Assembly (NCBI RefSeq): GCF_020524285.1
Contig: NZ_JAIVKX010000008.1
Span: 124,001-188,000 of the forward strand
DNA: 64,000 nucleotides
Origin: Alloyangia pacifica
Lineage (GTDB): Bacteria > Pseudomonadota > Alphaproteobacteria > Rhodobacterales > Rhodobacteraceae
Direction of reading: 5' to 3'
The notes beneath the pieces were generated by a model that searched no databases, had not been told where the DNA came from, and worked only from the letters and a program-made list of their open reading frames with translations. The first letter of the stretch is position 1. The number at the start of each line of letters is the position of its first letter. A program made the translations under genes and the position numbers. Shown piece by piece: positions 1 through 64,000 of this stretch.

Positions 1-1401
1 CATGGTCTGCAGCGCCTCGTCGTCGGCCGCGCCGTCGTAGCCCTCGAGCTGCGATGCGAGATCTTCCATCGCCGCCCGTTCCTGCTCGGTGGGGGCGCGG
101 AACTGCTTCGTCGGCTTCACGAAGTCGTTGTAGTAGCGCACCGCGTAGCCGGCGGCGGCGTCGAGATCCGGGTGCGTCCTGGCATCGGCCTCGGGCGCGT
201 AGCGGCGGATGAAGCCCCACATCGCCTCCTTGTCCTCGGCGCCGGCGGCCGAGGCGAGGTTGAGCAGCATCGAGAAGGGCACCACCATCTTCGATTCGGG
301 CACGTCGCCGCCGTGGATGTGCCAGACGGGGTTGGCGAGCTGCGCCTTCACGTCCTGCGTCGGGTAGGCGCGGAGTTGCTGGTGGTACTCGTCCATCGCC
401 TTGGGAATCACGTCCCACCAGAGCCGCTTCGCGGTCTTCGGCTTCTGGAACATGAAGTAGGACAGCGACTCCGAGGAGGCGTAGGTCAACCACTCGTCGA
501 TCGACAGGCCGTTGCCCTTCGACTTCGAGATCTTCTCGCCGTTCTCGTCGAGGAAGAGCTCGTAGGTGAAGTGCTCGGGCGCGCGCACGCCAAGCGTGCG
601 GCAGATGCCGTCGTAGATCGGCGTATTGGTCGAGTGGTCCTTGCCGTACATCTCGAAGTCGACGCCGAGCGCAGCCCAGCGGGCGCCGAAGTCGGGCTTC
701 CACTGCAGCTTCACGTTGCCGCCGGTAACCGGGATGGTCCACTCCTTGCCGTCGTCATCGTCGAAGGTGATGGTGCCCTCGGCGGCGTCGACATGCTTGA
801 CGGGCACGTAGAGCACGCGGCCCGTCTCCGGGTGGACCGGCAGGAAGATCGAGTAGGTCGAGGCCCGCTCCTCGCGCAGAGATTTGAGCATGATCTTCAT
901 CAGATCATCGTATTTCTCGCAGCAGCGAAGCAGGATCTCGTCGAACTTGCCGGACTTGTAGAAATCGGTGGCCGAATAGAACTCGTACTCGAAGCCGAAG
1001 GTGTCGAGGAAGCGGCGCAGCATGGCGTTGTTGTGGTGCCCGAAGCTCTCGAACTCCTCGAAGGGGTCTGGCACCGAGGTCAGCGGGCGCTGCAGGTTCT
1101 CCTGCAGCAGCGCCTGGTTGGGCACGTTTTCCGGCACCTTGCGCATGCCGTCCATGTCGTCCGAGAAGCAGATCAGCCGCGTCGGGATGTCCGAGATCAC
1201 CTCGAAGGCGCGGCGGATCATCGTCGTGCGCGCAACTTCGCCGAAGGTGCCGATATGCGGCAAGCCGGACGGGCCGTAACCGGTCTCGAACAGCACATAT
1301 CCCTTCTCGGGGGGCGTCTTCTCGTAGCGTTTCAGCACCCGGCGCGCCTCTTCAAAGGGCCAGGCCTTCGAGCTCATTGCTGCGTCGCGCAGTTCGGACA
1401 T
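1..1401 (-). CDS. lysK: Lysyl-tRNA synthetase, class I (partial, C-terminus off the left edge)
   Basis: It charges tRNA-Lys with lysine in the cytoplasm. The visible 467 codons start [10 protein letters not shown] and carry the class I signatures: HIGT at residues 49-52 in the context [13 protein letters not shown], and KISKSKGNG near residue 288. These motifs mark the Rossmann-type class I LysRS found in alphaproteobacteria and archaea, which is unrelated to the class II LysS of E. coli. I place the start at 1401 because GGAG lies nine bases upstream; an in-frame ATG at 1416 would add five residues but overlaps that ribosome site. The usual family length is about 520-530 residues, so roughly 60 residues are missing beyond the window. 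A short gap separates it from the divergent TerB-like gene. Confidence 0.95.
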
Positions 1402-1522
1402 GAGGAAACACTCCATTAGGGAAGAAACGCCCGCGATCACGGGGCAGTGCGACCGCCTCCTATTGCAGGCGGGGCACGGGGTCAATAAATTGCCCGTAGC
1501 ATGATTTTTCCGGAGTATTCCA

Positions 1523-1948
1523 GTGCCCGACGCCGCCCCGCACCCGATGACACCGCAAGACTGCCTTGTCGCGCTGATGATCGCCATCTCGGCCTCGGAC
1601 GAGAACATGCGCACCGCCGAGCTGGTGAAGATCGAATCCGCCGTGAACATGCTGCCGATCTTCAGTGACTATGACATCGACCGCATGCGCGTGGTCACCG
1701 ACCTCGTGTTCGACCTCTTCGAGCAGGAAGACGGGCTCGATGCGCTCTTTGGCCTGCTGCGCGACAACCTGCCCGAGCGGCTGAACGAGACCGCCTATGC
1801 GCTGGCCTGCGACGTGGCCGCCGCCGATGGCACGCTGCGCGAGGAAGAGCTGCGGCTGCTCGAGGAAATCCGTTACGAGCTCGACATCGACCGGCTGCAC
1901 GCCGCCGCCATCGAGCGCGGTGCCCGGGCACGGCACCTGCGCGCCTGA
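1523..1948 (+). CDS. TerB-family tellurite resistance-like protein
   Basis: This 141-residue acidic, all-helical protein resembles the TerB/DjlA-N fold: a conserved opening helix ([16 protein letters not shown]) followed by acidic helices and a second half-motif, [21 protein letters not shown]. That layout repeats the D-G-x-x-x-x-E-E type surface that binds metal in TerB. It starts at GTG 1523 with CGGAG seven bases upstream. It stands alone, divergent from lysK and convergent with the DD-peptidase gene. No other ter gene is nearby, so a role in tellurite resistance cannot be inferred; stand-alone alphaproteobacterial members are of unknown function. Confidence 0.8.
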
Positions 1949-1978
1949 TCTCGGCGACCTAAGACCGGAGGGCGCCGC

Positions 1979-3577
1979 TCAGGGCGCCGTCGCCTCCACC
2001 GGGACAACCGTGCCCGAAGAGGTCTGCGTGGTGGGCGTCACCTTTGAAGACGCAACCGTCTCGGGCCCCTTCCCCTCCGGGAAGAGCGTGGTCCAGCGGC
2101 GGATGAGGTCCTGCTGCAGCATCTTGGCGCGGGTGTTCCACGCCAGCATGCCCGGCGGACGCTCGCGCGCCTCGATCGGGATCGCGTCGCGGCGCGGCAC
2201 GTCCCCGCAGAAGATCGCGAAGACCAGCCCCTCGCCGCTCGGCTGGTCGACGTAGCCTGCCAGCCCGCTGACGAAATTGAGCGTGCCGGTCTTGGCATGC
2301 ACCTCGATCGAGGCGTTCTTCACCGGGCGGCCGCGGTTGTCGAGCACGGTGATCGGCTTCATCAGCGGCTTCAGGTTCAGCCGCCGCTCGGCCTGCAGCA
2401 CCGCCGAGGCGACATCCGCCGCCGCGACGCGACTGTCACCGCCCAACCCCGAGTGATCTACCATCGCCACATGGGTCAGCCCCATACTCTCTCGCGCCCA
2501 GGAGTTCATCTCCTCGGCCGAATGCTTGATCGACAGCGCATGCCCCAGGCGCTTGCGCGTGGCTGTCAGCCCGACCAGCTCGGCGGTGAGGTTGGTCGAA
2601 TACTTCAGCATCTCTTTCAGCACGACATGCAGCGGCTCGCTCTCGATCCGCCCGATGAAGTCCACCGTCTCGACGCCATGCTCGATCACCGGCTCGGGCA
2701 GTTGCAGCCCCTTCGCGCCGGCCAGCGCCTGGAACACCTCGCCCACGTAGAGCTCGGGCTTGCGCACCGGCAGCCAGCGCGAGCCGCCGCTGCCGAGCGC
2801 ATGCTTGGCCACGCTCCACTCGTCGCGGCCGTTGAGGTCTTCATAGGTGTAGATGGGACCGTTGCGATCGGCGACCGCCATATGCGCCATGCGCACGCCC
2901 TGCCGCCCGGCCATCGAGGGCGCATCCATGCTGACCTCGTAGCCGTCTCCCTTGCGCTCCCATTCGAAGCTGACGCGGTTGTAGTTGAGGTTGATGCCCG
3001 CGACCGCCGGGTTGTAGGCCACGTGATCGGGCTGCTCGGTGTCGATGACCGGGGCGTAGGGCAGCACGCCACCGTCGACGATGAAGCGCCCGGTGATCGA
3101 CTTGATGCCCACCTCTTCGAGGCTGCGCGCCAGCGTGGCGAGCCCATCGGTGTCCAGCGTCGGGTCGCCGCCACCGACCAGCACGAGATCCCCGCGCAAT
3201 TCGCCGCCGACGATGGCGCCGGTGGTCCAGAGCTCGGTCGAGAACCGGTAATCCGGCCCCAGCACGTCGAGCCCGTATGAGGCGGTGAGCGACTTGGCGA
3301 CACTCGCCGGCGGCAGACCCAGCGTGCCGCGATGACTTTCAAGCAGTTGCCCGGTGGTGGCGCTCAGCACCGCGAAGCCGACCAGACCGTCGCCGAGCCG
3401 CGCCTTGTCGATCAGCGCCTCGGGGGAGTCGGGTGCGGGCCCCGCCCGCTTGTCACCGCGCCCGAATGGCCTGAGCGAGCGCGTGGGCGCCTCCGCAAAA
3501 GCCGGGGCCGCAGCAGAGGCAAGCCCCGTTGCAGCAAGGGAGAGCAGGAAGTGACGACGAGAGTGACCGCGGTTCAT
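1979..3577 (-). CDS. dacB: D-alanyl-D-alanine carboxypeptidase/endopeptidase, PBP4 (DacB) type
   Basis: This periplasmic serine DD-peptidase of the S13 family trims or cleaves peptidoglycan cross-links. The 532-residue product opens with a twin-arginine style signal (SRRHFLLSL, then an Ala-rich core ending APAFA near residue 28), suggesting Tat export. The three penicillin-binding motifs are present: SVAK with the nucleophile near Ser92, STN near residue 327 and KTGTLNFVSG near residue 428. The large insert between the first two motifs is typical of PBP4. It lies upstream of nadD on the same strand with about 85 bases between them. The C-terminal 30 residues are Ser/Thr/Val-rich and look like a tail outside the catalytic domain. 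Confidence 0.93.
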   Translation of the reverse strand: MNRGHSRRHFLLSLAATGLASAAAPAFAEAPTRSLRPFGRGDKRAGPAPDSPEALIDKARLGDGLVGFAVLSATTGQLLESHRGTLGLPPASVAKSLTASYGLDVLGPDYRFSTELWTTGAIVGGELRGDLVLVGGGDPTLDTDGLATLARSLEEVGIKSITGRFIVDGGVLPYAPVIDTEQPDHVAYNPAVAGINLNYNRVSFEWERKGDGYEVSMDAPSMAGRQGVRMAHMAVADRNGPIYTYEDLNGRDEWSVAKHALGSGGSRWLPVRKPELYVGEVFQALAGAKGLQLPEPVIEHGVETVDFIGRIESEPLHVVLKEMLKYSTNLTAELVGLTATRKRLGHALSIKHSAEEMNSWARESMGLTHVAMVDHSGLGGDSRVAAADVASAVLQAERRLNLKPLMKPITVLDNRGRPVKNASIEVHAKTGTLNFVSGLAGYVDQPSGEGLVFAIFCGDVPRRDAIPIEARERPPGMLAWNTRAKMLQQDLIRRWTTLFPEGKGPETVASSKVTPTTQTSSGTVVPVEATAP

Positions 3578-3662
3578 ACCGTCGATCTAACCGATGCGGA
3601 CCTAGCGCAGCAAGCGCACTCACTGTCGCCGCGCTTCACATTTCCGCCGGTCCGCGGGCAGC

Positions 3663-4271
3663 TCACCGCCGCGCCCGCGCTCGCAGGGCGGTCGAGCTGA
3701 GGTCGGACATCGGCAGGTTGATGAAACACCAGCTCGGCGGTGCACAGAGCGGCAGCAATGGCGCGGCAGCGCTTGGCAGGCGGGCATGTCGGAACACCGA
3801 GGCCGCCACCGAGCCCTGCGCGGCAAGCCGGCTGCCGGGGCGCGCCAGAACCCCGACGGGCACGCGGCGCATGATCTCCTGCCAGTCCTCCCAGCGGTGA
3901 AGCTGCGCAAGGTTGTCCGCCCCCATCAGCCAGACGAAGCGCACGCCGGCGTGGCCCGCCTGCAGCAGCGCCAGCGTGCGGGCGGTGTGGCGGGTGCCGG
4001 CGAGCGCCTCGAAGCCACTGATGTGCACCCGCGGGTGCCGCATCAGCGCGCGTGCGGCGGCGAGGCGCGCCTCCAGCGGCGCGGGGCCCTGCGGTTTCAG
4101 CGGGTTGCCCGGGCTGACCAGCCAGATGACCCGGTCGAGCCGGAAGCGCTTCAGCGCCTCGAGCGTGATGCGGACATGGCCTTCGTGCGGCGGGTCGAAC
4201 GAGCCGCCGAGCAATCCGATCCTCTGCCCGGGCGCAAGGTGAAACCCGGTCTGATGCGCATTCCAGAGCAT
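3663..4271 (-). CDS. nadD: Nicotinate-nucleotide adenylyltransferase
   Basis: It adenylates nicotinate mononucleotide to deamido-NAD with ATP in NAD biosynthesis. The 202-residue protein has the nucleotidyltransferase signature [11 protein letters not shown] at residues 22-32, including the catalytic H-x-G-H, a middle [14 protein letters not shown] segment typical of NadD, and the C-terminal LSSTALRAR that matches the family ISSTxIR motif. It is the first gene of a minus-strand pair with dacB and is divergent from ettA. The start MLWNAHQTG is the only Met before the signature. Confidence 0.95.
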
Positions 4272-4444
4272 CCCGCCCCTTCCTTCAGGAATGAATGCTC
4301 AAAGACACCGGATTTCGATTTGGGTTCAACCGGATTTTTCCGGCTCCGGGGTCCCGGGCCCCGCGGATCCCGCGAAACAAGGCATTTGCTTTCCCCCCGT
4401 GCGGTGCCATACACGCCCGCAAAGCTTTTTCACCGGAGGAACCG

Positions 4445-6100
<1,656 letters not shown>

Positions 6101-6137
6101 GCCGGTTTCCGCCGCTCACGCCTCACGAAATCAGCAA

Positions 6138-6175
6138 CCCCACGCACTTGACGGTGCGTGGGGTCTTTCGTTTTT
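6138..6175 (+). terminator. Rho-independent terminator of ettA
   Basis: A perfect 10-bp stem, CCCCACGCAC (6138-6147) with GTGCGTGGGG (6154-6163), has a 6-base loop and is followed by a T-rich tract (TCTTTCGTTTTT). It lies 37 bases after the ettA stop. Confidence 0.9.
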
Positions 6176-6265
6176 CGAGGTCGAGGATTAGGTGCCCTGC
6201 CGCGGGAGAAGCGGCCAATCGCCCGGCCTCCCGTGCAACACACGCATAGACCTCAAGAGTTCGAC

Positions 6266-6367
6266 ATGAGCACGCAGTCCGCACAGAAATCGCGCCAGAC
6301 GGCCAGCAAGAAACCGGAACCCGAGCCACAGCCCGCGTTCCGCTTCACCGACTGGGCGATGATCTGA
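6266..6367 (+). CDS. Possible small protein (33 residues), unknown function
   Basis: A 33-residue frame, MSTQSAQKSR to FRFTDWAMI, follows the ettA terminator and ends three bases before the stop of the convergent DUF2938 gene. AAGAG lies about six bases upstream of the ATG. The protein is Lys/Pro/Glu-rich and polar, with an aromatic tail; it has no signal peptide or membrane segment. I do not recognise a family. Evidence is limited to the start context and gene-like composition, so it may be non-coding. Confidence 0.35.
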   Translation: MSTQSAQKSRQTASKKPEPEPQPAFRFTDWAMI

Positions 6368-6370
6368 CGC

Positions 6371-6847
6371 TCAGGTGGCGGCCAGCGCCACCGCCCACAT
6401 CCCAAGACCGAACACCGTGTGGGCTATCAGACCCAGCGCCCGCCCCTTCCACGGGGCGGGCGTTTTCGACAGGGCCCAGCCCAGGCCCATGCCCGGCTGC
6501 AGCAGGAACCAGCCCGCCGCGATGGTGACCAGCGCAAAGAGCCAGAGCGGCAGAAAGCGCGGCTCGGCCAGCCATCCCGGCCCCGCCAGCAGCACGAAGA
6601 GCACGCCGTAGACGAGCCCCACCGCGTAGTGGAAGGCCCAGCCGATGGCGCTCTCGTTGGGGATCGGCGGCGTGGCGGCGATGTCGTCGTGAAAGACCTT
6701 GCCACCGAGCGCGCGCACCAGCCAGCGCCCTTGATTGTGCCACGCCGGTTTCGGGTAGCCGAGCACGAGGTGCAGCAGCAGCGCCCAGATGTCCATGGCG
6801 ATGGTGCCTCCCAGCCCCATGGCCAGTCCGACAAGTACCTGCTGCAT
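6371..6847 (-). CDS. DUF2938 family membrane protein
   Basis: The 158-residue protein has about four hydrophobic segments: residues 1-30, 65-95, 98-120 and 135-158. The conserved spacing of GGTIAMDIWALLLHLVLG, a W-x-N-Q-G-R-W motif and GWAFHYAVGLVYG matches the DUF2938 family of small bacterial inner-membrane proteins with no assigned function. The start at 6847 is chosen because GGAGGT sits five bases upstream. The frame extends further upstream, but without a plausible start. It converges on the small 6266 frame. Function is unknown. Confidence 0.85.
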   Translation of the reverse strand: MQQVLVGLAMGLGGTIAMDIWALLLHLVLGYPKPAWHNQGRWLVRALGGKVFHDDIAATPPIPNESAIGWAFHYAVGLVYGVLFVLLAGPGWLAEPRFLPLWLFALVTIAAGWFLLQPGMGLGWALSKTPAPWKGRALGLIAHTVFGLGMWAVALAAT

Positions 6848-7381
6848 CGCTAACCTCCTGTGAACGCACCAGAGATGCCGCAAGGGCAAGCGCACCACAA
6901 GGCCGAATGCACCTGGCGGGGCCCAGCGGGCCGGGCGCGCAACCCCGGCATTCCGGGCGGCAGGCTCCCTCCCACGGGTCAGCACCGGGGGCGTCCGACG
7001 CGGAGCGGGCAGCCATCGCCAAGCGGCCTCCGCAAGCCGCCCGCCTCCCCCCGAGAACGCCGCCGGCGGCAAAGGCAAGCCCCGATCCAGGCGCGCCCCG
7101 AGATGGGCCGATCCCTGCCCACCCGGCCTTCGCGGCAGCCCCCATTCCCGGGCAACCCCTTGATGCCAATGGTGACAATCTTGCCAACCTGGCGGCGAGG
7201 CGCCGCCCCACCCAAAGCGAATCCCCTTGAATTTCAGGCCTAATCGTGGCAGCGTCGAGCACGCTAGGCTTCTATTCGACGACCCAGTTCCTACCCGGCA
7301 CGCAGTCTATCGATACAGACGTTTCTACGCCGGGCTGCCGCAGTTCCGTGGGCAGCACATAGACAGGAAGGGGTTTATCCC
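6848..7381. other. 534-bp gene-free stretch containing the csp promoter and leader
   Basis: No convincing gene was found. Open frames exist on both strands, but their translations are Arg/Pro-rich, have no ribosome sites and resemble nothing I know. From about 7250 the base composition drops toward AT. The last 130 bases before the cold-shock gene probably include its promoter and a long untranslated leader, as is usual for csp genes, ending in the ribosome site AGGAAGGGG. Confidence 0.5.
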
Positions 7382-7588
7382 ATGGCAACTGGTACCGTGA
7401 AGTGGTTCAACACCACCAAGGGTTATGGCTTCATCGCTCCCGATGGCGGCTCCAAGGACGTCTTCGTCCACATCTCTGCAGTCGAGCGTTCGGGCCTCAC
7501 CGGCCTCGCCGACAACCAGAAAGTGACCTACGAGCTGCAGGCAGGCCGTGACGGCCGCGAAAGCGCCGTGAACATCCAGCTCGCCTGA
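7382..7588 (+). CDS. Cold-shock protein (CspA family)
   Basis: This 68-residue single-stranded nucleic-acid-binding OB-fold protein acts as an RNA chaperone. RNP1 is KGYGFIAPD (residues 13-21) and RNP2 is VFVHISA (27-33); the opening [10 protein letters not shown] is the family signature. AGGAAGGGG precedes the ATG. A GC-rich stem with a T tract follows it, so it is monocistronic. Rhodobacteraceae carry several paralogues, so cold induction of this copy cannot be assumed. Confidence 0.96.
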
Positions 7589-7624
7589 GCACCGGATTTC
7601 GCGGGGGATCTCCCCCGCACAGCG

Positions 7625-7655
7625 AAGGGGCGGCCCGTCTGGGACCGCCCCTTTT
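7625..7655 (+). terminator. Rho-independent terminator of the csp gene
   Basis: A GGGGCGG / CCGCCCC stem, with an inner CCC/GGG extension around a GTCT loop and one bulged A, is followed by TTTT. It lies about 37 bases after the csp stop. Confidence 0.85.
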
Positions 7656-7656
7656 G

Positions 7657-7687
7657 CTTGCGCAGTGTGGTTTCTTGCGCAGTGTGG
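7657..7687. repeat. 14-bp direct repeat after the csp terminator
   Basis: CTTGCGCAGTGTGG occurs at 7657-7670 and again at 7674-7687, separated by three bases. It looks like a small local duplication in non-coding sequence; no function is evident. Confidence 0.8.
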
Positions 7688-7701
7688 CTGGCAGGGCCAG
7701 C

Positions 7702-7860
7702 TCAGAGCCGGCGCTGCACTTCGCGCAGCGCGCTCTGCGCCATCCGCAACTTCTGGCTGTGACTGCGCTTCACCGGGCGACGGCGGATCGGCCGGTTGCT
7801 GCGGGTCTGGCTCGCGGCATAGCTCGACGCCGCGCGACGTATGATGTTTGCAAGGGACAT
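7702..7860 (-). CDS. Small basic protein (52 residues), unknown function
   Basis: The frame begins MSLANIIRRAASSY and ends LREVQRRL. It is strongly basic, with an RPIRRRPVKR patch in the middle and amphipathic helices on both sides. The ribosome site GGAGG lies five bases before the ATG, which is strong support for translation. It sits alone between the csp terminator and the DUF2892 gene. The charge suggests nucleic-acid or membrane-surface binding, but that is inference. I do not recognise a family. Confidence 0.6.
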   Translation of the reverse strand: MSLANIIRRAASSYAASQTRSNRPIRRRPVKRSHSQKLRMAQSALREVQRRL

Positions 7861-7943
7861 GGGGTCCTCCGGGTCAGGTAAAATGCCCCGTGCGGGGCTT
7901 GCCTAGGAAACCCCTCGCGCCCCCTGCCGGTTCCGCGCCACCG

Positions 7944-8147
7944 TCAGGAGAAGGCGTTGCCGCTCTTGACCCCGAGCTTGCGGAAGACGATCGCCGCCGG
8001 GCAGAAGCCGGTTATCGCCGATTGCATCAGGTTCAGCCCGATGAACACGGTGAACCAGACCCAATAGGGCGACACCCAGACGGTGAGCGCCACGCTCAGC
8101 AGCACCATCACCCCGGCAAACAGCATTACGGCACGGTCCAGTGTCAT
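7944..8147 (-). CDS. DUF2892 (YgaP-like transmembrane) protein
   Basis: This 67-residue inner-membrane protein has two hydrophobic helices (about residues 5-27 and 30-48) and the DUF2892 signature N-L-M-Q-S-A-I-T-G-F-C-P followed by a short basic tail. The same domain forms the membrane anchor of the rhodanese YgaP, and stand-alone copies are common in sulfide/persulfide-response gene sets. The start at 8147 is supported by GGAG nine bases upstream. The promoter region holds an ATTC-N8-GAAT element, described separately, which strengthens a link to sulfur stress. Confidence 0.85.
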   Translation of the reverse strand: MTLDRAVMLFAGVMVLLSVALTVWVSPYWVWFTVFIGLNLMQSAITGFCPAAIVFRKLGVKSGNAFS

Positions 8148-8222
8148 GTTCTGCACTCCTTCAGACCTCCGGATGCCCCCTCGGCACCCCGCTGAGAGAA
8201 ATGTAGGCGCGCGCGCCATCAC

Positions 8223-8238
8223 ATTCAATATTCAGAAT
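8223..8238 (-). promoter_or_regulatory. SqrR/BigR-type operator (ATTC-N8-GAAT)
   Basis: ATTC at 8223-8226 and GAAT at 8235-8238 are separated by exactly eight bases, 76 bp upstream of the DUF2892 start. ATTC-N8-GAAT is the half-site arrangement recognised by the persulfide-sensing ArsR-family repressors SqrR and BigR. A second copy with the same spacing and the same flanking ACATTCA occurs in front of the persulfide dioxygenase gene at 31003. Confidence 0.6.
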
Positions 8239-8255
8239 TCAATGAGCTGCTCGGT

Positions 8256-8861
8256 TCAGCGGAACAGGCGCCAGCCGGCGAGCAATCGCGTTGACGTCGT
8301 CACCGCGCAGGCCGCCGCGAACCCCCAGGCCAGCGGCACGAAGGCCGCGGGAAAGAGGCAGATGGCGACGAAGAGCGCGATGGTCTCCGCCCCCTCGGTC
8401 AGCCCGCCGAGGTAGTAGATACCCTTGCTGGGGTAGTCCGCCGCCGCCATCCCGCGCCGCTCGGCGATCAGCGAAAAGGCCAGGAAGGACGAGCCGGTGC
8501 CGATGAAACTGGCGATCAGCGCCGCGGCGGCCAGCGCATTGGCCTGCGGATCGGCCAGCGCGAAGCCGAGCGGGAAGAGCGCGTAGAACAGGAAGTCGAG
8601 CGCGATATCGAGAAAGGCGCCGCGGTCGGTCGGCCCGGCTCGCCGCGCGATCTCGCCGTCGAGCCCGTCGGCCACACGGTTCGCCACCAGCCCCGCCAGC
8701 GCCAGCCCGGGAGCGCCGCAGGCCGCCGCCCCGGCCCCGGCGAGACCGCAGGCAAAGCCCGCCAGCGTGACCCAGTCGGCCCTGATGCCGCGCTCATGCA
8801 GCGCGCGGGCGACGGGATGCAGCAGGCGGCGCTGCAGCGGCAGGAGGTAAGCGTCTATCAT
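8256..8861 (-). CDS. CDP-alcohol phosphatidyltransferase family protein
   Basis: This inner-membrane enzyme should transfer a phosphatidyl or related phospho-alcohol group from a CDP-activated donor. The 201-residue product carries the family motif D-G-L-D-G-E-I-A-R, then G-A-F-L-D-I-A-L-D (residues about 65-92), with the metal-binding aspartates intact, and five or six hydrophobic segments. Its substrate cannot be read from the sequence. It is the last gene of a five-gene operon, 47 bases after the GT2 gene. The operon context points to synthesis or remodelling of a polar lipid rather than to core phosphatidylglycerol synthesis. Confidence 0.88.
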   Translation of the reverse strand: MIDAYLLPLQRRLLHPVARALHERGIRADWVTLAGFACGLAGAGAAACGAPGLALAGLVANRVADGLDGEIARRAGPTDRGAFLDIALDFLFYALFPLGFALADPQANALAAAALIASFIGTGSSFLAFSLIAERRGMAAADYPSKGIYYLGGLTEGAETIALFVAICLFPAAFVPLAWGFAAACAVTTSTRLLAGWRLFR

Positions 8862-8908
8862 GGCGGCAAGTCTTGGACCGGCTTGCCCCGGCGTTCAAGC
8901 CGCTCCGC

Positions 8909-9610
8909 TCAGGTGATGCGCCGCGCCCGAAGCGTCAGCACCTGCCGCAGCGTCTCGCTCGGTGGAACGGTGCGGAAGATGTCGCCCATCATCGACAGGT
9001 CGGCGCGCAGCCCCTCGATCCAGCCACCCCGCTTGTCGTGTTTCCACGGGCTCTCGACCTCGGGCCAGCGCACCACGGCGACGCGCAACCCGGCGTCGAT
9101 CCACAGCCGGTTCATGAAGACCTCGAGCCCGAAGCGCGGCAGGGTGTGCAGCGCATCGAGCTGCGCGGCCAGCACGGCACGGGGCATCACCCGCTCGCCG
9201 GAGATGTAGTCGATGCCGATGGCCCGCCACAGCAGCGGCGCGTTGCGGCGCAGGCTCATGGCCGCATCGGCGCGCCCCTCGAGCACCGGCCCGGCCAGCG
9301 CCGAGAGGTGCCCCTCCCCCAGCCCGATGAGATCGCTGTCGAGCAGCAGCACATGGGTGCCGCGTGCCTCGGAGATGCCGCGCGCCACAGCGCGGGTCTT
9401 GCCGCCGTTGCGCGGCTGGCGCAGCACCCGCAGCTTGCCGTGCCCCTGTCCCGCGGCCTCGGCCACCTCGGCTGTGCCGTCCGACGAGCCGTCGTCGACC
9501 ACCACCACCTCGCCGATCAGCGGGTGGTCCAGCACCGCCGCCAGCACCGCGGCAATGCGCGGCGCCTCGTTGAAGGCGGGGATGATGCAGCTGAGTGCGC
9601 AGGTCGTCAT
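8909..9610 (-). CDS. Family 2 glycosyltransferase
   Basis: This 233-residue GT-A type glycosyltransferase begins LSCIIPAFNEAPRI. It has the donor-binding VVVVDDGSSDGT (residues 35-46) and the metal-binding LLLDSDLIGL near residue 90. It lacks C-terminal membrane helices, so it is probably a peripheral enzyme acting on a lipid acceptor. The ATG overlaps the stop of the DedA gene (ATGA, 9607-9610), indicating translational coupling. Donor sugar and acceptor are unknown. Confidence 0.9.
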   Translation of the reverse strand: MTTCALSCIIPAFNEAPRIAAVLAAVLDHPLIGEVVVVDDGSSDGTAEVAEAAGQGHGKLRVLRQPRNGGKTRAVARGISEARGTHVLLLDSDLIGLGEGHLSALAGPVLEGRADAAMSLRRNAPLLWRAIGIDYISGERVMPRAVLAAQLDALHTLPRFGLEVFMNRLWIDAGLRVAVVRWPEVESPWKHDKRGGWIEGLRADLSMMGDIFRTVPPSETLRQVLTLRARRIT

Positions 9611-10203
9611 GGCTTGCCCCCCATCCTGAGGCCCGTCTTCACGCTTCGGCGCAGCACCCAGCCCACGCCGAAGAGCACCAGCCCGCCCAGCAGCACCAGC
9701 GAGGCGCGGGCGATCCAGTTGTCGATCTGGCTGTAGGCCGAGCCCAGCGTGTAGCCGAGCGCGACGAAGAACAGGCTCTTGGGGATGGTGGCCAGCGTGT
9801 TGACCCAGAAGAAGCGCCAGATGGACATGCGCGCCAGCCCCGCCGCCACGAGGATCGGCGCACCGGCGCTATGGGTGATCTTGCCGATCACCAGCGTGCG
9901 CCCGCCCTTGTGGTGGAAGTGCCCGGCCAGCGCGGCAAGCCGCGCGCGATTGAGCCCCATCTTCATCAGCCAGCTCTGCGGCAGCCGGTTCAGCCCCCAG
10001 CGCCCGATGGCGTAGTAGAGCATGTCACCCGCGATATCCGCGGCGATCACCACGAGCGTGACGCTCCAGATGTCCAGCAGCCCCCGGCTCGCGAGCCAGG
10101 CGGCGATCACCGTGACGATCGGCCCCTCGAGCAAGGCGATGGGCGCGAGGATCGCCAGACCTTCCTTGGCGATGAGGGCAGTTACCGTTTCCAGTCCGAT
10201 CAA
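9607..10203 (-). CDS. DedA/VTT family membrane protein
   Basis: This 198-residue polytopic inner-membrane protein of the DedA superfamily has hydrophobic stretches at about residues 10-35, 40-65, 118-140 and 155-185, with the typical E-G-P-I motif and G-D-x-x-x-Y-x-I-G-R. DedA proteins include flippases for undecaprenyl phosphate and phospholipids. I choose the TTG start at 10203, which has GGAG seven bases upstream and lies four bases past the stop of the preceding gene. Its place between two glycosyltransferases suggests that it moves a lipid carrier or product across the membrane. Confidence 0.88.
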   Translation of the reverse strand: MIGLETVTALIAKEGLAILAPIALLEGPIVTVIAAWLASRGLLDIWSVTLVVIAADIAGDMLYYAIGRWGLNRLPQSWLMKMGLNRARLAALAGHFHHKGGRTLVIGKITHSAGAPILVAAGLARMSIWRFFWVNTLATIPKSLFFVALGYTLGSAYSQIDNWIARASLVLLGGLVLFGVGWVLRRSVKTGLRMGGKP

Positions 10204-10207
10204 GGCT

Positions 10208-11377
10208 CTACTCCGCTGGCCCCGCAGCCGCCCGCGCCCGGCGGTCCGGAGCCGTCCCCCGGGTCGCCTGGGAGGCCGTCTCGGGCGCCATGTCCGTCCC
10301 GCGCCAGGAGATGCCGCGCCCCGCCCATGTGGCAACCCAGATCGCCGGAAGCAAGAGGTCGCGCACCAGCATGGCCGCGAGATCGCGCAGCCCGGCAGGC
10401 CAGCCCGCCACGCGGCACAGGGCCCATTCCGCAGCGTACCACAGGCAGGCCAGCAGCGGCAGCGTCCAGGCGCTTGCCGCGCCTATGAGGGCCAGCCCGG
10501 TCAGGCCGAGCAGCGGCAGCAGCGGGCCCTGGGCGATTTCCCCGATGAAGAGACCGGGAAAGCCGTCGCGCCGCACCCGCGACCAGCGGAGTTGGCGGTC
10601 CCAGACCGCCCGCGCTTCGCGCCGCCCGATCGGCTGGGCAAAGAGCCGCCGCGCCAGCCGCACTTTCAACCCCTGCGCGCGCACCAGCTTGGTCGAGGCC
10701 ACGTCTTCGGCAAGGTTGCGCCCCAGCGCCTCGAACCCGCCGCCCGCGTCCAGCACCGCGCGTTTCCAGAACAGCGTCTTGCCCTGCGCGAAGCCGAACC
10801 CGAGGCTGTCCGCCGCGAGCTGCCAGCGGCCCTGCGAGCTGTTGAGGAAGGCGCATTCCACCGCGCCCCAGAAGTTGCCCGGACGGCTGCCCGCGGGCGG
10901 GGCCGAGACGAGGCCGGTGTCGCCGCGCCATGTCGCCGCCAGCCGGCGCAGGTAGTCGCGGTCGAGCAGCAGGTTGCTGTCGGTCATCACCAGCGCATCG
11001 CTCTGCGCCGCAGCAACGCCCTTGACGAGGTTGTTGAGCTTGGGGTTGCCGGTCAGCCGGGTTTCGCCGATCAACAGCTGCGCGGGCACATGCGGGTGCT
11101 CGGCGATCAATCGACGCACCAGCGGCACCGCGGCATCGTCCTCGCGGGCGGCGCAGAAGATCACCTCGTAGGCGGGATAGGCCTGCCGGAAGGACGAGCG
11201 CAGCGTCTCCTCGTCGAAGGCATCGAGCCCGCAGACCGGGCGGATCAGCGACAGGAAGGGCAGCGCGCGCGCCTCCGGCTGCGGACCGGGGGTGACATAG
11301 CGCCAACCGGCCAGCGCGGCGCTGGCGAGATGGAGAGCCAGCGGCACCAGGACGAGCAGCAGACAGGCCAGCAACAT
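10208..11377 (-). CDS. Ceramide glucosyltransferase-like (GT21-type) glycosyltransferase
   Basis: This 389-residue membrane glycosyltransferase has an N-terminal membrane anchor (MLLACLLLVLVPLALHLASA). A GT-A domain follows, with LSLIRPVCGLD, the MTDSNLLLDRDYL aspartates near residue 135 and the Q-L-R-W-S-R-V-R-R acceptor-side motif near residue 270. C-terminal hydrophobic segments cover about residues 290-370. This D1-D2-D3-(Q/R)xxRW layout is that of ceramide glucosyltransferases and of the processive lipid glycosyltransferases of Agrobacterium and Mesorhizobium. The ATG shares one base with the stop of the upstream phosphoesterase gene (TAATG). Acceptor could be ceramide, diacylglycerol or a hopanoid. 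Confidence 0.85.
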   Translation of the reverse strand: MLLACLLLVLVPLALHLASAALAGWRYVTPGPQPEARALPFLSLIRPVCGLDAFDEETLRSSFRQAYPAYEVIFCAAREDDAAVPLVRRLIAEHPHVPAQLLIGETRLTGNPKLNNLVKGVAAAQSDALVMTDSNLLLDRDYLRRLAATWRGDTGLVSAPPAGSRPGNFWGAVECAFLNSSQGRWQLAADSLGFGFAQGKTLFWKRAVLDAGGGFEALGRNLAEDVASTKLVRAQGLKVRLARRLFAQPIGRREARAVWDRQLRWSRVRRDGFPGLFIGEIAQGPLLPLLGLTGLALIGAASAWTLPLLACLWYAAEWALCRVAGWPAGLRDLAAMLVRDLLLPAIWVATWAGRGISWRGTDMAPETASQATRGTAPDRRARAAAGPAE

Positions 11378-12210
11378 TATAGCGCCCCCTCTGCCACGGC
11401 CTTGCCCTCGACCGGGCGGGCCGCTGCCGCCGGGCGCGGCGCGGCGGCGGTCGCGGTCGCACGCTCGTAGCTGAGCAGGCGCATCTCGCCGTCGAAATCC
11501 TCGGCCAGCGCGGTCAGGCTGTCGACCCAATCGCCGCAATTGGCATAGACGACGCCGTTGTGCCGGCGCAGGCCGGGCTTGTGCGAATGGCCGCAGATCA
11601 CCCCCATGGCCCCGGCAGCCCCCGCAAGCTTGGTCAGCTTGCGCTCGAACCCGTCGCCCATCGCCAGCAGGGTGTTGGCCCCTGCAAGCACCCGGTCGAC
11701 GAAGCTCTGCTCCCATTCGGTGAGCCCGGCGCGGCGGCGCAGGTAGCCGTCGAGCTGGCGCAGCAGCGCATCGGCGCGGCTGCCAAGACGGGTCATGAAA
11801 TGCCAGCGCAGGATGCGCGGATCGCATTGGTCGCCGTGCAGCACCAGGTAGCGCCGCCCGTCCGCCGCGGTGTGGATCACCGCCTCGCGCAGCTCCCAGC
11901 CCTCGATCGCCGCGCCCGGATCGCGCATCGTCGCATCGTGGTTGCCCGGCAGGTAGACGACCCGCGTGCCCGCCGTCGCCCGTGCCCGCAGCTCGGCCAT
12001 GATCGCGTCATGCGCCGCGGCCCAGTGTAGGCGCCCGCCGTGCCACAGGTCGAAGATGTCGCCGACGAGGTAGATGGTCTCGGCGTCGACGCCGCGCAGG
12101 AACTCTAGGATGGGTGCGGCGCGGCAGGCGCGCGCGCCTAGGTGCAGGTCGGAAATGAACAGGCTGCGGTAAGGCTTGCGAGCGTTCAGGGCATCGGAAA
12201 AGGTCGGCAT
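11377..12210 (-). CDS. Calcineurin-type metallophosphoesterase, UDP-2,3-diacylglucosamine diphosphatase/PlcP-like
   Basis: This metallophosphoesterase has all family metal ligands: SDLHLG, GDIFDLW, GNHD and GHSHKP, plus LHGDQCD. The overall pattern resembles the LpxH-related group that includes the rhizobial and roseobacter PlcP phospholipase C, which releases diacylglycerol from phospholipids during phosphate limitation. The Ala/Pro-rich tail is non-catalytic. Two starts are possible: ATG 12210 (used here) and GTG 12228, six codons earlier; neither has an ideal ribosome site. It heads the five-gene lipid operon. The alternative, an LpxH role in lipid A synthesis, is less favoured because of the downstream lipid glycosyltransferases. 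Confidence 0.8.
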   Translation of the reverse strand: MPTFSDALNARKPYRSLFISDLHLGARACRAAPILEFLRGVDAETIYLVGDIFDLWHGGRLHWAAAHDAIMAELRARATAGTRVVYLPGNHDATMRDPGAAIEGWELREAVIHTAADGRRYLVLHGDQCDPRILRWHFMTRLGSRADALLRQLDGYLRRRAGLTEWEQSFVDRVLAGANTLLAMGDGFERKLTKLAGAAGAMGVICGHSHKPGLRRHNGVVYANCGDWVDSLTALAEDFDGEMRLLSYERATATAAAPRPAAAARPVEGKAVAEGAL

Positions 12211-12372
12211 CCGGGCATGTTCCTTCACTGTTCGCCCGCCTTATGGCGTCTCGATGTATCGTCAGTGTGACGCTGCATCCGCGAGAACGTGAATCGGGCG
12301 CCAAAGGTTCCCGCTCAGCCAGAAATTCCTGTTCTTTCCCATACTTCTCGATGGATCACCGCAGCAAGATAC

Positions 12373-12396
12373 GCCCGGCCCGCTGGGTGGCCGGGC
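12373..12396 (-). terminator. GC-rich hairpin after the barrel-like protein gene
   Basis: GCCCGGCC at 12373-12380 pairs with GGCCGGGC at 12389-12396 across an 8-base loop, just downstream of the 12410 stop on the minus strand. There is no T tract, so termination is uncertain. Confidence 0.4.
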
Positions 12397-12409
12397 AGCG
12401 CCCGGCGCC

Positions 12410-13210
12410 TCACTTGGGGAAGAGCAGCGTCACGCCGAAGCGCGCGCCCCAGCCCTCGGGACCGTTCGGCGCGGAGTCGGCGTAGTAGCGCACCCCGCCC
12501 TGCCAGCTCACCGGCGTGCCGCCGATGTTGGTCAGCTTGGAGGCCAGCAACCCGATCGGCGCCGAGTCGGTGTCGTTGACCCAGTCATGCGTCCACTCGG
12601 CCTGCAGCGTCGCGGTCCAGCCGTTGTCGTAGGCATAGGCCATGAACGGCTGGGTGAAGGTCGTATCGATCTCCACCGGCCCGTCCCAGTCCCACAGGTG
12701 GTTGGCGAGCACGCCCAGCGTCCAGGGGCCGCTCTGCTTGAGAACCACGCCGGTCACACCCGCGGCGAAGGTATCGAGCCCGAGGTTGTCCTCGGTGGCT
12801 GTCGGGAACAGGAAGGCCGGACCTACACCCCAGATCAGACCGCCCGGGCTCGGCGTCGGCGAGAAGAAGAAGCTCTGCGTGGTGTCGCCCAGCCCCCAGT
12901 CATCCTCGCCCTCCGAAGGCAGGTTGTATTGCGACACGACGGGCACGATCGTGCGCGAGATCAGGTTCCAGCCGCCGCCGAGATCGAAGGGGATGACCGG
13001 CTGGATGTTCATCGTCCAGCGCTCGCCCTTGTCGTCCGGCCCGATGTTGTCATCGAAGTTGAACTGGAAGGGCACGGAGATCAGCGAGGCCACCGGGTTC
13101 GAGAGCTGCTTCTGGAGATCCGCCGCATCCGACGGGGCTTGTGCCAGGGCTGGGCTTGCAAGCAGTGCCGCGGCAGTGCCGACCGCCGCCACTCGGGGAA
13201 AATGGGTCAT
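12410..13210 (-). CDS. Secreted outer-membrane beta-barrel-like protein, unknown function
   Basis: The 266-residue product has a clear Sec signal peptide (MTHFPRVAAVGTAAALLASPALA). The mature part is rich in alternating Trp, Phe, Tyr and Gly (FNFDDNIG, GGGWNLISRTIVPVV, FFFSPTPSPGG), ends in a Phe-Pro-Lys C-terminus and reads like a short outer-membrane barrel. Proteins of this pattern are often labelled transporter or neuromedin-like in proteobacteria, without proof. The start at 13210 is favoured by GGAG seven bases upstream; two upstream in-frame Mets (13234, 13258) lack this. It stands alone. I cannot assign a substrate. Confidence 0.75.
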   Translation of the reverse strand: MTHFPRVAAVGTAAALLASPALAQAPSDAADLQKQLSNPVASLISVPFQFNFDDNIGPDDKGERWTMNIQPVIPFDLGGGWNLISRTIVPVVSQYNLPSEGEDDWGLGDTTQSFFFSPTPSPGGLIWGVGPAFLFPTATEDNLGLDTFAAGVTGVVLKQSGPWTLGVLANHLWDWDGPVEIDTTFTQPFMAYAYDNGWTATLQAEWTHDWVNDTDSAPIGLLASKLTNIGGTPVSWQGGVRYYADSAPNGPEGWGARFGVTLLFPK

Positions 13211-13468
13211 GATAGCGCTCCAATGAAAAGTCATGCGGAAAAGGCTTGATGAACACACTTTTCAGAAGCCTAGGCGAAATCGCCCGGCCAGCGAAACAAC
13301 TTTTCCGGGTACATCTATTACGCGGCGGAAAGCAGGCAATTTCGCAACGCCGCGACCACGCAATAGGGCGCCGGCGCAGCGCAGAAACCGGTGTGCGATT
13401 CGCAGCGAGCCAAGCTGACTCAACGGATTTGGAATGTCGTGAAGGACCTGCACCCCGTCTTGGGTGCT

Positions 13469-13544
13469 TGGCAGGGGCAGCAGGGTTCGAACCCGCGACC
13501 TACGGTTTTGGAGACCGTCGCTCTACCAGCTGAGCTATACCCCT
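13469..13544 (-). tRNA. tRNA-Trp (anticodon CCA)
   Basis: A complete cloverleaf can be drawn. The acceptor stem is AGGGGTA/TGCCCCT, the D arm is GCTC..GAGC, the anticodon loop contains CCA in the context TCTCCAAAA, and the T arm has TTCGAAC. Discriminator G and a genomically encoded CCA end follow. The common bacterial neighbours secE and nusG are not next to it here. Confidence 0.97.
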
Positions 13545-13656
13545 GTGTACGGCGCTCTCTAGAAGGTTCTGAGAGCATGGTCAACAGGGGAACCGCGTGA
13601 AAATCGGCTTCCCTCGCGATGCCCCGAACTCCCGGCCCGACCGCGGCCCGCTTGCA

Positions 13657-13848
13657 TCACTCGCCCTCGGCCGGCGGCTCGTAGGTCAGCAGCAGCTTGT
13701 AGGCGCAGATCGCGCCGAATCCGAAGCCGACGACCATCCAGCCGGGCGATCCGATGAGCAGCTCCATCACGCCCCAGCCGAGGCAGACGAGGGTGATCGC
13801 GATGCGCAGCCAGAGCGGGCGATAGAAGGGGTGCGAAAAGTCGAACAT
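13657..13848 (-). CDS. Small two-helix membrane protein (DUF3329-like)
   Basis: This 63-residue protein starts MFDFSHPFYRPLWLR, with AGGAG five bases upstream, and has two hydrophobic helices (about residues 15-33 and 36-54) and an acidic tail. The F-D-F-x-H-P-F-x-x-P-L-W motif recalls small DUF3329-type proteins common in Rhodobacteraceae, but that family call is from memory and not certain. It lies downstream of tRNA-Trp on the minus strand. Function is unknown. Confidence 0.7.
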   Translation of the reverse strand: MFDFSHPFYRPLWLRIAITLVCLGWGVMELLIGSPGWMVVGFGFGAICAYKLLLTYEPPAEGE

Positions 13849-14031
13849 GGGAACTCCTGCCTCGGGTTTTGCCTTTCCTAGCAGCAACCGGACCGCAAGG
13901 CACGCCGGAGCGCACCATGCACCGCACCCTGCGCAGATGAACAGGTGCCCCGCGCCGATGCGGGAAGACGGCCCCGCCTGCCCTACCTATCTCGGGCAGA
14001 CAAGATGCCGCAACGATCCCGGAGACCCGCC

Positions 14032-14673
14032 ATGTCCCCTCGCACCGAGACGCCGCCCTCGGGCAATGCGTTCCACCACCGCGTCCACCGCCCGGCCGAG
14101 CCCGACGGTTCCGCCATCCTGCTCCTGCATGGCACCGGCGGCACCGAGAGCGACCTGCTGCCGCTGGGCCAGGCGCTGGCGCCGCGCGCCACGCTGCTCG
14201 GCGTGCGCGGCCGCGCCAGCGACGAGGGGGTCAACCGCTGGTTCCGCCGCCTCGAGATGGCCCGCTTCGACCAGGACAGCATCCGCGACGAGGCCGCGGC
14301 GTTCGCGGCGTTCCTGCCGGACCTGCTGGAAAGCCAGGGCGTCGACCCCGCGCGGCTGACCGTGCTGGGGTATTCCAACGGCGCCAATTTCGCCGCCGCG
14401 CTGATGGCGTTGCACCCCGGCCTGCTGCGCCGCGCCATCCTGCTGCGCCCGATGCTGGTGCTCGAAGATCTGCCCGAGGTCGATCTGTCGGGAACGGAAG
14501 TGCTGGCGATCTCCGGCCAGGCAGATCCCTATGGCGGCCACGCCCCCGCGCTGGTGGACTGGCTGAAAGGCGCGGGCGCCCGGCTCGATTCGCGGGCCCT
14601 GCCGACCGGTCACGGCCTCAGCCAGGCCGACCTGAACATTGCCGCCGACTGGCTCCCGCAAGGCGCGACCTGA
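14032..14673 (+). CDS. Alpha/beta hydrolase, phospholipase/carboxylesterase family
   Basis: This 213-residue serine hydrolase of the short carboxylesterase type has LLLHGTGGTE (oxyanion region), the nucleophile elbow GYSNGAN with Ser near residue 108, an Asp in ISGQADPYGG and the catalytic His in TGHGLSQAD. There is no signal peptide, so it is cytoplasmic. The start at 14032 has GGAG seven bases upstream. It is separated by about 67 bases from the PPC-domain gene on the same strand. The natural ester substrate is unknown. Confidence 0.88.
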   Translation: MSPRTETPPSGNAFHHRVHRPAEPDGSAILLLHGTGGTESDLLPLGQALAPRATLLGVRGRASDEGVNRWFRRLEMARFDQDSIRDEAAAFAAFLPDLLESQGVDPARLTVLGYSNGANFAAALMALHPGLLRRAILLRPMLVLEDLPEVDLSGTEVLAISGQADPYGGHAPALVDWLKGAGARLDSRALPTGHGLSQADLNIAADWLPQGAT

Positions 14674-14740
14674 CGCCCAGAATGCACGCGCTGCGCGAAG
14701 AATGTAGGGAAGTCTGCAGCGCTGTGGCATAGTTGTCCGC

Positions 14741-15166
14741 ATGGACCCCGCGTTGAAGACCCTCTGGCCCGGCGCCGCGACGCGCTTTCTCGCCCTGCGC
14801 CTGCTGCCGGGCGACGACCTGCGCGCCACGCTCGACCGGGCCTTCGCAGCCGAGCGCGAGCACGCGGGCTTCGTCGTGGCCTGCGTCGGAAGCCTCTCCA
14901 GGGTCTGCCTGCGGCCCGCCGGCCTCGATGCGCCGCTCTCGCTGGAGGTCACGCTGGAGATCGTCTCGCTCTCAGGCACCTTCTCGGACAATGGCCCGCA
15001 CCTGCATGTCGCCGTATCGGATTCGAAGGGGTCCATGCTCGGCGGGCACCTGCTCGAGGGCTCCGTCGTGCGCACCACCGCCGAGGTGGTGATCGGCCTC
15101 GCGCCGGTGCATTTCCGCCGCATGGTCGATCCGCGCACCGGCTACCCCGAACTGCTCTTCGACTAG
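14741..15166 (+). CDS. PPC/DUF296 domain protein
   Basis: This 141-residue single-domain protein has the plant-and-prokaryote-conserved (PPC, DUF296) motif: G-P-H-L-H-V-A-V-S-D followed by G-S-M-L-G-G-H-L-L-E-G (residues about 86-108). In plants this domain is joined to AT-hooks. Bacterial single-domain versions form trimers and have a putative metal site built from the conserved His residues, but lack a DNA-binding hook; this one does too. Function is unknown despite the frequent label DNA-binding protein. Confidence 0.88.
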   Translation: MDPALKTLWPGAATRFLALRLLPGDDLRATLDRAFAAEREHAGFVVACVGSLSRVCLRPAGLDAPLSLEVTLEIVSLSGTFSDNGPHLHVAVSDSKGSMLGGHLLEGSVVRTTAEVVIGLAPVHFRRMVDPRTGYPELLFD

Positions 15167-15278
15167 AGGCGCAGGGCCCGCCCTTTCGCCTAGGCAGAAA
15201 TATCCCGGGGGAGACCGCCGCAGGCGGTCGGGGGCAGCGCCCCCGTCTGCGCACCGGCCGCGGGCGTCCCGCAACCGG

Positions 15279-16049
15279 TCAGCCGAAGAAGGCCCGCCGC
15301 AACAGGTTCAGCGCCGCCACCAGCAGCACGACCAGGGTCAGCTTGCGGAACATCGCCTGGTCGATGCGGTCGTGGACGCGCCGGCCCAGCCACATGCCCG
15401 CCATCGCCGGGATCAGCAGCGCCGCGGAGAAGGGCGCCGTCTGCGCGTTGAACACGCCCGACACCGTGTGCGCCGCAACCAGCGAGATCGCGCCCAGCCC
15501 GTAGGCCACGCCCTGCACCCGGATCTGGTCGCGCTTCTCGGTACCGATCGCCGTCAGATAGGCCACGAAGGGCGGCCCCCAGACCCCGGACATGCCGCCG
15601 ATGAAGCCGGCCACCCCGCCCACCGTCGCCTCGAGCGCCGGGGTCGATCCGTTCGGCAGGTTCGGCCGCCAGCCCGCCAGCTGCATCAGGCAGAAGAGGA
15701 AGACCGGCCCGCCGATCATCGCCAGCAGCACCTGCACCGGCAGCACCCGCACGAGCTGCGCCGAAAGCGCCAGCATGATGAAGGCGACGACCAGGAAGAC
15801 CTTGAAGCGCTTCACCGTCTCCCAGGCCGCGCGCGGTCCCTCGCCGAAGGCTTGCAGCGCATTGGTCGCCACCGTCGGCAGGATCAGCCCGGCGAGCGCC
15901 AGCTCGGGCGAGACCACCGAGCCCAGCCCCGAGATCATGATCATCGGCATGGCGAAGCCGACCATGCCCTTGACCAGCCCGGCCAGTGCTGCGACGGCGA
16001 AGGCGAGCGCCAGCATGGGCGGCGAGACGAGGGTGAAGAGTGCATCCAT
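15279..16049 (-). CDS. TauE/SafE family permease (putative sulfite/organosulfonate exporter)
   Basis: This 256-residue inner-membrane protein has about eight hydrophobic segments and the duplicated TauE/SafE motif, seen as VAALAGLVKGMVGFAMP near residue 20 and VGGVAGFIGGMSGVWGPPF near residue 145. Family members export sulfite, sulfoacetate or other sulfonates, and some transport unrelated anions, so the substrate is unproven. It is divergent from mcd across a 146-bp promoter region. No sulfite-producing enzyme lies beside it. Confidence 0.87.
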   Translation of the reverse strand: MDALFTLVSPPMLALAFAVAALAGLVKGMVGFAMPMIMISGLGSVVSPELALAGLILPTVATNALQAFGEGPRAAWETVKRFKVFLVVAFIMLALSAQLVRVLPVQVLLAMIGGPVFLFCLMQLAGWRPNLPNGSTPALEATVGGVAGFIGGMSGVWGPPFVAYLTAIGTEKRDQIRVQGVAYGLGAISLVAAHTVSGVFNAQTAPFSAALLIPAMAGMWLGRRVHDRIDQAMFRKLTLVVLLVAALNLLRRAFFG

Positions 16050-16195
16050 AAAGCGCTCATATCATGGGGTGATCCGCCGAACAGCCGTAATCTTCCGGGT
16101 AATATTGCAAACCATTATATTGCACTTTGGGTATTTTTGTTGCGCTGCGACTGCAAAATCGCTATGCCGGTCCCTGGCACAGGAGGAGGCGATTC
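16050..16195. promoter_or_regulatory. Divergent promoter region between the TauE/SafE permease gene and mcd
   Basis: This AT-rich 146-bp stretch contains several TTGCA-type elements: TTGCAAA at 16105-16111, TTGCAC at 16120-16125 and CTGCAAAA at 16151-16158. TTTGCAAA-like sequences are operators for ScfR-type short-chain acyl-CoA regulators that control carboxylic-acid assimilation genes. No perfect copy is present, so the match is suggestive only. The mcd ribosome site AGGAGGAGG ends the region. Confidence 0.35.
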
Positions 16196-17884
16196 ATGGC
16201 TCATGACGGACAGGGTGGCATGGTGGAAAACGGCATCGTGCTGGGGGATCTTCTGGCGCTGACCGGCGCGGCACTGGCCCCGGTGGAGCAGGTCTTCGAA
16301 GCGGCCCGCACCGCCGTTCGCGCGCAGGTCGAGGAGGATGGCCTCGTCTCGGGCAAGCTGATCGAAGAGCACCAGTTCGCCGCCCACGGCCTTGCATGGC
16401 TTGCCACCTACGCCGAGTCGCTGCGCCAGATGCACGGCTGGGCCGAGCGGCTGACGGCCGAGGGCACCTTTGGCGAGGTCGAGCAGTTGCTGCTGCAGAT
16501 CGCCTTCGGCGAGTACCTCAGCCAGATCGCCGGCGGCATCCAGATGAACCAGGGCGAGATGGTGCGCCTGACCGATCTCGGCCTGCCCGCCTCTGCCGCC
16601 GCCCCGCTGCAGGAAGGTGCCGCGGTCACCCTTGCCGCGCGCGGCAATTCCCAGACCGCCCGCAGCCGTCTTGTTGCGCTGATGGAAGAGCGTGCCGCCG
16701 AGATCACCGTCGGCCGCACCGGCCTCGACGACGAGCTCGAGATGATCCGCGAGCAGTTCCGCCGCTACGCCGTCGAGAAGGTCGAGCCCTTCGCCCACGA
16801 GTGGCATCTCAAGGACGACTACATCCCGATGGAGGTGATCGAGGAACTGGCGGAGATGGGCGTCTTCGGCCTGACCATCCCCGAGGACTTCGGCGGTTTC
16901 GGCCTGTCAAAGGCGTCCATGTGCGTCGTCTCCGAAGAGCTGTCGCGCGGCTATATCGGTGTCGGCAGCCTCGGCACCCGGTCCGAGATCGCCGCGGAGC
17001 TGATCATCGCGGGGGGCACCGAAGAGCAGAAGGCGAAATGGCTACCCCGCATTGCCAGCGGCGAGACGCTCCCCACGGCGGTCTTCACCGAGCCCAACAC
17101 CGGCTCGGACCTCGGCTCCCTGCGCACCCGCGCGGTGAAGGACGAGAACGGCGATTACACCATCACCGGCAACAAGACCTGGATCACCCATGCCGCACGC
17201 GCCCATGTGATGACCCTGCTCGCCCGCACCGATCCCGGCAGCGACAACTACAAGGGCCTGTCGATGTTCCTCGCCGAGAAGACCCCCGGCGACGACGACA
17301 CCCCCTTCCCCACCCCCGGCATGACCGGCGGCGAGATCGAGGTGCTCGGCTATCGCGGCATGAAGGAGTTCGAGCTCGGCTTCGACGGCTTCAAGGTGAA
17401 GGGCGAGAACCTGCTCGGCGGCGAAGAGGGCAAGGGCTTCAAGCAGCTCATGGAGACCTTCGAAAGCGCCCGCATCCAGACCGCCGCCCGCGCTATCGGC
17501 GTGGCGCAATCGGCGCTCGACGTCGGCATGCGCTACGCACAGGAGCGCAAGCAGTTCGGCAAGTCGCTAATCGCCTTCCCGCGCGTCTCGGGCAAGCTGG
17601 CGATGATGGCCGTCGAGATCATGATCGCCCGCCAGCTCACCTATTTCTCGGCCCGCGAGAAGGACGAGGGCATCCGCTGCGACCTCGAGGCCGGGATGGC
17701 CAAGCTGCTCGGCGCGCGCGTGGCCTGGGCCAATGCCGACAATGCCCTGCAGATCCACGGCGGCAACGGTTTCGCGCTGGAGTACTCGATCAGCCGCATC
17801 CTGTGCGACGCGCGCATCCTCAACATCTTCGAGGGAGCGGCGGAGATCCAGGCTCAGGTGATCGCGCGGCGGCTTCTCGGCTGA
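16196..17884 (+). CDS. mcd: (2S)-methylsuccinyl-CoA dehydrogenase (ethylmalonyl-CoA pathway)
   Basis: It is expected to oxidise (2S)-methylsuccinyl-CoA to mesaconyl-CoA with FAD, passing electrons to ETF, in acetyl-CoA assimilation without isocitrate lyase. The 562-residue product is longer than ordinary acyl-CoA dehydrogenases. An extra helical domain of about 170 residues precedes the acyl-CoA dehydrogenase core, and this extension is typical of Mcd. The core has VFTEPNTGSDLGSLRTRA, WITHAARA, QFGKSLIAFPRVSGKLA and QIHGGNGFALEYSISR, ending NIFEGAAEIQAQVIARRLL. A strong AGGAGGAGG site sets the start. A hairpin terminator follows. No other pathway gene is in the window. Confidence 0.9.
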   Translation: MAHDGQGGMVENGIVLGDLLALTGAALAPVEQVFEAARTAVRAQVEEDGLVSGKLIEEHQFAAHGLAWLATYAESLRQMHGWAERLTAEGTFGEVEQLLLQIAFGEYLSQIAGGIQMNQGEMVRLTDLGLPASAAAPLQEGAAVTLAARGNSQTARSRLVALMEERAAEITVGRTGLDDELEMIREQFRRYAVEKVEPFAHEWHLKDDYIPMEVIEELAEMGVFGLTIPEDFGGFGLSKASMCVVSEELSRGYIGVGSLGTRSEIAAELIIAGGTEEQKAKWLPRIASGETLPTAVFTEPNTGSDLGSLRTRAVKDENGDYTITGNKTWITHAARAHVMTLLARTDPGSDNYKGLSMFLAEKTPGDDDTPFPTPGMTGGEIEVLGYRGMKEFELGFDGFKVKGENLLGGEEGKGFKQLMETFESARIQTAARAIGVAQSALDVGMRYAQERKQFGKSLIAFPRVSGKLAMMAVEIMIARQLTYFSAREKDEGIRCDLEAGMAKLLGARVAWANADNALQIHGGNGFALEYSISRILCDARILNIFEGAAEIQAQVIARRLLG

Positions 17885-17909
17885 GCGCCCCGCCTCCAAC
17901 GCGCATGCA

Positions 17910-17932
17910 GGCCCCGCCCCGCGGGGCCTTCT
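17910..17932 (+). terminator. Rho-independent terminator of mcd, followed by a palindrome
   Basis: GGCCCCGC (17910-17917) pairs with GCGGGGCC (17921-17928) around a 3-base loop and is followed by TTCT. Directly after it lies a perfect 16-bp palindrome, GCGTTCTGCAGAACGC (17933-17948), of unknown role. Confidence 0.7.
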
Positions 17933-17972
17933 GCGTTCTGCAGAACGCGCAATCCCGCTACCCTGCACTTGT

Positions 17973-17986
17973 CTGATCTGGATCAA
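17973..17986 (+). promoter_or_regulatory. FNR/FnrL-type box upstream of the AhpD-like gene
   Basis: CTGAT-CTGG-ATCAA matches the FNR/FnrL consensus TTGAT-N4-ATCAA at nine of ten specified positions. It ends 56 bases before the ATG at 18043, a distance compatible with activation from about -41. Confidence 0.65.
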
Positions 17987-18042
17987 GGCTGCGGCCCCAA
18001 CCGCGTGGTCATCAGGGCGCAATTACATTCATGGAGAGCAAT

Positions 18043-18384
18043 ATGTCGTTCAAGGAACAACTCTCGGACAAGCGCAAGGAACTGCGCGAGCTGCGCAAGG
18101 CGATCCCCGAGACCTTCGCCGGTTTCGTCGAGATGGAAAAGGCGGCCTCGGCCGAGGCCGCGCTGGACCACAAGCAGAAGGAATACGTGGCGCTCGGCAT
18201 CGGCATCGCGATCCGCTGCGACGCCTGCATCCTGAGCCACGTCAGCGCATTGGTCCGCCTCGGCGCCACCCGCGAGGAGATCGCCGATGTCTGCGGCATG
18301 GCCGTGCAGATGGGCGGCGGGCCGGGCCTGATGTATGCCGCCAAGGCGCTCGCCGCCTACGACGAATTCACCGCCGAGAGCTAA
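18043..18384 (+). CDS. Carboxymuconolactone decarboxylase (AhpD-like) family protein
   Basis: This 113-residue helical protein has the AhpD/CMD redox motif C-D-A-C-x-x-x-H (in IRCDACILSHV, residues about 60-71), preceded by the conserved Glu of KEYVALGIG. This peroxidase-type arrangement indicates a small thiol reductase or alkylhydroperoxidase-like protein rather than a true decarboxylase. I prefer ATG 18043, which has GGAG six bases upstream, over ATG 18031, which overlaps that site. The FNR-type box upstream predicts low-oxygen regulation. No catabolic neighbour suggests a specific substrate. Confidence 0.88.
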   Translation: MSFKEQLSDKRKELRELRKAIPETFAGFVEMEKAASAEAALDHKQKEYVALGIGIAIRCDACILSHVSALVRLGATREEIADVCGMAVQMGGGPGLMYAAKALAAYDEFTAES

Positions 18385-18446
18385 GCCTGCGACGGAAAGG
18401 CGTTCGGGCTGCGTATCAGAGGAGTTCAGGCAAGAAAGGACGCCCC

Positions 18447-18707
18447 ATGAAGCCCCTCATCGCAGCAGCGACCGCCCTTCTCCTCTCCGCCACCGCGCTC
18501 GCGGCCCAGCCGCAGGGCGGCCCCGCTGCCGGCCCCGGGCGGGGCCCCGGCGACATGATCAAGCAGATGGATGCCAATGGCGACGGCAAGGTCACCAAGA
18601 CCGAGTTCGAGGCCAACACCCGCGCCATGTTCGCCCGGATGGACCGCAACGGGGACGGCGTGCTGAGCGGCGACGAGCTGACCCCGCCGACGCGCCCGCG
18701 GAACTGA
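18447..18707 (+). CDS. Secreted EF-hand calcium-binding protein
   Basis: This 86-residue protein has a Sec signal peptide (MKPLIAAATALLLSATALAA), a Gly/Pro-rich linker and two canonical EF-hand loops, DANGDGKVTKTEF and DRNGDGVLSGDEL. The exported part is therefore a minimal calcium-binding unit of about 65 residues in the periplasm. Such proteins are common in proteobacteria, and their role, whether calcium buffering or partner binding, is unproven. AGGA in the upstream sequence supports the start. Confidence 0.88.
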   Translation: MKPLIAAATALLLSATALAAQPQGGPAAGPGRGPGDMIKQMDANGDGKVTKTEFEANTRAMFARMDRNGDGVLSGDELTPPTRPRN

Positions 18708-18708
18708 C

Positions 18709-18810
18709 GTGCCGCGGCGTGTGCGAGAACCTTTCCAGCGGCCCGGCTCGGGCTGGCGGGACCTGATGCGCGTGCTGCGCATCGAGATCCTGCGTTTCTG
18801 GCGAGGCTGA
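18709..18810 (+). CDS. Possible short basic amphipathic peptide (33 residues)
   Basis: A GTG frame starts one base after the EF-hand stop codon and ends ...LMRVLRIEILRFWRG. The last 18 residues form an amphipathic helix of Arg, Leu, Ile and aromatic residues. A ribosome site is not evident, but tight spacing after the upstream stop would allow coupled translation. It fits between the EF-hand gene and the pheT terminator. Small size makes this uncertain. Confidence 0.3.
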   Translation: MPRRVREPFQRPGSGWRDLMRVLRIEILRFWRG

Positions 18811-18838
18811 GGCGCACCCCGGCATCCGGACAAGAAAA

Positions 18839-18866
18839 GGCCCCGGCGGAGCGCTCCGCCGGGGCC
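18839..18866 (-). terminator. Bidirectional terminator between the EF-hand gene and pheT
   Basis: A perfect 28-bp palindrome has arms GGCCCCGGCGGAGC and GCTCCGCCGGGGCC. On the minus strand it is followed by TTTTCTT, serving pheT. On the plus strand it is followed by TTCTT, serving the EF-hand gene. Confidence 0.9.
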
Positions 18867-18887
18867 TTCTTCATTCTCGGACGCGGA

Positions 18888-21284
18888 TCAGCCGCGCAGC
18901 GTGCCGCCGGTGGCCTTCTCGACCTTGGCGACGATCTTCGCCGCCACGGCCTCGATGTCCTTTTCCTTCAGCGTCGCGTCGCTCGGCTGCAGGCGCACGG
19001 TGATGGCGAGCGACTTCTTGCCCTCGCCGAGGCTGCCGCCGATGAACTCGTCGAACACGCGCACCTCCTCGATCAGCGCCTTGTCGGCGCCCGCCGCGGC
19101 GTTGACCAGGTCCAGCGCCGCCACATCGGCGTTTACCACGAAGGCGAAGTCACGCTCGACGGCCTGCAGGTCATTGAGCTTCAGCGCCGGGCGCGCGCCG
19201 CCGGAGTTGCGCGGCAGCGGGATGTCCTGCGGGTAGAGGGTGAAGGCCACGACGGGGCCCTTCACGTTCAACGCCTGCAGCACCTTGGGGTGCAGCTCGC
19301 CGAAGACGCCCAGCACCTTCTTCGGGCCGAGGCAGAGCTTGCCGTGACGGCCCGGGTGCCACCAGCCCTCGGCGCCGCGCAGGATCTGCATCTTGGCGGG
19401 CGCGCCCATGGCCGCGAGGATCGCCTCGGCATCGGCCTTGGCGTCGAAGACGTCGACGGGGCGCGAGGCACCGTGCACGTCCTTGGGACCGGTGCGGCCG
19501 ACGAGGATGCCGGAGACCTGCGTTGCCTGCTCTCCGGGCTCACCGCCGGCGAAGGCCGGGCCGCATTCGAAGAGCGCCATGTCGGCAAAGCCGCGCGCCT
19601 GGTTGCGCGCCGCCGCCTGCAGCAGGCCCGGCAGCAGCGAGGGGCGCATGTGGCTCATCTCGGAGCTGATCGGGTTCGCCAGCATGGTCGCATCGGTGCC
19701 GCCGCCGAAGATCTCGGCCGCGGCCTGGTCGATGAAGCTGTAGGTCACACATTCGTTGTAGCCGAGCTCCGCCGTGGTGCGGCGGGCGATTTGCTCGCGC
19801 TTCTGCATCGGCGAGAGGATCGGCTTCGGCACGCCCGGCTGGGTGCGGCGCATCGGCTGGCCCTGCAGCTTGGTGAGAGAGGCAACGCGAGCCACCTCTT
19901 CCACCAGATCCGCCTCGCCCATCACGTCGGGGCGCCAGCTCGGGACATTGGCCATGTCGCCGTCGAAGGTGAAGCCGAGGGCGGTCAGCGTGGCGCGCTG
20001 CTCGTCCGCCGGGATCTCCATGCCGACGAGGCTGATCACCCGGTCGGTGTCGAGCTTGTAGGCGCGGCTCACGTCGGGGGTGGCACCTGCGACGATGACT
20101 TCCGAGGCCTCGCCGCCGGCGATCTCGAGGATCATCGCGGTGGCCGCCTCGATGCCCGGGGCTGCCGAGGCCGGGTCGATGCCGCGCTCGAAGCGGTAGC
20201 GGGCGTCGGAATTGATCTTCAGCGCGCGGCCCGTGTAGGCGGTGCGGACGGTTTCGAAGTACGCCGCCTCGAGGAAGACGTCGACGGTTCCCTCCGAGAC
20301 GCCAGTGGGCTCGCCGCCCATCACGCCGCCGAGGCTTTCGACGGTGTCGCCGGCCGAAATCACCACCATGCCCGGCTCAAGCGTGTAGCTGCGCTCGTCC
20401 AGCGCCTCCAGCGTCTCGCCACCCTTGGCGCGGTGCACGCGCAGGTCGCCCGACACCTTGCCGGCGTCGAAGACGTGCAGCGGGCGGTTGCGGTCGAAGG
20501 TGAAATAGTTGGTCACGTCGACGAGGAAGCTGATCGGGCGCAGGCCGATGGCCTTCAGCCGGTCCTGCAGCCATTGCGGCGAGGGGCCGTTCTTCACGCC
20601 GCGGATGACGCGGCCGTAGAACACCGGGCAGTCGTCCAGCGTGTCTTCGTCGATGGTGACGTTGATCGGCGAGGCGAAACTGCCGGGCACGGTGACTTCG
20701 GGCAGCGGCTTCAGCGTACCGAGGCCGCGCGCCGCGAGATCGCGGGCAATGCCATGCACGCCAAGCGCGTCGGGGCGGTTCGGGGTGATGGCGATCTCGA
20801 TCACCGGATCGACCTTGGCCGGATCGTTCGCCGCCAGCCAGTCGACGAAGGTCTCGCCGACTTCGCCCGAGGGCAGCTCGATGATACCGTCATGCTCCTC
20901 AGACAGCTCCATCTCGCGCTCGGAGCACATCATGCCGAAGCTCTCGATGCCGCGGATTTTGCCGACCTGGATGGTGGTGTCGATGCCGGGCACGTAGGTG
21001 CCGGGCTTGGCCACGACCACGGTGATCCCCTCGCGCGCGTTGGGCGCGCCGCAGATGATCTGGCTCTCGCCTTCATCGGTCATCACCGTGCAGACGCGCA
21101 GCTTGTCGGCGTCGGGGTGCTTCTCGGCCTTGAGCACCTTGCCGATGGTAAAGGCCGACAGGCGGTCGGCGGGGTTCTCGACCCCTTCGACTTCCAGTCC
21201 CAGATCGGTCAGTGCCTCGGTGATTTCCTCCACCGTGGCGGAGGTGTCGAGGTGGTCTTTCAACCAGGAAAGCGTGAATTTCAT
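18888..21284 (-). CDS. pheT: Phenylalanyl-tRNA synthetase beta subunit
   Basis: Together with PheS it forms the alpha2-beta2 enzyme that charges tRNA-Phe. The 798-residue protein has the expected order: an N-terminal B1 domain (MKFTLSWLKDHLD), an OB-fold tRNA-binding domain (GKVLKAEKHPDADKLRVC, residues about 47-64), B3/B4 editing domains (RGVKNGPSPQWLQDRL, VDVTNYFTFD), a B5 domain and a C-terminal FDX-ACB anticodon domain (FVVNADVAALDLVNAA). Length is normal. pheS is not adjacent: the next gene upstream is the RutE-like reductase, so the two subunit genes are separated here. Confidence 0.96.
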   Translation of the reverse strand: MKFTLSWLKDHLDTSATVEEITEALTDLGLEVEGVENPADRLSAFTIGKVLKAEKHPDADKLRVCTVMTDEGESQIICGAPNAREGITVVVAKPGTYVPGIDTTIQVGKIRGIESFGMMCSEREMELSEEHDGIIELPSGEVGETFVDWLAANDPAKVDPVIEIAITPNRPDALGVHGIARDLAARGLGTLKPLPEVTVPGSFASPINVTIDEDTLDDCPVFYGRVIRGVKNGPSPQWLQDRLKAIGLRPISFLVDVTNYFTFDRNRPLHVFDAGKVSGDLRVHRAKGGETLEALDERSYTLEPGMVVISAGDTVESLGGVMGGEPTGVSEGTVDVFLEAAYFETVRTAYTGRALKINSDARYRFERGIDPASAAPGIEAATAMILEIAGGEASEVIVAGATPDVSRAYKLDTDRVISLVGMEIPADEQRATLTALGFTFDGDMANVPSWRPDVMGEADLVEEVARVASLTKLQGQPMRRTQPGVPKPILSPMQKREQIARRTTAELGYNECVTYSFIDQAAAEIFGGGTDATMLANPISSEMSHMRPSLLPGLLQAAARNQARGFADMALFECGPAFAGGEPGEQATQVSGILVGRTGPKDVHGASRPVDVFDAKADAEAILAAMGAPAKMQILRGAEGWWHPGRHGKLCLGPKKVLGVFGELHPKVLQALNVKGPVVAFTLYPQDIPLPRNSGGARPALKLNDLQAVERDFAFVVNADVAALDLVNAAAGADKALIEEVRVFDEFIGGSLGEGKKSLAITVRLQPSDATLKEKDIEAVAAKIVAKVEKATGGTLRG

Positions 21285-21473
21285 CTCTCGGCCCGGCTTG
21301 GTTTCGCTTGGGTCCGGTCCTTAGCGGAATGAGGCGGGAGGGGAAAGGGGGTTGGCCCGAGGGAGCGACGTCCCGGGGCCAAGGAAAGCAGGGGCGCTGC
21401 CCCTCTTGGCCTGCGGCCAATTCACCCCGGCGTAGTGGGCCGGCGTATTGGGAAAGAGAAGAAGAATCGAAAG

Positions 21474-21499
21474 GCCCGGCGGCAGCCTGTCCGCCGGGC
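21474..21499 (-). terminator. Rho-independent terminator of the amidase-rutE operon
   Basis: A perfect 9-bp stem, GCCCGGCGG / CCGCCGGGC, has an 8-base loop and is followed on the minus strand by CTTTCGATTCTTCTTCT. It lies about 20 bases after the RutE-like stop. Confidence 0.8.
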
Positions 21500-21517
21500 G
21501 CGCTGGAAGAGTGCGGC

Positions 21518-22123
21518 TCAGAGCACCTTGCAGGCGTCTTCCATCTTGAGGCGCGGCAGGCGGTCGAAGACCTTCGAGGGCTCGCCGTAGCCGAGGTTGA
21601 CCATGAAGTTCACCTTCCAGGTGGTGCCGGCAAGGAAGGTCTCTTCGACCAGCTTGGCATCGAAGCCGGACATCGGGCCGCAGTCGAGGCCGAGCGCGCG
21701 CGCCGCCAGCATCAGGTAGCCGCCCTGCAGCGAGGAGTTGCGGAAGGCGGTCTCGGTGATCATCGCCTCGGAGCCGGTGAACCAGGGCTTGGCGTCCACA
21801 TGCGGGAAGAGCTCGCCGAGCTTCTCGTAGAACTCCATGTCCTGGCACACGATGACGGTGACCGGGGCGGTCATAGTCTTCTCGCGGTTGCCGCTGGAGA
21901 GCGCCGGCGAGAGCTTCTCCTTGGCCTCCTGGCTGCGGATGAAGACGAAACGCGCCGGCGAGCAGTTGGCCGAGGTCGGGCCCATCTTCACCAGGTCGTA
22001 GAGCTGCTCGAGGATATCCTCGGGGATGTCCTTGTCCTGCCAGGCGTTCTGGCTGCGGGCTTCAAGAAACAGCGTGTCGAGCGCCGTTGCATCGAGCGCG
22101 CCGGTGGGGAGGAGGTCTTTCAT
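21518..22123 (-). CDS. rutE: Malonic semialdehyde reductase-like nitroreductase (RutE/HadB family)
   Basis: In the Rut pathway RutE reduces toxic malonic semialdehyde to 3-hydroxypropionate with NAD(P)H and FMN. The 201-residue product matches RutE in size and pattern: [14 protein letters not shown] near the start, [16 protein letters not shown] (FMN contact region, about residues 48-63), an [36 protein letters not shown] core and a [10 protein letters not shown] end. It is the last gene of the minus-strand unit 66-residue protein - amidase - rutE, 19 bases after the amidase stop, and it ends at a clear terminator. The pairing with rutA and rutF on the other side of the regulator supports the assignment. 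Confidence 0.87.
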
Positions 22124-22142
22124 CTGTCGTGCCTTTCAGTCT

Positions 22143-23501
22143 TCAAGCGGGTTCCGCCAGCGCGGCTTCCACCGGCTGGCGCGAGATTTCAAGGGTTTGC
22201 GCGAGATCGGCGATCAGGTCCTCCGACCCGCGCGGCCCCATGATCTGGAGGCTGAGCGGGCCGTCCGAGGTCCAGGCGACCGGCAGCGAGAGCACCGGCA
22301 GGCCGAGGATCGAGCCGGGGCGGGTGAAGCCGGTCATGCCGGAGATCATCCGGGCGATCTCGGTGCCCTCTGCATGGACCAGCACCTCGGCCTGCGGCGC
22401 CACGTCGGCGAGGCCGGGCAGGATCACCAGGTCGGCGGCCCCGAAAATCTCCTCGGCGGTGCGCGCCATGGCGATCTCGCGGATCTGCCGGGCGCGCAGG
22501 TAGGCCTGGGCGGAGATGCCCGCCGCCTGCGCGAGCCGCGCGCGCACCTGGGTGCCGTAGGTCTCGGGGCAGTCGCGCAGCCGGTCGGCGTGCACCGTGG
22601 CGGCCTCGGCGATGGCAATGACATTGGCGGGTTCGGTGAGGTCCGAGAAATACCCCATGTCGAGCGAGACGAGGTCATGCCCCTGCCCCGCCAGCGCGCC
22701 CCGGGTCTCGGCGAGCGCGGTGCGCATCCGGTCCGAGATGCCCTCGACGAAGCCGCCGCGGTCGAAGGCGATGCGCAGCTTGCGCGGGGGCTCGGCCTGC
22801 GCCCGTGTCCTGCCGCCCGAGATCACCGAGAGCACGCGGCGCGCGCAGTCGACGGAGGCGGCGAGCGGGCCGACGGTGTCCTGCGTCCAGCTCAGCGGCA
22901 TGGCTCCGGTGAGCGGCACGAGGCCGAGGCCGGGCTTGAAGCCGACCACGCCGTTGCAGGCCGCGGGCACGCGGATCGAACCGCCGGTGTCCGAGCCGAG
23001 CGCCGCGGGCACCAGCCTCATGCCGACCGCCACGCCCGAGCCGCTCGAGGAACCGCCGGGCACGCCGCCCGGCACCGCCGGGTTCTCGGGCATGCCGTGG
23101 TGATGGTTCTGCCCGGTCGGCCCCATGGCGAACTCCGACATCTGCAGGCGGCCGAAGTCCACCGCCCCCGCCGCATCGAGCCGCTCCAGCACCGTCGCGG
23201 TGCCGGTCGCGGTCTTGCGCGCGGACGGGTGGCCGCCGAAGCCGACGGTCGATCCCTTGCGGTCGAACATGTCCTTATGCGCCATGGGCACGCCGGCGAG
23301 CGGTCCCAGCGGCTTGCCCTCGCGCCGGGCGCGGTCCGAGAGAACGGCCTGCTCATAGGCGCGCTCCCATTCCAGACGCTGGAACGGCGAGAGCGTGCCG
23401 CGGGTGGTGATCCGGGACTGCAGTTCCGTGAGCAGCGCGGTGGCGGTGGTCTCGCCCGACTCGAGGCGCGAAAGGAGGCCGGCGATGGTCACCCCGCTCA
23501 T
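22143..23501 (-). CDS. Amidase-signature family hydrolase (amidase 1 of the rut-like locus)
   Basis: This 452-residue cytoplasmic amidase has the Ser-cis-Ser-Lys triad: Lys in GVPMAHKDMFDRKG (near residue 76), the cis-Ser in VPGGSSSGSGVAVG and the nucleophile in GSDTGGSIRVPAACNG. It hydrolyses an amide, ureide or carbamoyl compound; the sequence does not say which. Its ATG overlaps the stop of the 66-residue gene by four bases (ATGA), so the two are translationally coupled, which is reminiscent of amidases that need a tiny partner such as AtzE-AtzG. It shares the operon with rutE and presumably acts on an intermediate of the same pathway. Confidence 0.88.
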   Translation of the reverse strand: MSGVTIAGLLSRLESGETTATALLTELQSRITTRGTLSPFQRLEWERAYEQAVLSDRARREGKPLGPLAGVPMAHKDMFDRKGSTVGFGGHPSARKTATGTATVLERLDAAGAVDFGRLQMSEFAMGPTGQNHHHGMPENPAVPGGVPGGSSSGSGVAVGMRLVPAALGSDTGGSIRVPAACNGVVGFKPGLGLVPLTGAMPLSWTQDTVGPLAASVDCARRVLSVISGGRTRAQAEPPRKLRIAFDRGGFVEGISDRMRTALAETRGALAGQGHDLVSLDMGYFSDLTEPANVIAIAEAATVHADRLRDCPETYGTQVRARLAQAAGISAQAYLRARQIREIAMARTAEEIFGAADLVILPGLADVAPQAEVLVHAEGTEIARMISGMTGFTRPGSILGLPVLSLPVAWTSDGPLSLQIMGPRGSEDLIADLAQTLEISRQPVEAALAEPA

Positions 23502-23698
23502 GCGGCGCCCTCCGCAAAGGGATCGGTGGCCGCCAGCGCGCCGCAGCGTCCCGAGGGGCGCAGCGGGCCGTCGCCAGGCAGCGCGAGCAGCGGGTTGGCG
23601 AAGATGTCAGCCTCGACCCGGGCGCGTTGATCCTGCGCGATGGCGCGCTCACCCTCGGAGGGGGCGCGGCCCAGAAGGGCGGTCAGCTCCTGTTCCAT
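23498..23698 (-). CDS. 66-residue protein translationally coupled to amidase 1
   Basis: The frame runs MEQELTALLGRAPSEGERA to DPFAEGAA, with AAGGA eight bases before the ATG. Its first half is helical and charged; its second half is Pro/Leu-rich (NPLLALPGDGPLRPSG). Position and size resemble the AtzG subunit (DUF4089) that precedes the AtzE amidase in the cyanurate pathway and lets it form a complex. I do not see a convincing DUF4089 sequence match, so the analogy rests on context. It is probably a structural or regulatory partner of the amidase. Confidence 0.65.
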   Translation of the reverse strand: MEQELTALLGRAPSEGERAIAQDQRARVEADIFANPLLALPGDGPLRPSGRCGALAATDPFAEGAA

Positions 23699-24105
23699 GT
23701 TCGGGGTCCTTTCCCAGCGGCTCCGGGGCGGCTGACTGATGGGGGCTTGGGGGTATCTGCTGATCCGGCAGCGCGGCGGGGAAAAGGGGACGCGGGGAGG
23801 AATGCGGCGGCGGGACGCGCTCTGCCCAGCCGGTGACCGCATCCGCGCGTGGCGTGATGAGAAAATGGTCGCGGGCAGGAGCGCGGGAGGTCTGCCGCTG
23901 GGGGGTGTACTGGGGCTCTCATCTTCTGCGCTGTTTCCGGGGCCGATGCCATGTGACGTGTTCGCTGGACGAAGCGACACGAACATTGTCCGGACTTATT
24001 CAGACTAGTGTCAACGAGTCGGGTGTGACTCCACCGCGGGATTTTGCAGTAAGTGCACAATTGCCCGGAATCTGACCACCGAGGCCCCAGCCTTCTACGC
24101 CGGAC
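23699..24105. other. 407-bp gap holding the promoter and a long leader for the amidase-rutE operon
   Basis: I find no gene here. The promoter/operator at 23985-24014 would give a leader of roughly 280 bases before the 66-residue gene. Open frames in both directions are Pro/Arg-rich without ribosome sites. A half-site TAAGTCCGG overlaps the MFS stop codon near 24100-24109. Confidence 0.5.
23985..24014 (-). promoter_or_regulatory. Promoter with overlapping GTCCGGAC operator for the amidase-rutE operon
   Basis: On the minus strand there is a consensus -35 TTGACA (24014-24009), an 18-base spacer and a -10-like GACAAT (23990-23985). The spacer and -10 contain AATAAGTCCGGACAATG, whose core GTCCGGAC (23988-23995) is shared with the other operators of this locus. 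A repressor bound here would block the promoter. Confidence 0.65.
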
Positions 24106-25344
24106 TTATGCGGACGCCACGTCGCGGGCCTGCGCCCGCATCTGTCCCCAGGACAGCGCCGCTCCGAGGAAGCCCACAGAGGAGAACAGCGTGAAGCCGA
24201 GCCCGTAGTCGCCGACCAGCCCGTAGATGAAGGCAAAGCAGCTCGGCCCGAGGATCACCCCGACAAAGGTATAGACCAGCAGGGCGCCGGTGTTGGCGCC
24301 GACCTTGCCCTTGGGCGCGGTGCGCGCCGCGGCGGCGAGGAAGACGCCGTTCCAGCCAGAGGCGACGCCGCCGAGCCCGGCCAGCAGCATCACCTGCAGC
24401 GGTGCCGGGAAGATGCCAATCCAGTTCAGCGAGAAGAGAATGCACCCGGCGATGAAACCGATGATGCTCAGCGTCCGGAAGCCGCCGAGACGGTCCGCCG
24501 CCACGCCCCAGGCGACGCGGCCGATGGCGCCGAGCATCTGCGACGCCGCCGCCACGCTGCCCGCCGCCACCAGCGTCCAGCCATGCGCGACCAGCATCAC
24601 GACGATGAAGGCCGTAGCGATGAGCTGCAGCGCCGAGTAGAGGCACCCGAGCAGCGCCAGCGTGCGCAGGCGCGGGTTCGACAGGATCGCCTGTTGCTCG
24701 CGCAGCATGCGGCGCCAGACGCCCTCGGTGGCAACGCCGCGCTGGGTCGGCTCGGGCCGGTCGACGAGCAGCGACCAGAGCAGCAGCAGCGCCGGCGGCA
24801 CCGCCGCCAGCACCAGCGCGCTCTGCCATCCCGCGCCGAGCGCCACCGCCAGCGCGGGCAGCAGCACGTTGGCCACCACCGCCCCCAGCGGCACGCCGCT
24901 TTGCTTGATCGAGAAGACGAGGCTCTGGCGCGGGCGCGGCGTGGTGCGGTGCAGGATGACCGAGGAGGCCGGGTTGTTGAGCCCGTAGCCGATGCCGAAA
25001 AGCAGCGACGCCAGCACCATTAGCACGGGCACCGCGCTGGCCAGCATCAGCAGGCCGAGCACGAAGATCGCCAGTTCCAGCCGGATCACCCGCTCGGCGC
25101 GCAGGGTTTCGACCACGCCCCCCGCGAAGGCCGAGGCGAACATGCCCGCGAAGTAGATCAGGCTGATCTGGTAGCCGATCCAATGCGCGCCGATGCCGAG
25201 GCTGGCGGCGGCCTCCGGCGCCAGGGCGGTCAGCGCGAGGATGCTGCAGGTGGCCGCCACCTGCACCAGCGTCATGATCGCCAGCGGCTTGATCCAAAGG
25301 CTCGGCGCGATCGGGGCGCCCTGGGTCGACAAGCTGTCGCTCAT
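24106..25344 (-). CDS. Major facilitator superfamily transporter
   Basis: This 412-residue permease has twelve hydrophobic segments and the usual MFS layout, with a central basic loop near residue 200 (VDRPEPTQRG). It begins MSDSLSTQGAPIAPS. It is the likely importer for the substrate of this locus, replacing the RutG uracil permease of E. coli, to which it is unrelated. The operator AAGTCCGGACTT lies only seven bases before its start codon, so the repressor would cover its translation start region as well. It is divergent from the GntR gene. Confidence 0.88.
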   Translation of the reverse strand: MSDSLSTQGAPIAPSLWIKPLAIMTLVQVAATCSILALTALAPEAAASLGIGAHWIGYQISLIYFAGMFASAFAGGVVETLRAERVIRLELAIFVLGLLMLASAVPVLMVLASLLFGIGYGLNNPASSVILHRTTPRPRQSLVFSIKQSGVPLGAVVANVLLPALAVALGAGWQSALVLAAVPPALLLLWSLLVDRPEPTQRGVATEGVWRRMLREQQAILSNPRLRTLALLGCLYSALQLIATAFIVVMLVAHGWTLVAAGSVAAASQMLGAIGRVAWGVAADRLGGFRTLSIIGFIAGCILFSLNWIGIFPAPLQVMLLAGLGGVASGWNGVFLAAAARTAPKGKVGANTGALLVYTFVGVILGPSCFAFIYGLVGDYGLGFTLFSSVGFLGAALSWGQMRAQARDVASA

Positions 25345-25351
25345 TCGCGTA

Positions 25352-25363
25352 AAGTCCGGACTT
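25352..25363 (-). promoter_or_regulatory. Operator AAGTCCGGACTT in front of the MFS transporter
   Basis: A perfect 12-bp palindrome lies seven bases upstream of the transporter start. It is one of several copies of this motif around the GntR gene. Confidence 0.75.
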
Positions 25364-25404
25364 GAGTGGAAGGCGAGTAGGAGGGTGTCGGATGCTATAT
25401 CTAG

Positions 25405-25420
25405 ATAAGTCCGTACTTAT
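25405..25420 (+). promoter_or_regulatory. Operator ATAAGTCCGTACTTAT in front of the GntR gene
   Basis: The inverted repeat ATAAGT/ACTTAT has a CCGT centre, one base different from the perfect palindrome at 25352. Its centre is 55 bp from that of the other operator, about five helical turns. It lies 36 bases before the regulator start codon, consistent with autoregulation. Confidence 0.75.
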
Positions 25421-25456
25421 TAGCAAGAATGGGATCGACACCGAGGGGCGAAAGCG

Positions 25457-26212
25457 ATGATGACAGAGCAGGACATCGACCAGGATCCGGGCACGTCTAC
25501 CCCGCTTTACCTGCAGGTTGCGCACCGGCTGGAGCGCCAGATCGTTTCCGGCGAGCGCGCCGTGGGCAGCCTGCTTCCGCCCGAGGCAGAGCTTGCCGTG
25601 CAGCTCGGCGTCAGCCGCCACACGGTGCGCCAGGCCATCGCGCAGCTGCGCAAGCGCGGCATGCTGGCGGCCCGCAAGGGCGTGGGCACGCGGGTCGAGG
25701 CCGCCAAGCCCGACTGGCGCGACCGCTTCCGCAACGATTCGCGCGACGACCTGTTCGAATTCGCCAGCCAGAGCGAGTTCTTCATCCAGCAGAAGGAGCG
25801 GCGCGAAGTGCGCGGGAAAACCGCGGCCGAGATCGGCTGTCGCCCCGGGAAACGGCTGATCTACATGGCCGGACCGCGTCACTTCATCGGCGAACCTACG
25901 CCTTTTTGCTGGAACGAGGTCTACCTAGACCCGATCGCGCAGGAAGTGGTGGCCGAGATGACCGAGCTGCGGTCTTCGCTGTTCCAGCTCATCGAGCAGC
26001 GTACTGGCGAGCGGATTGAGGAAATCCAGCAGGAGATCCGCGCAGTGCAGATCTCGCCAGAGGTCTGCCATGCGATGAACCGGCCCGAGGGCACGATCGG
26101 CCTGCGCATCACTCGGCGGTACCTCGCCTCGGGCGGGCGACTGCTGGAATACGCGATCCAGACCTCGCCCGACGACGCCTTCGCCTATCGCACGAATCTC
26201 TCCGCCGAGTGA
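25457..26212 (+). CDS. GntR-family transcriptional regulator with UTRA ligand domain (HutC subfamily)
   Basis: This 251-residue regulator has an N-terminal winged helix (PLYLQVAHRLERQIVSGE, LPPEAELAVQLGVSRHTVRQAIAQL, GVGTRVE, residues about 16-85). A C-terminal UTRA domain follows (about 100-248, with RRYLASGGRLLEYAIQTSPDDAF). UTRA domains bind pathway intermediates, as HutC binds urocanate. The gene is divergent from the MFS transporter and upstream of the rutA operon. Palindromes AAGTCCGGACTT occur in front of it and the other units, so it is very probably the local repressor. E. coli and rhizobial rut genes use the unrelated TetR-type RutR. Start: the first of two adjacent ATGs, nine bases after GAGGGG. 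Confidence 0.92.
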   Translation: MMTEQDIDQDPGTSTPLYLQVAHRLERQIVSGERAVGSLLPPEAELAVQLGVSRHTVRQAIAQLRKRGMLAARKGVGTRVEAAKPDWRDRFRNDSRDDLFEFASQSEFFIQQKERREVRGKTAAEIGCRPGKRLIYMAGPRHFIGEPTPFCWNEVYLDPIAQEVVAEMTELRSSLFQLIEQRTGERIEEIQQEIRAVQISPEVCHAMNRPEGTIGLRITRRYLASGGRLLEYAIQTSPDDAFAYRTNLSAE

Positions 26213-26301
26213 GCCAAGGGCGGGGGCTTGCGCGCTGCCCAAGCGAAGGCCAGCCCACGGCGCATCTGCACAGAAAATCATCAATGGCCCGGACGCCTCG
26301 C

Positions 26302-26317
26302 AAAAGTCCGGACTTTT
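26302..26317 (+). promoter_or_regulatory. Operator AAAAGTCCGGACTTTT upstream of rutA
   Basis: A perfect 16-bp palindrome, the longest of the set, lies 83 bases before the rutA start codon. Confidence 0.78.
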
Positions 26318-26355
26318 CCAAATTCCCCTCTGGACCAGCCACAAGGCAGCCGGAC

Positions 26356-26369
26356 TAAGTTCGGACATA
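26356..26369 (+). promoter_or_regulatory. Second, imperfect operator upstream of rutA
   Basis: TAAGTTCGGACATA resembles the TAAGTCCGGACTTA consensus with two changes. Its centre is about 53 bp from that of the perfect palindrome at 26302, close to five helical turns, so co-operative binding or looping is possible. Confidence 0.5.
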
Positions 26370-26400
26370 CAAAAACGAAACGTCCAGCAGGAGAATTCAC

Positions 26401-27480
26401 ATGGATATGGGTGTCTTCATCCCGATCGCGAACAACGGGTGGCTGATCTCCGAAGGCTCGCCGCAGTACATGGCGAGCTTCGACCTCAACAAGCAGGTGG
26501 TGCAGAAGGCCGAGAGCTACGGGCTGGAATTCGCGCTCTCGATGGTCAAGTTCCGTGGCTTCGGCGGCAAGACCGAGTTCTGGGACCACGCGCTGGAAAG
26601 CTTCACCCTGATGGCCGGCCTCGCCGCCGTGACCTCGGAAATCAAGCTCTTCGCCTCGACCGCCATCCTCACCCTGCCGCCCGCCATCGTGGCGCGCATG
26701 GCCTCGACGATCAGCTCGATCGCGCCGGGCCGCTTCGGCATCAACATCGTGACCGGCTGGGCCGAGGGCGAATACAGCCAGATGGGCCTCTGGCCGGGCA
26801 ACGAGTGGTTCGGCTACCGCTACGACTACGCCACCGAATACGTGCAGGTGATGAAGGATCTTTGGGGCCAGGGCAGCTCGGACTTCAAGGGCGAGCATTT
26901 CACCATGGCCGACTGCAAGCTCTCGCCGCCGCCGCAGGGCGATGTGGAGATCGTCGCCGCCGGCATGAGCCCGCGCGGCATGAAGTTCGCGGCCGAATAC
27001 GCCGACTACAACTTCATCCTCGGCGCGGGCATCAACACGCCCACGGCCTTTGCCGACAACGCCAAGATCCTGGTTGAGGCGGGCAAGGAATCCGGCCGCG
27101 ACGTAGGGGCCTACGTGCTGTTCATGGTGATCGCCGACGAGACCGACGAGGCGGCGATGGCGAAGTGGCAGAAGTATCACGACATGGCCGACATGGGCGC
27201 GCTGAAGTGGCTCATCGACCAGTCCAACGTCGACGAGGGCCGCGACGGCACCTCGACCGCCAAGCACATGGCGGTGCCCGAGGGCGCGGTGAACTTCAAC
27301 ATGGGCACGCTGGTCGGTTCCTACGCCACGGTCGCCAAGATGCTCGACGAGGCCGCCGCGGTCGAAGGCGTGAAGGGCATCATGATGACCTTCGACGACT
27401 TCCTGCTCGGCATGGATGCCTTCGGCGAGAATATCCAGCCGCTGATGCAGTCGCGCAGCCACAAGCTCAAGGCCGCCTGA
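26401..27480 (+). CDS. rutA: Pyrimidine monooxygenase RutA
   Basis: This flavin-dependent luciferase-fold monooxygenase uses a flavin-N5-peroxide to open the uracil ring between N3 and C4, giving ureidoacrylate. The 359-residue protein matches E. coli RutA along its whole length as I remember it: [90 protein letters not shown] and [20 protein letters not shown] lies seven bases before the ATG. It is the first gene of a plus-strand operon with an amidase, rutF and an isochorismatase-fold hydrolase, and two operator copies precede it. Preference for uracil, thymine or another pyrimidine cannot be read from the sequence. Confidence 0.93.
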
Positions 27481-27505
27481 TCAGCGCCCCATTCTGAGCT
27501 TGACC

Positions 27506-27548
27506 GGGCGCGGCGGCCCCTATGCTCCCTCCGGGGACCGCCGCGCCC
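27506..27548 (+). promoter_or_regulatory. Intercistronic hairpin between rutA and amidase 2
   Basis: GGGCGCGGCGG (27506-27516) pairs with CCGCCGCGCCC (27538-27548), extended inward by CCCC/GGGG. No T tract follows, and 40 AT-rich bases lead to the amidase start. It could stabilise the rutA transcript or attenuate the downstream genes. Confidence 0.6.
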
Positions 27549-27588
27549 ACCCCATAAAACAAACATAAAAAGCACTCCCCTCCCCGCG

Positions 27589-28875
27589 ATGACCGATCCT
27601 TGCCGGCTCGATGCCACCACCGCCCGCGCGCTGATGCGCGACGGGCGGCTCACCCCGCGCGAGCTGACCCGCGCCTGCCTCGCCCGCATCGCCGCGCGCG
27701 ACGGCGAGATCCGCGCCTGGCTGAGCCTCAACCCGCGCGCCGAGGCCGAAGCCTCGGCCATCGCCGCCTCGGATCCGCGCCCGCTGGCTGGCATCCCCGT
27801 GGGCATCAAGGACGTGATAGACACGGCGGACCTGCCGACCACCCACAACTCCCCGCTCTACAGCACCCGCCGCCCGAGCGACGATGCGCCCTGCGTCGAG
27901 ATCCTGCGCGCCGCCGGTGCGATCATCCTCGGAAAGACCGACACCACCGAGTTCGCCGCCGCCGGGCGCAACGCGATGACCGGCTGCCCCGCCGATCCGT
28001 CGCGCACCTCCGGCGGCTCCTCGGCCGGTTCTGCCGCCGCCGTGGCGGATTTCCACGTTCCGCTGGCGCTCGGCACCCAGACCGGCGGCTCGACAATCCG
28101 CCCCGCCTCCTTCTGCGGCACCCCGGCGATGAAGCCGAGCTGGGGGCTGATCTCGGCCGAGGGGGTGAAGCTCTATGCCACCAGCCTCGACACCGTGGGG
28201 CTCTATGCCCGCTCCTACGACGACCTCGCCTTGCTGGGTGATCTCTACGGCTTCCCGGAGGCTGGAATGCCCCCGGCCCGCCCGAAGCTTGCGCTGTGCC
28301 TGACACCCTATGCCGACGAGCTGGCGCCCGAGGCGCTGGACCTCATGCAGAGCCTGCCCGAACGGCTAGCCGGCGTCGCCGACACCGAGTGGCTGCAACT
28401 GCCCGCCGGGATGGGGGACCTCGACGCGCTGCACCGCTGCGTGCAGATGAGCGAGGGCGCCGCCGCGATGCGCAACCTGCGCCACCGCGGCGCGCTGGTG
28501 CACCGGGATTTCCTGAACCGGGCCAACCGCAGCGAAGGCCATACCGCCCGCCAGATGTTCGAGGCCTACGACAGGCTGGCGGACCACCGCCGCGCCTTCG
28601 AGTTCCTGGCGGCCCCCTATGACGCGGTGATCGCCCCCGCAGCGCCCGGTTTCGCGCCGCTCGGGCGCGGCGCGGGCAAGCCAAAGTTCAATGCGCTCTG
28701 GACGGCGATGCAACTGCCCTGCATTCATGTTCCAGCAGTTTCGCAACCGCTGCCGCTCGGCGTACAGCTCGTGGCGGCGCGGGCGCAGGACAGCCGGGTG
28801 ATCCGGCTTGCCGCCCAGATTGCCCCGGCGTTGGCGTCCTCCCCGCCCGCCGTGACCGAAGGAAAGGACGACTGA
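27589..28875 (+). CDS. Amidase-signature family hydrolase (amidase 2 of the rut-like locus)
   Basis: This 428-residue amidase has Lys in GIPVGIKDVIDTADLPT (near residue 74), the cis-Ser in RTSGGSSAGSAAAVAD and the nucleophile in GTQTGGSTIRPASFCGTPAMKPS. The C-terminal half is shorter and different from amidase 1, so the two are not a recent duplication. Its stop overlaps the rutF start (TGATG), showing translational coupling with the flavin reductase that feeds RutA. It probably hydrolyses the ureido or carbamoyl product of ring opening, or converts an amide pro-substrate; this is inferred from position only. Confidence 0.88.
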   Translation: MTDPCRLDATTARALMRDGRLTPRELTRACLARIAARDGEIRAWLSLNPRAEAEASAIAASDPRPLAGIPVGIKDVIDTADLPTTHNSPLYSTRRPSDDAPCVEILRAAGAIILGKTDTTEFAAAGRNAMTGCPADPSRTSGGSSAGSAAAVADFHVPLALGTQTGGSTIRPASFCGTPAMKPSWGLISAEGVKLYATSLDTVGLYARSYDDLALLGDLYGFPEAGMPPARPKLALCLTPYADELAPEALDLMQSLPERLAGVADTEWLQLPAGMGDLDALHRCVQMSEGAAAMRNLRHRGALVHRDFLNRANRSEGHTARQMFEAYDRLADHRRAFEFLAAPYDAVIAPAAPGFAPLGRGAGKPKFNALWTAMQLPCIHVPAVSQPLPLGVQLVAARAQDSRVIRLAAQIAPALASSPPAVTEGKDD

Positions 28876-29366
28876 TGGACCCCAATGATTTCAAATCCGG
28901 CATGCGCCGCCTTGCCGCTGGCGTCTCGCTGATCACCTGCGAGTGCAACGGCGTGCGGCACGGGCTGATCGCGACCGCCGTGACCTCGCTCAGCGCCGAG
29001 CCGCCGAGCCTGCTGATCTGCGTCAACGCCTCGGCCTCGATCCACGAGCACCTGAGCGAGGCCGAGTCCTTCTGCGTCAACGTGCTCTCGCGCGAGCAGC
29101 AGGACGTGGCGACCCGCTTTGCCACCCCCAAGGATCGCGAGACCCGTTTCGAGATCGGCGACTGGTCCGAGCTGGAAACCGGCGCCCCCGCCCTGCGCGG
29201 CGCGCAGGTGAGCTTCGACTGCCGCCCGGCGCAGAAGAGCGTGTTCGGCACGCACACGATCTTCATCGGCGAGGTGGTCGCGGTGACCGACTGGGGCAGC
29301 GCCTCGGACCCGCTGCTCTACCATGACGGCCGGTTCGAGAGCCTCACCAAGACCGAAAGCGTCTGA
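28875..29366 (+). CDS. rutF: NADH:flavin reductase RutF
   Basis: This 163-residue short-chain flavin reductase supplies reduced FMN to RutA. It shows the family pattern FKSGMRRLAAGVSLITCECNG, the flavin-binding ATAVTSLSAEPPSLLICVNASASIHEHL and the C-terminal GEVVAVTDWGSASDPLLYHDGRF. Length equals that of E. coli RutF within a residue or two. It overlaps the amidase 2 stop codon and is followed within one base by the hydrolase gene. Confidence 0.92.
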   Translation: MDPNDFKSGMRRLAAGVSLITCECNGVRHGLIATAVTSLSAEPPSLLICVNASASIHEHLSEAESFCVNVLSREQQDVATRFATPKDRETRFEIGDWSELETGAPALRGAQVSFDCRPAQKSVFGTHTIFIGEVVAVTDWGSASDPLLYHDGRFESLTKTESV

Positions 29367-29367
29367 G

Positions 29368-30018
29368 GTGAGCGGCGCGGCGGAGAATTACGCGGGGGTC
29401 TATGACCGGTCGGTGGGCTTCGGCGCGCGACCGGCGCTGCTGCTGATCGACTTTGCCCAGGCCTATTACGACAAGACCTGCCCGCTCTTTGCCGGCGCCG
29501 GCGCCGTCTCCGCGCTGGCCGCTGCGCTCGAGCTGCGCGCGGCCGCCCGGGCGGCGGGCGTGCCGGTCATTCACACCCGCATTGCGCTGCACCCGAGCGG
29601 CATCGACGGCGGGCGCTTCTTCGAGAAGGCGGCGCCGCTCGAGGCCTTCCTGCCCGGCCGCGCCACCGCCGAATTCGCCGAAGGGCTGGTGCCCGAGGAC
29701 GACGAGCTGGTGGTGTCCAAGCAATACCCTTCGGCCTTCTTCGGCACCTCGCTGGCCTCGACCCTCACGGCGATGGGCTGCGACAGCGTGATCCTGACCG
29801 GGCTGACCACCTCGGGCTGCGTGCGCGCCTCCTGCGTCGACGCCATGAGCCACGGGTTCCGGACGCTGGTCGTGCGCGAGGCCTGCGGCGACCGCCACGA
29901 GGGGCCGCACGCGGCCAATCTCTTCGACATGAACGCGAAATATGCCGACGTGATCGGCATGGATGCCTGCCTTGCGGAGTTCGCGAAGTTAGGCGGCACC
30001 CTATCCGTCAGAGCCTGA
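29368..30018 (+). CDS. Isochorismatase-fold cysteine hydrolase, N-carbamoylsarcosine amidase/maleamate amidohydrolase-like
   Basis: This 216-residue cysteine hydrolase has the triad Asp in PALLLIDFAQAYYD, Lys in VVSKQYPSAFFGTSL and Cys in LTGLTTSGCVRASC. The order Y-x-D-x-x-C-P-L and S-A-F-F-G-T-S-L is that of N-carbamoylsarcosine amidase and maleamate amidohydrolase (NicF), not of RutB, although both share the fold. It is therefore a plausible stand-in for RutB, cleaving a carbamoyl or amide intermediate. The start is taken as GTG 29368, one base after the rutF stop; the frame is open upstream inside rutF. It ends at a strong terminator. Confidence 0.85.
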   Translation: MSGAAENYAGVYDRSVGFGARPALLLIDFAQAYYDKTCPLFAGAGAVSALAAALELRAAARAAGVPVIHTRIALHPSGIDGGRFFEKAAPLEAFLPGRATAEFAEGLVPEDDELVVSKQYPSAFFGTSLASTLTAMGCDSVILTGLTTSGCVRASCVDAMSHGFRTLVVREACGDRHEGPHAANLFDMNAKYADVIGMDACLAEFAKLGGTLSVRA

Positions 30019-30043
30019 CGTCCCTAGCAGGCCATGACGTTTC

Positions 30044-30079
30044 GGGGGCCGGGTTTTGTGCCCCGGCGCCCCTTTTTTT
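30044..30079 (+). terminator. Rho-independent terminator of the rutA operon
   Basis: GGGGCCGGG and CCCGGCGCCCC form a stem with one or two unpaired bases around a TTTTGTG-containing loop, followed by seven T residues. It lies 25 bases after the operon's last stop and just before the convergent stop at 30083. Confidence 0.75.
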
Positions 30080-30082
30080 CAC

Positions 30083-30955
30083 TTACCGCGGCTCGAAGTA
30101 GTTCAGCGGGATCTTCAGGTAGCTGCGGCCGTTCGCTTCCGCCTCGGGCAGGCGCCCGCCGCGGATGTTCACCTGCAGCGCCGCCAGCATCAGCTTCGGC
30201 AGGGGCAGCGTGCCGTCCCGCTTGTCGCGCACCGCGCGGTACTCGGCCTCGGACGGGCTTTCCTTGAGGTGGATGTTGCGCGCCTTGTGCTCGGCCACGG
30301 TGGCGCAGCACTGCGCCTCGCGGCCCTCGGGGGCGTAGTCGTGGCCGACGTAGAGCCGCGTCTCGTCCGGCAGCGCGAGGATCTTCATCAGGCTATCATA
30401 AAGGTCCGCCGAACTTCCGCCCGGGAAGTCCGCCCGAGAGGTCCCGCTGTCGGGCATCATGAAGGTGTCATGCACGAAGGCCGCGTCGTCAGCGACATAG
30501 GTGATCGAGGCCAGCGTGTGCCCGGGACTGAAGATCACCTTCACCGGGATTCCGCCGACCATGAACGTGTCGCCGTCGGCAAAGAGCACGTCCCATTGCG
30601 CCCCGTCGGTCGGCAGGTCGGGCAGGTTGTAGATCTCCTGCCAAAGCTTCTGCACCTTCTTCACATGCTCGCCGATGGCGGTGGTGCCGCCGATCTTCGA
30701 CTTGATGTAGGGTGCCGCCGAGAAGTGGTCGGCATGCGGATGGGTGTCGAGGATATGGGTGATCTCGATCCCGGCCTCCTGCACGTAGGCGATGATCGCA
30801 TCGGCGTTCTTCGTACCCGTGGCGCCGGCCAGCGGGTCGAAATCCAGCACCGGGTCGACGATGGCGCCCTGCATGGTCTGCGGATCGTGGAACACGTATT
30901 GCCAGCTTCCGGTGGGTTCATCCCAGAACGTATTCACGGCGGGGCTCGGGGTCAT
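30083..30955 (-). CDS. Metallo-beta-lactamase-fold persulfide dioxygenase (Blh/ETHE1-like)
   Basis: It probably oxidises glutathione persulfide to sulfite with an iron centre. The 290-residue protein has the T-H-P-H-A-D-H-F metal motif (near residues 70-77), FSPGHTLASITYV and VHDTFMMPDSGTSRADFPGGSSADLYDSL, which is characteristic of the ETHE1/Blh group, plus YVGHDYAPEGRE as the last metal ligand region. The promoter contains ATTC-N8-GAAT, the operator type of the persulfide-responsive repressors BigR and SqrR, which control this gene family elsewhere. No rhodanese fusion is present. It is downstream of, and in the same orientation as, the MarR gene but separated by 120 bp with its own promoter. 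Confidence 0.88.
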   Translation of the reverse strand: MTPSPAVNTFWDEPTGSWQYVFHDPQTMQGAIVDPVLDFDPLAGATGTKNADAIIAYVQEAGIEITHILDTHPHADHFSAAPYIKSKIGGTTAIGEHVKKVQKLWQEIYNLPDLPTDGAQWDVLFADGDTFMVGGIPVKVIFSPGHTLASITYVADDAAFVHDTFMMPDSGTSRADFPGGSSADLYDSLMKILALPDETRLYVGHDYAPEGREAQCCATVAEHKARNIHLKESPSEAEYRAVRDKRDGTLPLPKLMLAALQVNIRGGRLPEAEANGRSYLKIPLNYFEPR

Positions 30956-31002
30956 CTCTGTCTCCTTGCTCTCAAGTGGACCCGGCCGCGAGGCCCAGTC
31001 AC

Positions 31003-31018
31003 ATTCATCATGCCGAAT
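31003..31018 (-). promoter_or_regulatory. SqrR/BigR-type operator (ATTC-N8-GAAT) of the persulfide dioxygenase gene
   Basis: ATTC and GAAT are spaced by eight bases within the longer inverted repeat ACATTC/GAATGT (31001-31020), 48 bp upstream of the start codon. An additional ATTC at 31023-31026 gives a nested GAAT-N4-ATTC. Compare the matching element at 8223. Confidence 0.7.
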
Positions 31019-31075
31019 GTATATTCCCGAGGCGTGAAGTCACCCCCCAGGCGAGAAATTTTCGCGCCACAGCGT

Positions 31076-31507
31076 TCAGGGCTCCACCGCCTTGCGCGCC
31101 AGCTCCAGGAACTGCGCCTGTTCCGCCTCGGTCAGCTTACCGAGGATCTCCGCCTGCAGCGCTGCGACCAGGGGAGCGACCTGCGCCAGGGCGGTCTCGC
31201 CGTCCGCGGTCAGGCGCAGGGTACGGGCGCGCCGGTCCTCCTCGTTCACCTGCCGCGCCACCAGCCCCTTCTTCTCGAGCCGCTTCACCACCTCGCCGAT
31301 CGTCGCCCGGTCATAGGCGATGAGCGAGGCAAGCCGGGCCTGGTCGATCCCCGGCTCGCGCGCCAGCACGTCGAGCGCGGCGTATTGCACCGAGGTCAGC
31401 TCCACCGGCGCCGATTTCATCCGCTCCGAGAAGACCGCGGTCGAGCGCTGGTTCAGCCTTCGGATCAGGTGGCCGGGCATCTGGCCCAGATCGTCGCGTG
31501 ACGTCAT
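31076..31507 (-). CDS. mobR: MarR-family regulator, likely MobR-type repressor
   Basis: This 143-residue winged-helix regulator has the recognition region LTSVQYAALDVLAREPGIDQARLASLIAYDRATIGEVVKRLEKKGLV and the wing NEEDRRARTLRLTADGE. It is divergent from the 3-hydroxybenzoate 4-monooxygenase gene. In Comamonas testosteroni a MarR protein, MobR, divergent from mobA represses it and responds to 3-hydroxybenzoate, so the same role is inferred. The ATG at 31507 is preferred; the frame runs upstream through the operator repeats without a ribosome site. Confidence 0.85.
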   Translation of the reverse strand: MTSRDDLGQMPGHLIRRLNQRSTAVFSERMKSAPVELTSVQYAALDVLAREPGIDQARLASLIAYDRATIGEVVKRLEKKGLVARQVNEEDRRARTLRLTADGETALAQVAPLVAALQAEILGKLTEAEQAQFLELARKAVEP

Positions 31508-31525
31508 GGGGTTAGGCTCCAAAAT

Positions 31526-31588
31526 ATGATACGTACACTTACCATATTGACTCCGCACCACACCAGAGAAATATAATACGTACACTTA
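31526..31588. promoter_or_regulatory. Divergent mobR-mobA promoter with repeated operator
   Basis: The 13-mer ATACGTACACTTA occurs at 31529-31541 and at 31576-31588, 47 bp apart. The second copy overlaps a perfect -10 TATAAT (31572-31577), which has TTGACT at 31547-31552 as a -35 for mobA (19-base spacer). The first copy overlaps TATCAT (31531-31526 on the minus strand), a likely -10 for mobR. Each divergent promoter thus carries one operator copy. Confidence 0.7.
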
Positions 31589-31609
31589 TTACCTTGGGAG
31601 GACCAGGCC

Positions 31610-33469
31610 ATGCAGTTTCACCTGAACGGATTTCGCAGCGGAGACCCCGCCATTTCCGCCGCCCTGCCCGGGGCGGATCAGAAGGCGCAGGAGATCGATG
31701 TGCTGATCGTCGGCTGCGGCCCGGCGGGCCTGACACTGGCCGCCCAGCTCTCGGCCTTCCCCGAGATCTCGGTACGCATCACCGAGCGCAAGCCCGGCCC
31801 GCTGGAGGTGGGACAGGCCGATGGCATCGCCTGCCGCTCGGTAGAGATGTTCGAAGCCTTCGGCTTTGCCGAAAGGGTCACGAAAGAGGGCTACTGGGTC
31901 AACGAGGTCGCCTTCTGGCGCCCCGGCAACGACGGCGCCCTGCACCGCGCCGACCGCATACAGGACGTCGAGCACGACCTGTCCGAGATGCCCCACGTGA
32001 TCCTCAACCAGGCGCGGGTGCATGACTTCTACCTCGAGATCATGCGCAATTCGCCGCGTCGCCTGACCCCGGATTACAGCCGCGAGTTGGTGGAGCTGAC
32101 CGAGAGCGGCGATGCCGATTACCCGATGCGGGCAACGTTCAACTGCCTCGACGGGACGGGCACCGAGTCCATCCGCGCCCGCTATGTCGTTGGCTGCGAC
32201 GGCGCGCGCAGCACGGTGCGCGCCTCCATGGGCCACGCGCTGAAGGGCGAGTCGGCGCGGCAACTCTGGGGCGTGATGGACGTGCTGCCGGTCACCGATT
32301 TCCCCGACATCCGCCTCAAGGCGGCGATCCAGTCCGCCGATCAGGGCAGCGTGCTGATCATCCCGCGCGAGGGCGGCTACATGGTCCGCATGTACATCGA
32401 GCTGGACGAGTTGCACGGCGACGAGCGCGCCGCCGACCGCGATGTCAGCGCCGAGATGCTGATCGCCAAGGCGCAGGCGATCCTCGCGCCTTATGCACTC
32501 GAGGTGAAGGAGGTCGCCTGGTGGTCCGCCTACGAGATCGGCCAGCGGGTCTGCGACGCCTTCGACGACGTGCCCGAAGACGAGCGCGGCAGCCGCAGCC
32601 CGCACGTCTTCATCGCCGGCGATGCCTGCCACACCCACAGCCCCAAGGCCGGTCAGGGCATGAACGTCAGCATGGCCGACACCTTCAACCTCGGCTGGAA
32701 ACTCGCCGCCGTGCTGCGCGGGCGCGCCGCCCCTGCCCTGCTCGACACCTATTCCGAGGAGCGCCGGGCCAAGGCCAAGGAGCTGATCGACTTCGACCGC
32801 GACATGGCGCGGCTGTTCAGCGCCAAGCCGAAGGACGCTGCCGAAGCCGCGCAGTTCCAGCGCTACTTCAAGCAGCACGGGCGCTACACCGCCGGGGTCG
32901 AGACCCGCTACGATGCTTCGCTGATCACCGGCGGCACCGAGCATCAGGCACTGGCGGCGGGACAGCTTGTCGGCAAGCGCTTCCACTCGGCGCCGGTGGT
33001 GCGGCTCGCGGACGCCAAGCCGATGCAGCTCGGCCATGCCTTCAAGGCGGACGGCCGCTGGCGGGTGCTGGCCTTCGCCCCCGAGGGTGACAGCGGGCAG
33101 CCCGGCGGCGCCATCGCGCAGCTCTGCGACGCGCTGGCCCCGGTGATCGCGGGTTTCACGCCGAAAGGCGCGGATCCGGACAGCCTCATCGACCTGCGCG
33201 CGGTCTTCCAGACGCTGCACCGCGAGGTGCGACTCGAGGCACTGCCCGCCGCGCTGCTGCCGAAGAAGGGCAAGCACGGGCTGACCGACTACGAAAAGGT
33301 CTTCTGCCCGGCGCCGAACGGGCCCGATATTTTCGACCTGCGGGGCATCGACAGGGCCCGCGGCGCATTGCTGGTTCTGCGCCCCGACCAGTATGTCGCG
33401 CAGGTTCTTCCGCTCGATGCGGTGAACGAAATTTCCAAATTCCTCAACGGCTTCCTGCTCCCTGCGTAA
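31610..33469 (+). CDS. mobA: 3-hydroxybenzoate 4-monooxygenase (FAD-dependent, MobA type)
   Basis: This 619-residue aromatic hydroxylase of the phenol-2-monooxygenase family is predicted to convert 3-hydroxybenzoate to protocatechuate with NADPH and O2. It opens MQFHLNGFRSGDP, as MobA enzymes do. It has the FAD dinucleotide motif VLIVGCGPAGLTLAAQL (residues about 32-48), GQADGIACRSVEMFEAFGFA, the FAD/NADPH motif YVVGCDGARSTVR, FIAGDACHTHSPKAGQGMNVSMADTFNLGWKLA and a C-terminal thioredoxin-like domain ending with ALLVLRPDQYVA. The divergent MarR gene matches the known mobR-mobA arrangement. Phenol is an alternative substrate but less likely. A hairpin follows the stop. Confidence 0.87.
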   Translation: MQFHLNGFRSGDPAISAALPGADQKAQEIDVLIVGCGPAGLTLAAQLSAFPEISVRITERKPGPLEVGQADGIACRSVEMFEAFGFAERVTKEGYWVNEVAFWRPGNDGALHRADRIQDVEHDLSEMPHVILNQARVHDFYLEIMRNSPRRLTPDYSRELVELTESGDADYPMRATFNCLDGTGTESIRARYVVGCDGARSTVRASMGHALKGESARQLWGVMDVLPVTDFPDIRLKAAIQSADQGSVLIIPREGGYMVRMYIELDELHGDERAADRDVSAEMLIAKAQAILAPYALEVKEVAWWSAYEIGQRVCDAFDDVPEDERGSRSPHVFIAGDACHTHSPKAGQGMNVSMADTFNLGWKLAAVLRGRAAPALLDTYSEERRAKAKELIDFDRDMARLFSAKPKDAAEAAQFQRYFKQHGRYTAGVETRYDASLITGGTEHQALAAGQLVGKRFHSAPVVRLADAKPMQLGHAFKADGRWRVLAFAPEGDSGQPGGAIAQLCDALAPVIAGFTPKGADPDSLIDLRAVFQTLHREVRLEALPAALLPKKGKHGLTDYEKVFCPAPNGPDIFDLRGIDRARGALLVLRPDQYVAQVLPLDAVNEISKFLNGFLLPA

Positions 33470-33485
33470 CCCCATGGAAGCCCTC

Positions 33486-33509
33486 GGGCCGCCGTCCTTG
33501 CGGCGGCCC
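33486..33509 (+). terminator. Hairpin after mobA
   Basis: A perfect 9-bp stem, GGGCCGCCG / CGGCGGCCC, has a 6-base loop 17 bases after the stop. There is no T tract, so it is a possible Rho-dependent or weak terminator. Confidence 0.5.
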
Positions 33510-33534
33510 GTAAAGCCCCAGGCCGCGGACCAAA

Positions 33535-33561
33535 ATAATAGTTATTGACTATAACTATTAT
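33535..33561 (+). promoter_or_regulatory. MarR operator: 11-bp perfect inverted repeat before the hydroxycinnamate operon
   Basis: Arms ATAATAGTTAT (33535-33545) and ATAACTATTAT (33551-33561) are separated by TGACT. The site begins 58 bases before the MarR start codon and lies in the only AT-rich stretch between mobA and this gene, so it most likely overlaps the operon promoter. No second copy was found inside the operon. Confidence 0.8.
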
Positions 33562-33592
33562 CCTCCATACCGTTCTGGTCAGGAGGAACCCC

Positions 33593-34066
33593 ATGCCGCA
33601 GACTGACGACCTTTCCGAGGACCGTGGCAGGCCGACTGTGGAGGACACGGTGCTTGGCGAGCTGATCGGATACCGGCTGAAACGCGCCTACATGCAGATC
33701 CAGCCCGAGGCGCAGCGCGTGCTGGCCGAGGACGACCTGCGGGTGGTCAGCTTTTCGTGCCTGTCGATCATCGCCGACAATGCCGGGATCGTGCAGTCGG
33801 AACTTGCCGACGCCCTGCAGATGGAACGCTCGAACCTCGTCGTGATCATCGACGAGCTGGAACAGCGCGGCCTCGTGACCCGCAAGAAGGTTCCGACCGA
33901 CCGCCGGCGCTACGCGCTGACGGCCACGCTGCGCGGACGTCGCCTGCGCGACCGTGCCGCAGACAAGGTGAGAACGGCCGAGGACCAGATCATCGGCCGG
34001 CTCGACGACAAGGACCGCGCGCATCTCATGGCCGTTCTGGAACGGCTCGAGGCGAAGACGCGCTGA
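33593..34066 (+). CDS. MarR-family regulator of the hydroxycinnamate operon (HcaR/CouR/FerR-like)
   Basis: This 157-residue winged-helix protein has the MarR pattern VVSFSCLSIIADNAGIVQSELADALQMERSNLVVIIDELEQRGLV and the wing PTDRRRYALTATLRGR. Regulators of this type in hydroxycinnamate clusters bind the CoA thioester and release DNA. The start at 33593 follows CAGGAGGAA; the open frame extends back through the operator. It is the first gene of a tandem operon that continues into the TRAP transporter 57 bases later. The perfect inverted repeat upstream suggests autorepression. Confidence 0.85.
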   Translation: MPQTDDLSEDRGRPTVEDTVLGELIGYRLKRAYMQIQPEAQRVLAEDDLRVVSFSCLSIIADNAGIVQSELADALQMERSNLVVIIDELEQRGLVTRKKVPTDRRRYALTATLRGRRLRDRAADKVRTAEDQIIGRLDDKDRAHLMAVLERLEAKTR

Positions 34067-34123
34067 GCGAATGCCGCGGGCGGCAGAGGAGGCCGGCCGC
34101 AGACTTTCACAGGGAGGAAAACC

Positions 34124-35227
34124 ATGAAAACGCGTATTGCGGCGACTCTGCTCGCCTGCTCGATTTCCGCGCTGGCCGCCGGCGCCTCGGCCGAGACCAT
34201 CCGCGCCACCAGCGGCTTCGGCCCCAACCATGCCGTCGCCAAGGACGTCTATCCGACGATGTTCAAGAAGCTCGAGGAGCTGACGGACGGGCGCTGGACG
34301 GGTCAGGACACCCCCTCGGGGCTGGTCGCGCCCAACGAGATGTCGACCGGCCTGCGCGACGGGGTGACCGAGTTCGGCGCGCTGCTGATGCCCTATTTCG
34401 TCGCCGAATACCCCGACAGCGTGCTGGTCTCGGAACTGTCGATGCTGGGCTCGAGCGCCGCGGTGATCAGCTCGGCGGTGACCGAATACATCGCCACCTG
34501 CGCGCCCTGCCAGGCCGAGTTCAGCCGCAATGGCCAGGTCTACCTCGGCTCGGACACCACGCCGCTCTATGACCTGCTGTCGACCAAGCCGGTGAAGACC
34601 GTCGAGGACATGGCCGGTCTCAAGGTGCGCTCGGGCTCTCCCTTCTACGCGGCCTTCATCGAAAGCGTCGGCGGCGCACCGGCTCAGATGCCCTCGTCGG
34701 AGCTCTTCGAGAGCCTCAGCCAGGGCGTGATCGACGCCACCTTCTCCTCGCCGCACGAGATCATCGCCAACCGCCTCGGCGACGTGGTGGGCTATGTGAC
34801 CGAGATCGAGCAGGGCGTATTCAACGGCGCGGCGATCACCACCGCCGGCAAGATGCTCTGGGACCGCATGGACAGCGACGACCGCATGGCGCTGGCCACC
34901 GCGGCGCAATACGGCATCGCCAACGGCATGGCCGCCTTCGACCGGCAGATCGAGGAGGTCCGCGCCGGCGACATGGTCGAGTTCATTGCGCCCGACCAGA
35001 GCCTGATCGACGCCCGCGACAGCTTCAACGAGGAGCGTCTCGCCAATGCCGCGGCAATCCTCGAGGAGCGCGGCGTGAGCGACGCGCAAACCAAGATCGA
35101 CCGCTACAAGGCGCTGATCGACAAGTGGGAAGAGCTGGTCACCCCCGGCATGTCCCCCGAAGAGCTGGGCGCGCTGCGGACCGAGGAAATCTGGTCGAAG
35201 ATCGACCTGAATTCCTACGGCAGCTGA
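34124..35227 (+). CDS. dctP: TRAP transporter substrate-binding protein (DctP family)
   Basis: This periplasmic solute receptor of a TRAP carrier has 367 residues, with a Sec signal peptide (MKTRIAATLLACSISALAAGASA) and the DctP fold signature KTVEDMAGLKVRSGSPFYAAFIESVGGAPAQMPSSELFESLSQGVIDA, which includes the conserved Arg that binds a carboxylate. The operon context predicts an aromatic carboxylic acid such as ferulate, p-coumarate or a phenylpropionate. Two cysteines near residue 126 (CAPC) may form a disulfide. A strong hairpin separates it from the membrane subunits, as expected when the receptor is made in excess. Confidence 0.93.
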   Translation: MKTRIAATLLACSISALAAGASAETIRATSGFGPNHAVAKDVYPTMFKKLEELTDGRWTGQDTPSGLVAPNEMSTGLRDGVTEFGALLMPYFVAEYPDSVLVSELSMLGSSAAVISSAVTEYIATCAPCQAEFSRNGQVYLGSDTTPLYDLLSTKPVKTVEDMAGLKVRSGSPFYAAFIESVGGAPAQMPSSELFESLSQGVIDATFSSPHEIIANRLGDVVGYVTEIEQGVFNGAAITTAGKMLWDRMDSDDRMALATAAQYGIANGMAAFDRQIEEVRAGDMVEFIAPDQSLIDARDSFNEERLANAAAILEERGVSDAQTKIDRYKALIDKWEELVTPGMSPEELGALRTEEIWSKIDLNSYGS

Positions 35228-35238
35228 GCCTGACCGGC

Positions 35239-35264
35239 GCGCGCCGCGCCTCCCGGCGGCGCGC
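35239..35264 (+). promoter_or_regulatory. Intercistronic hairpin after dctP
   Basis: GCGCGCCGC (35239-35247) pairs with GCGGCGCGC (35256-35264) around an 8-base loop, 12 bases past the dctP stop. It probably protects the dctP message and lowers expression of the downstream subunits. Confidence 0.6.
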
Positions 35265-35304
35265 GTCCCTCCCGACTTTCCCCCTTCATCCCCCGGAGGA
35301 TCGG

Positions 35305-35853
35305 ATGCTTGCTCCGATTGAAACCGCCGTGGCGCGGATCAGTATGGTATTGGGCGGCCTCGTGCTGCTGGCGATGATGCTGCAGGTCGTGGTCGACGTG
35401 TTCATGCGCGCCTTTCTCGGCGCCGGCTTTCCCGGCACCTCGGACCTCGTCGGCAAATACTACATGGTCGCCGTGAGCGTGCTGCCGCTGGCCCTGACCG
35501 AACTGAAGCGCCGCCACATCGAGGCGACCGTCTTCACCCAGACCCTCACCGGCACGCCGCTGAAACTGGTGCAACTGCTGGGCTTCGGCATCTTCGCCGC
35601 GGTGCTGGCCGTGCTCACCTACGGCTCCGGGCTCGAGGCGATGCGGCAGATGGCCCGCGGCGCCTACATCGAGGCCGGCACGCTGCGCTTCGTCACCTGG
35701 CCGAGCTACTGGATCCTGCCGATCTCCTTCGCCCTCGCCCTGCTGATCATGGCGCTCCGCATCTACGAGGTGCTGACCGGCCGCTTCGGCGAGCACGACC
35801 ACGATCCGGTCGGCGCCCTCGAAGACGTTTCCAATTCCGGGGAGGACATCTGA
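35305..35853 (+). CDS. dctQ: TRAP transporter small membrane subunit (DctQ family)
   Basis: This 182-residue inner-membrane protein has four hydrophobic segments (about residues 12-35, 48-68, 88-110 and 128-152) and the DctQ motif VVVDVFMRAFLG followed by ELKRRHIEATVF. It pairs with DctM to form the TRAP membrane unit. The start at 35305 follows CCGGAGGA. The last codon overlaps the dctM start (TGATG at 35851-35855). Confidence 0.9.
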   Translation: MLAPIETAVARISMVLGGLVLLAMMLQVVVDVFMRAFLGAGFPGTSDLVGKYYMVAVSVLPLALTELKRRHIEATVFTQTLTGTPLKLVQLLGFGIFAAVLAVLTYGSGLEAMRQMARGAYIEAGTLRFVTWPSYWILPISFALALLIMALRIYEVLTGRFGEHDHDPVGALEDVSNSGEDI

Positions 35854-37133
35854 TGGACCCCGTCACCATCGGCATTCTGGCCCTCGCCGCCCTGCTCATC
35901 CTGATCGGCCTGCGCGTGCCCATCGCCGCCAGCCTGATCCTGGTGTCCTTCATCGGCATCTGGGCGGTCGCGGGCCTCCGCCCGGCGCTCTCGATGCTCT
36001 CGACCATCCCCTACACCACCTCGGCCAGCTGGACGCTCAGCTCGATCCCGATGTTTCTGCTGATGGGCTACATCGCCTATCACTCCGGCCTCACCCGCGG
36101 CCTGTTCGAGGCGGCGCGGGTCTGGTGGGGCTGGCTACCCGGCGGGCTGGCCATCGCTTCGCTGGCGGGGGCCTCGGGCTTTGCCGCCGTGTCGGGCTCG
36201 TCGGTTGCCTGCTCGGCCGCCATCGGCCGCATCGCGGTGCCCGAGATGGCGCGGCAGAAGTACGACCTGCGCATCGCCACCGGCGCCGTCGCTGCAGGCG
36301 GCACCATCGGCGCGCTGATCCCGCCCTCGATCATCCTGATCCTCTTCGGGATCCAGGCCGAGATCTCGATCAACGACCTCTTCCTCGGCGGGCTCTTCGT
36401 CGGCCTCGCCTCGCTGGCCTTCTACATCTGCGCCGTGCTGCTCGTCTGGCTGCGCAACCCCGAAAGCCTGCCCCGCGCCGAGCCCTACACCATGGGCGAC
36501 CGCTGGAAGAAGACCGCCGAGATCTGGCCGGTGCTGCTGCTGATCGGCGCGGTGTTTGGCGGGCTCTTCACCGGCTTCTTCACCGCCACCGAGGCGGGCG
36601 CCTTCGGCAGTTTCGTCGCGCTGCTGCTCGGCATAGCACGTCGCTCGCTGAGCTGGGCCGACTTCAAGGAAAGCCTGATCGACACACTGCTCTCGTCGGG
36701 CGCGCTCTTCATCATCGCTATCGGCGCGAACCTCTTCACCCGGCTTGTGGCCATGTCCGGCCTGTCGATGCAGATGGGCCTGTTCGTCGAGGGGCTCGGC
36801 CTCGGCACCTTCGCGCTGCTGCTGGTGATCGTGGTGATCTACCTGATCCTCGGCATGTTCCTCGAACCGATCGGGGCGCTGCTGCTGACCCTGCCGCTGT
36901 TCCTGCCGATCCTCGCCCAGCACGGCGTCGACAAGCTGTGGTTCGGCCTGCTGGTGGCCAAGCTGCTGGAGATCGGGATGATCACCCCGCCGGTGGGGCT
37001 CAACGTCTTCGTCATACATTCGGTCGCCCGAGACTACGTGCGGCTCGAGCAGGTGTTCGCGGGGATCGTGCCCTTCATCCTTGCCGACCTCGTGCTGGTC
37101 GGCGGCATGCTCGCCATCCGCGGCTTCTTCTGA
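35853..37133 (+). CDS. dctM: TRAP transporter large permease (DctM family)
   Basis: This 426-residue permease has about twelve hydrophobic segments. Family signatures include LLMGYIAYHSGLTRGLFEAARVWWGWLPGGLA, SGSSVACSAAIGRIAVPEM, GTIGALIPPSIILILFGI, FFTATEAGAFGSF and a C-terminal IGMITPPVGLNVFVIHSVA. It imports the solute by sodium symport together with DctP and DctQ. It overlaps dctQ by one base. Confidence 0.94.
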   Translation: MDPVTIGILALAALLILIGLRVPIAASLILVSFIGIWAVAGLRPALSMLSTIPYTTSASWTLSSIPMFLLMGYIAYHSGLTRGLFEAARVWWGWLPGGLAIASLAGASGFAAVSGSSVACSAAIGRIAVPEMARQKYDLRIATGAVAAGGTIGALIPPSIILILFGIQAEISINDLFLGGLFVGLASLAFYICAVLLVWLRNPESLPRAEPYTMGDRWKKTAEIWPVLLLIGAVFGGLFTGFFTATEAGAFGSFVALLLGIARRSLSWADFKESLIDTLLSSGALFIIAIGANLFTRLVAMSGLSMQMGLFVEGLGLGTFALLLVIVVIYLILGMFLEPIGALLLTLPLFLPILAQHGVDKLWFGLLVAKLLEIGMITPPVGLNVFVIHSVARDYVRLEQVFAGIVPFILADLVLVGGMLAIRGFF

Positions 37134-37144
37134 GGACTAATCCA

Positions 37145-37909
37145 ATGGACATCAAAGGAACCATCGCCCTCGTCACCGGCGCCGGAAGCGGCCTCGGCGA
37201 AGCCACCGCGCGGCGGCTGGCGGCAGAGGGGGCCAAGGTTGCGGTGCTGGACCTTTCCACCGAGGCTGCGCGCCGCGTGGCGGACGAGATCGGCGGACTT
37301 GCGGTGGCGGTCGACGTCTCGGACGCCGCCGCGGTGGAGGCTGCATTTGCGCAGGTCACCGACACGCTCGGCACCCCCCGCATCGCGGTCAACTGCGCCG
37401 GCATCGGAACCGCCACCCGCATCCTTCCCCGCGACGGGTCGCTGCCCATCGAGGCCTTCGAGCGTACACTGAGAGTCAACACGCTCGGCAGCTACATCGT
37501 GCTGAGCCATGCCGCCCGCGCCATGTCGACGCTGGAGCCGGTAGATGCGGACGGCGCGCGGGGGATCATCCTCAACACCGCATCGGTCGCCTATCAGGAC
37601 GGGCAGATCGGACAGGCCGCCTATGCCGCCTCCAAGGGCGGGATCGCCTCGCTCACCCTGCCCGCCGCGCGCGAACTGGCCCGCTTCGGCATCCGCGTGA
37701 TGACCATCGCGCCGGGGCTTTTCGAGACCGCCATGAGCGCCGGGCTACCGCCCGAGGCGCGCACCGCGCTGGAGGCTGGCCTGCCCTTCCCCTCGCGCAT
37801 GGGCAGACCCGACGAGTTTGCGCTGCTGGTGCAGCAGATCATCCAGAACCCGCTGCTGAACGGCGAGGTGATCCGCCTCGACAGCGCCGTTCGGCTCGCC
37901 CCGAAATGA
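37145..37909 (+). CDS. Short-chain dehydrogenase/reductase (3-hydroxyacyl-CoA dehydrogenase type)
   Basis: This 254-residue SDR has the NAD-binding TGAGSGLGEAT (residues 12-22), NCAG, the catalytic Ser in NTASVAYQDGQIGQ and Y-A-A-S-K. It resembles type II 3-hydroxyacyl-CoA dehydrogenases (HSD17B10 type). In the Agrobacterium fabrum ferulate pathway an SDR oxidises the 3-hydroxy-3-arylpropionyl-CoA made by the crotonase. The same step is inferred here because the crotonase and feruloyl-CoA synthase genes follow directly. Confidence 0.85.
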   Translation: MDIKGTIALVTGAGSGLGEATARRLAAEGAKVAVLDLSTEAARRVADEIGGLAVAVDVSDAAAVEAAFAQVTDTLGTPRIAVNCAGIGTATRILPRDGSLPIEAFERTLRVNTLGSYIVLSHAARAMSTLEPVDADGARGIILNTASVAYQDGQIGQAAYAASKGGIASLTLPAARELARFGIRVMTIAPGLFETAMSAGLPPEARTALEAGLPFPSRMGRPDEFALLVQQIIQNPLLNGEVIRLDSAVRLAPK

Positions 37910-37941
37910 CCGCCCGCCCCGAGTTCCCGAAGGAGACAGCC

Positions 37942-38730
37942 ATGTCTGATCCCGCACAGTCCGACCACGCCAAATATCTGACCACCGAGGTGGACGGCCA
38001 GATCGCCACCATCACCATGATCCGCACCGACAAACGCAATGCCATGAGCGACGGGCTGATCGCGGCGCTGGAGAACGCCTATGTGACCCTGCCGAAAGAC
38101 GTCCGCGTGGTCATCCTGACCGGCGCGGGCGGGCACTTCTGCTCGGGGCTCGACCTGTCGGAGCATGTCTCGCGCAGCGCCGAGGACGGTGTCTACCACT
38201 CGCGCAACTGGCACCGGGTGATGGAGATGATCCAGTTCGGCGGCAAGGTGACGATCTCGGCCATGGAAGGCGCGGTGATCGGCGGCGGGCTGGAACTGGC
38301 GGCCTCGACCCATGTGCGCATCGCAGAGCCCTCGGTGATCTTCCAGCTGCCCGAGGGGCGGCGCGGCATCTTCGTCGGCGGCGGCGCCTCGGTGCGAGTG
38401 GGCCGCATCCTCGGGGCGGATCGCATGGTCGAGATGATGCTGACCGGCCGCAAGTACGGTGCCGAGGACGGGCTGCGGCTGGGGCTGACCCACTACAGCG
38501 TCGAGGCGGGCGAGGCGCTGCCGTTGGCCCGCAAGCTGGCCGAGCAGATCGCCGGGAACGCGCCCATGTCCAATTACTTCATGGTGCAGGCCCTGAGCCG
38601 GATCAACGACATGTCGCGCAGCGATGGTCTCTTCACCGAGAGCCTCTGCGCCGCGCTGGTGCAGACCACCCCGGACGCCGAAGAGGGGCTGAACGCCTTC
38701 CTCGAAAAGCGCGCGCCCGTGTTCCGCTGA
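37942..38730 (+). CDS. Enoyl-CoA hydratase/isomerase family protein (feruloyl-CoA hydratase candidate)
   Basis: This 262-residue crotonase has a DKRNAMSDGLIAALENAY start region. Its oxyanion-hole segments are GAGGHFCSGLDLSEHVSR and MEGAVIGGGLELAASTHVRIAEPSVIFQLPEGRRGIFVGGGASVRV. The active-site area carries Glu in LPEGRRG. It differs clearly from the Pseudomonas-type hydroxycinnamoyl-CoA hydratase-lyase as I recall it. Position between the SDR and the feruloyl-CoA synthase suggests that it hydrates the side-chain double bond of hydroxycinnamoyl-CoA. The start at 37942 follows AAGGAG; an upstream ATG at 37906 overlaps the SDR end. Confidence 0.85.
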   Translation: MSDPAQSDHAKYLTTEVDGQIATITMIRTDKRNAMSDGLIAALENAYVTLPKDVRVVILTGAGGHFCSGLDLSEHVSRSAEDGVYHSRNWHRVMEMIQFGGKVTISAMEGAVIGGGLELAASTHVRIAEPSVIFQLPEGRRGIFVGGGASVRVGRILGADRMVEMMLTGRKYGAEDGLRLGLTHYSVEAGEALPLARKLAEQIAGNAPMSNYFMVQALSRINDMSRSDGLFTESLCAALVQTTPDAEEGLNAFLEKRAPVFR

Positions 38731-38751
38731 ACCGAACCGGAGGGAGGAGGA

Positions 38752-40626
38752 ATGGACATGACAGTCATCGAACGCGCCCCGGCGGGCCTTGAAGCCCGCG
38801 CCGACTGGGCGCAGCGCCACACGCTGACCCGCTACGTGCCGCACAAGGTTGTCCGCGAAGACCGCGCGGATGGCACCATCCTGCTGCGCTCGGGCTATGA
38901 TCTGCCCGAGGCTGTGCCCAACACCGGCGCATGGCTGCACGAATGGGCGGTGAATGCCCCCTATCGCGTCGCCGTCTCGGAGCGCCACACCGAGGGCCCG
39001 GGCTGGCGCAACGTGACCTACCAGGAGCTGCTGCAGCAGGTCCGCGCCATCGCCTCGGCGCTGCTGGCACGCGGTCTGGGAGAAGGCGACACGATCGCCA
39101 TGCTCTCGGGTAATGGGCTCGATCACCTGCTGGTCTCGCTGGCCTCGCAATACATCGGCGTGCCGGTGGTGCCTCTGGCCGAGCAATACTCGCTGATCCC
39201 CGAGGCGCATGGTCGCCTGATCTACGTGCTCGACAAGGTGACCCCCAAGCTCGCCTTCGTCGATGACGCCACGCGCTATGCCTCTGCCCTTGCCCTGCCG
39301 CAGCTTGCGGAGGTCGAGGTCGTCGCCGCGCGCGGCGAGGCAGGCCGCCCGGTCACCCCTCTGTCCGAGCTGATCCATGCCGAGGAAAGCCCCGAGCTTG
39401 ACGCCGTGCACGCCAAGGTCGGGCCGGACACGCTGGCCAAGATCCTGTTCACTTCCGGCTCCAGTTCCGACCCCAAGGGCGTGCTGACCACCCACCGCAT
39501 GATGTGCGTCAATCAGGTGCAGATGCAGGTCGCCCTGCCCTTCCTGATGGACCACGCGCCGCGCATCACTGACTGGCTGCCGTGGAACCACGTCTTCGGC
39601 GGCTCGCACAACGTGAACATGATGCTCGCGCATGGCGGCACGCTGACCATCGACAGCGGCAAGCCCACCGGCAAGGGCTTTGCTACCACCCTCAAGAACC
39701 GCAGCGACCGCCCCGGCACGCTGGCCTTCAACGTGCCCGTGGGCTGGAACATGCTGGTCGATGCGATCAAGCACGACCCGGCGCTGCAGGCGCATCTCTT
39801 CAAGGATCAGCAACTGCTGTTCTACGCCGGGGCCTCGCTGCCGCAGGACGTCTGGGAGGCGCTCGAGCAGTTCTGCATCCATGCGCGCGGCGGGCTGCCG
39901 ATGATGATCTCGAGCTGGGGCCTCACCGAGACCGCCCCCGCCTGCCTGATGGTGCACGAGCCCATCGGCCGCTCGGGGGTGATCGGCGTGCCGCTTCCGG
40001 GCGTCGAGGTGAAGCTGATCCCCGACGAGGACATGCGCTGCGAGATCCGCGTGAAGGGCCCCAACGTGATGCAGGGCTATTTCAACGACCCCGCAAAGAC
40101 CGCCGAGGCCTTCGACGAGGAGGGTTTCTTCATCACCGGCGACGCGGTGCGCTTCGTCGATGCCGAGGATGCCAACCGCGGGCTGATCTTCGACGGGCGC
40201 GTTTCGGAGGACTTCAAGCTCGACACCGGCACATGGGTGCAGGCGGGCAACCTGCGCATGTCCGCGCTAAAGGAGCTCGCAGGGCTGGCGCAGGACGTGG
40301 TGATCTGCGGCCATGATCGCGGCGAGGTGGGCCTGTTCATCTTCCCGGTGCCCGGTGCCGCAAAGCCGGGCGAGGAGACGCAGGGTGCGGTCACCGACGC
40401 GGAGCTGATGACCAAGGTCGAGCTGCGCCTGCGCGAGATGAACGCGCATGTCACGGGTTCGGCCAAGCGCATCACCCGCGCGCTGGTTCTGGCCGAGCCG
40501 CCCTCGCTGGAGCACCACGAGATCACCGACAAGGGCTCGCTCAACATCAAGAAGATCCTGACCCGCCGCGCCGACCTGCTCGAGCGGCTCTACGACAACG
40601 AAGACCCGGGCCTGATCCGCGTCTGA
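38752..40626 (+). CDS. fcs: Feruloyl-CoA synthase (AMP-forming)
   Basis: It activates ferulate and related hydroxycinnamates with ATP and CoA. The 624-residue acyl-adenylate enzyme has the P-loop-like LFTSGSSSDPKGVLTTHRMM (near residue 237), the SSWGLTETAPACLM core motif, TGDAVRF and the catalytic Lys in KGSLNIKKIL near residue 600. The length and the DWLPWNHVFGGSHNVNMML segment match the feruloyl-CoA synthase subfamily rather than 4-coumarate:CoA ligases of about 540 residues. Two start codons (38752 and 38758) are close together after GGAGGGAGGAGG; the first is used. Confidence 0.9.
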   Translation: MDMTVIERAPAGLEARADWAQRHTLTRYVPHKVVREDRADGTILLRSGYDLPEAVPNTGAWLHEWAVNAPYRVAVSERHTEGPGWRNVTYQELLQQVRAIASALLARGLGEGDTIAMLSGNGLDHLLVSLASQYIGVPVVPLAEQYSLIPEAHGRLIYVLDKVTPKLAFVDDATRYASALALPQLAEVEVVAARGEAGRPVTPLSELIHAEESPELDAVHAKVGPDTLAKILFTSGSSSDPKGVLTTHRMMCVNQVQMQVALPFLMDHAPRITDWLPWNHVFGGSHNVNMMLAHGGTLTIDSGKPTGKGFATTLKNRSDRPGTLAFNVPVGWNMLVDAIKHDPALQAHLFKDQQLLFYAGASLPQDVWEALEQFCIHARGGLPMMISSWGLTETAPACLMVHEPIGRSGVIGVPLPGVEVKLIPDEDMRCEIRVKGPNVMQGYFNDPAKTAEAFDEEGFFITGDAVRFVDAEDANRGLIFDGRVSEDFKLDTGTWVQAGNLRMSALKELAGLAQDVVICGHDRGEVGLFIFPVPGAAKPGEETQGAVTDAELMTKVELRLREMNAHVTGSAKRITRALVLAEPPSLEHHEITDKGSLNIKKILTRRADLLERLYDNEDPGLIRV

Positions 40627-40638
40627 GGAGGCATCCCC

Positions 40639-41514
40639 ATGATCGACTTCGCCAAGATCCGCGCGATCGATTTCCACACCCACGCCGAGGAAGCCTGCGG
40701 CTGCCACACCGACGACGGCTATGACGAGCTGCAGTCGACCATGGCCAAGTACTTCGGCGCGCCCTGGGCGCATCCGCCGACCATCGACGAGACCGCCGCG
40801 CACTACCGCGAGATGAACATCGCGGCGGTGATCTTCCCCGTCGACAGCGAGCGCGAGACCGGCTACCGGCGCTACGACAACTACGAGGTCGCCGACGCCT
40901 GCGCCAAGAATAGCGACATCCTGATCCCCTTCGCCTCGATTGATCCGGCAAAGGGCAAGCTGGGCGCGCGCGAGGCCCGAGATCTGGTGGAGAACCACGG
41001 CATCAAGGGCTTCAAGTTCCACCCCACGATGCAGGGCTTCTATCCCAACGACCGCATGGCCTATCCGCTCTACGAGGCGATTGCCGAGGCCGGGGTTCCA
41101 GCGCTCTTTCACACCGGGCAGACCGGCGTCGGCTCGGGCATGCGCGGCGGCAACGGCATGCGGCTGAAGTATTCCAACCCAATGTATATGGATGATCTGG
41201 CGGTGGATTTCCCTGACATGCCGATCATCCTCGCGCATCCCTCCTTCCCCTGGCAGGAAGAGGCGCTCTCGGTCGCGCAACACAAGCCCAACGTCTACAT
41301 CGACCTCTCGGGCTGGTCTCCGAAGTATTTCCCCAAGATCCTCGTGCAATACGCCAACTCGATCCTGAAGAAGAAGATGCTCTTCGGATCCGACTGGCCG
41401 ATGATCGCGCCCGAGAAATGGCTTAACGCCTTCGACAAGGCCGAGTTCAAGGACGAGGTGCGCCCGCTGATCCTCAAGGAAAACGCCATGCGCCTGATGG
41501 GCATCGAGGCCTGA
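40639..41514 (+). CDS. Amidohydrolase-2 family (COG2159) metal-dependent hydrolase/lyase
   Basis: This 291-residue TIM-barrel metalloenzyme has an N-terminal D-F-H-T-H motif, the barrel His in IILAHPSFPW and a C-terminal LFGSDWPM with the conserved Asp. The family includes decarboxylases, hydratases and C-C cleaving enzymes (ACMSD, LigJ types). It is embedded between feruloyl-CoA synthase and the esterase. Members are found in other ferulate clusters, where the step after the beta-keto intermediate, or a ring-substituent step, still needs an enzyme. Its exact reaction is unknown. Confidence 0.82.
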   Translation: MIDFAKIRAIDFHTHAEEACGCHTDDGYDELQSTMAKYFGAPWAHPPTIDETAAHYREMNIAAVIFPVDSERETGYRRYDNYEVADACAKNSDILIPFASIDPAKGKLGAREARDLVENHGIKGFKFHPTMQGFYPNDRMAYPLYEAIAEAGVPALFHTGQTGVGSGMRGGNGMRLKYSNPMYMDDLAVDFPDMPIILAHPSFPWQEEALSVAQHKPNVYIDLSGWSPKYFPKILVQYANSILKKKMLFGSDWPMIAPEKWLNAFDKAEFKDEVRPLILKENAMRLMGIEA

Positions 41515-41521
41515 ACGACCC

Positions 41522-41548
41522 ACCCGCGCGCGGAGGAGGCGCGCGGGT
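41522..41548 (+). promoter_or_regulatory. Intercistronic hairpin before the feruloyl esterase gene
   Basis: ACCCGCGCGC (41522-41531) pairs perfectly with GCGCGCGGGT (41539-41548), with a loop GGAGGAG. It sits between the amidohydrolase and esterase genes, 23 bases before the esterase ATG. The real ribosome site GGAGGA follows it. Confidence 0.6.
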
Positions 41549-41571
41549 CTCAAAGACACGGGAGGATCCCC

Positions 41572-43215
41572 ATGAAATCGCTTTTGGCCAGCACGGCCCT
41601 CATCTGCATCGCCGCACCCGCCTTCGCCGTCGACTGCGAAGGGCTGACCCCCGAGGCGCTCGGGCTGTCGGGTGTCACCTTCACCGAGGTTGCCGCCGTG
41701 GACGCCGGCGAGGAGAGCCCAGCCCCGCAGTGCCGCATCCGCGCCCGCACCGCCGAGCGCGTGGGCTCCGATGGCAAGGACTACGCCCTGAGCTTCGAGC
41801 TGGCCTTGCCCGACGACTGGAACGGCGACCTTGTGCACCAGTTCAACGGCGGCAACGACGGCGAGGTGAAGCCCGCCACCGGTGCCCTTCAGAGCGGCAC
41901 CGGCGAAAGCTCACCGCTGGCGCGCGGCTTTGCCGTCGTCTCCAGCGACGCGGGCCACGACGGCAAAGCCAATCCCGACATGGGGCTGGCGGGCGGTGCC
42001 GCCTTCGGTGCCGATTTCGAGGCCCGGCGGATGTACGGCTACAAGGCGGTGGAAATCCTGCAGCCGCTGGCCCGGCAGATGGTCGAGGCCTACTACGCGA
42101 CGCCGGTAAACCACGCCTACGGCATCGGCTGCTCCAACGGCGGGCGGCACGCGATGGTCGCCGCCGCGCGCCTGCCCGGGGCCTTCGACGGGCTGCTGGT
42201 CGCCGCCCCGGGCTTCAACCTGCCCCGCGCCGCCGTGCAGCACGCGCTGGACGTGCAGGCGCTGACGCCGATCACCGGCGACATCCGCAGCTCGTTCTCC
42301 AAGGAAGATCTTTCGCTTGTCGCGCAGGGCATCCGGTCAAGCTGCGATGCGCTCGACGGGCTCGAGGACGGCCTGGTGATGGACACCGCCGCCTGCCAGG
42401 CCACCTTCGACGTGACCGCCCTGCAATGCACCGAGGGCCAGAACTCCGGGTGTCTCTCGGAAACGCAGGTCTCAGCGCTGCAGACCATCCATGCCGGGCC
42501 GAAGGGCGCCGAAGGCCAGCAGCTCTATTCCGACTGGAGCTGGGATGCGGGCATCGAGGGGGGCAACTGGCGCTTCTGGAAGGTCGAGAGCACCGTGCCG
42601 CCATGGGAGCAGATGCCGCTCATAGCGGTGATGGGATCGGCCTCGCTGGCGCAGGTCTTCACCGTGCCACCGAGCGCGGTCGAAGGCACGCCGCAGGCGC
42701 TGTCGGACTTCCTGATGCAGTTCGACATCGCCGCGCAGGCAGACGCGATCGACGCCACCTCCGAGGCCTTCCCCGAGTCGCCGATGGCGGTAATGACACC
42801 ACCGGGCGCGGACGACCCCGAGCTGGCGGCCTTCCGCGATGCGGGTGGCAAGATCATCGTGACGCACGGCGTCAGCGATCCGGTGTTCTCGGTCAATGAC
42901 ACCGCCCGCTGGTACGCCGCGCTCGACACCAACAACGGCGATGACGCCGAGGCCTTTGCCCGCTTCTACCCGGTTCCGGGGATGAACCATTGCCACGGCG
43001 GTCCGGCCACCGACGCCTTCGACCTGCTGACGCCCTTGGTGTCCTGGGTCGAGGACGGCAGCGCCCCCGGCGCGATCACCGCCACGGCGCGCGCCGACAA
43101 CGCCGAGCTGCCCGAACCGCTGCAGGGCGCCAGCCGCCCGCTCTGCCCGGCACCGCAGGTCGCCCACTACCAGGGCGGCGACCCGAAATCCGCCGACAGC
43201 TTCCACTGCGAATGA
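41572..43215 (+). CDS. Periplasmic tannase/feruloyl esterase family protein
   Basis: It is expected to hydrolyse esters of hydroxycinnamic or gallic acids outside the cytoplasm. The 547-residue product has a Sec signal (MKSLLASTALICIAAPAFA). Catalytic Ser is in YGIGCSNGGRHAM (near residue 187), Asp in THGVSDPVFSVND and His in PGMNHCHGGPATDAFD. The Cys just before the Ser and the Cys beside the His are the conserved pair that forms a disulfide joining the triad in this family. Location in the operon links ester cleavage to uptake by the TRAP system and activation by feruloyl-CoA synthase. Confidence 0.9.
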   Translation: MKSLLASTALICIAAPAFAVDCEGLTPEALGLSGVTFTEVAAVDAGEESPAPQCRIRARTAERVGSDGKDYALSFELALPDDWNGDLVHQFNGGNDGEVKPATGALQSGTGESSPLARGFAVVSSDAGHDGKANPDMGLAGGAAFGADFEARRMYGYKAVEILQPLARQMVEAYYATPVNHAYGIGCSNGGRHAMVAAARLPGAFDGLLVAAPGFNLPRAAVQHALDVQALTPITGDIRSSFSKEDLSLVAQGIRSSCDALDGLEDGLVMDTAACQATFDVTALQCTEGQNSGCLSETQVSALQTIHAGPKGAEGQQLYSDWSWDAGIEGGNWRFWKVESTVPPWEQMPLIAVMGSASLAQVFTVPPSAVEGTPQALSDFLMQFDIAAQADAIDATSEAFPESPMAVMTPPGADDPELAAFRDAGGKIIVTHGVSDPVFSVNDTARWYAALDTNNGDDAEAFARFYPVPGMNHCHGGPATDAFDLLTPLVSWVEDGSAPGAITATARADNAELPEPLQGASRPLCPAPQVAHYQGGDPKSADSFHCE

Positions 43216-43222
43216 GGCACCG

Positions 43223-44710
43223 ATGATCCCCTTCCAGGCCCCGACCGACGAGATTTTTCACAGCCTGCGGACCTTTGCCGGGGACACCCCCGGCTGGGAC
43301 GCCGAACTGTCGCAGGAGATCACCCAGCACTTCGCCGCCTTCGCCGAAGGCGTCCTTGCACCGCTCAACGGGCCCGGCGACCGGCAGGGCTGCCGGCTCG
43401 AAAATGGTCGGGTACGGATGCCAGAGGGGTTCGGCGCGGCCTATGCCGAACTCGCCGAGAGCGGCTGGCAGGGGCTCACCGCCCCCGAAGACTTCGGCGG
43501 TCAGGCACTCGATCACCTGACCGCGGCGGCGGTGTCGGAGATCTTCACCGGCGCCAACCACTCGCTGCAGATGGTGACCGGGCTGGTGCCCGGCGCCATC
43601 TCGACCCTGCTTGCCCACGGCGCACCGGAGCAGCAAGTCACTTATATTCCGCGCCTGACCTCCGGCGAATGGCTCTCGACCATGTGCCTGACCGAGGCCG
43701 GGGCGGGCTCTGACCTCTCGCGCATCCGCTGCAAGGCCACGCCCGAGGGAGACGGCTGGAAGATCGAGGGCCAGAAGATCTTCATTTCCGGCGGCGATCA
43801 GGACATGTCACTGGGCATCCTGCACCTGGTGCTGGCCCGCACCGGCGCGCCCGAGGACGGGGTGAAGGGGCTGTCCCTGTTCGCTTGCCCGTCGGACATC
43901 GACGGCCTGCGCAACGCCATCACCGTCACCCGCATCGAGGAAAAGCTCGGCCTGCACGCCTCGCCCACCTGCCAGATGGAATTCGACGGCGCGACCGCCG
44001 AGCTGATCGGCACCGAGGGGCGCGGGCTGGCAGCGATGTTCACCATGATGAACCACGCGCGGCTCGACGTGTCGCTGCAGGGCGTTGCCCACGCCAGCCG
44101 CGCCCATGCCATCGCCGCCGCCTATGCCGCCGAGCGCAGGCAGGGCCGCACCCCCGAGGGCGACCCGGCGCTGCTGACCGACCATCCCGACGTGACGCGC
44201 ATGCTGGACGAGCAGCAAGATCTTGCGCGGACCGCCCGCGGCATGTGCCACGTCGCTCTGGCCGAACTGGAAAAGGGCGAGGCCCCTGCCCTGATCGAGT
44301 TCCTCACCCCGCTGTGCAAGATCTACGCCACCGAGGCGGGGCTGCGCGCGGCGGACCTCGGTATCCAGATCCTCGGCGGCTACGGCTACCTCGAGGAATA
44401 CGGCGTCGCGCAGGTCTGGCGTGATGCCCGGATCACCTCGATCTACGAGGGGGCGAACGGCATCCACGCGCTGACCCTGGCAACGCGCGGTCTGAAGCTG
44501 GAGGGCGGCGCGGCGATCGGCCAGTTCGCGGCGCTGGTGACGCGGCTCGGCGGCGCGGACCCCGAGCTGGCGCTGCAATGCGAGGCCTGGCAGGGCCACG
44601 CCCGGACCCTCGCCGAGACCCCGGACGTCCGCGGCGAGGCGCATGGCTTCGCGCAGGAGACCGCGGCGCTGCTGGCGCAGGCGATCCGGCTGCGGCTGGC
44701 GGCGGGCTGA
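43223..44710 (+). CDS. Acyl-CoA dehydrogenase family protein
   Basis: This 495-residue FAD enzyme has LTEAGAGSDLSRIRC, KIFISGGDQDM, LGLHASPTCQMEFDGA and a C-terminal QILGGYGYLEEYGVAQVWRDARITSIYEGANGIHALTLATR, where Glu of IYEGANG is the likely base. It resembles the DmdC-like subgroup but lacks about 90 C-terminal residues typical of it. In this operon it may desaturate an arylpropionyl-CoA (dihydroferuloyl-CoA type) to the cinnamoyl-CoA, letting side-chain-saturated acids enter the pathway. It starts seven bases after the esterase stop. Confidence 0.85.
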   Translation: MIPFQAPTDEIFHSLRTFAGDTPGWDAELSQEITQHFAAFAEGVLAPLNGPGDRQGCRLENGRVRMPEGFGAAYAELAESGWQGLTAPEDFGGQALDHLTAAAVSEIFTGANHSLQMVTGLVPGAISTLLAHGAPEQQVTYIPRLTSGEWLSTMCLTEAGAGSDLSRIRCKATPEGDGWKIEGQKIFISGGDQDMSLGILHLVLARTGAPEDGVKGLSLFACPSDIDGLRNAITVTRIEEKLGLHASPTCQMEFDGATAELIGTEGRGLAAMFTMMNHARLDVSLQGVAHASRAHAIAAAYAAERRQGRTPEGDPALLTDHPDVTRMLDEQQDLARTARGMCHVALAELEKGEAPALIEFLTPLCKIYATEAGLRAADLGIQILGGYGYLEEYGVAQVWRDARITSIYEGANGIHALTLATRGLKLEGGAAIGQFAALVTRLGGADPELALQCEAWQGHARTLAETPDVRGEAHGFAQETAALLAQAIRLRLAAG

Positions 44711-44741
44711 CCCCTCCGGGCCGCGTGCGACTTGGCAGCAG

Positions 44742-44766
44742 GGCGCTCCCGCGATAAGGGAGCGCC
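44742..44766 (+). promoter_or_regulatory. Hairpin between the acyl-CoA dehydrogenase gene and the MYG1 gene
   Basis: GGCGCTCCC (44742-44750) pairs with GGGAGCGCC (44758-44766) around GCGATAA. With no T tract it is either a weak end of the catabolic operon or part of the MYG1 leader. Confidence 0.5.
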
Positions 44767-44787
44767 GAGCAATCCGGAGGCCCGAAG

Positions 44788-45726
44788 ATGCAGATCACCC
44801 ACCTTGTCACCCATTCCGGCGGCTTCCATGCCGACGAGCTGCTGTCCTCGGTGATCCTCACCCGGCTCCACCCCGACGCAGAGATCATCCGCAGCCGCGA
44901 TACGGCGTGGATCACCCCCGGCGCGGGCAAGATCATCTACGACGTCGGTCGTGACTACGACCACGCGCAGGCCATCTACGATCACCACCAGAAGGACGCA
45001 CCGCTGCGCGAGGACGGGCAGCCGCTCAGTTCCTTCGGCCTGATCTGGGCGCACTATGGCCTTGACTACCTGCGCGCCTCCGGTGTGCCCGAGACCGATC
45101 TCGAGGACATCCACGCCAGCTTCGACCGGGGCTTCGTGCTGCCGGTCGACCTGATGGACAATGGCGCGCTCAGCCCCTCCGAGGCCGGGCCGATGCTCTC
45201 GGACCTCACCCTGCCAATGCTGCTGGAAAGCCTGAAGCCGGTCTATGACGACAAGGCGCCGGAGGCCGAGGACATGGCCTTTGCCGATGCGCTGCACATC
45301 GCCCGCGCCTTCGTCGAAGCCTCGATCCGCCGCAAGGCCGCCAAGCGCCGCGCCGAGGCGCAGGTGATGGCGGCAATCGAGAGCGCCGGAGAAAGCCGCG
45401 TTCTGGAGCTGCCGCAGGGCATGCCGTTCCGCTCGGCGGTGGCGGCGGCGGGCGCCGATCACCTGCTCTTCGTGGTGCACCCCCGCGGCGGGGACTGGGC
45501 GCTGACCGGCATCCGCAAGAATGCCGACGGCTTCGAGCTGCGCGCCGATCTGCCCGCCGCCTGGGCCGGTCTGACCGATGCCGCGCTGGAAGAGGCCAGC
45601 GGCGTTGCCGGGGCGAAGTTCTGCCACAACGGACGCTTCATCGCCGTGGCCGGCAGCCACGAGGCGATCCTCGCGATGGCCGATCTGGCGGTGCGCGAGG
45701 CCGAGGCGGTGGCCGGCGCGGCCTGA
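44788..45726 (+). CDS. MYG1 family (UPF0160) DHH-type hydrolase
   Basis: This 312-residue protein has the MYG1 signature THSGGFHADELLSSVIL near the start, VYDHH-type metal motif seen as AIYDHHQKDAPLR, SSFGLIWAHYG and LFVVHPRGGDW. Eukaryotic MYG1 is a 3'-5' RNA exonuclease of the DHH superfamily; bacterial members are uncharacterised but keep the metal ligands. A ribosome site (CCGGAGG) lies just upstream. It is probably unrelated to the catabolic operon before it and converges with the export gene after it. Confidence 0.88.
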   Translation: MQITHLVTHSGGFHADELLSSVILTRLHPDAEIIRSRDTAWITPGAGKIIYDVGRDYDHAQAIYDHHQKDAPLREDGQPLSSFGLIWAHYGLDYLRASGVPETDLEDIHASFDRGFVLPVDLMDNGALSPSEAGPMLSDLTLPMLLESLKPVYDDKAPEAEDMAFADALHIARAFVEASIRRKAAKRRAEAQVMAAIESAGESRVLELPQGMPFRSAVAAAGADHLLFVVHPRGGDWALTGIRKNADGFELRADLPAAWAGLTDAALEEASGVAGAKFCHNGRFIAVAGSHEAILAMADLAVREAEAVAGAA

Positions 45727-45742
45727 GCCGCGCCGAAGTGGC

Positions 45743-46918
45743 CTACTGCATCACCGCCTGGAAGCTGATGTTCAGCACATCCTCCGGCCCGAGCAGCGCC
45801 GTGGGCGCCACCCGCTCGGGCGTGTCGGAGCCGTTGCGGAAGACCTCGTAGACGGTTTCGACGGCCTCGCCCACCTCGGCGGCCGCGGCGGGACTGGCCC
45901 GGCGCAGGAAGTTCAGCGCCATCTGCACCTCGGTGCGCTCCTGGGCGACGCGCTGCTCGGCCTCCAGCTTATCCTGCAGCAGGTTGAGCCGGTACTCGGT
46001 CTGCGCCTCCTGGATGTCGCTCTCGGCGTTGGCGCGGGTCTGCTTGGCGCGCGAGACGAAGGCGGCGACCTCGAGCAGATCGGCATTGTACTCCGACAGG
46101 TCGATCTTCAGCCCCAGCGTCTGCTCCTTCCGCGCGAGGCCGCGGGACTCGAGCTCCTGCATGCTTTCGAGCTGCTCCTGCGTGGCATCGAGCCGCTCGT
46201 TGATCAGCTCGCGGCGCTGATCGAGCATCCCGGCCTCCTCGTCAGCGAGCATGCTGCGCATGCTGGCGCCTTCCATCAGGTCTTCCATCAGCGAGCGGCG
46301 CAGGCCGACAAGCTGCTCCTGCTCCAGATCGAGCTGGACCTCCGGCACCTGCGCCTCGGAGGTCTCGCCGTCGAGCCGTGCCAGCTCGCGCGCCAGGGCG
46401 TCGCGCTCGGACTGTGCAAAGGTCAGCCGGCTCTGCGCCTCGGCGAGGTTGTTGCGGGCGTTCTCGATGTCGCGCTCGCTCCGGAGGTCTTCCTGCACGC
46501 GCTCGATGCCCCCCGCCATGGCCACCGCCTTCATCACGGTCAGCCCGGGGCGGAACTCGTAGGCGCCGGGAGTGTCGACCGCCCCGAGCACGAAGACGTC
46601 GCGGTACTCGAGCATGTCCACCACCACCGACTCGCGGCTGGAGAAGCGCTCGCGCGCCTCGGTCTCGATCCGCTCCTCGACCTCGCGCATGGTCAGCCCG
46701 CCGACCTGGATCTGCCCCAGCAGGTGCATGGCGATCTGCCCGTCGGCACGGACCTGGAAGTTGCCGGACAATTCGGGCTTTCCGTAGACCGAGATGGCCA
46801 GCCGGTCACCGACGTCGACGTGATAGACCGGGGCCTCGGCCTGCGCCGTGCCTCCGGTCAGGGAGAGAGCCAGGGCAAGTGCCGAACAGGCGGCAAACTG
46901 GCGAAGATAAACAACCAT
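45743..46918 (-). CDS. Polysaccharide export protein (Wza/ExoF-like, OPX family)
   Basis: This periplasmic/outer-membrane component for exopolysaccharide export has a signal peptide (MVVYLRQFAACSALALALSLTGGTAQA). A Poly_export domain follows (YHVDVGDRLAISVYGKPELSGNFQVRADGQIAMHLLG, residues about 32-110) and an SLBB-like segment (VFVLGAVDTPGAYEFRPGLTVMKAV). A long Glu/Gln/Arg-rich coiled coil covers residues about 150-325. The coiled coil is typical of ExoF-type proteins of alphaproteobacteria. There is no lipobox Cys after the signal. It is the last gene of the minus-strand polysaccharide locus as read here. Confidence 0.9.
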   Translation of the reverse strand: MVVYLRQFAACSALALALSLTGGTAQAEAPVYHVDVGDRLAISVYGKPELSGNFQVRADGQIAMHLLGQIQVGGLTMREVEERIETEARERFSSRESVVVDMLEYRDVFVLGAVDTPGAYEFRPGLTVMKAVAMAGGIERVQEDLRSERDIENARNNLAEAQSRLTFAQSERDALARELARLDGETSEAQVPEVQLDLEQEQLVGLRRSLMEDLMEGASMRSMLADEEAGMLDQRRELINERLDATQEQLESMQELESRGLARKEQTLGLKIDLSEYNADLLEVAAFVSRAKQTRANAESDIQEAQTEYRLNLLQDKLEAEQRVAQERTEVQMALNFLRRASPAAAAEVGEAVETVYEVFRNGSDTPERVAPTALLGPEDVLNISFQAVMQ

Positions 46919-46930
46919 TCTCAGTACTCC

Positions 46931-48091
46931 TCAATTGGGACTGTCCAGCCGCGGTTCCCCGGGCTGGTGATGCGCGCCGCGGCGCGGTCTGTGCTTGCTG
47001 TCGTAAAGGGCGAAGATGCGCTCGCGCATGACCTCGGCGCTGAAACGCGCTGCGACGGTGCCCCGCGCCGCCGCGCCGAGCCGGGACGCGGCACCGGGAT
47101 CGGCCAGCAATGCCGCCACCGCCTGCGCCATCGCTTCGGAGTCGCGCGCGGGCACGAGGCGACCGCTGAGGCCATCCTCGAGCACGTCTGGAATGCCGCC
47201 CACGGCGGTCGAGGCAATGGCGCATTGCATCGCCATGCCCTCGAGCAGCACCATCGGCAGACCTTCCCAGGCCGAGGAGATCACCAGCACATCGAGCGCC
47301 GCCAGAAGCTCGCGCATCTCGCCGATGGCCCCGGTCAGGATGAGCTTGTCCGGTCCCAGCCCGAGCCCACGTGCCTGGGCCTCGATCTGCGGTGCGAGTG
47401 GCCCCTCGCCGACGACCAGGAACTGCGTTTCGGGCACCCGCTGCGCAAGCGTCGCGGCGCTGCGCAGAAAGTTTTCGTGATCCTTCTGCGGCGTCAGGCT
47501 GCCGATCACCGCGACCACCTTCGCATCGGCGCGCACGCCGTAGCGCGCGAGGTCAAGCGGCTCCGACCGCGCCGGGTCGAAGTGGCGCAGATCGATGCCA
47601 TTGACGATGGTCTGGATGCCGTCGGCGCGGAACCCGCCGGTCCGGGCGACGTGTTCACTGACCCGCTCCGACACGCCGATGCAGGCGTCGGCTCCGGCGG
47701 TGAGCACGCGGTAGACGAGGCTCTTGGCCTTCTTCTCGCGCCATGGATCGGTGTTGTGCAGGGTGATGATGCGCGGCACGCCCGTCAGCCGCGCCGCGGT
47801 CTGACCCACCAGATCACTCTTGATGAGATGGCTGTGGACGACATCCGGCCGCCAGTCGCGGATCAGCTTCATGCAGCGGAAGAGCGCGCGCGGATCGCGC
47901 ACGCCCTTCTTGCTTAGACGGGTCATGCCGACGCCGCGCTCGGCCACCCGAGCCTCGAGCGGGCCGGGTGTGAAATAGGCCACATGTGCCTCGCAGCCGC
48001 GCTCGCGGGCCGCGTCCAGCAGGCCGAGCAGAAGCATCTCGGCGCCGCCGAACTTGAGACTGTCGATCACGTAGAGGATGCGCTTGCTCAC
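46931..48091 (-). CDS. Family 4 glycosyltransferase (exopolysaccharide)
   Basis: This 386-residue GT-B glycosyltransferase has an N-terminal LKFGGAEMLLLGLLDAARERG, an acceptor-side HSHLIKSDLVGQ, a donor-side VIGSLTPQKDHENFLRSAA and the E-x7-E motif in SSAWEGLPMVLLEGMAMQ. It starts at GTG 48091, overlapping the stop of the preceding glycosyltransferase gene by four bases. Sugar specificity is not deducible. Confidence 0.9.
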   Translation of the reverse strand: MSKRILYVIDSLKFGGAEMLLLGLLDAARERGCEAHVAYFTPGPLEARVAERGVGMTRLSKKGVRDPRALFRCMKLIRDWRPDVVHSHLIKSDLVGQTAARLTGVPRIITLHNTDPWREKKAKSLVYRVLTAGADACIGVSERVSEHVARTGGFRADGIQTIVNGIDLRHFDPARSEPLDLARYGVRADAKVVAVIGSLTPQKDHENFLRSAATLAQRVPETQFLVVGEGPLAPQIEAQARGLGLGPDKLILTGAIGEMRELLAALDVLVISSAWEGLPMVLLEGMAMQCAIASTAVGGIPDVLEDGLSGRLVPARDSEAMAQAVAALLADPGAASRLGAAARGTVAARFSAEVMRERIFALYDSKHRPRRGAHHQPGEPRLDSPN

Positions 48092-49257
48092 CAGGCCACC
48101 TCCAGCTCGTCGCGCGGCATGGCCGGCTCGCCGGGGAAATGCGAGGCAATGCGCTGCGCCACCGCGTCCCAGGTGAACTGCGCCGCCCGATCCTTGGCCG
48201 CCGCGCCGAGACGCTGCGCCCGGTCCGGCATGGACAGCGTCCGGAACAGCGCCTCGGACAGCGCCGCGGGGTCGCGCGCTGGAACCACGTGGCCGGTCTC
48301 GTCCTCGACCACGATGGACGCGATGTCACCGACGTCGGTGGAGACCACCGGCAGGCCGAACTGCATGGCTTCGACGAAGACCACCCCGAAGGGCTCGAGC
48401 CGCGAGGGCATGCAGAAGCAGGAGGCTTCGTGGAAATGCTCGGCGACCTCCTCGAGCGGCAGGCGGCCGAGAACCTCGACCCCCTCGACCTCGATCTCGG
48501 GGCTGCAGCCGATGACGGTGAGCGTGACATCCGGCAGGCGCTTGCGCAGCAGCTCGAAGGCCTCGACCAGCTCCGGCCCGCCCTTGCGCTCCCAGTCGAC
48601 CCCGACAAAGAGGATGCGGCGGCGGGCGTAGCGCTCGGGGCTGATCTCGACGGGGCGTTGCGGCAGCACCGAGGCCCCGGCGCCGATGGCCGTGGCCCGT
48701 TCCGATGCGAGCCCGTAGTGCTCGATCAGCATGCGGCGGATCTTCGGCCCGAAGGTGAAGACGTGCTCCGCCTGCGCATAGATCTGCCGCTCGCACGCGA
48801 ACCAGCCGTCGCTCGGCGCCCCAAACTGGCCCTGCAGGCTCGACATGCCCGCCCTCGCGACGTGGTCGGTGTAGACGAAATTGGGGATGCCGGGCAGCGC
48901 GGCGTTGAACAGCGACTGGGTCTGCAGGGTGAAATCATACTCGGCGGGATCGAAGCGGTCGCGCACGCTGCCGCTCGCCGCCCGGTAATAGGCCTGCGAG
49001 CGGGCCAGCCGGTAGCGCAGCATGTCCTTGGAGCTCCAGCTCGACAGGCCGTATTCGCGCTGCACCCCGAGCAGGCAGCGCAGCTGGCCGAGTATGTCCT
49101 CCTTGAACTCCTTCTTCAGGTCGATGACATCGAGGTCGATGTCGGGGCGGACCCTGCGCAGGGCCGCCTCGACCTGGGCATTGATGTGCGAGAAACTCCC
49201 GCGGATCACCATCAATCCCCGCAACCGCGCGGGGCGCACCGCTAAAAAATCCTTCAT
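48088..49257 (-). CDS. Family 4 glycosyltransferase (exopolysaccharide)
   Basis: The roughly 389-residue GT-B enzyme has FVGVDWERKGGPELVEAFELLRKRLPD and the donor-binding CMPSRLEPFGVVFVEAMQFGLPVVSTDVGD motif. The N-terminal half (VIRGSFSHINAQVEAALRRV) is less conserved. The start is taken as ATG 49257, two bases past the stop of the 2060-residue protein gene; earlier in-frame starts (49275, 49302) would overlap that gene. The tight spacing indicates co-transcription with the giant gene. Confidence 0.88.
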   Translation of the reverse strand: MKDFLAVRPARLRGLMVIRGSFSHINAQVEAALRRVRPDIDLDVIDLKKEFKEDILGQLRCLLGVQREYGLSSWSSKDMLRYRLARSQAYYRAASGSVRDRFDPAEYDFTLQTQSLFNAALPGIPNFVYTDHVARAGMSSLQGQFGAPSDGWFACERQIYAQAEHVFTFGPKIRRMLIEHYGLASERATAIGAGASVLPQRPVEISPERYARRRILFVGVDWERKGGPELVEAFELLRKRLPDVTLTVIGCSPEIEVEGVEVLGRLPLEEVAEHFHEASCFCMPSRLEPFGVVFVEAMQFGLPVVSTDVGDIASIVVEDETGHVVPARDPAALSEALFRTLSMPDRAQRLGAAAKDRAAQFTWDAVAQRIASHFPGEPAMPRDELEVAW

Positions 49258-49258
49258 C

Positions 49259-52200
49259 TCACCCAATGATCCCATCCACGTAAATGTATTCGAGATAATC
49301 AATTCTCAGCGGCTCGCCGCCGTCCGAAATGCCGGTGAAGCTCAGGACATCGCCGGCTTCGAGCTCGACACCGAGCGTGCTGTGCTCGGCAAAGGAACTC
49401 TTGTTCACGGTCGCGTCGCCCGCATCGAGGTTCCACACGAAGCTGTCCACGACGAGACCGTTCACCAGGATGTCGAGCTGCGACTGACCGTCGGACTCGT
49501 CAAAATGACCCAAGGTAAGGTTATAGACTCCCGCGGCATCGGCAAAGACGAAGCTCGCGCTCTGCACATCCGGAGTACTGGCCTGGATCAGTTGCCCGCC
49601 AGATGCATGGACGTTGTTGGCAATGATGAAACCTTGGTCGAGAGAGAAACTCTCGGCCTCGACATGCACCAGCTCGCCGGGGTTGGGCGGGGCGCTGCCG
49701 CTGCCGCCATCGCCGGAATTCGAGCCGCCGGACAGCGGCTGAAAATCGAGGTAGTCGATGCGCAGCGGCTCGCCGCCGCCGGACACGCCCGAGAGCTGCA
49801 GCGTATCGCCGACCGCAAGATCGAGCCCCGAGATCGTGTGCTCGGCGAAGGAGCTAGCGTTCACCACCGCATCGCCCGCGTCGAGGTCCCAGACGAAGCT
49901 GTCGACCTCCGTCCCGTTGACCAGCACGGTCAACGTCGACTGGCCATCGGACTCGTCGAAGTAGCCGAGCGTGAGGTCGAAGCTGCCGGCCTCGGTGACG
50001 GTGTAGCTGGCGATCTGGGTGCCCGGGTCGGTCGCCTGGATGAGCTGGTCCCCCGAGGCATGCGGGTTGCCAAAGACCGCAAAGCCCTGCACGAGCGTGA
50101 GGTCCTCCGCCTCGACCCGGAAGGGATCCCCTGCGGGGGTGCCCCCGCCGCCGGTGCCGCCACCGCCCGTATCGCCGCCACCGGTGCCGCCACCTCCCGT
50201 GCCGCTGCCGGATCCGTCTTCGACCGGGGTGAACTCGGCAAAGTCGATGCGCAGCGGCTCGCCGCCGCCCGAAACACCCGAGAGCTGCAGCGTATCGCCG
50301 ACCGCGAGCGCAATGCCCGAGATCATGTGCTCGGCATAGGAGCTGGCGTTCACCGTGGCATCCCCGGCATCGAGATCCCAGGTGAAGCTGTCGACCACCG
50401 TGCCGTTGACCAGCACGTTCAGTGTCGATTGCCCGTCGGATTCGTCGAAATAGCCCAGCAGGATATCGAAGGTGCCGGCGGTGGTGACGCTGTAGCTGGC
50501 GATCTGCGTGCCCGGGTCGGTCGCCTGAATGAGTTGCCCGCCCGAGGCGTGCGGGTTGCTGAAGACCGCGAAGCCCTGCACGAGGGTCATGTCCTCGGCC
50601 TCTACGCGGAAGGGATCGCCGATGGGCGTGCCTCCGCCGCCGGAGCCACCGCCGCTGGAGCTGTCGGGATCATAGCTCAGGTAGATCGGCGCCGAGGTCG
50701 GCCCCACCGGCAGGTTCTCGTTCGACGGGTCGATCAGTGCCGCGACGATGCCGAGCGGAAGCTCGTTCTCCCCGGCAAAGTCGTAGGCGGCCACGCCCGA
50801 CAGATCGAACTGCGACGAGATATCCTGTACGCCACCGGTCAGGGTGACGTCGACGGTCTGGAACTCGACCGCGTTGTTCGCCGCGAAGTCCGAAGCCGCC
50901 AGGGCCGCAAGCTGCGCGTCGAGCTGCGGCGCATAGTCCTGGTCGGCGCTGGTGCCGGTGTAGAAGACGTTGGTGGTGGGCTGGATCATGCCCTTCATCA
51001 GAACGACACGCATGGTCGCCCCCGCGGGCCCGCTGACCAGCATGCTGAAGTCGCTGGCGCTGTAGGTGCCCACGCCGCCCTCGCTCAGCCCGTTGACCAC
51101 GATGCCGGCCTCGGTGCCCGCCACCTGCTGGGAAGAGAGCCCCTTGGCACCGGCCTGGTTGCCCGTGCCCTGCAGGTAGCCGGTGCTTGTGGTGCCGTCG
51201 GCATAGGTGACGGTGAAGCTCGAACCGATCAGCTCGGCCCCCGACACGCCGCCCACGTCCCAGGCGGGATCGGTGCCTGCGTCGAGCGGCGATTTGCGCG
51301 CCCCGGCGATGGAGTTGGGATCCATGTCGACCGAGAAGGTCACCGTCTCGCCCGACTGGAAGCCGCCGGAGCTGCCCTGGTCGAAGGTAAGCACGATGCC
51401 CTCGTAGCCGGCGATGCCGCCGGCGCCCACGTAGGTCTCGTTGTTCGGGTCGCTGGCGTCATTGTTCGGCGCAACCACGCCGGTTCCGCCGGCGCTGTTG
51501 ATGGTCAGCACCTTGGCCACCGTATCCCCGGCAACCCCGAAGGGATCGAAGACCGCATCCTTCAGCACCGCGCCGGTGACGTCGATCTCGACCTTCGTCA
51601 CCACCTTGTTGCCGACGTTGCTGAGCACGAAGGAGCCCGAGTCGTAGTTCGACTTCTGCACGTTGTTCGAGTTGGCGGTGATGGCGAGGGTGACCGCGCC
51701 GTCTCCGGTCGGGCCGCCCGACGAGCTGTCGTTGTCGAGGATGGTGACCGTGGCGCTCTCGTCTCCGATGCTGGCATTGGCGCCGGTCACCGCGGTGATC
51801 ACCACCTCGAAGCTCTCGGTCCCCTCGACCAGCGCGTCATCGAGGATGTTCACCTGCACGCTGGCATCCGCCGAGCCGCCGGCGATCTGCCGGGTGCCGC
51901 TGTAGATGCCGGTCGCCGTATTGAGGGTCGCGCCCTCGACCGTGTAGTCGCTGACCGCCGTGGCCGAGACCGGGCGCACCTCGAACTGCACCAGCACGGT
52001 GCTGTCGCTCGGCACGTAGTTGCTGGCCGAGATCGCCACGGTCACCGAGCCGTCGCCCTCGCCCGCCACCGCGTCGCCGACGGAGATCGCCGGGCCTTGC
52101 TCGACGCTGTCGATGGCGAGGATCTCGATGGCGTTGATCAGCGGGTTCTCGAACACCGTCGCGAAGTCGATGTCGGCGATGCCGTCGTTGATCTGGCCGG

Positions 52201-55200
52201 TCCACTGCACCATGCCGCCGACGCCATCCCCGAAGGCCTGGATCAGGTCGAAGTCATTGAGGAAGAGCGCGCCTTCGATCGACACGTCGAACAGCCGCTC
52301 GCCGATCTGGTCGGTGCCGGCGTAGCCATTGCCCATGTAGAGCCGGATCGCGTAGCTGCCGGGATCGACGGCGAACTCGTACTGCATCCCCTCGCCCGTG
52401 GGCTGCGCCCAGCGTTCTTGGGTGAAGATGCCGACCGGTGCGGTCGAGGGCACCGATGCGTCGAGCGTGGTGATGTTGAAGGTCGACACCGAGGTGGTGC
52501 CGGCCACCAGCACCGAGGTGCTGCTGCTCCAGTCCATCCCGCCGTCGGTCGCCGCCACGTCGGCATTGCCCCCAACCCAGCGGTGCACAACCTCGCCGTC
52601 CGAGGTGTTGGTGACCTCGATCCAGTCCCAGGAGGCGGCAAAGCTGTCGTCACCGGTCTCGGTCGAGGCGACCATGCCGACGACCGCGCCGGTGATGGCG
52701 CCGAGGTTGTCGTACTCGCCATTCACCGCCTCGACGACCGCGGTCGGCAGCGCCAGCGTCGCGGTCGGCACCCAGGCCGTGTAGACGCCGTTGTTCACGT
52801 AGCGCGCCCGCGCCGTGGCGGTCTCGGCCCCGGTGGTCAGGTCGAGATCGATGGCAACCTCGAAGTTCGGGTCGCCGACGCCGAGGATGGCCGGGTTCTC
52901 GATCCCCGGCACCTCGACGAAGCTGCTGACGAAGCTGTTGTTCTCCTCGACGATCAGCTGCACGCCATACTTGATGGTGCCGCCGTCATCGACCACCGCG
53001 ATGGTCGCCTCGACGAAGGTGTCCTGATCGCCCGGCCCGACCATGAGGCCGACCTTCTCGCCGCCGTCCCAGGTCTTCGCCGGGGCGTCGTTGTTCAGCG
53101 AGTAGGTGAAGATATTGACCATCTCGCTGGTGATCGCGAGCTGCTGCGCGCCCGAGGACATGAAGCCGATGCCGAGCACGTCCTGCTGGGTGTTCGCCGC
53201 GCCCACGGCGGTGCCCGAATAGGCTTCGTCGATGCTGACGAAGCTCGAGGCGCCGCCGAGGTTGAAGACGCCGCCGTTGTAGAGACCCTGCGTCGGATCG
53301 CCGGCATTGTCGGTGCCCGGCAGCACGTTGTTGCGCCACACGGCGTTGACACCGATGCCGCCCGCGATGCTGTCCCCGCTCGGCACCGCGCCGGGCGGGG
53401 TCGAAGCGGGATTGTTGAGCTCGAAGTCCCACTTGGCCGAGCCGTTCGGCCCGACCACCACGCCGGTGCCGTCGGTCGGATCGCCGACGTGGCTGTCGAG
53501 GATATTGTTGACGCCGTCGAGATCGAGATCGTCTCCGGGGTCGAGCGGTTCGCCGCCCGGGATGAAGATGGCGATATTGTCCTTGCCGTAGACCCCGCTG
53601 ACGATCAGCCCCGCGAAGTCGTCCAGCCCGTCGCCGTCATTGTCGATGAAGGTGCCGAGCCCGTCGTCCCCAAGCGCCGTCACCGCCAGCGGCTGCGAGC
53701 CGAAGTTGCTCAGCTCGTAAACCACCGAGGCGGAATCCATCCGCCCGTCACCGTCGGTGTCCTCGACCTTGGTGAAATAGAGCGTGCCGTCGAAACTGGC
53801 CGCGATGATGGTGTTCTGCAGCGCCCCGCCGAAGAAGGTCGCGGTGTACTCCTCGAGCCCGTTGGTAGATTCCGGCAGCGTCAGCAGCGAGCCGTCCTCG
53901 GTATTGTTCAGCAGCTCCGCCTCCGGCGAATAGGCCGTGCCATCCATCACCGAAGTGCCGTCGAAGAACGCCAGCACATTGGAGACTGACCCGCCCGGCT
54001 GCTCCCAGCCATAGCCCGAAACCACGTCGAAGAAGTCCGCCGGAAGCCCCGTGGTGCCGGAGACGTCGACCCAGTTCCCGTCCCCCTGCTGCTCGTAGAT
54101 GATCAGCAGTTCGGAGAGGAAGTCGCGCGCCTCGGCCTCGTTGGCGAAGAGCACCTCGCCATAGGCCATGATCGGCGAGCCGGAGGTGGCCCCGGCGTAG
54201 CTGCCATCGCTGTTGAAGGCGAGCGACAGGGCCTCGGCCGCGGCGCGGATCGGGTTCGGATGGCCACCGTAGGGCCCGTATTCATCGGTGATCTCGCCGA
54301 GGTAGTGCAACTGGTCGCCGTAACCGCTGCTGCTCAGCTCGCTGAACTCGTTGGTGGCGAACTCCGAGGTCCAGTCGTTGACGACCGAGCCGTCGGAATA
54401 GGAGATCGGCTGACCGCCCCAGCCGCCGTTCGGGCCGTTGTCCCACGTGTAGACCTGCCCGTCCTCGGTCACCAGCACGTCATAGGGGTTGCGGAACCCC
54501 GGCGCGTGGATGCTGAGCGGATTGCTCACCAGCTTGAGCTGGCCTCCCTCGCTGACCAGCACGTAGTCGGTGATCTTGGCCATGTTCAGGCCGTTGTTGC
54601 CGCCCGCCCAGTCGGGCTGCAGCACGCCGTTGATGCTGCCGTTGTCGTCGAGCGTGAAGTTGGGGTCGAGGTTCAGGTTCTGGATGCCGAGCGAGGCGAG
54701 GTCGACGTTGCTCCGCGACGGATCGTCGAGCGTCGGCATGTCGAGCACGAAGAGGTTGCCATTGGCATCGGTGCGGATGTCGTAGGAGTCGAGCTCGGTC
54801 AGGTTGATCTTGATGATCGACGCCGAGTAGGCAAAATCCACCGTCCCCGCGAAGTTGTTGCCGGGGGCGCCCTTGTTGGTATTGCCGCCGATGGAAACCC
54901 ACAGGTAGGTATCCCCGGTGTCGGGGTCGACCGAGAGGTCGAGACCATTGATCGCGTGGTTCTCCTCCGAGCGCGGCAGGCCGCGCACGATGGCGACATT
55001 GGACAGCACCTCGCCGGTGTCGGGATCGAGCACGATGCGATGGATCTGGCTCGAGTTGGTGTCCAGCCCGCTGTCCTCGCCGACGGCGATGCGCCAGTCG
55101 GAAGAGGTGACATACAGCACGTCGTTGCCCGCCGCGTCGGTGGTCGCGACGAGTCCGGTCATCTGACGCTGTGCCGAGGTGTTCAGACTTCCGTCATCGT

Positions 55201-55441
55201 TGAAGTTCTGCGTGTCGTTCTTGATGACATTGATCGCCACCGTCGATGTGACAACAAAGTCCGGGCTGGTGTCGGCATCCGGGCCGTCCGGCTGGCGTTC
55301 GATCTCGTAGCGATAGATCGTGCCGTTCTGTTGCGCGACGAAGAGCACCGGATTTCCTGTTTCGCTGAAATCCAGCGCCGTCGGGTTGGTGCTCAGTTCC
55401 GCCGTCAGGTCCGTGACACCGAACGTAATATCCTCGGGCAT
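49259..55441 (-). CDS. 2060-residue multidomain extracellular protein: beta-propeller, malectin, Calx-beta, three CBM-like repeats
   Basis: I read these regions in order. Residues about 1-560 form a beta-propeller like PQQ-type sugar dehydrogenases (FVAQQNGTIYRYEI, HAPGFRNPYDVLVTEDGQVYTWDNG). Asp-rich thrombospondin-3-like calcium loops follow (DTDGDGRMDS, DNDGDGLDD, DDLDLDGVNN; about 560-655), then a lectin-like jelly roll (about 670-985). A malectin domain (YAIRLYMGNGYAGTDQIGERLFDV; about 1000-1112), a Calx-beta domain (about 1115-1238) and a cohesin-like segment (about 1245-1560) come next. Three carbohydrate-binding repeats near 1607, 1770 and 1922 end the protein. There is no N-terminal signal peptide and GAGGAA precedes the ATG, so Sec export is unlikely; a type I system is possible. 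Glycosyltransferase genes follow directly, suggesting a matrix-bound polysaccharide-binding protein. Confidence 0.85.
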   Translation of the reverse strand: MPEDITFGVTDLTAELSTNPTALDFSETGNPVLFVAQQNGTIYRYEIERQPDGPDADTSPDFVVTSTVAINVIKNDTQNFNDDGSLNTSAQRQMTGLVATTDAAGNDVLYVTSSDWRIAVGEDSGLDTNSSQIHRIVLDPDTGEVLSNVAIVRGLPRSEENHAINGLDLSVDPDTGDTYLWVSIGGNTNKGAPGNNFAGTVDFAYSASIIKINLTELDSYDIRTDANGNLFVLDMPTLDDPSRSNVDLASLGIQNLNLDPNFTLDDNGSINGVLQPDWAGGNNGLNMAKITDYVLVSEGGQLKLVSNPLSIHAPGFRNPYDVLVTEDGQVYTWDNGPNGGWGGQPISYSDGSVVNDWTSEFATNEFSELSSSGYGDQLHYLGEITDEYGPYGGHPNPIRAAAEALSLAFNSDGSYAGATSGSPIMAYGEVLFANEAEARDFLSELLIIYEQQGDGNWVDVSGTTGLPADFFDVVSGYGWEQPGGSVSNVLAFFDGTSVMDGTAYSPEAELLNNTEDGSLLTLPESTNGLEEYTATFFGGALQNTIIAASFDGTLYFTKVEDTDGDGRMDSASVVYELSNFGSQPLAVTALGDDGLGTFIDNDGDGLDDFAGLIVSGVYGKDNIAIFIPGGEPLDPGDDLDLDGVNNILDSHVGDPTDGTGVVVGPNGSAKWDFELNNPASTPPGAVPSGDSIAGGIGVNAVWRNNVLPGTDNAGDPTQGLYNGGVFNLGGASSFVSIDEAYSGTAVGAANTQQDVLGIGFMSSGAQQLAITSEMVNIFTYSLNNDAPAKTWDGGEKVGLMVGPGDQDTFVEATIAVVDDGGTIKYGVQLIVEENNSFVSSFVEVPGIENPAILGVGDPNFEVAIDLDLTTGAETATARARYVNNGVYTAWVPTATLALPTAVVEAVNGEYDNLGAITGAVVGMVASTETGDDSFAASWDWIEVTNTSDGEVVHRWVGGNADVAATDGGMDWSSSTSVLVAGTTSVSTFNITTLDASVPSTAPVGIFTQERWAQPTGEGMQYEFAVDPGSYAIRLYMGNGYAGTDQIGERLFDVSIEGALFLNDFDLIQAFGDGVGGMVQWTGQINDGIADIDFATVFENPLINAIEILAIDSVEQGPAISVGDAVAGEGDGSVTVAISASNYVPSDSTVLVQFEVRPVSATAVSDYTVEGATLNTATGIYSGTRQIAGGSADASVQVNILDDALVEGTESFEVVITAVTGANASIGDESATVTILDNDSSSGGPTGDGAVTLAITANSNNVQKSNYDSGSFVLSNVGNKVVTKVEIDVTGAVLKDAVFDPFGVAGDTVAKVLTINSAGGTGVVAPNNDASDPNNETYVGAGGIAGYEGIVLTFDQGSSGGFQSGETVTFSVDMDPNSIAGARKSPLDAGTDPAWDVGGVSGAELIGSSFTVTYADGTTSTGYLQGTGNQAGAKGLSSQQVAGTEAGIVVNGLSEGGVGTYSASDFSMLVSGPAGATMRVVLMKGMIQPTTNVFYTGTSADQDYAPQLDAQLAALAASDFAANNAVEFQTVDVTLTGGVQDISSQFDLSGVAAYDFAGENELPLGIVAALIDPSNENLPVGPTSAPIYLSYDPDSSSGGGSGGGGTPIGDPFRVEAEDMTLVQGFAVFSNPHASGGQLIQATDPGTQIASYSVTTAGTFDILLGYFDESDGQSTLNVLVNGTVVDSFTWDLDAGDATVNASSYAEHMISGIALAVGDTLQLSGVSGGGEPLRIDFAEFTPVEDGSGSGTGGGGTGGGDTGGGGTGGGGTPAGDPFRVEAEDLTLVQGFAVFGNPHASGDQLIQATDPGTQIASYTVTEAGSFDLTLGYFDESDGQSTLTVLVNGTEVDSFVWDLDAGDAVVNASSFAEHTISGLDLAVGDTLQLSGVSGGGEPLRIDYLDFQPLSGGSNSGDGGSGSAPPNPGELVHVEAESFSLDQGFIIANNVHASGGQLIQASTPDVQSASFVFADAAGVYNLTLGHFDESDGQSQLDILVNGLVVDSFVWNLDAGDATVNKSSFAEHSTLGVELEAGDVLSFTGISDGGEPLRIDYLEYIYVDGIIG
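49278..50622 (-). repeat. Three tandem CBM-like repeats with Gly-rich linker inside the giant gene
   Basis: Three coding repeats of about 130 codons lie at roughly 50218-50622, 49738-50130 and 49278-49676. Each begins RVEAE/HVEAE and contains DESDGQS, a DLDAGDA-type segment and GGEPLRIDY/F. Repeats 1 and 2 are nearly identical over long stretches at the DNA level; repeat 3 is more diverged. Between repeats 1 and 2 lies a Gly/Thr linker (about 50140-50212) made of GGGT/GGGD units. Repeats of this identity are prone to unequal recombination and assembly error. Confidence 0.85.
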
Positions 55442-55583
55442 TTCAAGTTCCTCTAACGAGAGGGTAAAATAAACTATAAGAAAATCAGTTATTTATCTTG
55501 CTGTTTCTTCTTCTAGACCTTGGTGATTTCGGCCCCCGCCCCTTCATCCGCCCGGGCCGGGACCCGTCAAACGTCGTCTCGCG

Positions 55584-56798
55584 TCACGCGGCCTTCGACC
55601 GGGCGAACGCCCTGCGCATCTTCGCAAGCAGAAACTCGGAACGATGCGGCACGACGACCGCCTGGAACAGGTAGCGGCTCAGGATGTGCGCGCTGAACTC
55701 GGTCTTTGCCGCGTAGGCGACCTGGATCCGTCCATTCGGCGCGATGGCCTGAACCGTGCTCAGCTCGACCGCCGCGCTGCGGGTCTGGCCATCCGGGAGG
55801 AGCATGGTCAGGCGACCGGAAAGCGGCACGTTGAGCGCATTGCCCTGATCCAGAATGAGCTGGTCCTCGTCGACCCAGAACACCGCCCGGGACTGGCCGT
55901 CATCCGACACGAAGCGCATGTCATAGACGCGCGCCCGCGCGACCTCGGCACGTTCCGCGCGCTTGCCGAAGGCCAGCGAGCCGATCCGCGCCACCGTCCG
56001 CGCCAGCACGCAGGCCCCGACGAGAAACACCAAGGAAATCTCGCCAAGATAGGACACCTCGGTGCGGCACAGCTTGTTGTTCAGCCGCGAGCGGATCGCC
56101 TTGGAGGTCCCGTGGCTCATGAAGGCCTGCGCCGGCCCGATCATGCCCGGCTTCACGCGGAAACGGCGCTCGTAATCGGGGATCGTGGCCGAGTATTGCG
56201 CCGCGATTTCCGGCCGCACCGGACGCGGGCCGCACATGTTCATGTCGCCCTTGATCACGTTGAGGAGTTGCGGGATCTCGTCCAGCCGGGTTTCGCGCAG
56301 GAAAAGCCCCATCGGCGTTTCCAGCCCCGTCCCCTTGGGCAGCACCTTGTCCTTGGTGAGCTTTGCGGCTTTGGCCGTGTCGAGGCTGCGGAACTTGTAG
56401 ACATCGAACAGCTTGCCATTCTCCCCGATGCGCGGGCCGCGGTAGAAGATCGGCGCGCCTTGGGTGAGCGCCAGCAGCGCGGTGATCACCAGGAACAGCG
56501 GCAAAACCATGAGGAACAGCGTCATGGCGATGGCGAAGTTGTAGGCGCGGTAGACGAACCGCGAACGCGGCCGAAAGCCGACCGAGAACCGCGGCTTGCT
56601 GCCCCGCCGACCCGAGGCGGGCCAGGCTGTCGTTTGTGTGCTGGGTGCGCCTGCGAAGCCGGTCTCGCTGGCAGGTGGGGAGGTGAGGTCCGTCCGGTAT
56701 TGCGAGGCGTTGAAATTGCTGAAGCGGCGGGAGGAGGTCTCGTCTATCGAACTGTAACTGTTACTTCTTTTAAGATCGTTATTGGTAGAAAAATCCAT
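55584..56798 (-). CDS. Priming sugar transferase (polyprenyl-phosphate glycosyl-1-phosphate transferase) with extra C-terminal domain
   Basis: It starts exopolysaccharide units by transferring a sugar-1-phosphate to undecaprenyl phosphate. The 404-residue product has a disordered N-terminus (about 75 residues, Ser/Thr-rich) and one strong membrane helix (about 85-112). The bacterial sugar transferase core follows: PIFYRGPRIGENGKLFDVYKFRSLD, ETRLDEIPQLLNVIKGDMNMCGPRPVRPE and RFRVKPGMIGPAQ. After a second hydrophobic segment comes a C-terminal region of about 110 residues (from ARVYDMRFVSDDGQS) with beta-strand character that is not part of the usual enzyme. The start at 56798 follows GAGG; the frame upstream has no ribosome site. 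Confidence 0.9.
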   Translation of the reverse strand: MDFSTNNDLKRSNSYSSIDETSSRRFSNFNASQYRTDLTSPPASETGFAGAPSTQTTAWPASGRRGSKPRFSVGFRPRSRFVYRAYNFAIAMTLFLMVLPLFLVITALLALTQGAPIFYRGPRIGENGKLFDVYKFRSLDTAKAAKLTKDKVLPKGTGLETPMGLFLRETRLDEIPQLLNVIKGDMNMCGPRPVRPEIAAQYSATIPDYERRFRVKPGMIGPAQAFMSHGTSKAIRSRLNNKLCRTEVSYLGEISLVFLVGACVLARTVARIGSLAFGKRAERAEVARARVYDMRFVSDDGQSRAVFWVDEDQLILDQGNALNVPLSGRLTMLLPDGQTRSAAVELSTVQAIAPNGRIQVAYAAKTEFSAHILSRYLFQAVVVPHRSEFLLAKMRRAFARSKAA

Positions 56799-57204
56799 CG
56801 GAAATATCCTCGGCAAACTCAAGGAACCAAGGGGCGGAACCCCTCGCCAAAAAAACAATAAAATCTGCCGCATAAACGCGCGGCGATCATCAAAACGTCT
56901 GTGATGCTCGGACTTCGGCCAGAATTTGCCCCAGTTGCGCCTTAAAAAAATACGGCGCCGAGAACTTTTATCGTTTGTAAAATCACATCATTCTTAAACA
57001 AATATTAGCTTTCTGACCGGTCGGTGCAAAGCGGTTTTTTGAGACGTAGCCTGCAAACCCGGAAGAGCAAGGAGGCAATCGCCCTTCTCCCGCATAGGTT
57101 GCACTATTACTGTGCACGATATCGCAACAATCTCACGACCAAGTCCTACGCGCGCAGCGCCACCGACACAATTCCATCATCTTTCCGCCACACAGGCTCA
57201 ATCA
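56799..57204. other. 406-bp AT-rich intergenic region upstream of the sugar transferase
   Basis: No gene found. The region is unusually AT-rich for this genome, with A and T tracts near 56851-56862, 56943-56950 and 57035-57040, and probably contains the promoter of the sugar transferase/giant protein genes. I could not identify a specific operator. Confidence 0.5.
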
Positions 57205-58398
57205 CTAGTTGGAATTTTGACCTTGGGTCGTCTCGGCCCCGGCAGGCACCTTCGGGCGTCGACCATTGCGCACCTCCTCGGGCGAATCGACGAAGTTGCC
57301 AGTGCGACTGCGTACCTCCTCCAGCAGCCGCGTGTCGATCGGGTCGAGCGCGGGCTTGCGTGCCCCGGCCTGCGCGAGCACAGCGTCCTCGACCGCGGCC
57401 GACGGCAGGACCGGCGCCCCGCTGCCCTCGAACAGCGGCCCGTCCGAGAGCGTGAACGTCGCATCCTCGCGGATCGCGCCGATGGTGTCCGACACGAAGA
57501 AATTCGGCCCCGGCTGCCCGCCATCCTGGAGATGCAGCGGCGGACGGTCGACGGTGCCCGGCCCCGGCACGTAGACATTGCCGATGATATGGACCGTCGA
57601 TTCCGTGCCCTGAAACCCGCTCGGACCCCAGTCGTAGACGAAGTTGTTGATGAACTCGATCTGCAGGCTGCCATCCTTGACGTTCGGATTGCGGTGTCGG
57701 TTGTGGGCCAGCAGGTTGCCGATCACCGTGACCCGCTTCACCGAGCCGCCACCGATCAGCAGGCCCATGCTGTGCCGCCCCTTAGGATGGATCGAGTGGT
57801 CCAGAGCCTCGGCGACGATGTTGTTCGACAGGGTGACATCCGCGACGTTGCCCCAGACCGCGAGGTTCTCGTCGACCGCCCAGCTGATCGAATTGCCGTC
57901 GATCAGCACGTTGCGGATCGGCTTGTCGCGGTCGCCGATGGACAGGCCGTCGCGATTGTCCGGATCGTCGCCCGGCCCGTCGCCTGGACGGAGCCGCATC
58001 CCGCGCACGATCACATTGCTGCCGACCACGCGGATTCGGCCACCTGTGACGGTGATCCCGCCCGGCGCGGTGCCGCCATCGATGGTCACGTCCGGACCGA
58101 CCTCGATGGCCCGCATCAGGTCGATGGTGCCGCCGATGTCGAAATGGATGTTGCGCGGCCCGCGTTCCTGCTCCGCCGCCCAACGCAGACTTCCGGGCCC
58201 GTGATCGGCCAGCGATGTCACGCGGAGCGTACGCCCGTCCCCGCCCCCGCGCGTGCGCGCGCCGAAACCGATGCCCGCGGCGGTCTCTTGCCCGGCCTGC
58301 CCCGGTCCCGTCGGCAGCGAGAGCCCCGCGACGGACGCGGCAGCGAAAGCGGATGACGCCATGATCAGGCGCCGTCTCGAACATGCGAAAGACGTCAT
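57205..58398 (-). CDS. Tat-exported pectate-lyase-like (PL1-type) beta-helix protein
   Basis: The 397-residue protein begins with a twin-arginine signal (SRRRLIMASSAFAAASVAGL), then has GFGARTRGG, VTSLADHGPGSLRWA and a right-handed beta-helix of short Val/Ile/Asn-rich rungs (VTIDGGTAPGGITVTGGRIRVVGSNVIVRGMRLRPGD, DVTLSNNIVAEALDHSI). This is the pattern of pectate lyase family 1 proteins. A lyase encoded in an exopolysaccharide locus usually trims or releases the polymer made there. CAGGAGGGG sets the start. I do not see an unambiguous catalytic Arg-x-Pro-x-x-Arg, so activity is unproven. Confidence 0.85.
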   Translation of the reverse strand: MTSFACSRRRLIMASSAFAAASVAGLSLPTGPGQAGQETAAGIGFGARTRGGGDGRTLRVTSLADHGPGSLRWAAEQERGPRNIHFDIGGTIDLMRAIEVGPDVTIDGGTAPGGITVTGGRIRVVGSNVIVRGMRLRPGDGPGDDPDNRDGLSIGDRDKPIRNVLIDGNSISWAVDENLAVWGNVADVTLSNNIVAEALDHSIHPKGRHSMGLLIGGGSVKRVTVIGNLLAHNRHRNPNVKDGSLQIEFINNFVYDWGPSGFQGTESTVHIIGNVYVPGPGTVDRPPLHLQDGGQPGPNFFVSDTIGAIREDATFTLSDGPLFEGSGAPVLPSAAVEDAVLAQAGARKPALDPIDTRLLEEVRSRTGNFVDSPEEVRNGRRPKVPAGAETTQGQNSN

Positions 58399-58493
58399 GG
58401 TCCCCTCCTGAAATGGATCATCCCCCGGACGCCGGGGCGCCGGGGGCAGCAGCGGCGGGTCAGCGCGCCACGTCGTGGCGCGCCGGCCGCACA

Positions 58494-59483
<990 letters not shown>

Positions 59484-59539
59484 GTTGTTTCCTTTGTCAA
59501 AAAATAAATTAAGTCAAAAATTACAGCGTGCCGCGGGTG

Positions 59540-60532
59540 TCAGCCTCCCGCCGCGGATTTGGGCAGCACTGGGGCCGGCACAGGCCAGCCCAATGCCGCA
59601 AGGTCGCGCCCGACAAGCTCCTGCAAAAGCAGCATGTCCTCGGCATAGGTTTCCGCGATTTCCTCGGCGAGGTCGGGCGGAACCGGCACCTTGGCCAACT
59701 TGGCGGTGTTGAGCGCATCCACCTTCTTCAGCAACCCCAGCGACTCGACGCCGAGGACGCGCTTGATCGGGCGCGAGACCAGCTCGCGCGCGGGCCTTGC
59801 CCGCGAGACCACGAAGCGCACGAGCCGGGACCGTGCCCGCTTGGCCTCGTTGATCGACGGGAAGTCGAGGCGGCCGTCATCCTTAAGACCGAGAAACGTC
59901 AGCGCCCGGCGATAGACACCGGGCGTATCCAGCCGCATGTCCTCCTGGAACAGCACGAGCACCCGCTCGCGCGGCACCCGTGCATAGAGCCGCGACAGCA
60001 TCTCGCCGTAGGCAGCGGTGCGCTTGTAGACCAGCGTCGAGGGCGCGCGGCAGCTGCGGGGAATGCTCCGCCCCGCCGCCCGCGCGTCCGAGAGGTCCCA
60101 CGCCTTGCGAAAATCCTCTTCGCTCTCGTCGAGCGCATGGATCAGCTGTCGGTGCAGCGAGGCCAACATCTTCACCGGGTTGCGCAACATGACGATGAAC
60201 ATCGCATCCGGACGCGCCTTGAGGATCTCGGAGATCGCCGTCTCCGAGTAGAAATACCAGACCGATCCCTCCATCGCGACGCGGGCCTCATCACCCGGTG
60301 CGAAGAGCTCCCGGTAGGTCGCCTCGTCGGGGCAGAGGCACAGGCCGCGCAGATCATGCGAGAAGTAGTGCGGCTCCTTGGGGTTGCTGAAGCTCACGCC
60401 CGGGTGCCCCGCCAGATAGTGGCCAAGCGCCGTCGTGCCGCACTTCGGCGCACCGATAAGGTAGGCGGCAGGTGGAAGAAGATCGCGCCCGGAAACGGGT
60501 TCTGGATCGGACGGGAGGGAATGCGTCGACAC
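59540..60532 (-). CDS. Sulfotransferase family protein
   Basis: This PAPS-dependent sulfotransferase has 330 residues, with the 5'-phosphosulfate loop LIGAPKCGTTALGHYLAGHPG (residues about 25-45), the 3'-phosphate region IVMLRNPVKMLASLHRQ near residue 120 and a downstream SYGEM/L-x-x-Y segment (KRTAAYGEMLSRLYAR). It has no signal or membrane helix. The acceptor is presumably a lipid-linked sugar precursor made by the surrounding glycosyltransferases, giving a sulfated exopolysaccharide. It is a separate cistron 56 bases from the decarboxylase gene. Confidence 0.9.
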   Translation of the reverse strand: MSTHSLPSDPEPVSGRDLLPPAAYLIGAPKCGTTALGHYLAGHPGVSFSNPKEPHYFSHDLRGLCLCPDEATYRELFAPGDEARVAMEGSVWYFYSETAISEILKARPDAMFIVMLRNPVKMLASLHRQLIHALDESEEDFRKAWDLSDARAAGRSIPRSCRAPSTLVYKRTAAYGEMLSRLYARVPRERVLVLFQEDMRLDTPGVYRRALTFLGLKDDGRLDFPSINEAKRARSRLVRFVVSRARPARELVSRPIKRVLGVESLGLLKKVDALNTAKLAKVPVPPDLAEEIAETYAEDMLLLQELVGRDLAALGWPVPAPVLPKSAAGG

Positions 60533-60645
60533 GGGCAGCGTCTCCTACTGCATCGCCGGTCGCCTCAGGCCGCGGCACCGCGAGGTGCCAGAAAAAATAT
60601 CGGAGTGGACGCGTGGTCGGAAGGCAGAGCGCCCGGGTCAGACGG

Positions 60646-60927
60646 TCAGAGAATGACCGAAAGGATAAACCCGGCAAAAGCGCCCAGAGCTGCAATCCCA
60701 ATCCAGGCAACCGCCCCAAGGCTGAAACCAACGAAAAATGAAAAAAGCCAAGCGTAAAAAACTGCGGTTAGTGCACAGGTAGTGAGGAGTATCGCCTGTC
60801 TGACATAGGGCCGATCCCGCCGGGGCGGTCGTTCAGCCTGCTTGTGCATGGGCGATGCTTGCGAGCGGTCGGTAGAACCCTGACCGCGCGTGACACGGAG
60901 CCTCCTTTCTGCAGTGTTCAGCGGCAT
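60646..60927 (-). CDS. Small membrane protein (93 residues), unknown function
   Basis: It has a basic hydrophilic N-terminus of about 42 residues followed by two hydrophobic helices (QAILLTTCALTAVFYAWLFSFF and AWIGIAALGAFAGFILSVIL). I place the start at 60927, preceded by AGGA seven bases upstream. A later Met at 60849 would keep both helices. No family is recognised. It lies in the polysaccharide locus and could help assembly or be unrelated. Confidence 0.55.
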   Translation of the reverse strand: MPLNTAERRLRVTRGQGSTDRSQASPMHKQAERPPRRDRPYVRQAILLTTCALTAVFYAWLFSFFVGFSLGAVAWIGIAALGAFAGFILSVIL

Positions 60928-61168
60928 CGACCAATCCTGACCAATCGAACAAGATCCGTGGGCGTTGCAGCCGGACTGGAGTAGACAACCGACAAATGGT
61001 CCCCCTAAACATCTGGGACAAAATCCAAAAATACGAACCCCAGCCCAAAAATGGCGGCGAGCCCGCTCTGCGTACATATGCTCTGACGATACGCAACGCA
61101 GGCAAGATCCGTCAAGGAATTAAGGGACCCGGCGTGGGTCCGGCACCGAAGCGTGACCGCTGTGCCCG
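60928..61168. other. Intergenic region with tandem 8-mers and a weak terminator
   Basis: GACCAATC occurs twice, at 60929-60936 and 60939-60946, just before the small membrane protein start. A GGACCC/GGGTCC hairpin (61125-61141), followed on the minus strand by CTTAATTCCTT, may terminate the glycosyltransferase transcript. Open frames on the plus strand here have no ribosome site. Confidence 0.45.
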
Positions 61169-62416
61169 TCATCTCGGCACACCCGGAAATTGTACTGATG
61201 GCGCAGAGATACCCTTTGACATGCGATGCCAGTCGCTGCGGCGCCCGGTCTCGGCGTAGATCGCCAGCAACCGCTCGACCCAGGTCGTCACCCCGTAGCG
61301 GCCAAGTGCGCGCGCGCGCACCGCCTCGCCGGTGCGCGCGCTCAGGCCGGGCGTTTCGATCATCTCGATCACCCCATGCGCCAGCGCTTCCGGGTCACGC
61401 GGCCGCACGAGGATGGCGCCGGTCCCCTCGAGCACCAGCGCGTTTTCCCCGACATCGGTGACCACCGGCGGCAGACCGTTGGCCATGGCTTCGAGCAGCG
61501 AGACTGGCGCCCCCTCCCAATGCGAGGAGCTGACGAAGATATCGCTGGCCGCCAGCACCTCGGGGATGTCGCTGCGCATGCCCAGGAACCGCAGCTCGTC
61601 GCCGCCGAGCCCGAGCTGCGCCGCCTGCGCGCTCAGGGCCTCGAAACGCGCGGTGTCGCGGGCATCGCCGACCAGCAGAAGCACCGCCTGTGGTGCCCGC
61701 GCGCGGATGGCGGCAAAGGCGTCGAGCAGCACCTCATGCGCCTTCTGGCCGATAATCGCGCCGACACAGACCAGCGCGATCTGCCCGTCTGCCAGCCCCA
61801 GCTCGCTGCGCAGGCGCTGCCGGGCGGCAAGCGGCGCAACAACGCTTTCCGAAACCGCATTCGGAACGACCCGGCAGCCCGACCGTCCGATCTCGGCGGC
61901 CGCCGCCTCGGCCACCGCCTCGCCCACCGCGATCTTGTTGACCCCGGGCAGGCGCATGGCGAGCCCCTGCAACAACCTCCGGCCGGGGCGGATGCGCCGC
62001 ACCGAGGGTTTCACGTTGTGGATCGTGGTGATGAACGGGATGCCCAGCAACAGCGAGGCATAGGCCCCGAGCGTGCTCGACGAGGCCAGATGCGCGTGCA
62101 GGTACTCAATCCGATGCGCGCGCAGCGCCGCGACCAGACGCCGGAACCGCCCGACGTCCACGAGGTTGCGCCCCGGCAGCAGCACAACCTCGGTGCCCGA
62201 GGCCCGCAGCCGCTGCAGGAAGGGCGTGTCGAGGTCGCTCAGCACGAACACGGTCAGGGCAATGTCGGCGCGCCCACGCACCGCCTCGGCGAAGGTCAGA
62301 ACGAGGCGTTCGGCGCCGCCGGTCAGCAGGGTGTCGATCAGGTAGCCGAGGCGCAGCGGGGCCGGCGCATCCACGGCGAGCGCATGCCCGGGGAGATCTA
62401 TCTTGGCAGCCTTCAT
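61169..62416 (-). CDS. Family 4 glycosyltransferase (exopolysaccharide)
   Basis: This 415-residue GT-B enzyme has LGYLIDTLLTGGAERLVLTFAEAV at the N-terminus, HAHLASSSTLGAYASLLLG, the donor-domain VCVGAIIGQKAHEVLLDAFAAIR and the E-x7-E motif in SSSHWEGAPVSLLEAMANGLPPVVTDVGE. It belongs to the same assembly line as the other two family 4 enzymes. It is 61 bases downstream of the Wzz-like gene. Confidence 0.9.
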   Translation of the reverse strand: MKAAKIDLPGHALAVDAPAPLRLGYLIDTLLTGGAERLVLTFAEAVRGRADIALTVFVLSDLDTPFLQRLRASGTEVVLLPGRNLVDVGRFRRLVAALRAHRIEYLHAHLASSSTLGAYASLLLGIPFITTIHNVKPSVRRIRPGRRLLQGLAMRLPGVNKIAVGEAVAEAAAAEIGRSGCRVVPNAVSESVVAPLAARQRLRSELGLADGQIALVCVGAIIGQKAHEVLLDAFAAIRARAPQAVLLLVGDARDTARFEALSAQAAQLGLGGDELRFLGMRSDIPEVLAASDIFVSSSHWEGAPVSLLEAMANGLPPVVTDVGENALVLEGTGAILVRPRDPEALAHGVIEMIETPGLSARTGEAVRARALGRYGVTTWVERLLAIYAETGRRSDWHRMSKGISAPSVQFPGVPR

Positions 62417-62477
62417 GGGACAGTCCGTCTTAGGGAAATGAGGCTACGCGCGGCCGGCGCGGCCGCGCGCGCGTTGC

Positions 62478-63644
62478 TCAGCGCGCGAGATGCGCCGGAC
62501 GGTCGTCGCCACGCGGCGACTGCTTCATCACGGTCACCCCCGGCGCGTGCAAATCCTCTTCCCGGGTCTTCTTCGGACGCGAGCCCAGCAGCGTCGCGAT
62601 CATGTAGGCGGCGAAACCGGCGATCCCGGCGACGATGAGCGCGATGGCGAACTGCGTGCGCGGCGACATGCTGACCGGGTTGATCGGCGGCGTGCCCTCC
62701 TCGATGACGCGCACGTTGTCGAAGCCGGACACCTCGACCGCCCGCGCATCGCGCAACCGCAGGTCGAGCTCGGCGATGCGATCGGTCTGCGCCCCCTGCC
62801 GCGCCTGCAGCAGACGCGCCTTGGGCATGACCTCGGACAGCTCCGCGATATGCTCCTGGGTCTGGCGGTGCTCCTGCTCCAGGTAGCTGATCCGGCTCTG
62901 CGCTTCCTCGATCGCGGTCTCGGTTTCCAGCGCCTCCGCCTCGGCGCCCAGCCGGTGCTCGAAGGAGGTCATCCGCTGCTGCAGCGAGATCAGGTTCAGA
63001 CGCGCCTCACGCAGCTCGGCATTGAGCGCCACCTCGTCGCGCACGGAGTTCTCGTATTCGATCTGCAGACCCGTCGCGTCCGGCCCCCCGAGAAGGTCGA
63101 TCAGCGCGGCGTCGATCTCCTCGGCCTCCTGCTGCGCCTTTTCGAGCCGGGCGGTGATCGTGGTCAGCTCGCGCTCGGTGTACATGACCCGGCGATGATC
63201 AAGGAAGGCTTCGACCAGCGCATTGACCAGTTCCGCGGCGATCACCGGATTGTTGTGGAAGACCGAGACCTTCACCACGTAGGAGCCGGTGATCAGCTCG
63301 ATCATCGTGCTTTCGTCGAGCCGGATCGTGGCCCCGACGAGCCCCGCCTCGGTGTCGGGCATGTCGGGATAGATCCGGTCCAGACCCACCTTCTCGATCG
63401 CCCGGCGCACCAGCTTGGGGTTGTCGAGAAGCAGCATCTCCGCGTTGACGAAGCCCTGGAAGTCGCCCGCGTTCGGCGCGCGAATGTCCGTAAGGCTCGG
63501 ATCCGGCACATAGACATACTCGCGGCCGAGCGCGAAGGACACCAGCGAGCGAGCCTCGAACATGGGCTTCGACTGCTTGATGACGAAGAGCATGGGGGTG
63601 AGAGTTGCGCCGAACACGACAATAGCAAGAATGATGCGTTTCAC
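62478..63644 (-). CDS. Polysaccharide co-polymerase / chain-length protein (Wzz family)
   Basis: This 388-residue inner-membrane protein has an N-terminal helix (IILAIVVFGATLTPMLFVI) and a large periplasmic part with an extended Glu/Arg/Gln coiled coil (about residues 155-300). The C-terminal P-x2-P-x-S-P-x motif, seen as PPINPVSMSPR, precedes the second membrane helix (FAIALIVAGIAGFAAYMIATLL). It sets polymer length with the polymerase. It lacks a cytoplasmic tyrosine-kinase domain, so a partner kinase should be encoded elsewhere. It is the first minus-strand gene at the right edge. Confidence 0.9.
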   Translation of the reverse strand: MKRIILAIVVFGATLTPMLFVIKQSKPMFEARSLVSFALGREYVYVPDPSLTDIRAPNAGDFQGFVNAEMLLLDNPKLVRRAIEKVGLDRIYPDMPDTEAGLVGATIRLDESTMIELITGSYVVKVSVFHNNPVIAAELVNALVEAFLDHRRVMYTERELTTITARLEKAQQEAEEIDAALIDLLGGPDATGLQIEYENSVRDEVALNAELREARLNLISLQQRMTSFEHRLGAEAEALETETAIEEAQSRISYLEQEHRQTQEHIAELSEVMPKARLLQARQGAQTDRIAELDLRLRDARAVEVSGFDNVRVIEEGTPPINPVSMSPRTQFAIALIVAGIAGFAAYMIATLLGSRPKKTREEDLHAPGVTVMKQSPRGDDRPAHLAR

Positions 63645-63968
63645 GGTCTAACCAATCCATGGACACCAAACGGCGTCGGTAAAAAGAAAATGTAAAAAGA
63701 AGCGAAATTAATCCCGTTCGGGATACAACTGTAGCACCCGCGCTGCCCTGCGGCAATATTTGCAGAGCCCGCAGGGGGCGCTCACGATCAAGTGAGCCCG
63801 TTCGCGTGCAAATCGCGTCAAACTTGTGCGGCGATCCCGCCGAAACGGTTTAACCCTTTGCCCCGCGACGCGATGGCCGTAGACTGACCACGATTCTTCC
63901 TCCTGGCCCTCTATTTTCTCAGGCCGGTATTTTCTTTTCCCTCCTCATGTTTTCGAGGATTCTGCTGC
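63645..63968. other. 324-bp divergent promoter region at the right edge
   Basis: It separates the Wzz-like gene from a possible plus-strand gene at 63969. It contains an inverted repeat GCTCAC-N6-GTGAGC (63780-63797) and AT-rich stretches near 63680-63710 and 63900-63950. No gene found. Confidence 0.5.
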
Positions 63969-64000
63969 ATGGCATTCTCTCCCGGCAAGGCCACCTCCAA
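63969..64000 (+). CDS. Possible start of a gene running off the right edge
   Basis: An ATG with GAGGA nine bases upstream opens a frame MAFSPGKATS that reaches the window end. Too little is visible to name a product. Confidence 0.35.
   Translation, partial: MAFSPGKATS

Follow-up and report, generated by a model that had tools for sequence, protein, structure and literature searches.

Pyrimidine catabolism is described as being under the control of RutR, a regulator of the TetR family (PMC5343134). In a 64,000-nt stretch of the 5.7-Mb Alloyangia pacifica genome (labelled G000), here called the window, a gene of the RutA type instead adjoins a GntR/UTRA regulator gene, and copies of one palindrome lie before the surrounding transcription units. 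Which protein reads this palindrome, and which genes does it govern? The reading we favour, at a probability of a little under 80%, is that the adjacent GntR/UTRA protein uses the palindrome as its operator. It would repress four local units until released by a ligand and would probably also act in trans, on LysR3, the LysR gene of a third RutA cluster. A literature search, thin on subscription journals and preprints, found no publication on RutA under GntR control or on the 12-mer.

The genes and sites are collected in Table 1. The regulator reached no NCBIfam equivalog cut-off among the matches listed, and the 66-aa small ORF had no family match in the profile searches. All five palindromes reported in the initial annotation are present at the positions it gave, two of them as exact copies of the 12-mer, and the distal rutA2 copy is nested in a perfect 16-bp palindrome, AAAAGTCCGGACTTTT, at 26302-26317. 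A decayed sixth copy, missing from that earlier list, has better counterparts at about the same place in several relatives.

Table 1. Genes, putative operators and promoter-like elements of the locus, in window positions.
Feature	Position	Strand	Particulars
Malonic semialdehyde reductase (RutE-type)	21518..22123	-	NF003768 305.1 bits, cut-off 152
Amidase 2	22143..23501	-	Amidase 264.6 bits
Small ORF, opens leftward unit	23498..23698	-	66 aa; tblastn matches adjoin amidase 2 in relatives
Leftward-unit operator (putative)	23986-23997		TTGTCCGGACTT; 2 mismatches to the 12-mer; matrix 20.5
Promoter-like TTGACA-18-GACAAT, leftward unit	24014-23985	-	Second hexamer overlaps the 23986 site
Decayed sixth operator copy	24096-24107		3 mismatches; matrix 8.9
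MFS transporter gene	24106..25344	-	MFS_1 118.8 bits; NCBIfam: none over cut-off
Promoter-like TCGACA-18-TAAAGT	25326-25355	+	Second hexamer overlaps the 25352 site
MFS-gene operator (putative)	25352-25363		AAGTCCGGACTT, the exact 12-mer; matrix 18.0
GntR-gene operator (putative)	25407-25418		AAGTCCGTACTT; 1 mismatch; matrix 28.3, the window's top score
GntR/UTRA (HutC-type) regulator gene	25457..26212	+	251 aa; GntR 69.9 bits (cut-off 27), UTRA 49.7 bits (cut-off 23.8)
Distal rutA2 operator (putative)	26304-26315		AAGTCCGGACTT, exact; matrix 22.3
Proximal rutA2 operator (putative)	26357-26368		AAGTTCGGACAT; 2 mismatches; matrix 21.4
rutA2, RutA paralogue	26401..27480	+	TIGR03612 608.9 bits, cut-off 498.3
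Amidase 1	27589..28875	+	Amidase 198.3 bits
RutF-like flavin reductase	28875..29366	+	Flavin_Reduct 137.1 bits; RutF model 138.2 bits (cut-off 254.75)
Isochorismatase-family hydrolase	29368..30018	+	Isochorismatase 115.4 bits; RutB model 38 bits against 377.95

Bare counting reveals no excess of such sites, either in the window (17 matches at up to three mismatches, 14.65 expected) or genome-wide (86 per strand at up to two mismatches, 117 for the reversed pattern). The quality and clustering of the sites are nevertheless not due to chance, since the genome holds just two exact copies of the 12-mer, both at the GntR locus, and seven copies with at most one mismatch, three of them inside 1 kb at that locus. 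The same follows from a weight matrix made from 24 sites of nine loci, collected at up to three mismatches with all loci of the genus and L079 excluded: its top five matches in the window are exactly the five sites (28.3 to 18.0), the next scoring 12.2, even though at least one input site (AATTCCGGGCGT at L052) is probably not real. A control with permuted palindromes points the same way. Across 15 orthologous loci, 34 sites with at most two mismatches adjoin the GntR gene, whereas the 179 alternative palindromes composed of these letters average 0.36 sites, with 8 as the highest count.

These 34 sites are spread over 12 of the 15 loci, in a count that reached from 200 nt before the GntR gene to 250 nt after it, took the duplicate fetches L017/L045, L018/L046 and L036/L047 once each and excluded L083-L086 (33-36% identity). 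They are kept even near orthologues that share only about 50% identity with the GntR protein, and they stand out as islands in diverged DNA. The leftward-unit site is likewise recovered in the 12 loci examined for it, with at most two mismatches in nine and three mismatches in the others. The initial annotation had named absence of the motif at loci that keep the GntR gene as the finding that would speak against its proposal; sought in the 15 loci, this was not borne out. Three of them (L051, L052 and L079) have no site at up to two mismatches in the counted region, and L079 has nothing before rutA2 at a matrix score of 10 or more, its only sites being a weaker pair further upstream.

Presence of the palindrome also follows presence of the gene. 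Among 20 genomes of the genus, the exact 12-mer occurs in five, the same five that carry the GntR gene, with eight of its nine copies in the GntR locus, and a stricter 14-base pattern finds 19 sites in these five genomes against two in the other 15. Of 394 family genomes, six carry GntR and the same six carry RutA2, although kinship makes such co-occurrence counts overstate the evidence. A class-wide search of 385 genomes at an E-value of 1e-45 gave a match in the own genome only.

The regulator combines an N-terminal GntR winged helix with a C-terminal UTRA domain, as in the HutC (UTRA) subfamily, and its gene is accompanied by palindromic GT..AC half-sites in the 12 loci noted above. HutC-type operators are built from GT..AC halves. 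Part of the basis for this lies in the operators of NagR (PMC4333415), the Bacillus subtilis protein also known as YvoA, which binds dre operators and likewise has GntR and UTRA domains (PMC4333415). The contacts described there for NagR are those of Arg48 with G-4, of Gly69 in the wing and of Arg38 (PMC4333415). The counterparts of Arg48 and Gly69, R54 and G75, are kept in all 15 orthologues, and G stands at -4 in 47 of 48 operator half-sites. Unlike NagR, the window protein has Ala at the Arg38 position (Ala in 14 orthologues, Ser in one), and in 46 of 48 half-sites position -5 of its operators is A or T instead of G; loss of the Arg38 contact thus matches what the operator base at -5 predicts. 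The half-sites of the window operators also differ in meeting at CG, and the targets, RutA-type and amidase genes, are not those of NagR, but local, divergently placed targets fit the GntR/HutC family.

That the palindromes are instead operators of another regulator, with the GntR gene merely one of its targets, we regard as highly improbable. The tie to the GntR protein is drawn from sequence, and two genomes that lack this particular gene nevertheless keep a similar site in a phosphonate-transport region. Against this stand the restriction of the exact 12-mer to GntR-bearing genomes, the 19-to-2 distribution of the 14-base pattern and the fit of protein residues and operator bases to the NagR contacts (PMC4333415). 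Sites also precede the gene of a 36% relative of the GntR protein. The earlier proposal, that every unit is preceded by a member of one operator family linked to the GntR/UTRA gene, is upheld by co-occurrence, conservation and the expected DNA-contact residues.

On the model favoured here, a GntR/UTRA dimer is predicted to grip the two GT..AC half-sites, and the ligand-free dimer would bar RNA polymerase from four units: the GntR gene, the divergent MFS gene, the rutA2-amidase-rutF-isochorismatase unit and the leftward small ORF-amidase-rutE unit. In the units where position could be judged, the sites had been said to overlap -10 or translation-start regions. Both promoter-like matches have their second hexamer overlapped by a site (two observed, mean 0.3 in shuffles), and the MFS start codon lies 7 nt past the end of the 25352 site. 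An activating or dual role in place of plain repression appears improbable; the distal site of each pair is indeed located ahead of the probable promoter regions, and the paired spacing would suit an activator as well as a repressor, but the overlapped hexamers, the site so close to the MFS start codon and the example of NagR, a structurally known relative that blocks transcription (PMC4333415), argue for repression. Two dimers may act jointly on paired operators about five helical turns apart. In the two gaps, sites are mostly spaced at 52-56 bp. The exceptions are 74, 65, 42, 11, 50, 4, 67 and 151 bp; the helical turn is roughly preserved by the 74- and 65-bp intervals and not by all of the others, and site pairs in the leftward region are 107-118 bp apart. 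Helical phasing of the paired sites is suggestive only.

The locus had been described as a pyrimidine locus in which the known rut system is wired differently. Neither description is supported. A separate rutABCD cluster lies on another contig of the same genome (C17; L087), with scores of 697.8 to 698.2 for RutA, 376.1 against a cut-off of 377.95 for RutB, 239.9 for RutC (cut-off 169.1) and 262.3 for RutD (cut-off 238.5), and it has no matrix match above 13. None of the nine window proteins scanned is over the cut-off for RutB, RutC, RutD or RutF. What is controlled is therefore a RutA-paralogue cluster and not a rewired rut operon. Like canonical rut, it has a RutA homologue, a flavin reductase of the same domain family and a malonic semialdehyde reductase; unlike it, it has two amidases, an isochorismatase-family hydrolase, an MFS gene and the GntR gene. 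The RutR model is over cut-off in none of the 20 genus genomes. The window resembles the RutR system in pairing a RutA-type gene with a local transcription factor, but the protein family (TetR or GntR/UTRA) and the operator differ (PMC5343134).

RutA2 is 61% identical to the genome's canonical RutA, and its score, though over the RutA cut-off, is below that of the canonical copy. In a tree made without L087, a duplicate of L061, it branches apart from canonical RutA, including that of E. coli, with moderate support (86/81). The dioxygen pocket of RutA comprises L65, T105, N134, V136 and F224 in the numbering of PMC7662398. The corresponding residues of RutA2 are L46, S86, N115, V117 and F205, taking an offset of 19 from the agreement of all five letters in E. 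coli RutA and reading F205 in the window protein only. The pocket of a RutA-type flavin-N5-peroxide monooxygenase is thus kept, with Ser replacing Thr105, an exchange after which E. coli RutA retained about 80% of its activity (PMC7662398). This conserved pocket, together with RutA and malonic semialdehyde reductase models that are both over cut-off, would fit an ordinary uracil pathway with a swapped regulator, a view made decidedly improbable by the rutABCD cluster at C17, the lack of RutB, RutC, RutD and RutF over cut-off among the nine proteins scanned and the separate, moderately supported branch of RutA2. Under the favoured reading, the repressor would be released by a compound that enters the RutA2 pathway or arises within it, probably a cyclic amide, imide or ureide.

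The regulon had also been called self-contained, which is probably wrong. In a third RutA cluster, three operator-like sites (17.3, 15.8 and 15.5) lie within 190 bp before LysR3; a third-order Markov sequence of 3 Mb contains two matches of at least 15, and 149 kb of real DNA none of at least 13. A site precedes LysR3 in all six syntenic RutA3 clusters, four of which lie away from GntR, and the 5 of 394 family genomes in which RutA3 occurs all belong to the six that have GntR and RutA2. The closest other GntR in the genome, among the matches listed, shows 40% identity over about 83 residues. These observations argue against a strictly local regulon in which another protein binds the LysR3 sites or the sites are leftovers. 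We think that view unlikely, even though the LysR3 scores fall just below the weakest local site (18.0) and strong off-locus matches exist without clear meaning. The GntR protein thus probably acts in trans on LysR3 and would thereby head a small cascade.

Two matches elsewhere in the genome are as strong as the local sites without any clear link and count against the favoured reading, one at C12:32827 (22.6) and the one in the phosphonate-transport region (19.0). L003, L005, L006 and L007, off-locus copies in G000 with at most one mismatch, do not lie at a convincing promoter of a related gene, L005 nevertheless scoring 22.6, and the same is true of L097, the sole off-locus exact match in G011. 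The phosphonate-region site (19.0 in G000) was dropped as a second target because the region keeps the strict pattern in G007 and G012, two genomes without this GntR gene. A weak candidate target is a site before a periplasmic binding protein gene at C1:66662. Among the five GntR genomes, it scores 21.2, 17.1, 18.5 and 16.3 in four but 6.3 in G018, and the scores in G007 and G012 are 9.9 and 12.0. In G206, a 74% relative of this gene, together with a site scoring 15.1, adjoins the leftward unit.

More tentatively, and with the odds somewhat against it, the HutC-type repressor may head a network in which two linked RutA paralogues, RutA2 and RutA3, act as ring-opening enzymes for a cyclic imide or ureide that is not uracil. 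Regulator and paralogues would make up a single co-inherited pathway, RutA2 being governed directly and RutA3 via a LysR protein encoded at another place in the genome. A distant, 36% form of the regulator (L083) would instead serve a PuuE-like hydrolase and related importer, so that the regulator would follow the class of substrate and not the enzyme.

RutA is a leading example of flavin-N5-peroxide chemistry, and its presence is read as indicating that uracil is degraded under RutR control. In this genome, a gene passing the RutA model is part of a different cluster, and rutABCD is kept separately. The operator marks which genes belong together and points to a second and a third RutA-type pathway, and dissociation of the repressor from the defined 12-mer would offer a ready assay for finding the pathway substrate.

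Five copies of a 12-nucleotide palindrome, placed by the initial annotation in the region of interest (window 23985-26369), all lie in the sequence where claimed, and their position, matrix rank and conservation bear the observation out. By bare count there is no excess: the window holds 17 matches to the 12-mer at up to three mismatches against 14.65 expected, and the source genome (5.7 Mb, 49 contigs) holds 86 per strand at up to two mismatches, fewer than the 117 of the pattern read in reverse. The case rests instead on site quality and clustering. Both exact copies in the genome fall within 1 kb at the locus, and so do three of the seven copies with at most one mismatch. A 20-bp weight matrix, built from 24 sites in nine loci, all of other genera, returns the same five sites as the top matches of the window, the sixth-ranked reaching only 12.2. 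Control DNA of 149 kb (the window minus the locus, plus other loci) contains no score of 13 or more, and 3 Mb of third-order Markov sequence gave two scores of at least 15 and none of at least 17.

Predicted operators and the genes arranged around them in the window
Feature	Position	Score	Content or placement
Predicted operator	25407	matrix 28.3	
Predicted operator	26304	matrix 22.3	
Predicted operator	26357	matrix 21.4	
Predicted operator	23986	matrix 20.5	
Predicted operator	25352	matrix 18.0	
Decayed sixth copy	24096-24107	matrix 8.9	
Rightward unit			rutA2, amidase, RutF-like reductase, isochorismatase-family hydrolase
RutF-like reductase		RutF model 138.2 (cut-off 254.75)	rightward unit
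Leftward unit			small ORF, second amidase, malonic semialdehyde reductase
Small ORF	23498-23698		leftward unit
Malonic semialdehyde reductase		305.1 (cut-off 152)	leftward unit
MFS gene			between leftward and rightward units

Absence of the motif beside a retained GntR gene, named at the outset as the observation that would count against the proposal, was looked for in 15 loci (GntR identity 50-100%, duplicates removed). From 200 nt upstream to 250 nt downstream of GntR, 12 of them carry the 12-mer at up to two mismatches, with 34 sites in total; the 179 further palindromes that these letters can form average 0.36 sites and reach at most 8. Outside these 12, L051 and L052 have sites with three mismatches, and in L079 the two top matrix scores of 18 kb are 15.5 at 345 nt and 11.5 at 194 nt ahead of GntR, with no score of 10 or more before rutA2. 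The leftward-unit site shows at most two mismatches in 9 of the 12 loci examined and three in the remaining 3. In alignments the predicted operators are islands within intergenic gaps that align poorly between genera, and neighbouring sites in two gaps are mostly spaced by 52-56 bp, with exceptions.

GntR orthologues occur in five of 20 genus genomes (91-100% identity), the same five that carry the exact 12-mer, eight of whose nine copies lie at the GntR locus. The reversed pattern has four matches in four of the 20, another set of genomes. For independent genomes the agreement between 12-mer and GntR gene would arise by chance once in 15504, but these genomes are related. Among named organisms, the GntR protein is closest to that of Alloyangia pacifica DSM 26894 (95% identity). 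Across the family, 10 of 394 genomes hold an orthologue at E 1e-35 or better, six of these at 51% identity or more, and further orthologues are present in named genomes.

Both the GntR and UTRA domains of the regulator exceed their Pfam cut-offs. In NagR, G-4 is read by Arg48 and G-5 by Arg38, with Gly69 as the anchor of the wing (PMC4333415); Arg48, Arg38 and Gly69 align with R54, Ala44 and G75 of the window's GntR. R54 and G75 are invariant in all 15 orthologues, and the residue aligned with Arg38 is Ala in 14 of them, the remaining one having Ser. Of 48 operator half-sites, 47 have G at -4 and 46 have A or T at -5. The operator bases fit this residue pattern, the loss of the arginine being matched by that of the guanine, and by analogy with NagR we infer that the GntR protein binds the palindromes. 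Two promoter-like matches were found, one per strand, against 0.3 expected; a palindrome overlaps the second hexamer of each, and the 25352 site ends 7 nt upstream of the MFS start codon, in agreement with the overlap with -10 or translation-start regions described earlier. Since site position and protein family point that way, the GntR protein would be a repressor released from DNA by a ligand.

RutA2 scores 608.9 bits with the RutA model, above the cut-off of 498.3. Two further RutA-type genes exist in the genome, one on contig C17 (697.8 bits) and one, RutA3, on C9 (479.4, below the cut-off). After the C17 gene come RutB (376.1, cut-off 377.95), RutC (239.9, cut-off 169.1) and RutD (262.3, cut-off 238.5), and this canonical cluster contains no 12-mer at up to two mismatches and no matrix score above 13. 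With this separate, motif-free cluster present, the label 'pyrimidine' for the window's locus could not be upheld. A 27-sequence tree resolves three separate groups, canonical RutA including that of E. coli (100/99), RutA3 (100/100) and RutA2 (86/81), the unity of the RutA2 group being only moderately supported. RutA2 retains the dioxygen-pocket residues, except for Ser in place of Thr105. In E. coli RutA, about 80% of the activity remains after the T105S exchange (PMC7662398). Because the pocket is kept and this substitution is tolerated, RutA2 should, judging from its sequence, be an active enzyme of RutA type. The canonical cluster adjoins a RepC-like gene (L087 4831-5922; 79.3 bits, below cut-off) and may therefore sit on a plasmid-like replicon.

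The small ORF of the leftward unit encodes 66 aa without a family match and stands beside the second amidase in most relatives; it is possibly a small amidase partner resembling AtzG. In L047 and L051, Pfam matches identify an ABC importer binding protein, ATPase and permease that lie after the operator and ahead of the small ORF. In the window and four genus relatives the interval is too short for these genes, yet the operator is retained. L051 also has a DHBP synthase gene of the riboflavin pathway (12136-12819) after its rutA2-type unit, perhaps serving flavin supply, and a similar ORF occurs in L081.

The regulon had been described as self-contained, a view that sites at a second cluster do not sustain. 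The RutA3 cluster (L088, G000:C9:22000-38000, at 2862-8710) comprises LysR (GcvA-like), nitrilase-family, isochorismatase-family and large MFS genes. Upstream of the LysR gene, a stretch of 190 bp contains three matrix matches (17.3, 15.8 and 15.5), and three occupy the same place in L128 of genome G011 (18.6, 18.3 and 17.1). With L089 (17.6), L082 (21.6), L080 (22.7) and L134 (17.9), a predicted operator precedes LysR in six of six syntenic RutA3 clusters. None of these LysR-upstream sites had served to train the matrix, although L080 and L082 had contributed sites from elsewhere. The GntR gene shares a stretch with RutA3 in L080 and L082 and lies apart in the other four (in G257 by about 609 kb). 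L135, a 70% relative in different surroundings, has no predicted operator. Of 394 family genomes, five have RutA3, and each of these belongs to the six with GntR and RutA2; in the genus RutA3 occurs in three of 20 genomes, all with GntR. Given the recurring sites and this confinement to GntR genomes, we think that the GntR protein probably governs the LysR gene as well.

Trans targets are to be read with caution because strong off-locus matches exist without clear meaning, such as C12:32827 (22.6) and a site in a phosphonate-transport region (19.0). The latter (G000:C1:98444; L113, L122) has a membrane-protein gene on one side and phosphonate-transport genes on the other, about 10 kb from another UTRA regulator gene. 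Seven related genomes of the genus retain it, including two that lack the GntR gene. Another operator-like site (G000:C1:66662, L108; 21.2) precedes a periplasmic binding protein gene and is absent in G018; in G206 a 74% relative of that gene stands beside the leftward unit with a site of 15.1 (L081 16624).

A more distant regulator, 36% identical to GntR, is encoded at L083 behind predicted operators of 20.9 and 16.8. Its neighbours (931-9218) include an isochorismatase-family hydrolase, a PuuE-like protein (328.9, cut-off 424.6), an amidase match and ABC-importer genes, whose binding protein is 47% identical to that of L047; no RutA2 match is found there at E 1e-5. This set of neighbours suggests a common substrate class, perhaps cyclic ureides or imides, with a different ring-opening enzyme in each case.

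Comparative evidence thus makes a regulon of the GntR/UTRA protein a well-supported prediction. What is new here is a predicted HutC-type operator code for clusters of RutA paralogues, which turns up again at a second cluster; the literature searched contains no earlier account of it.
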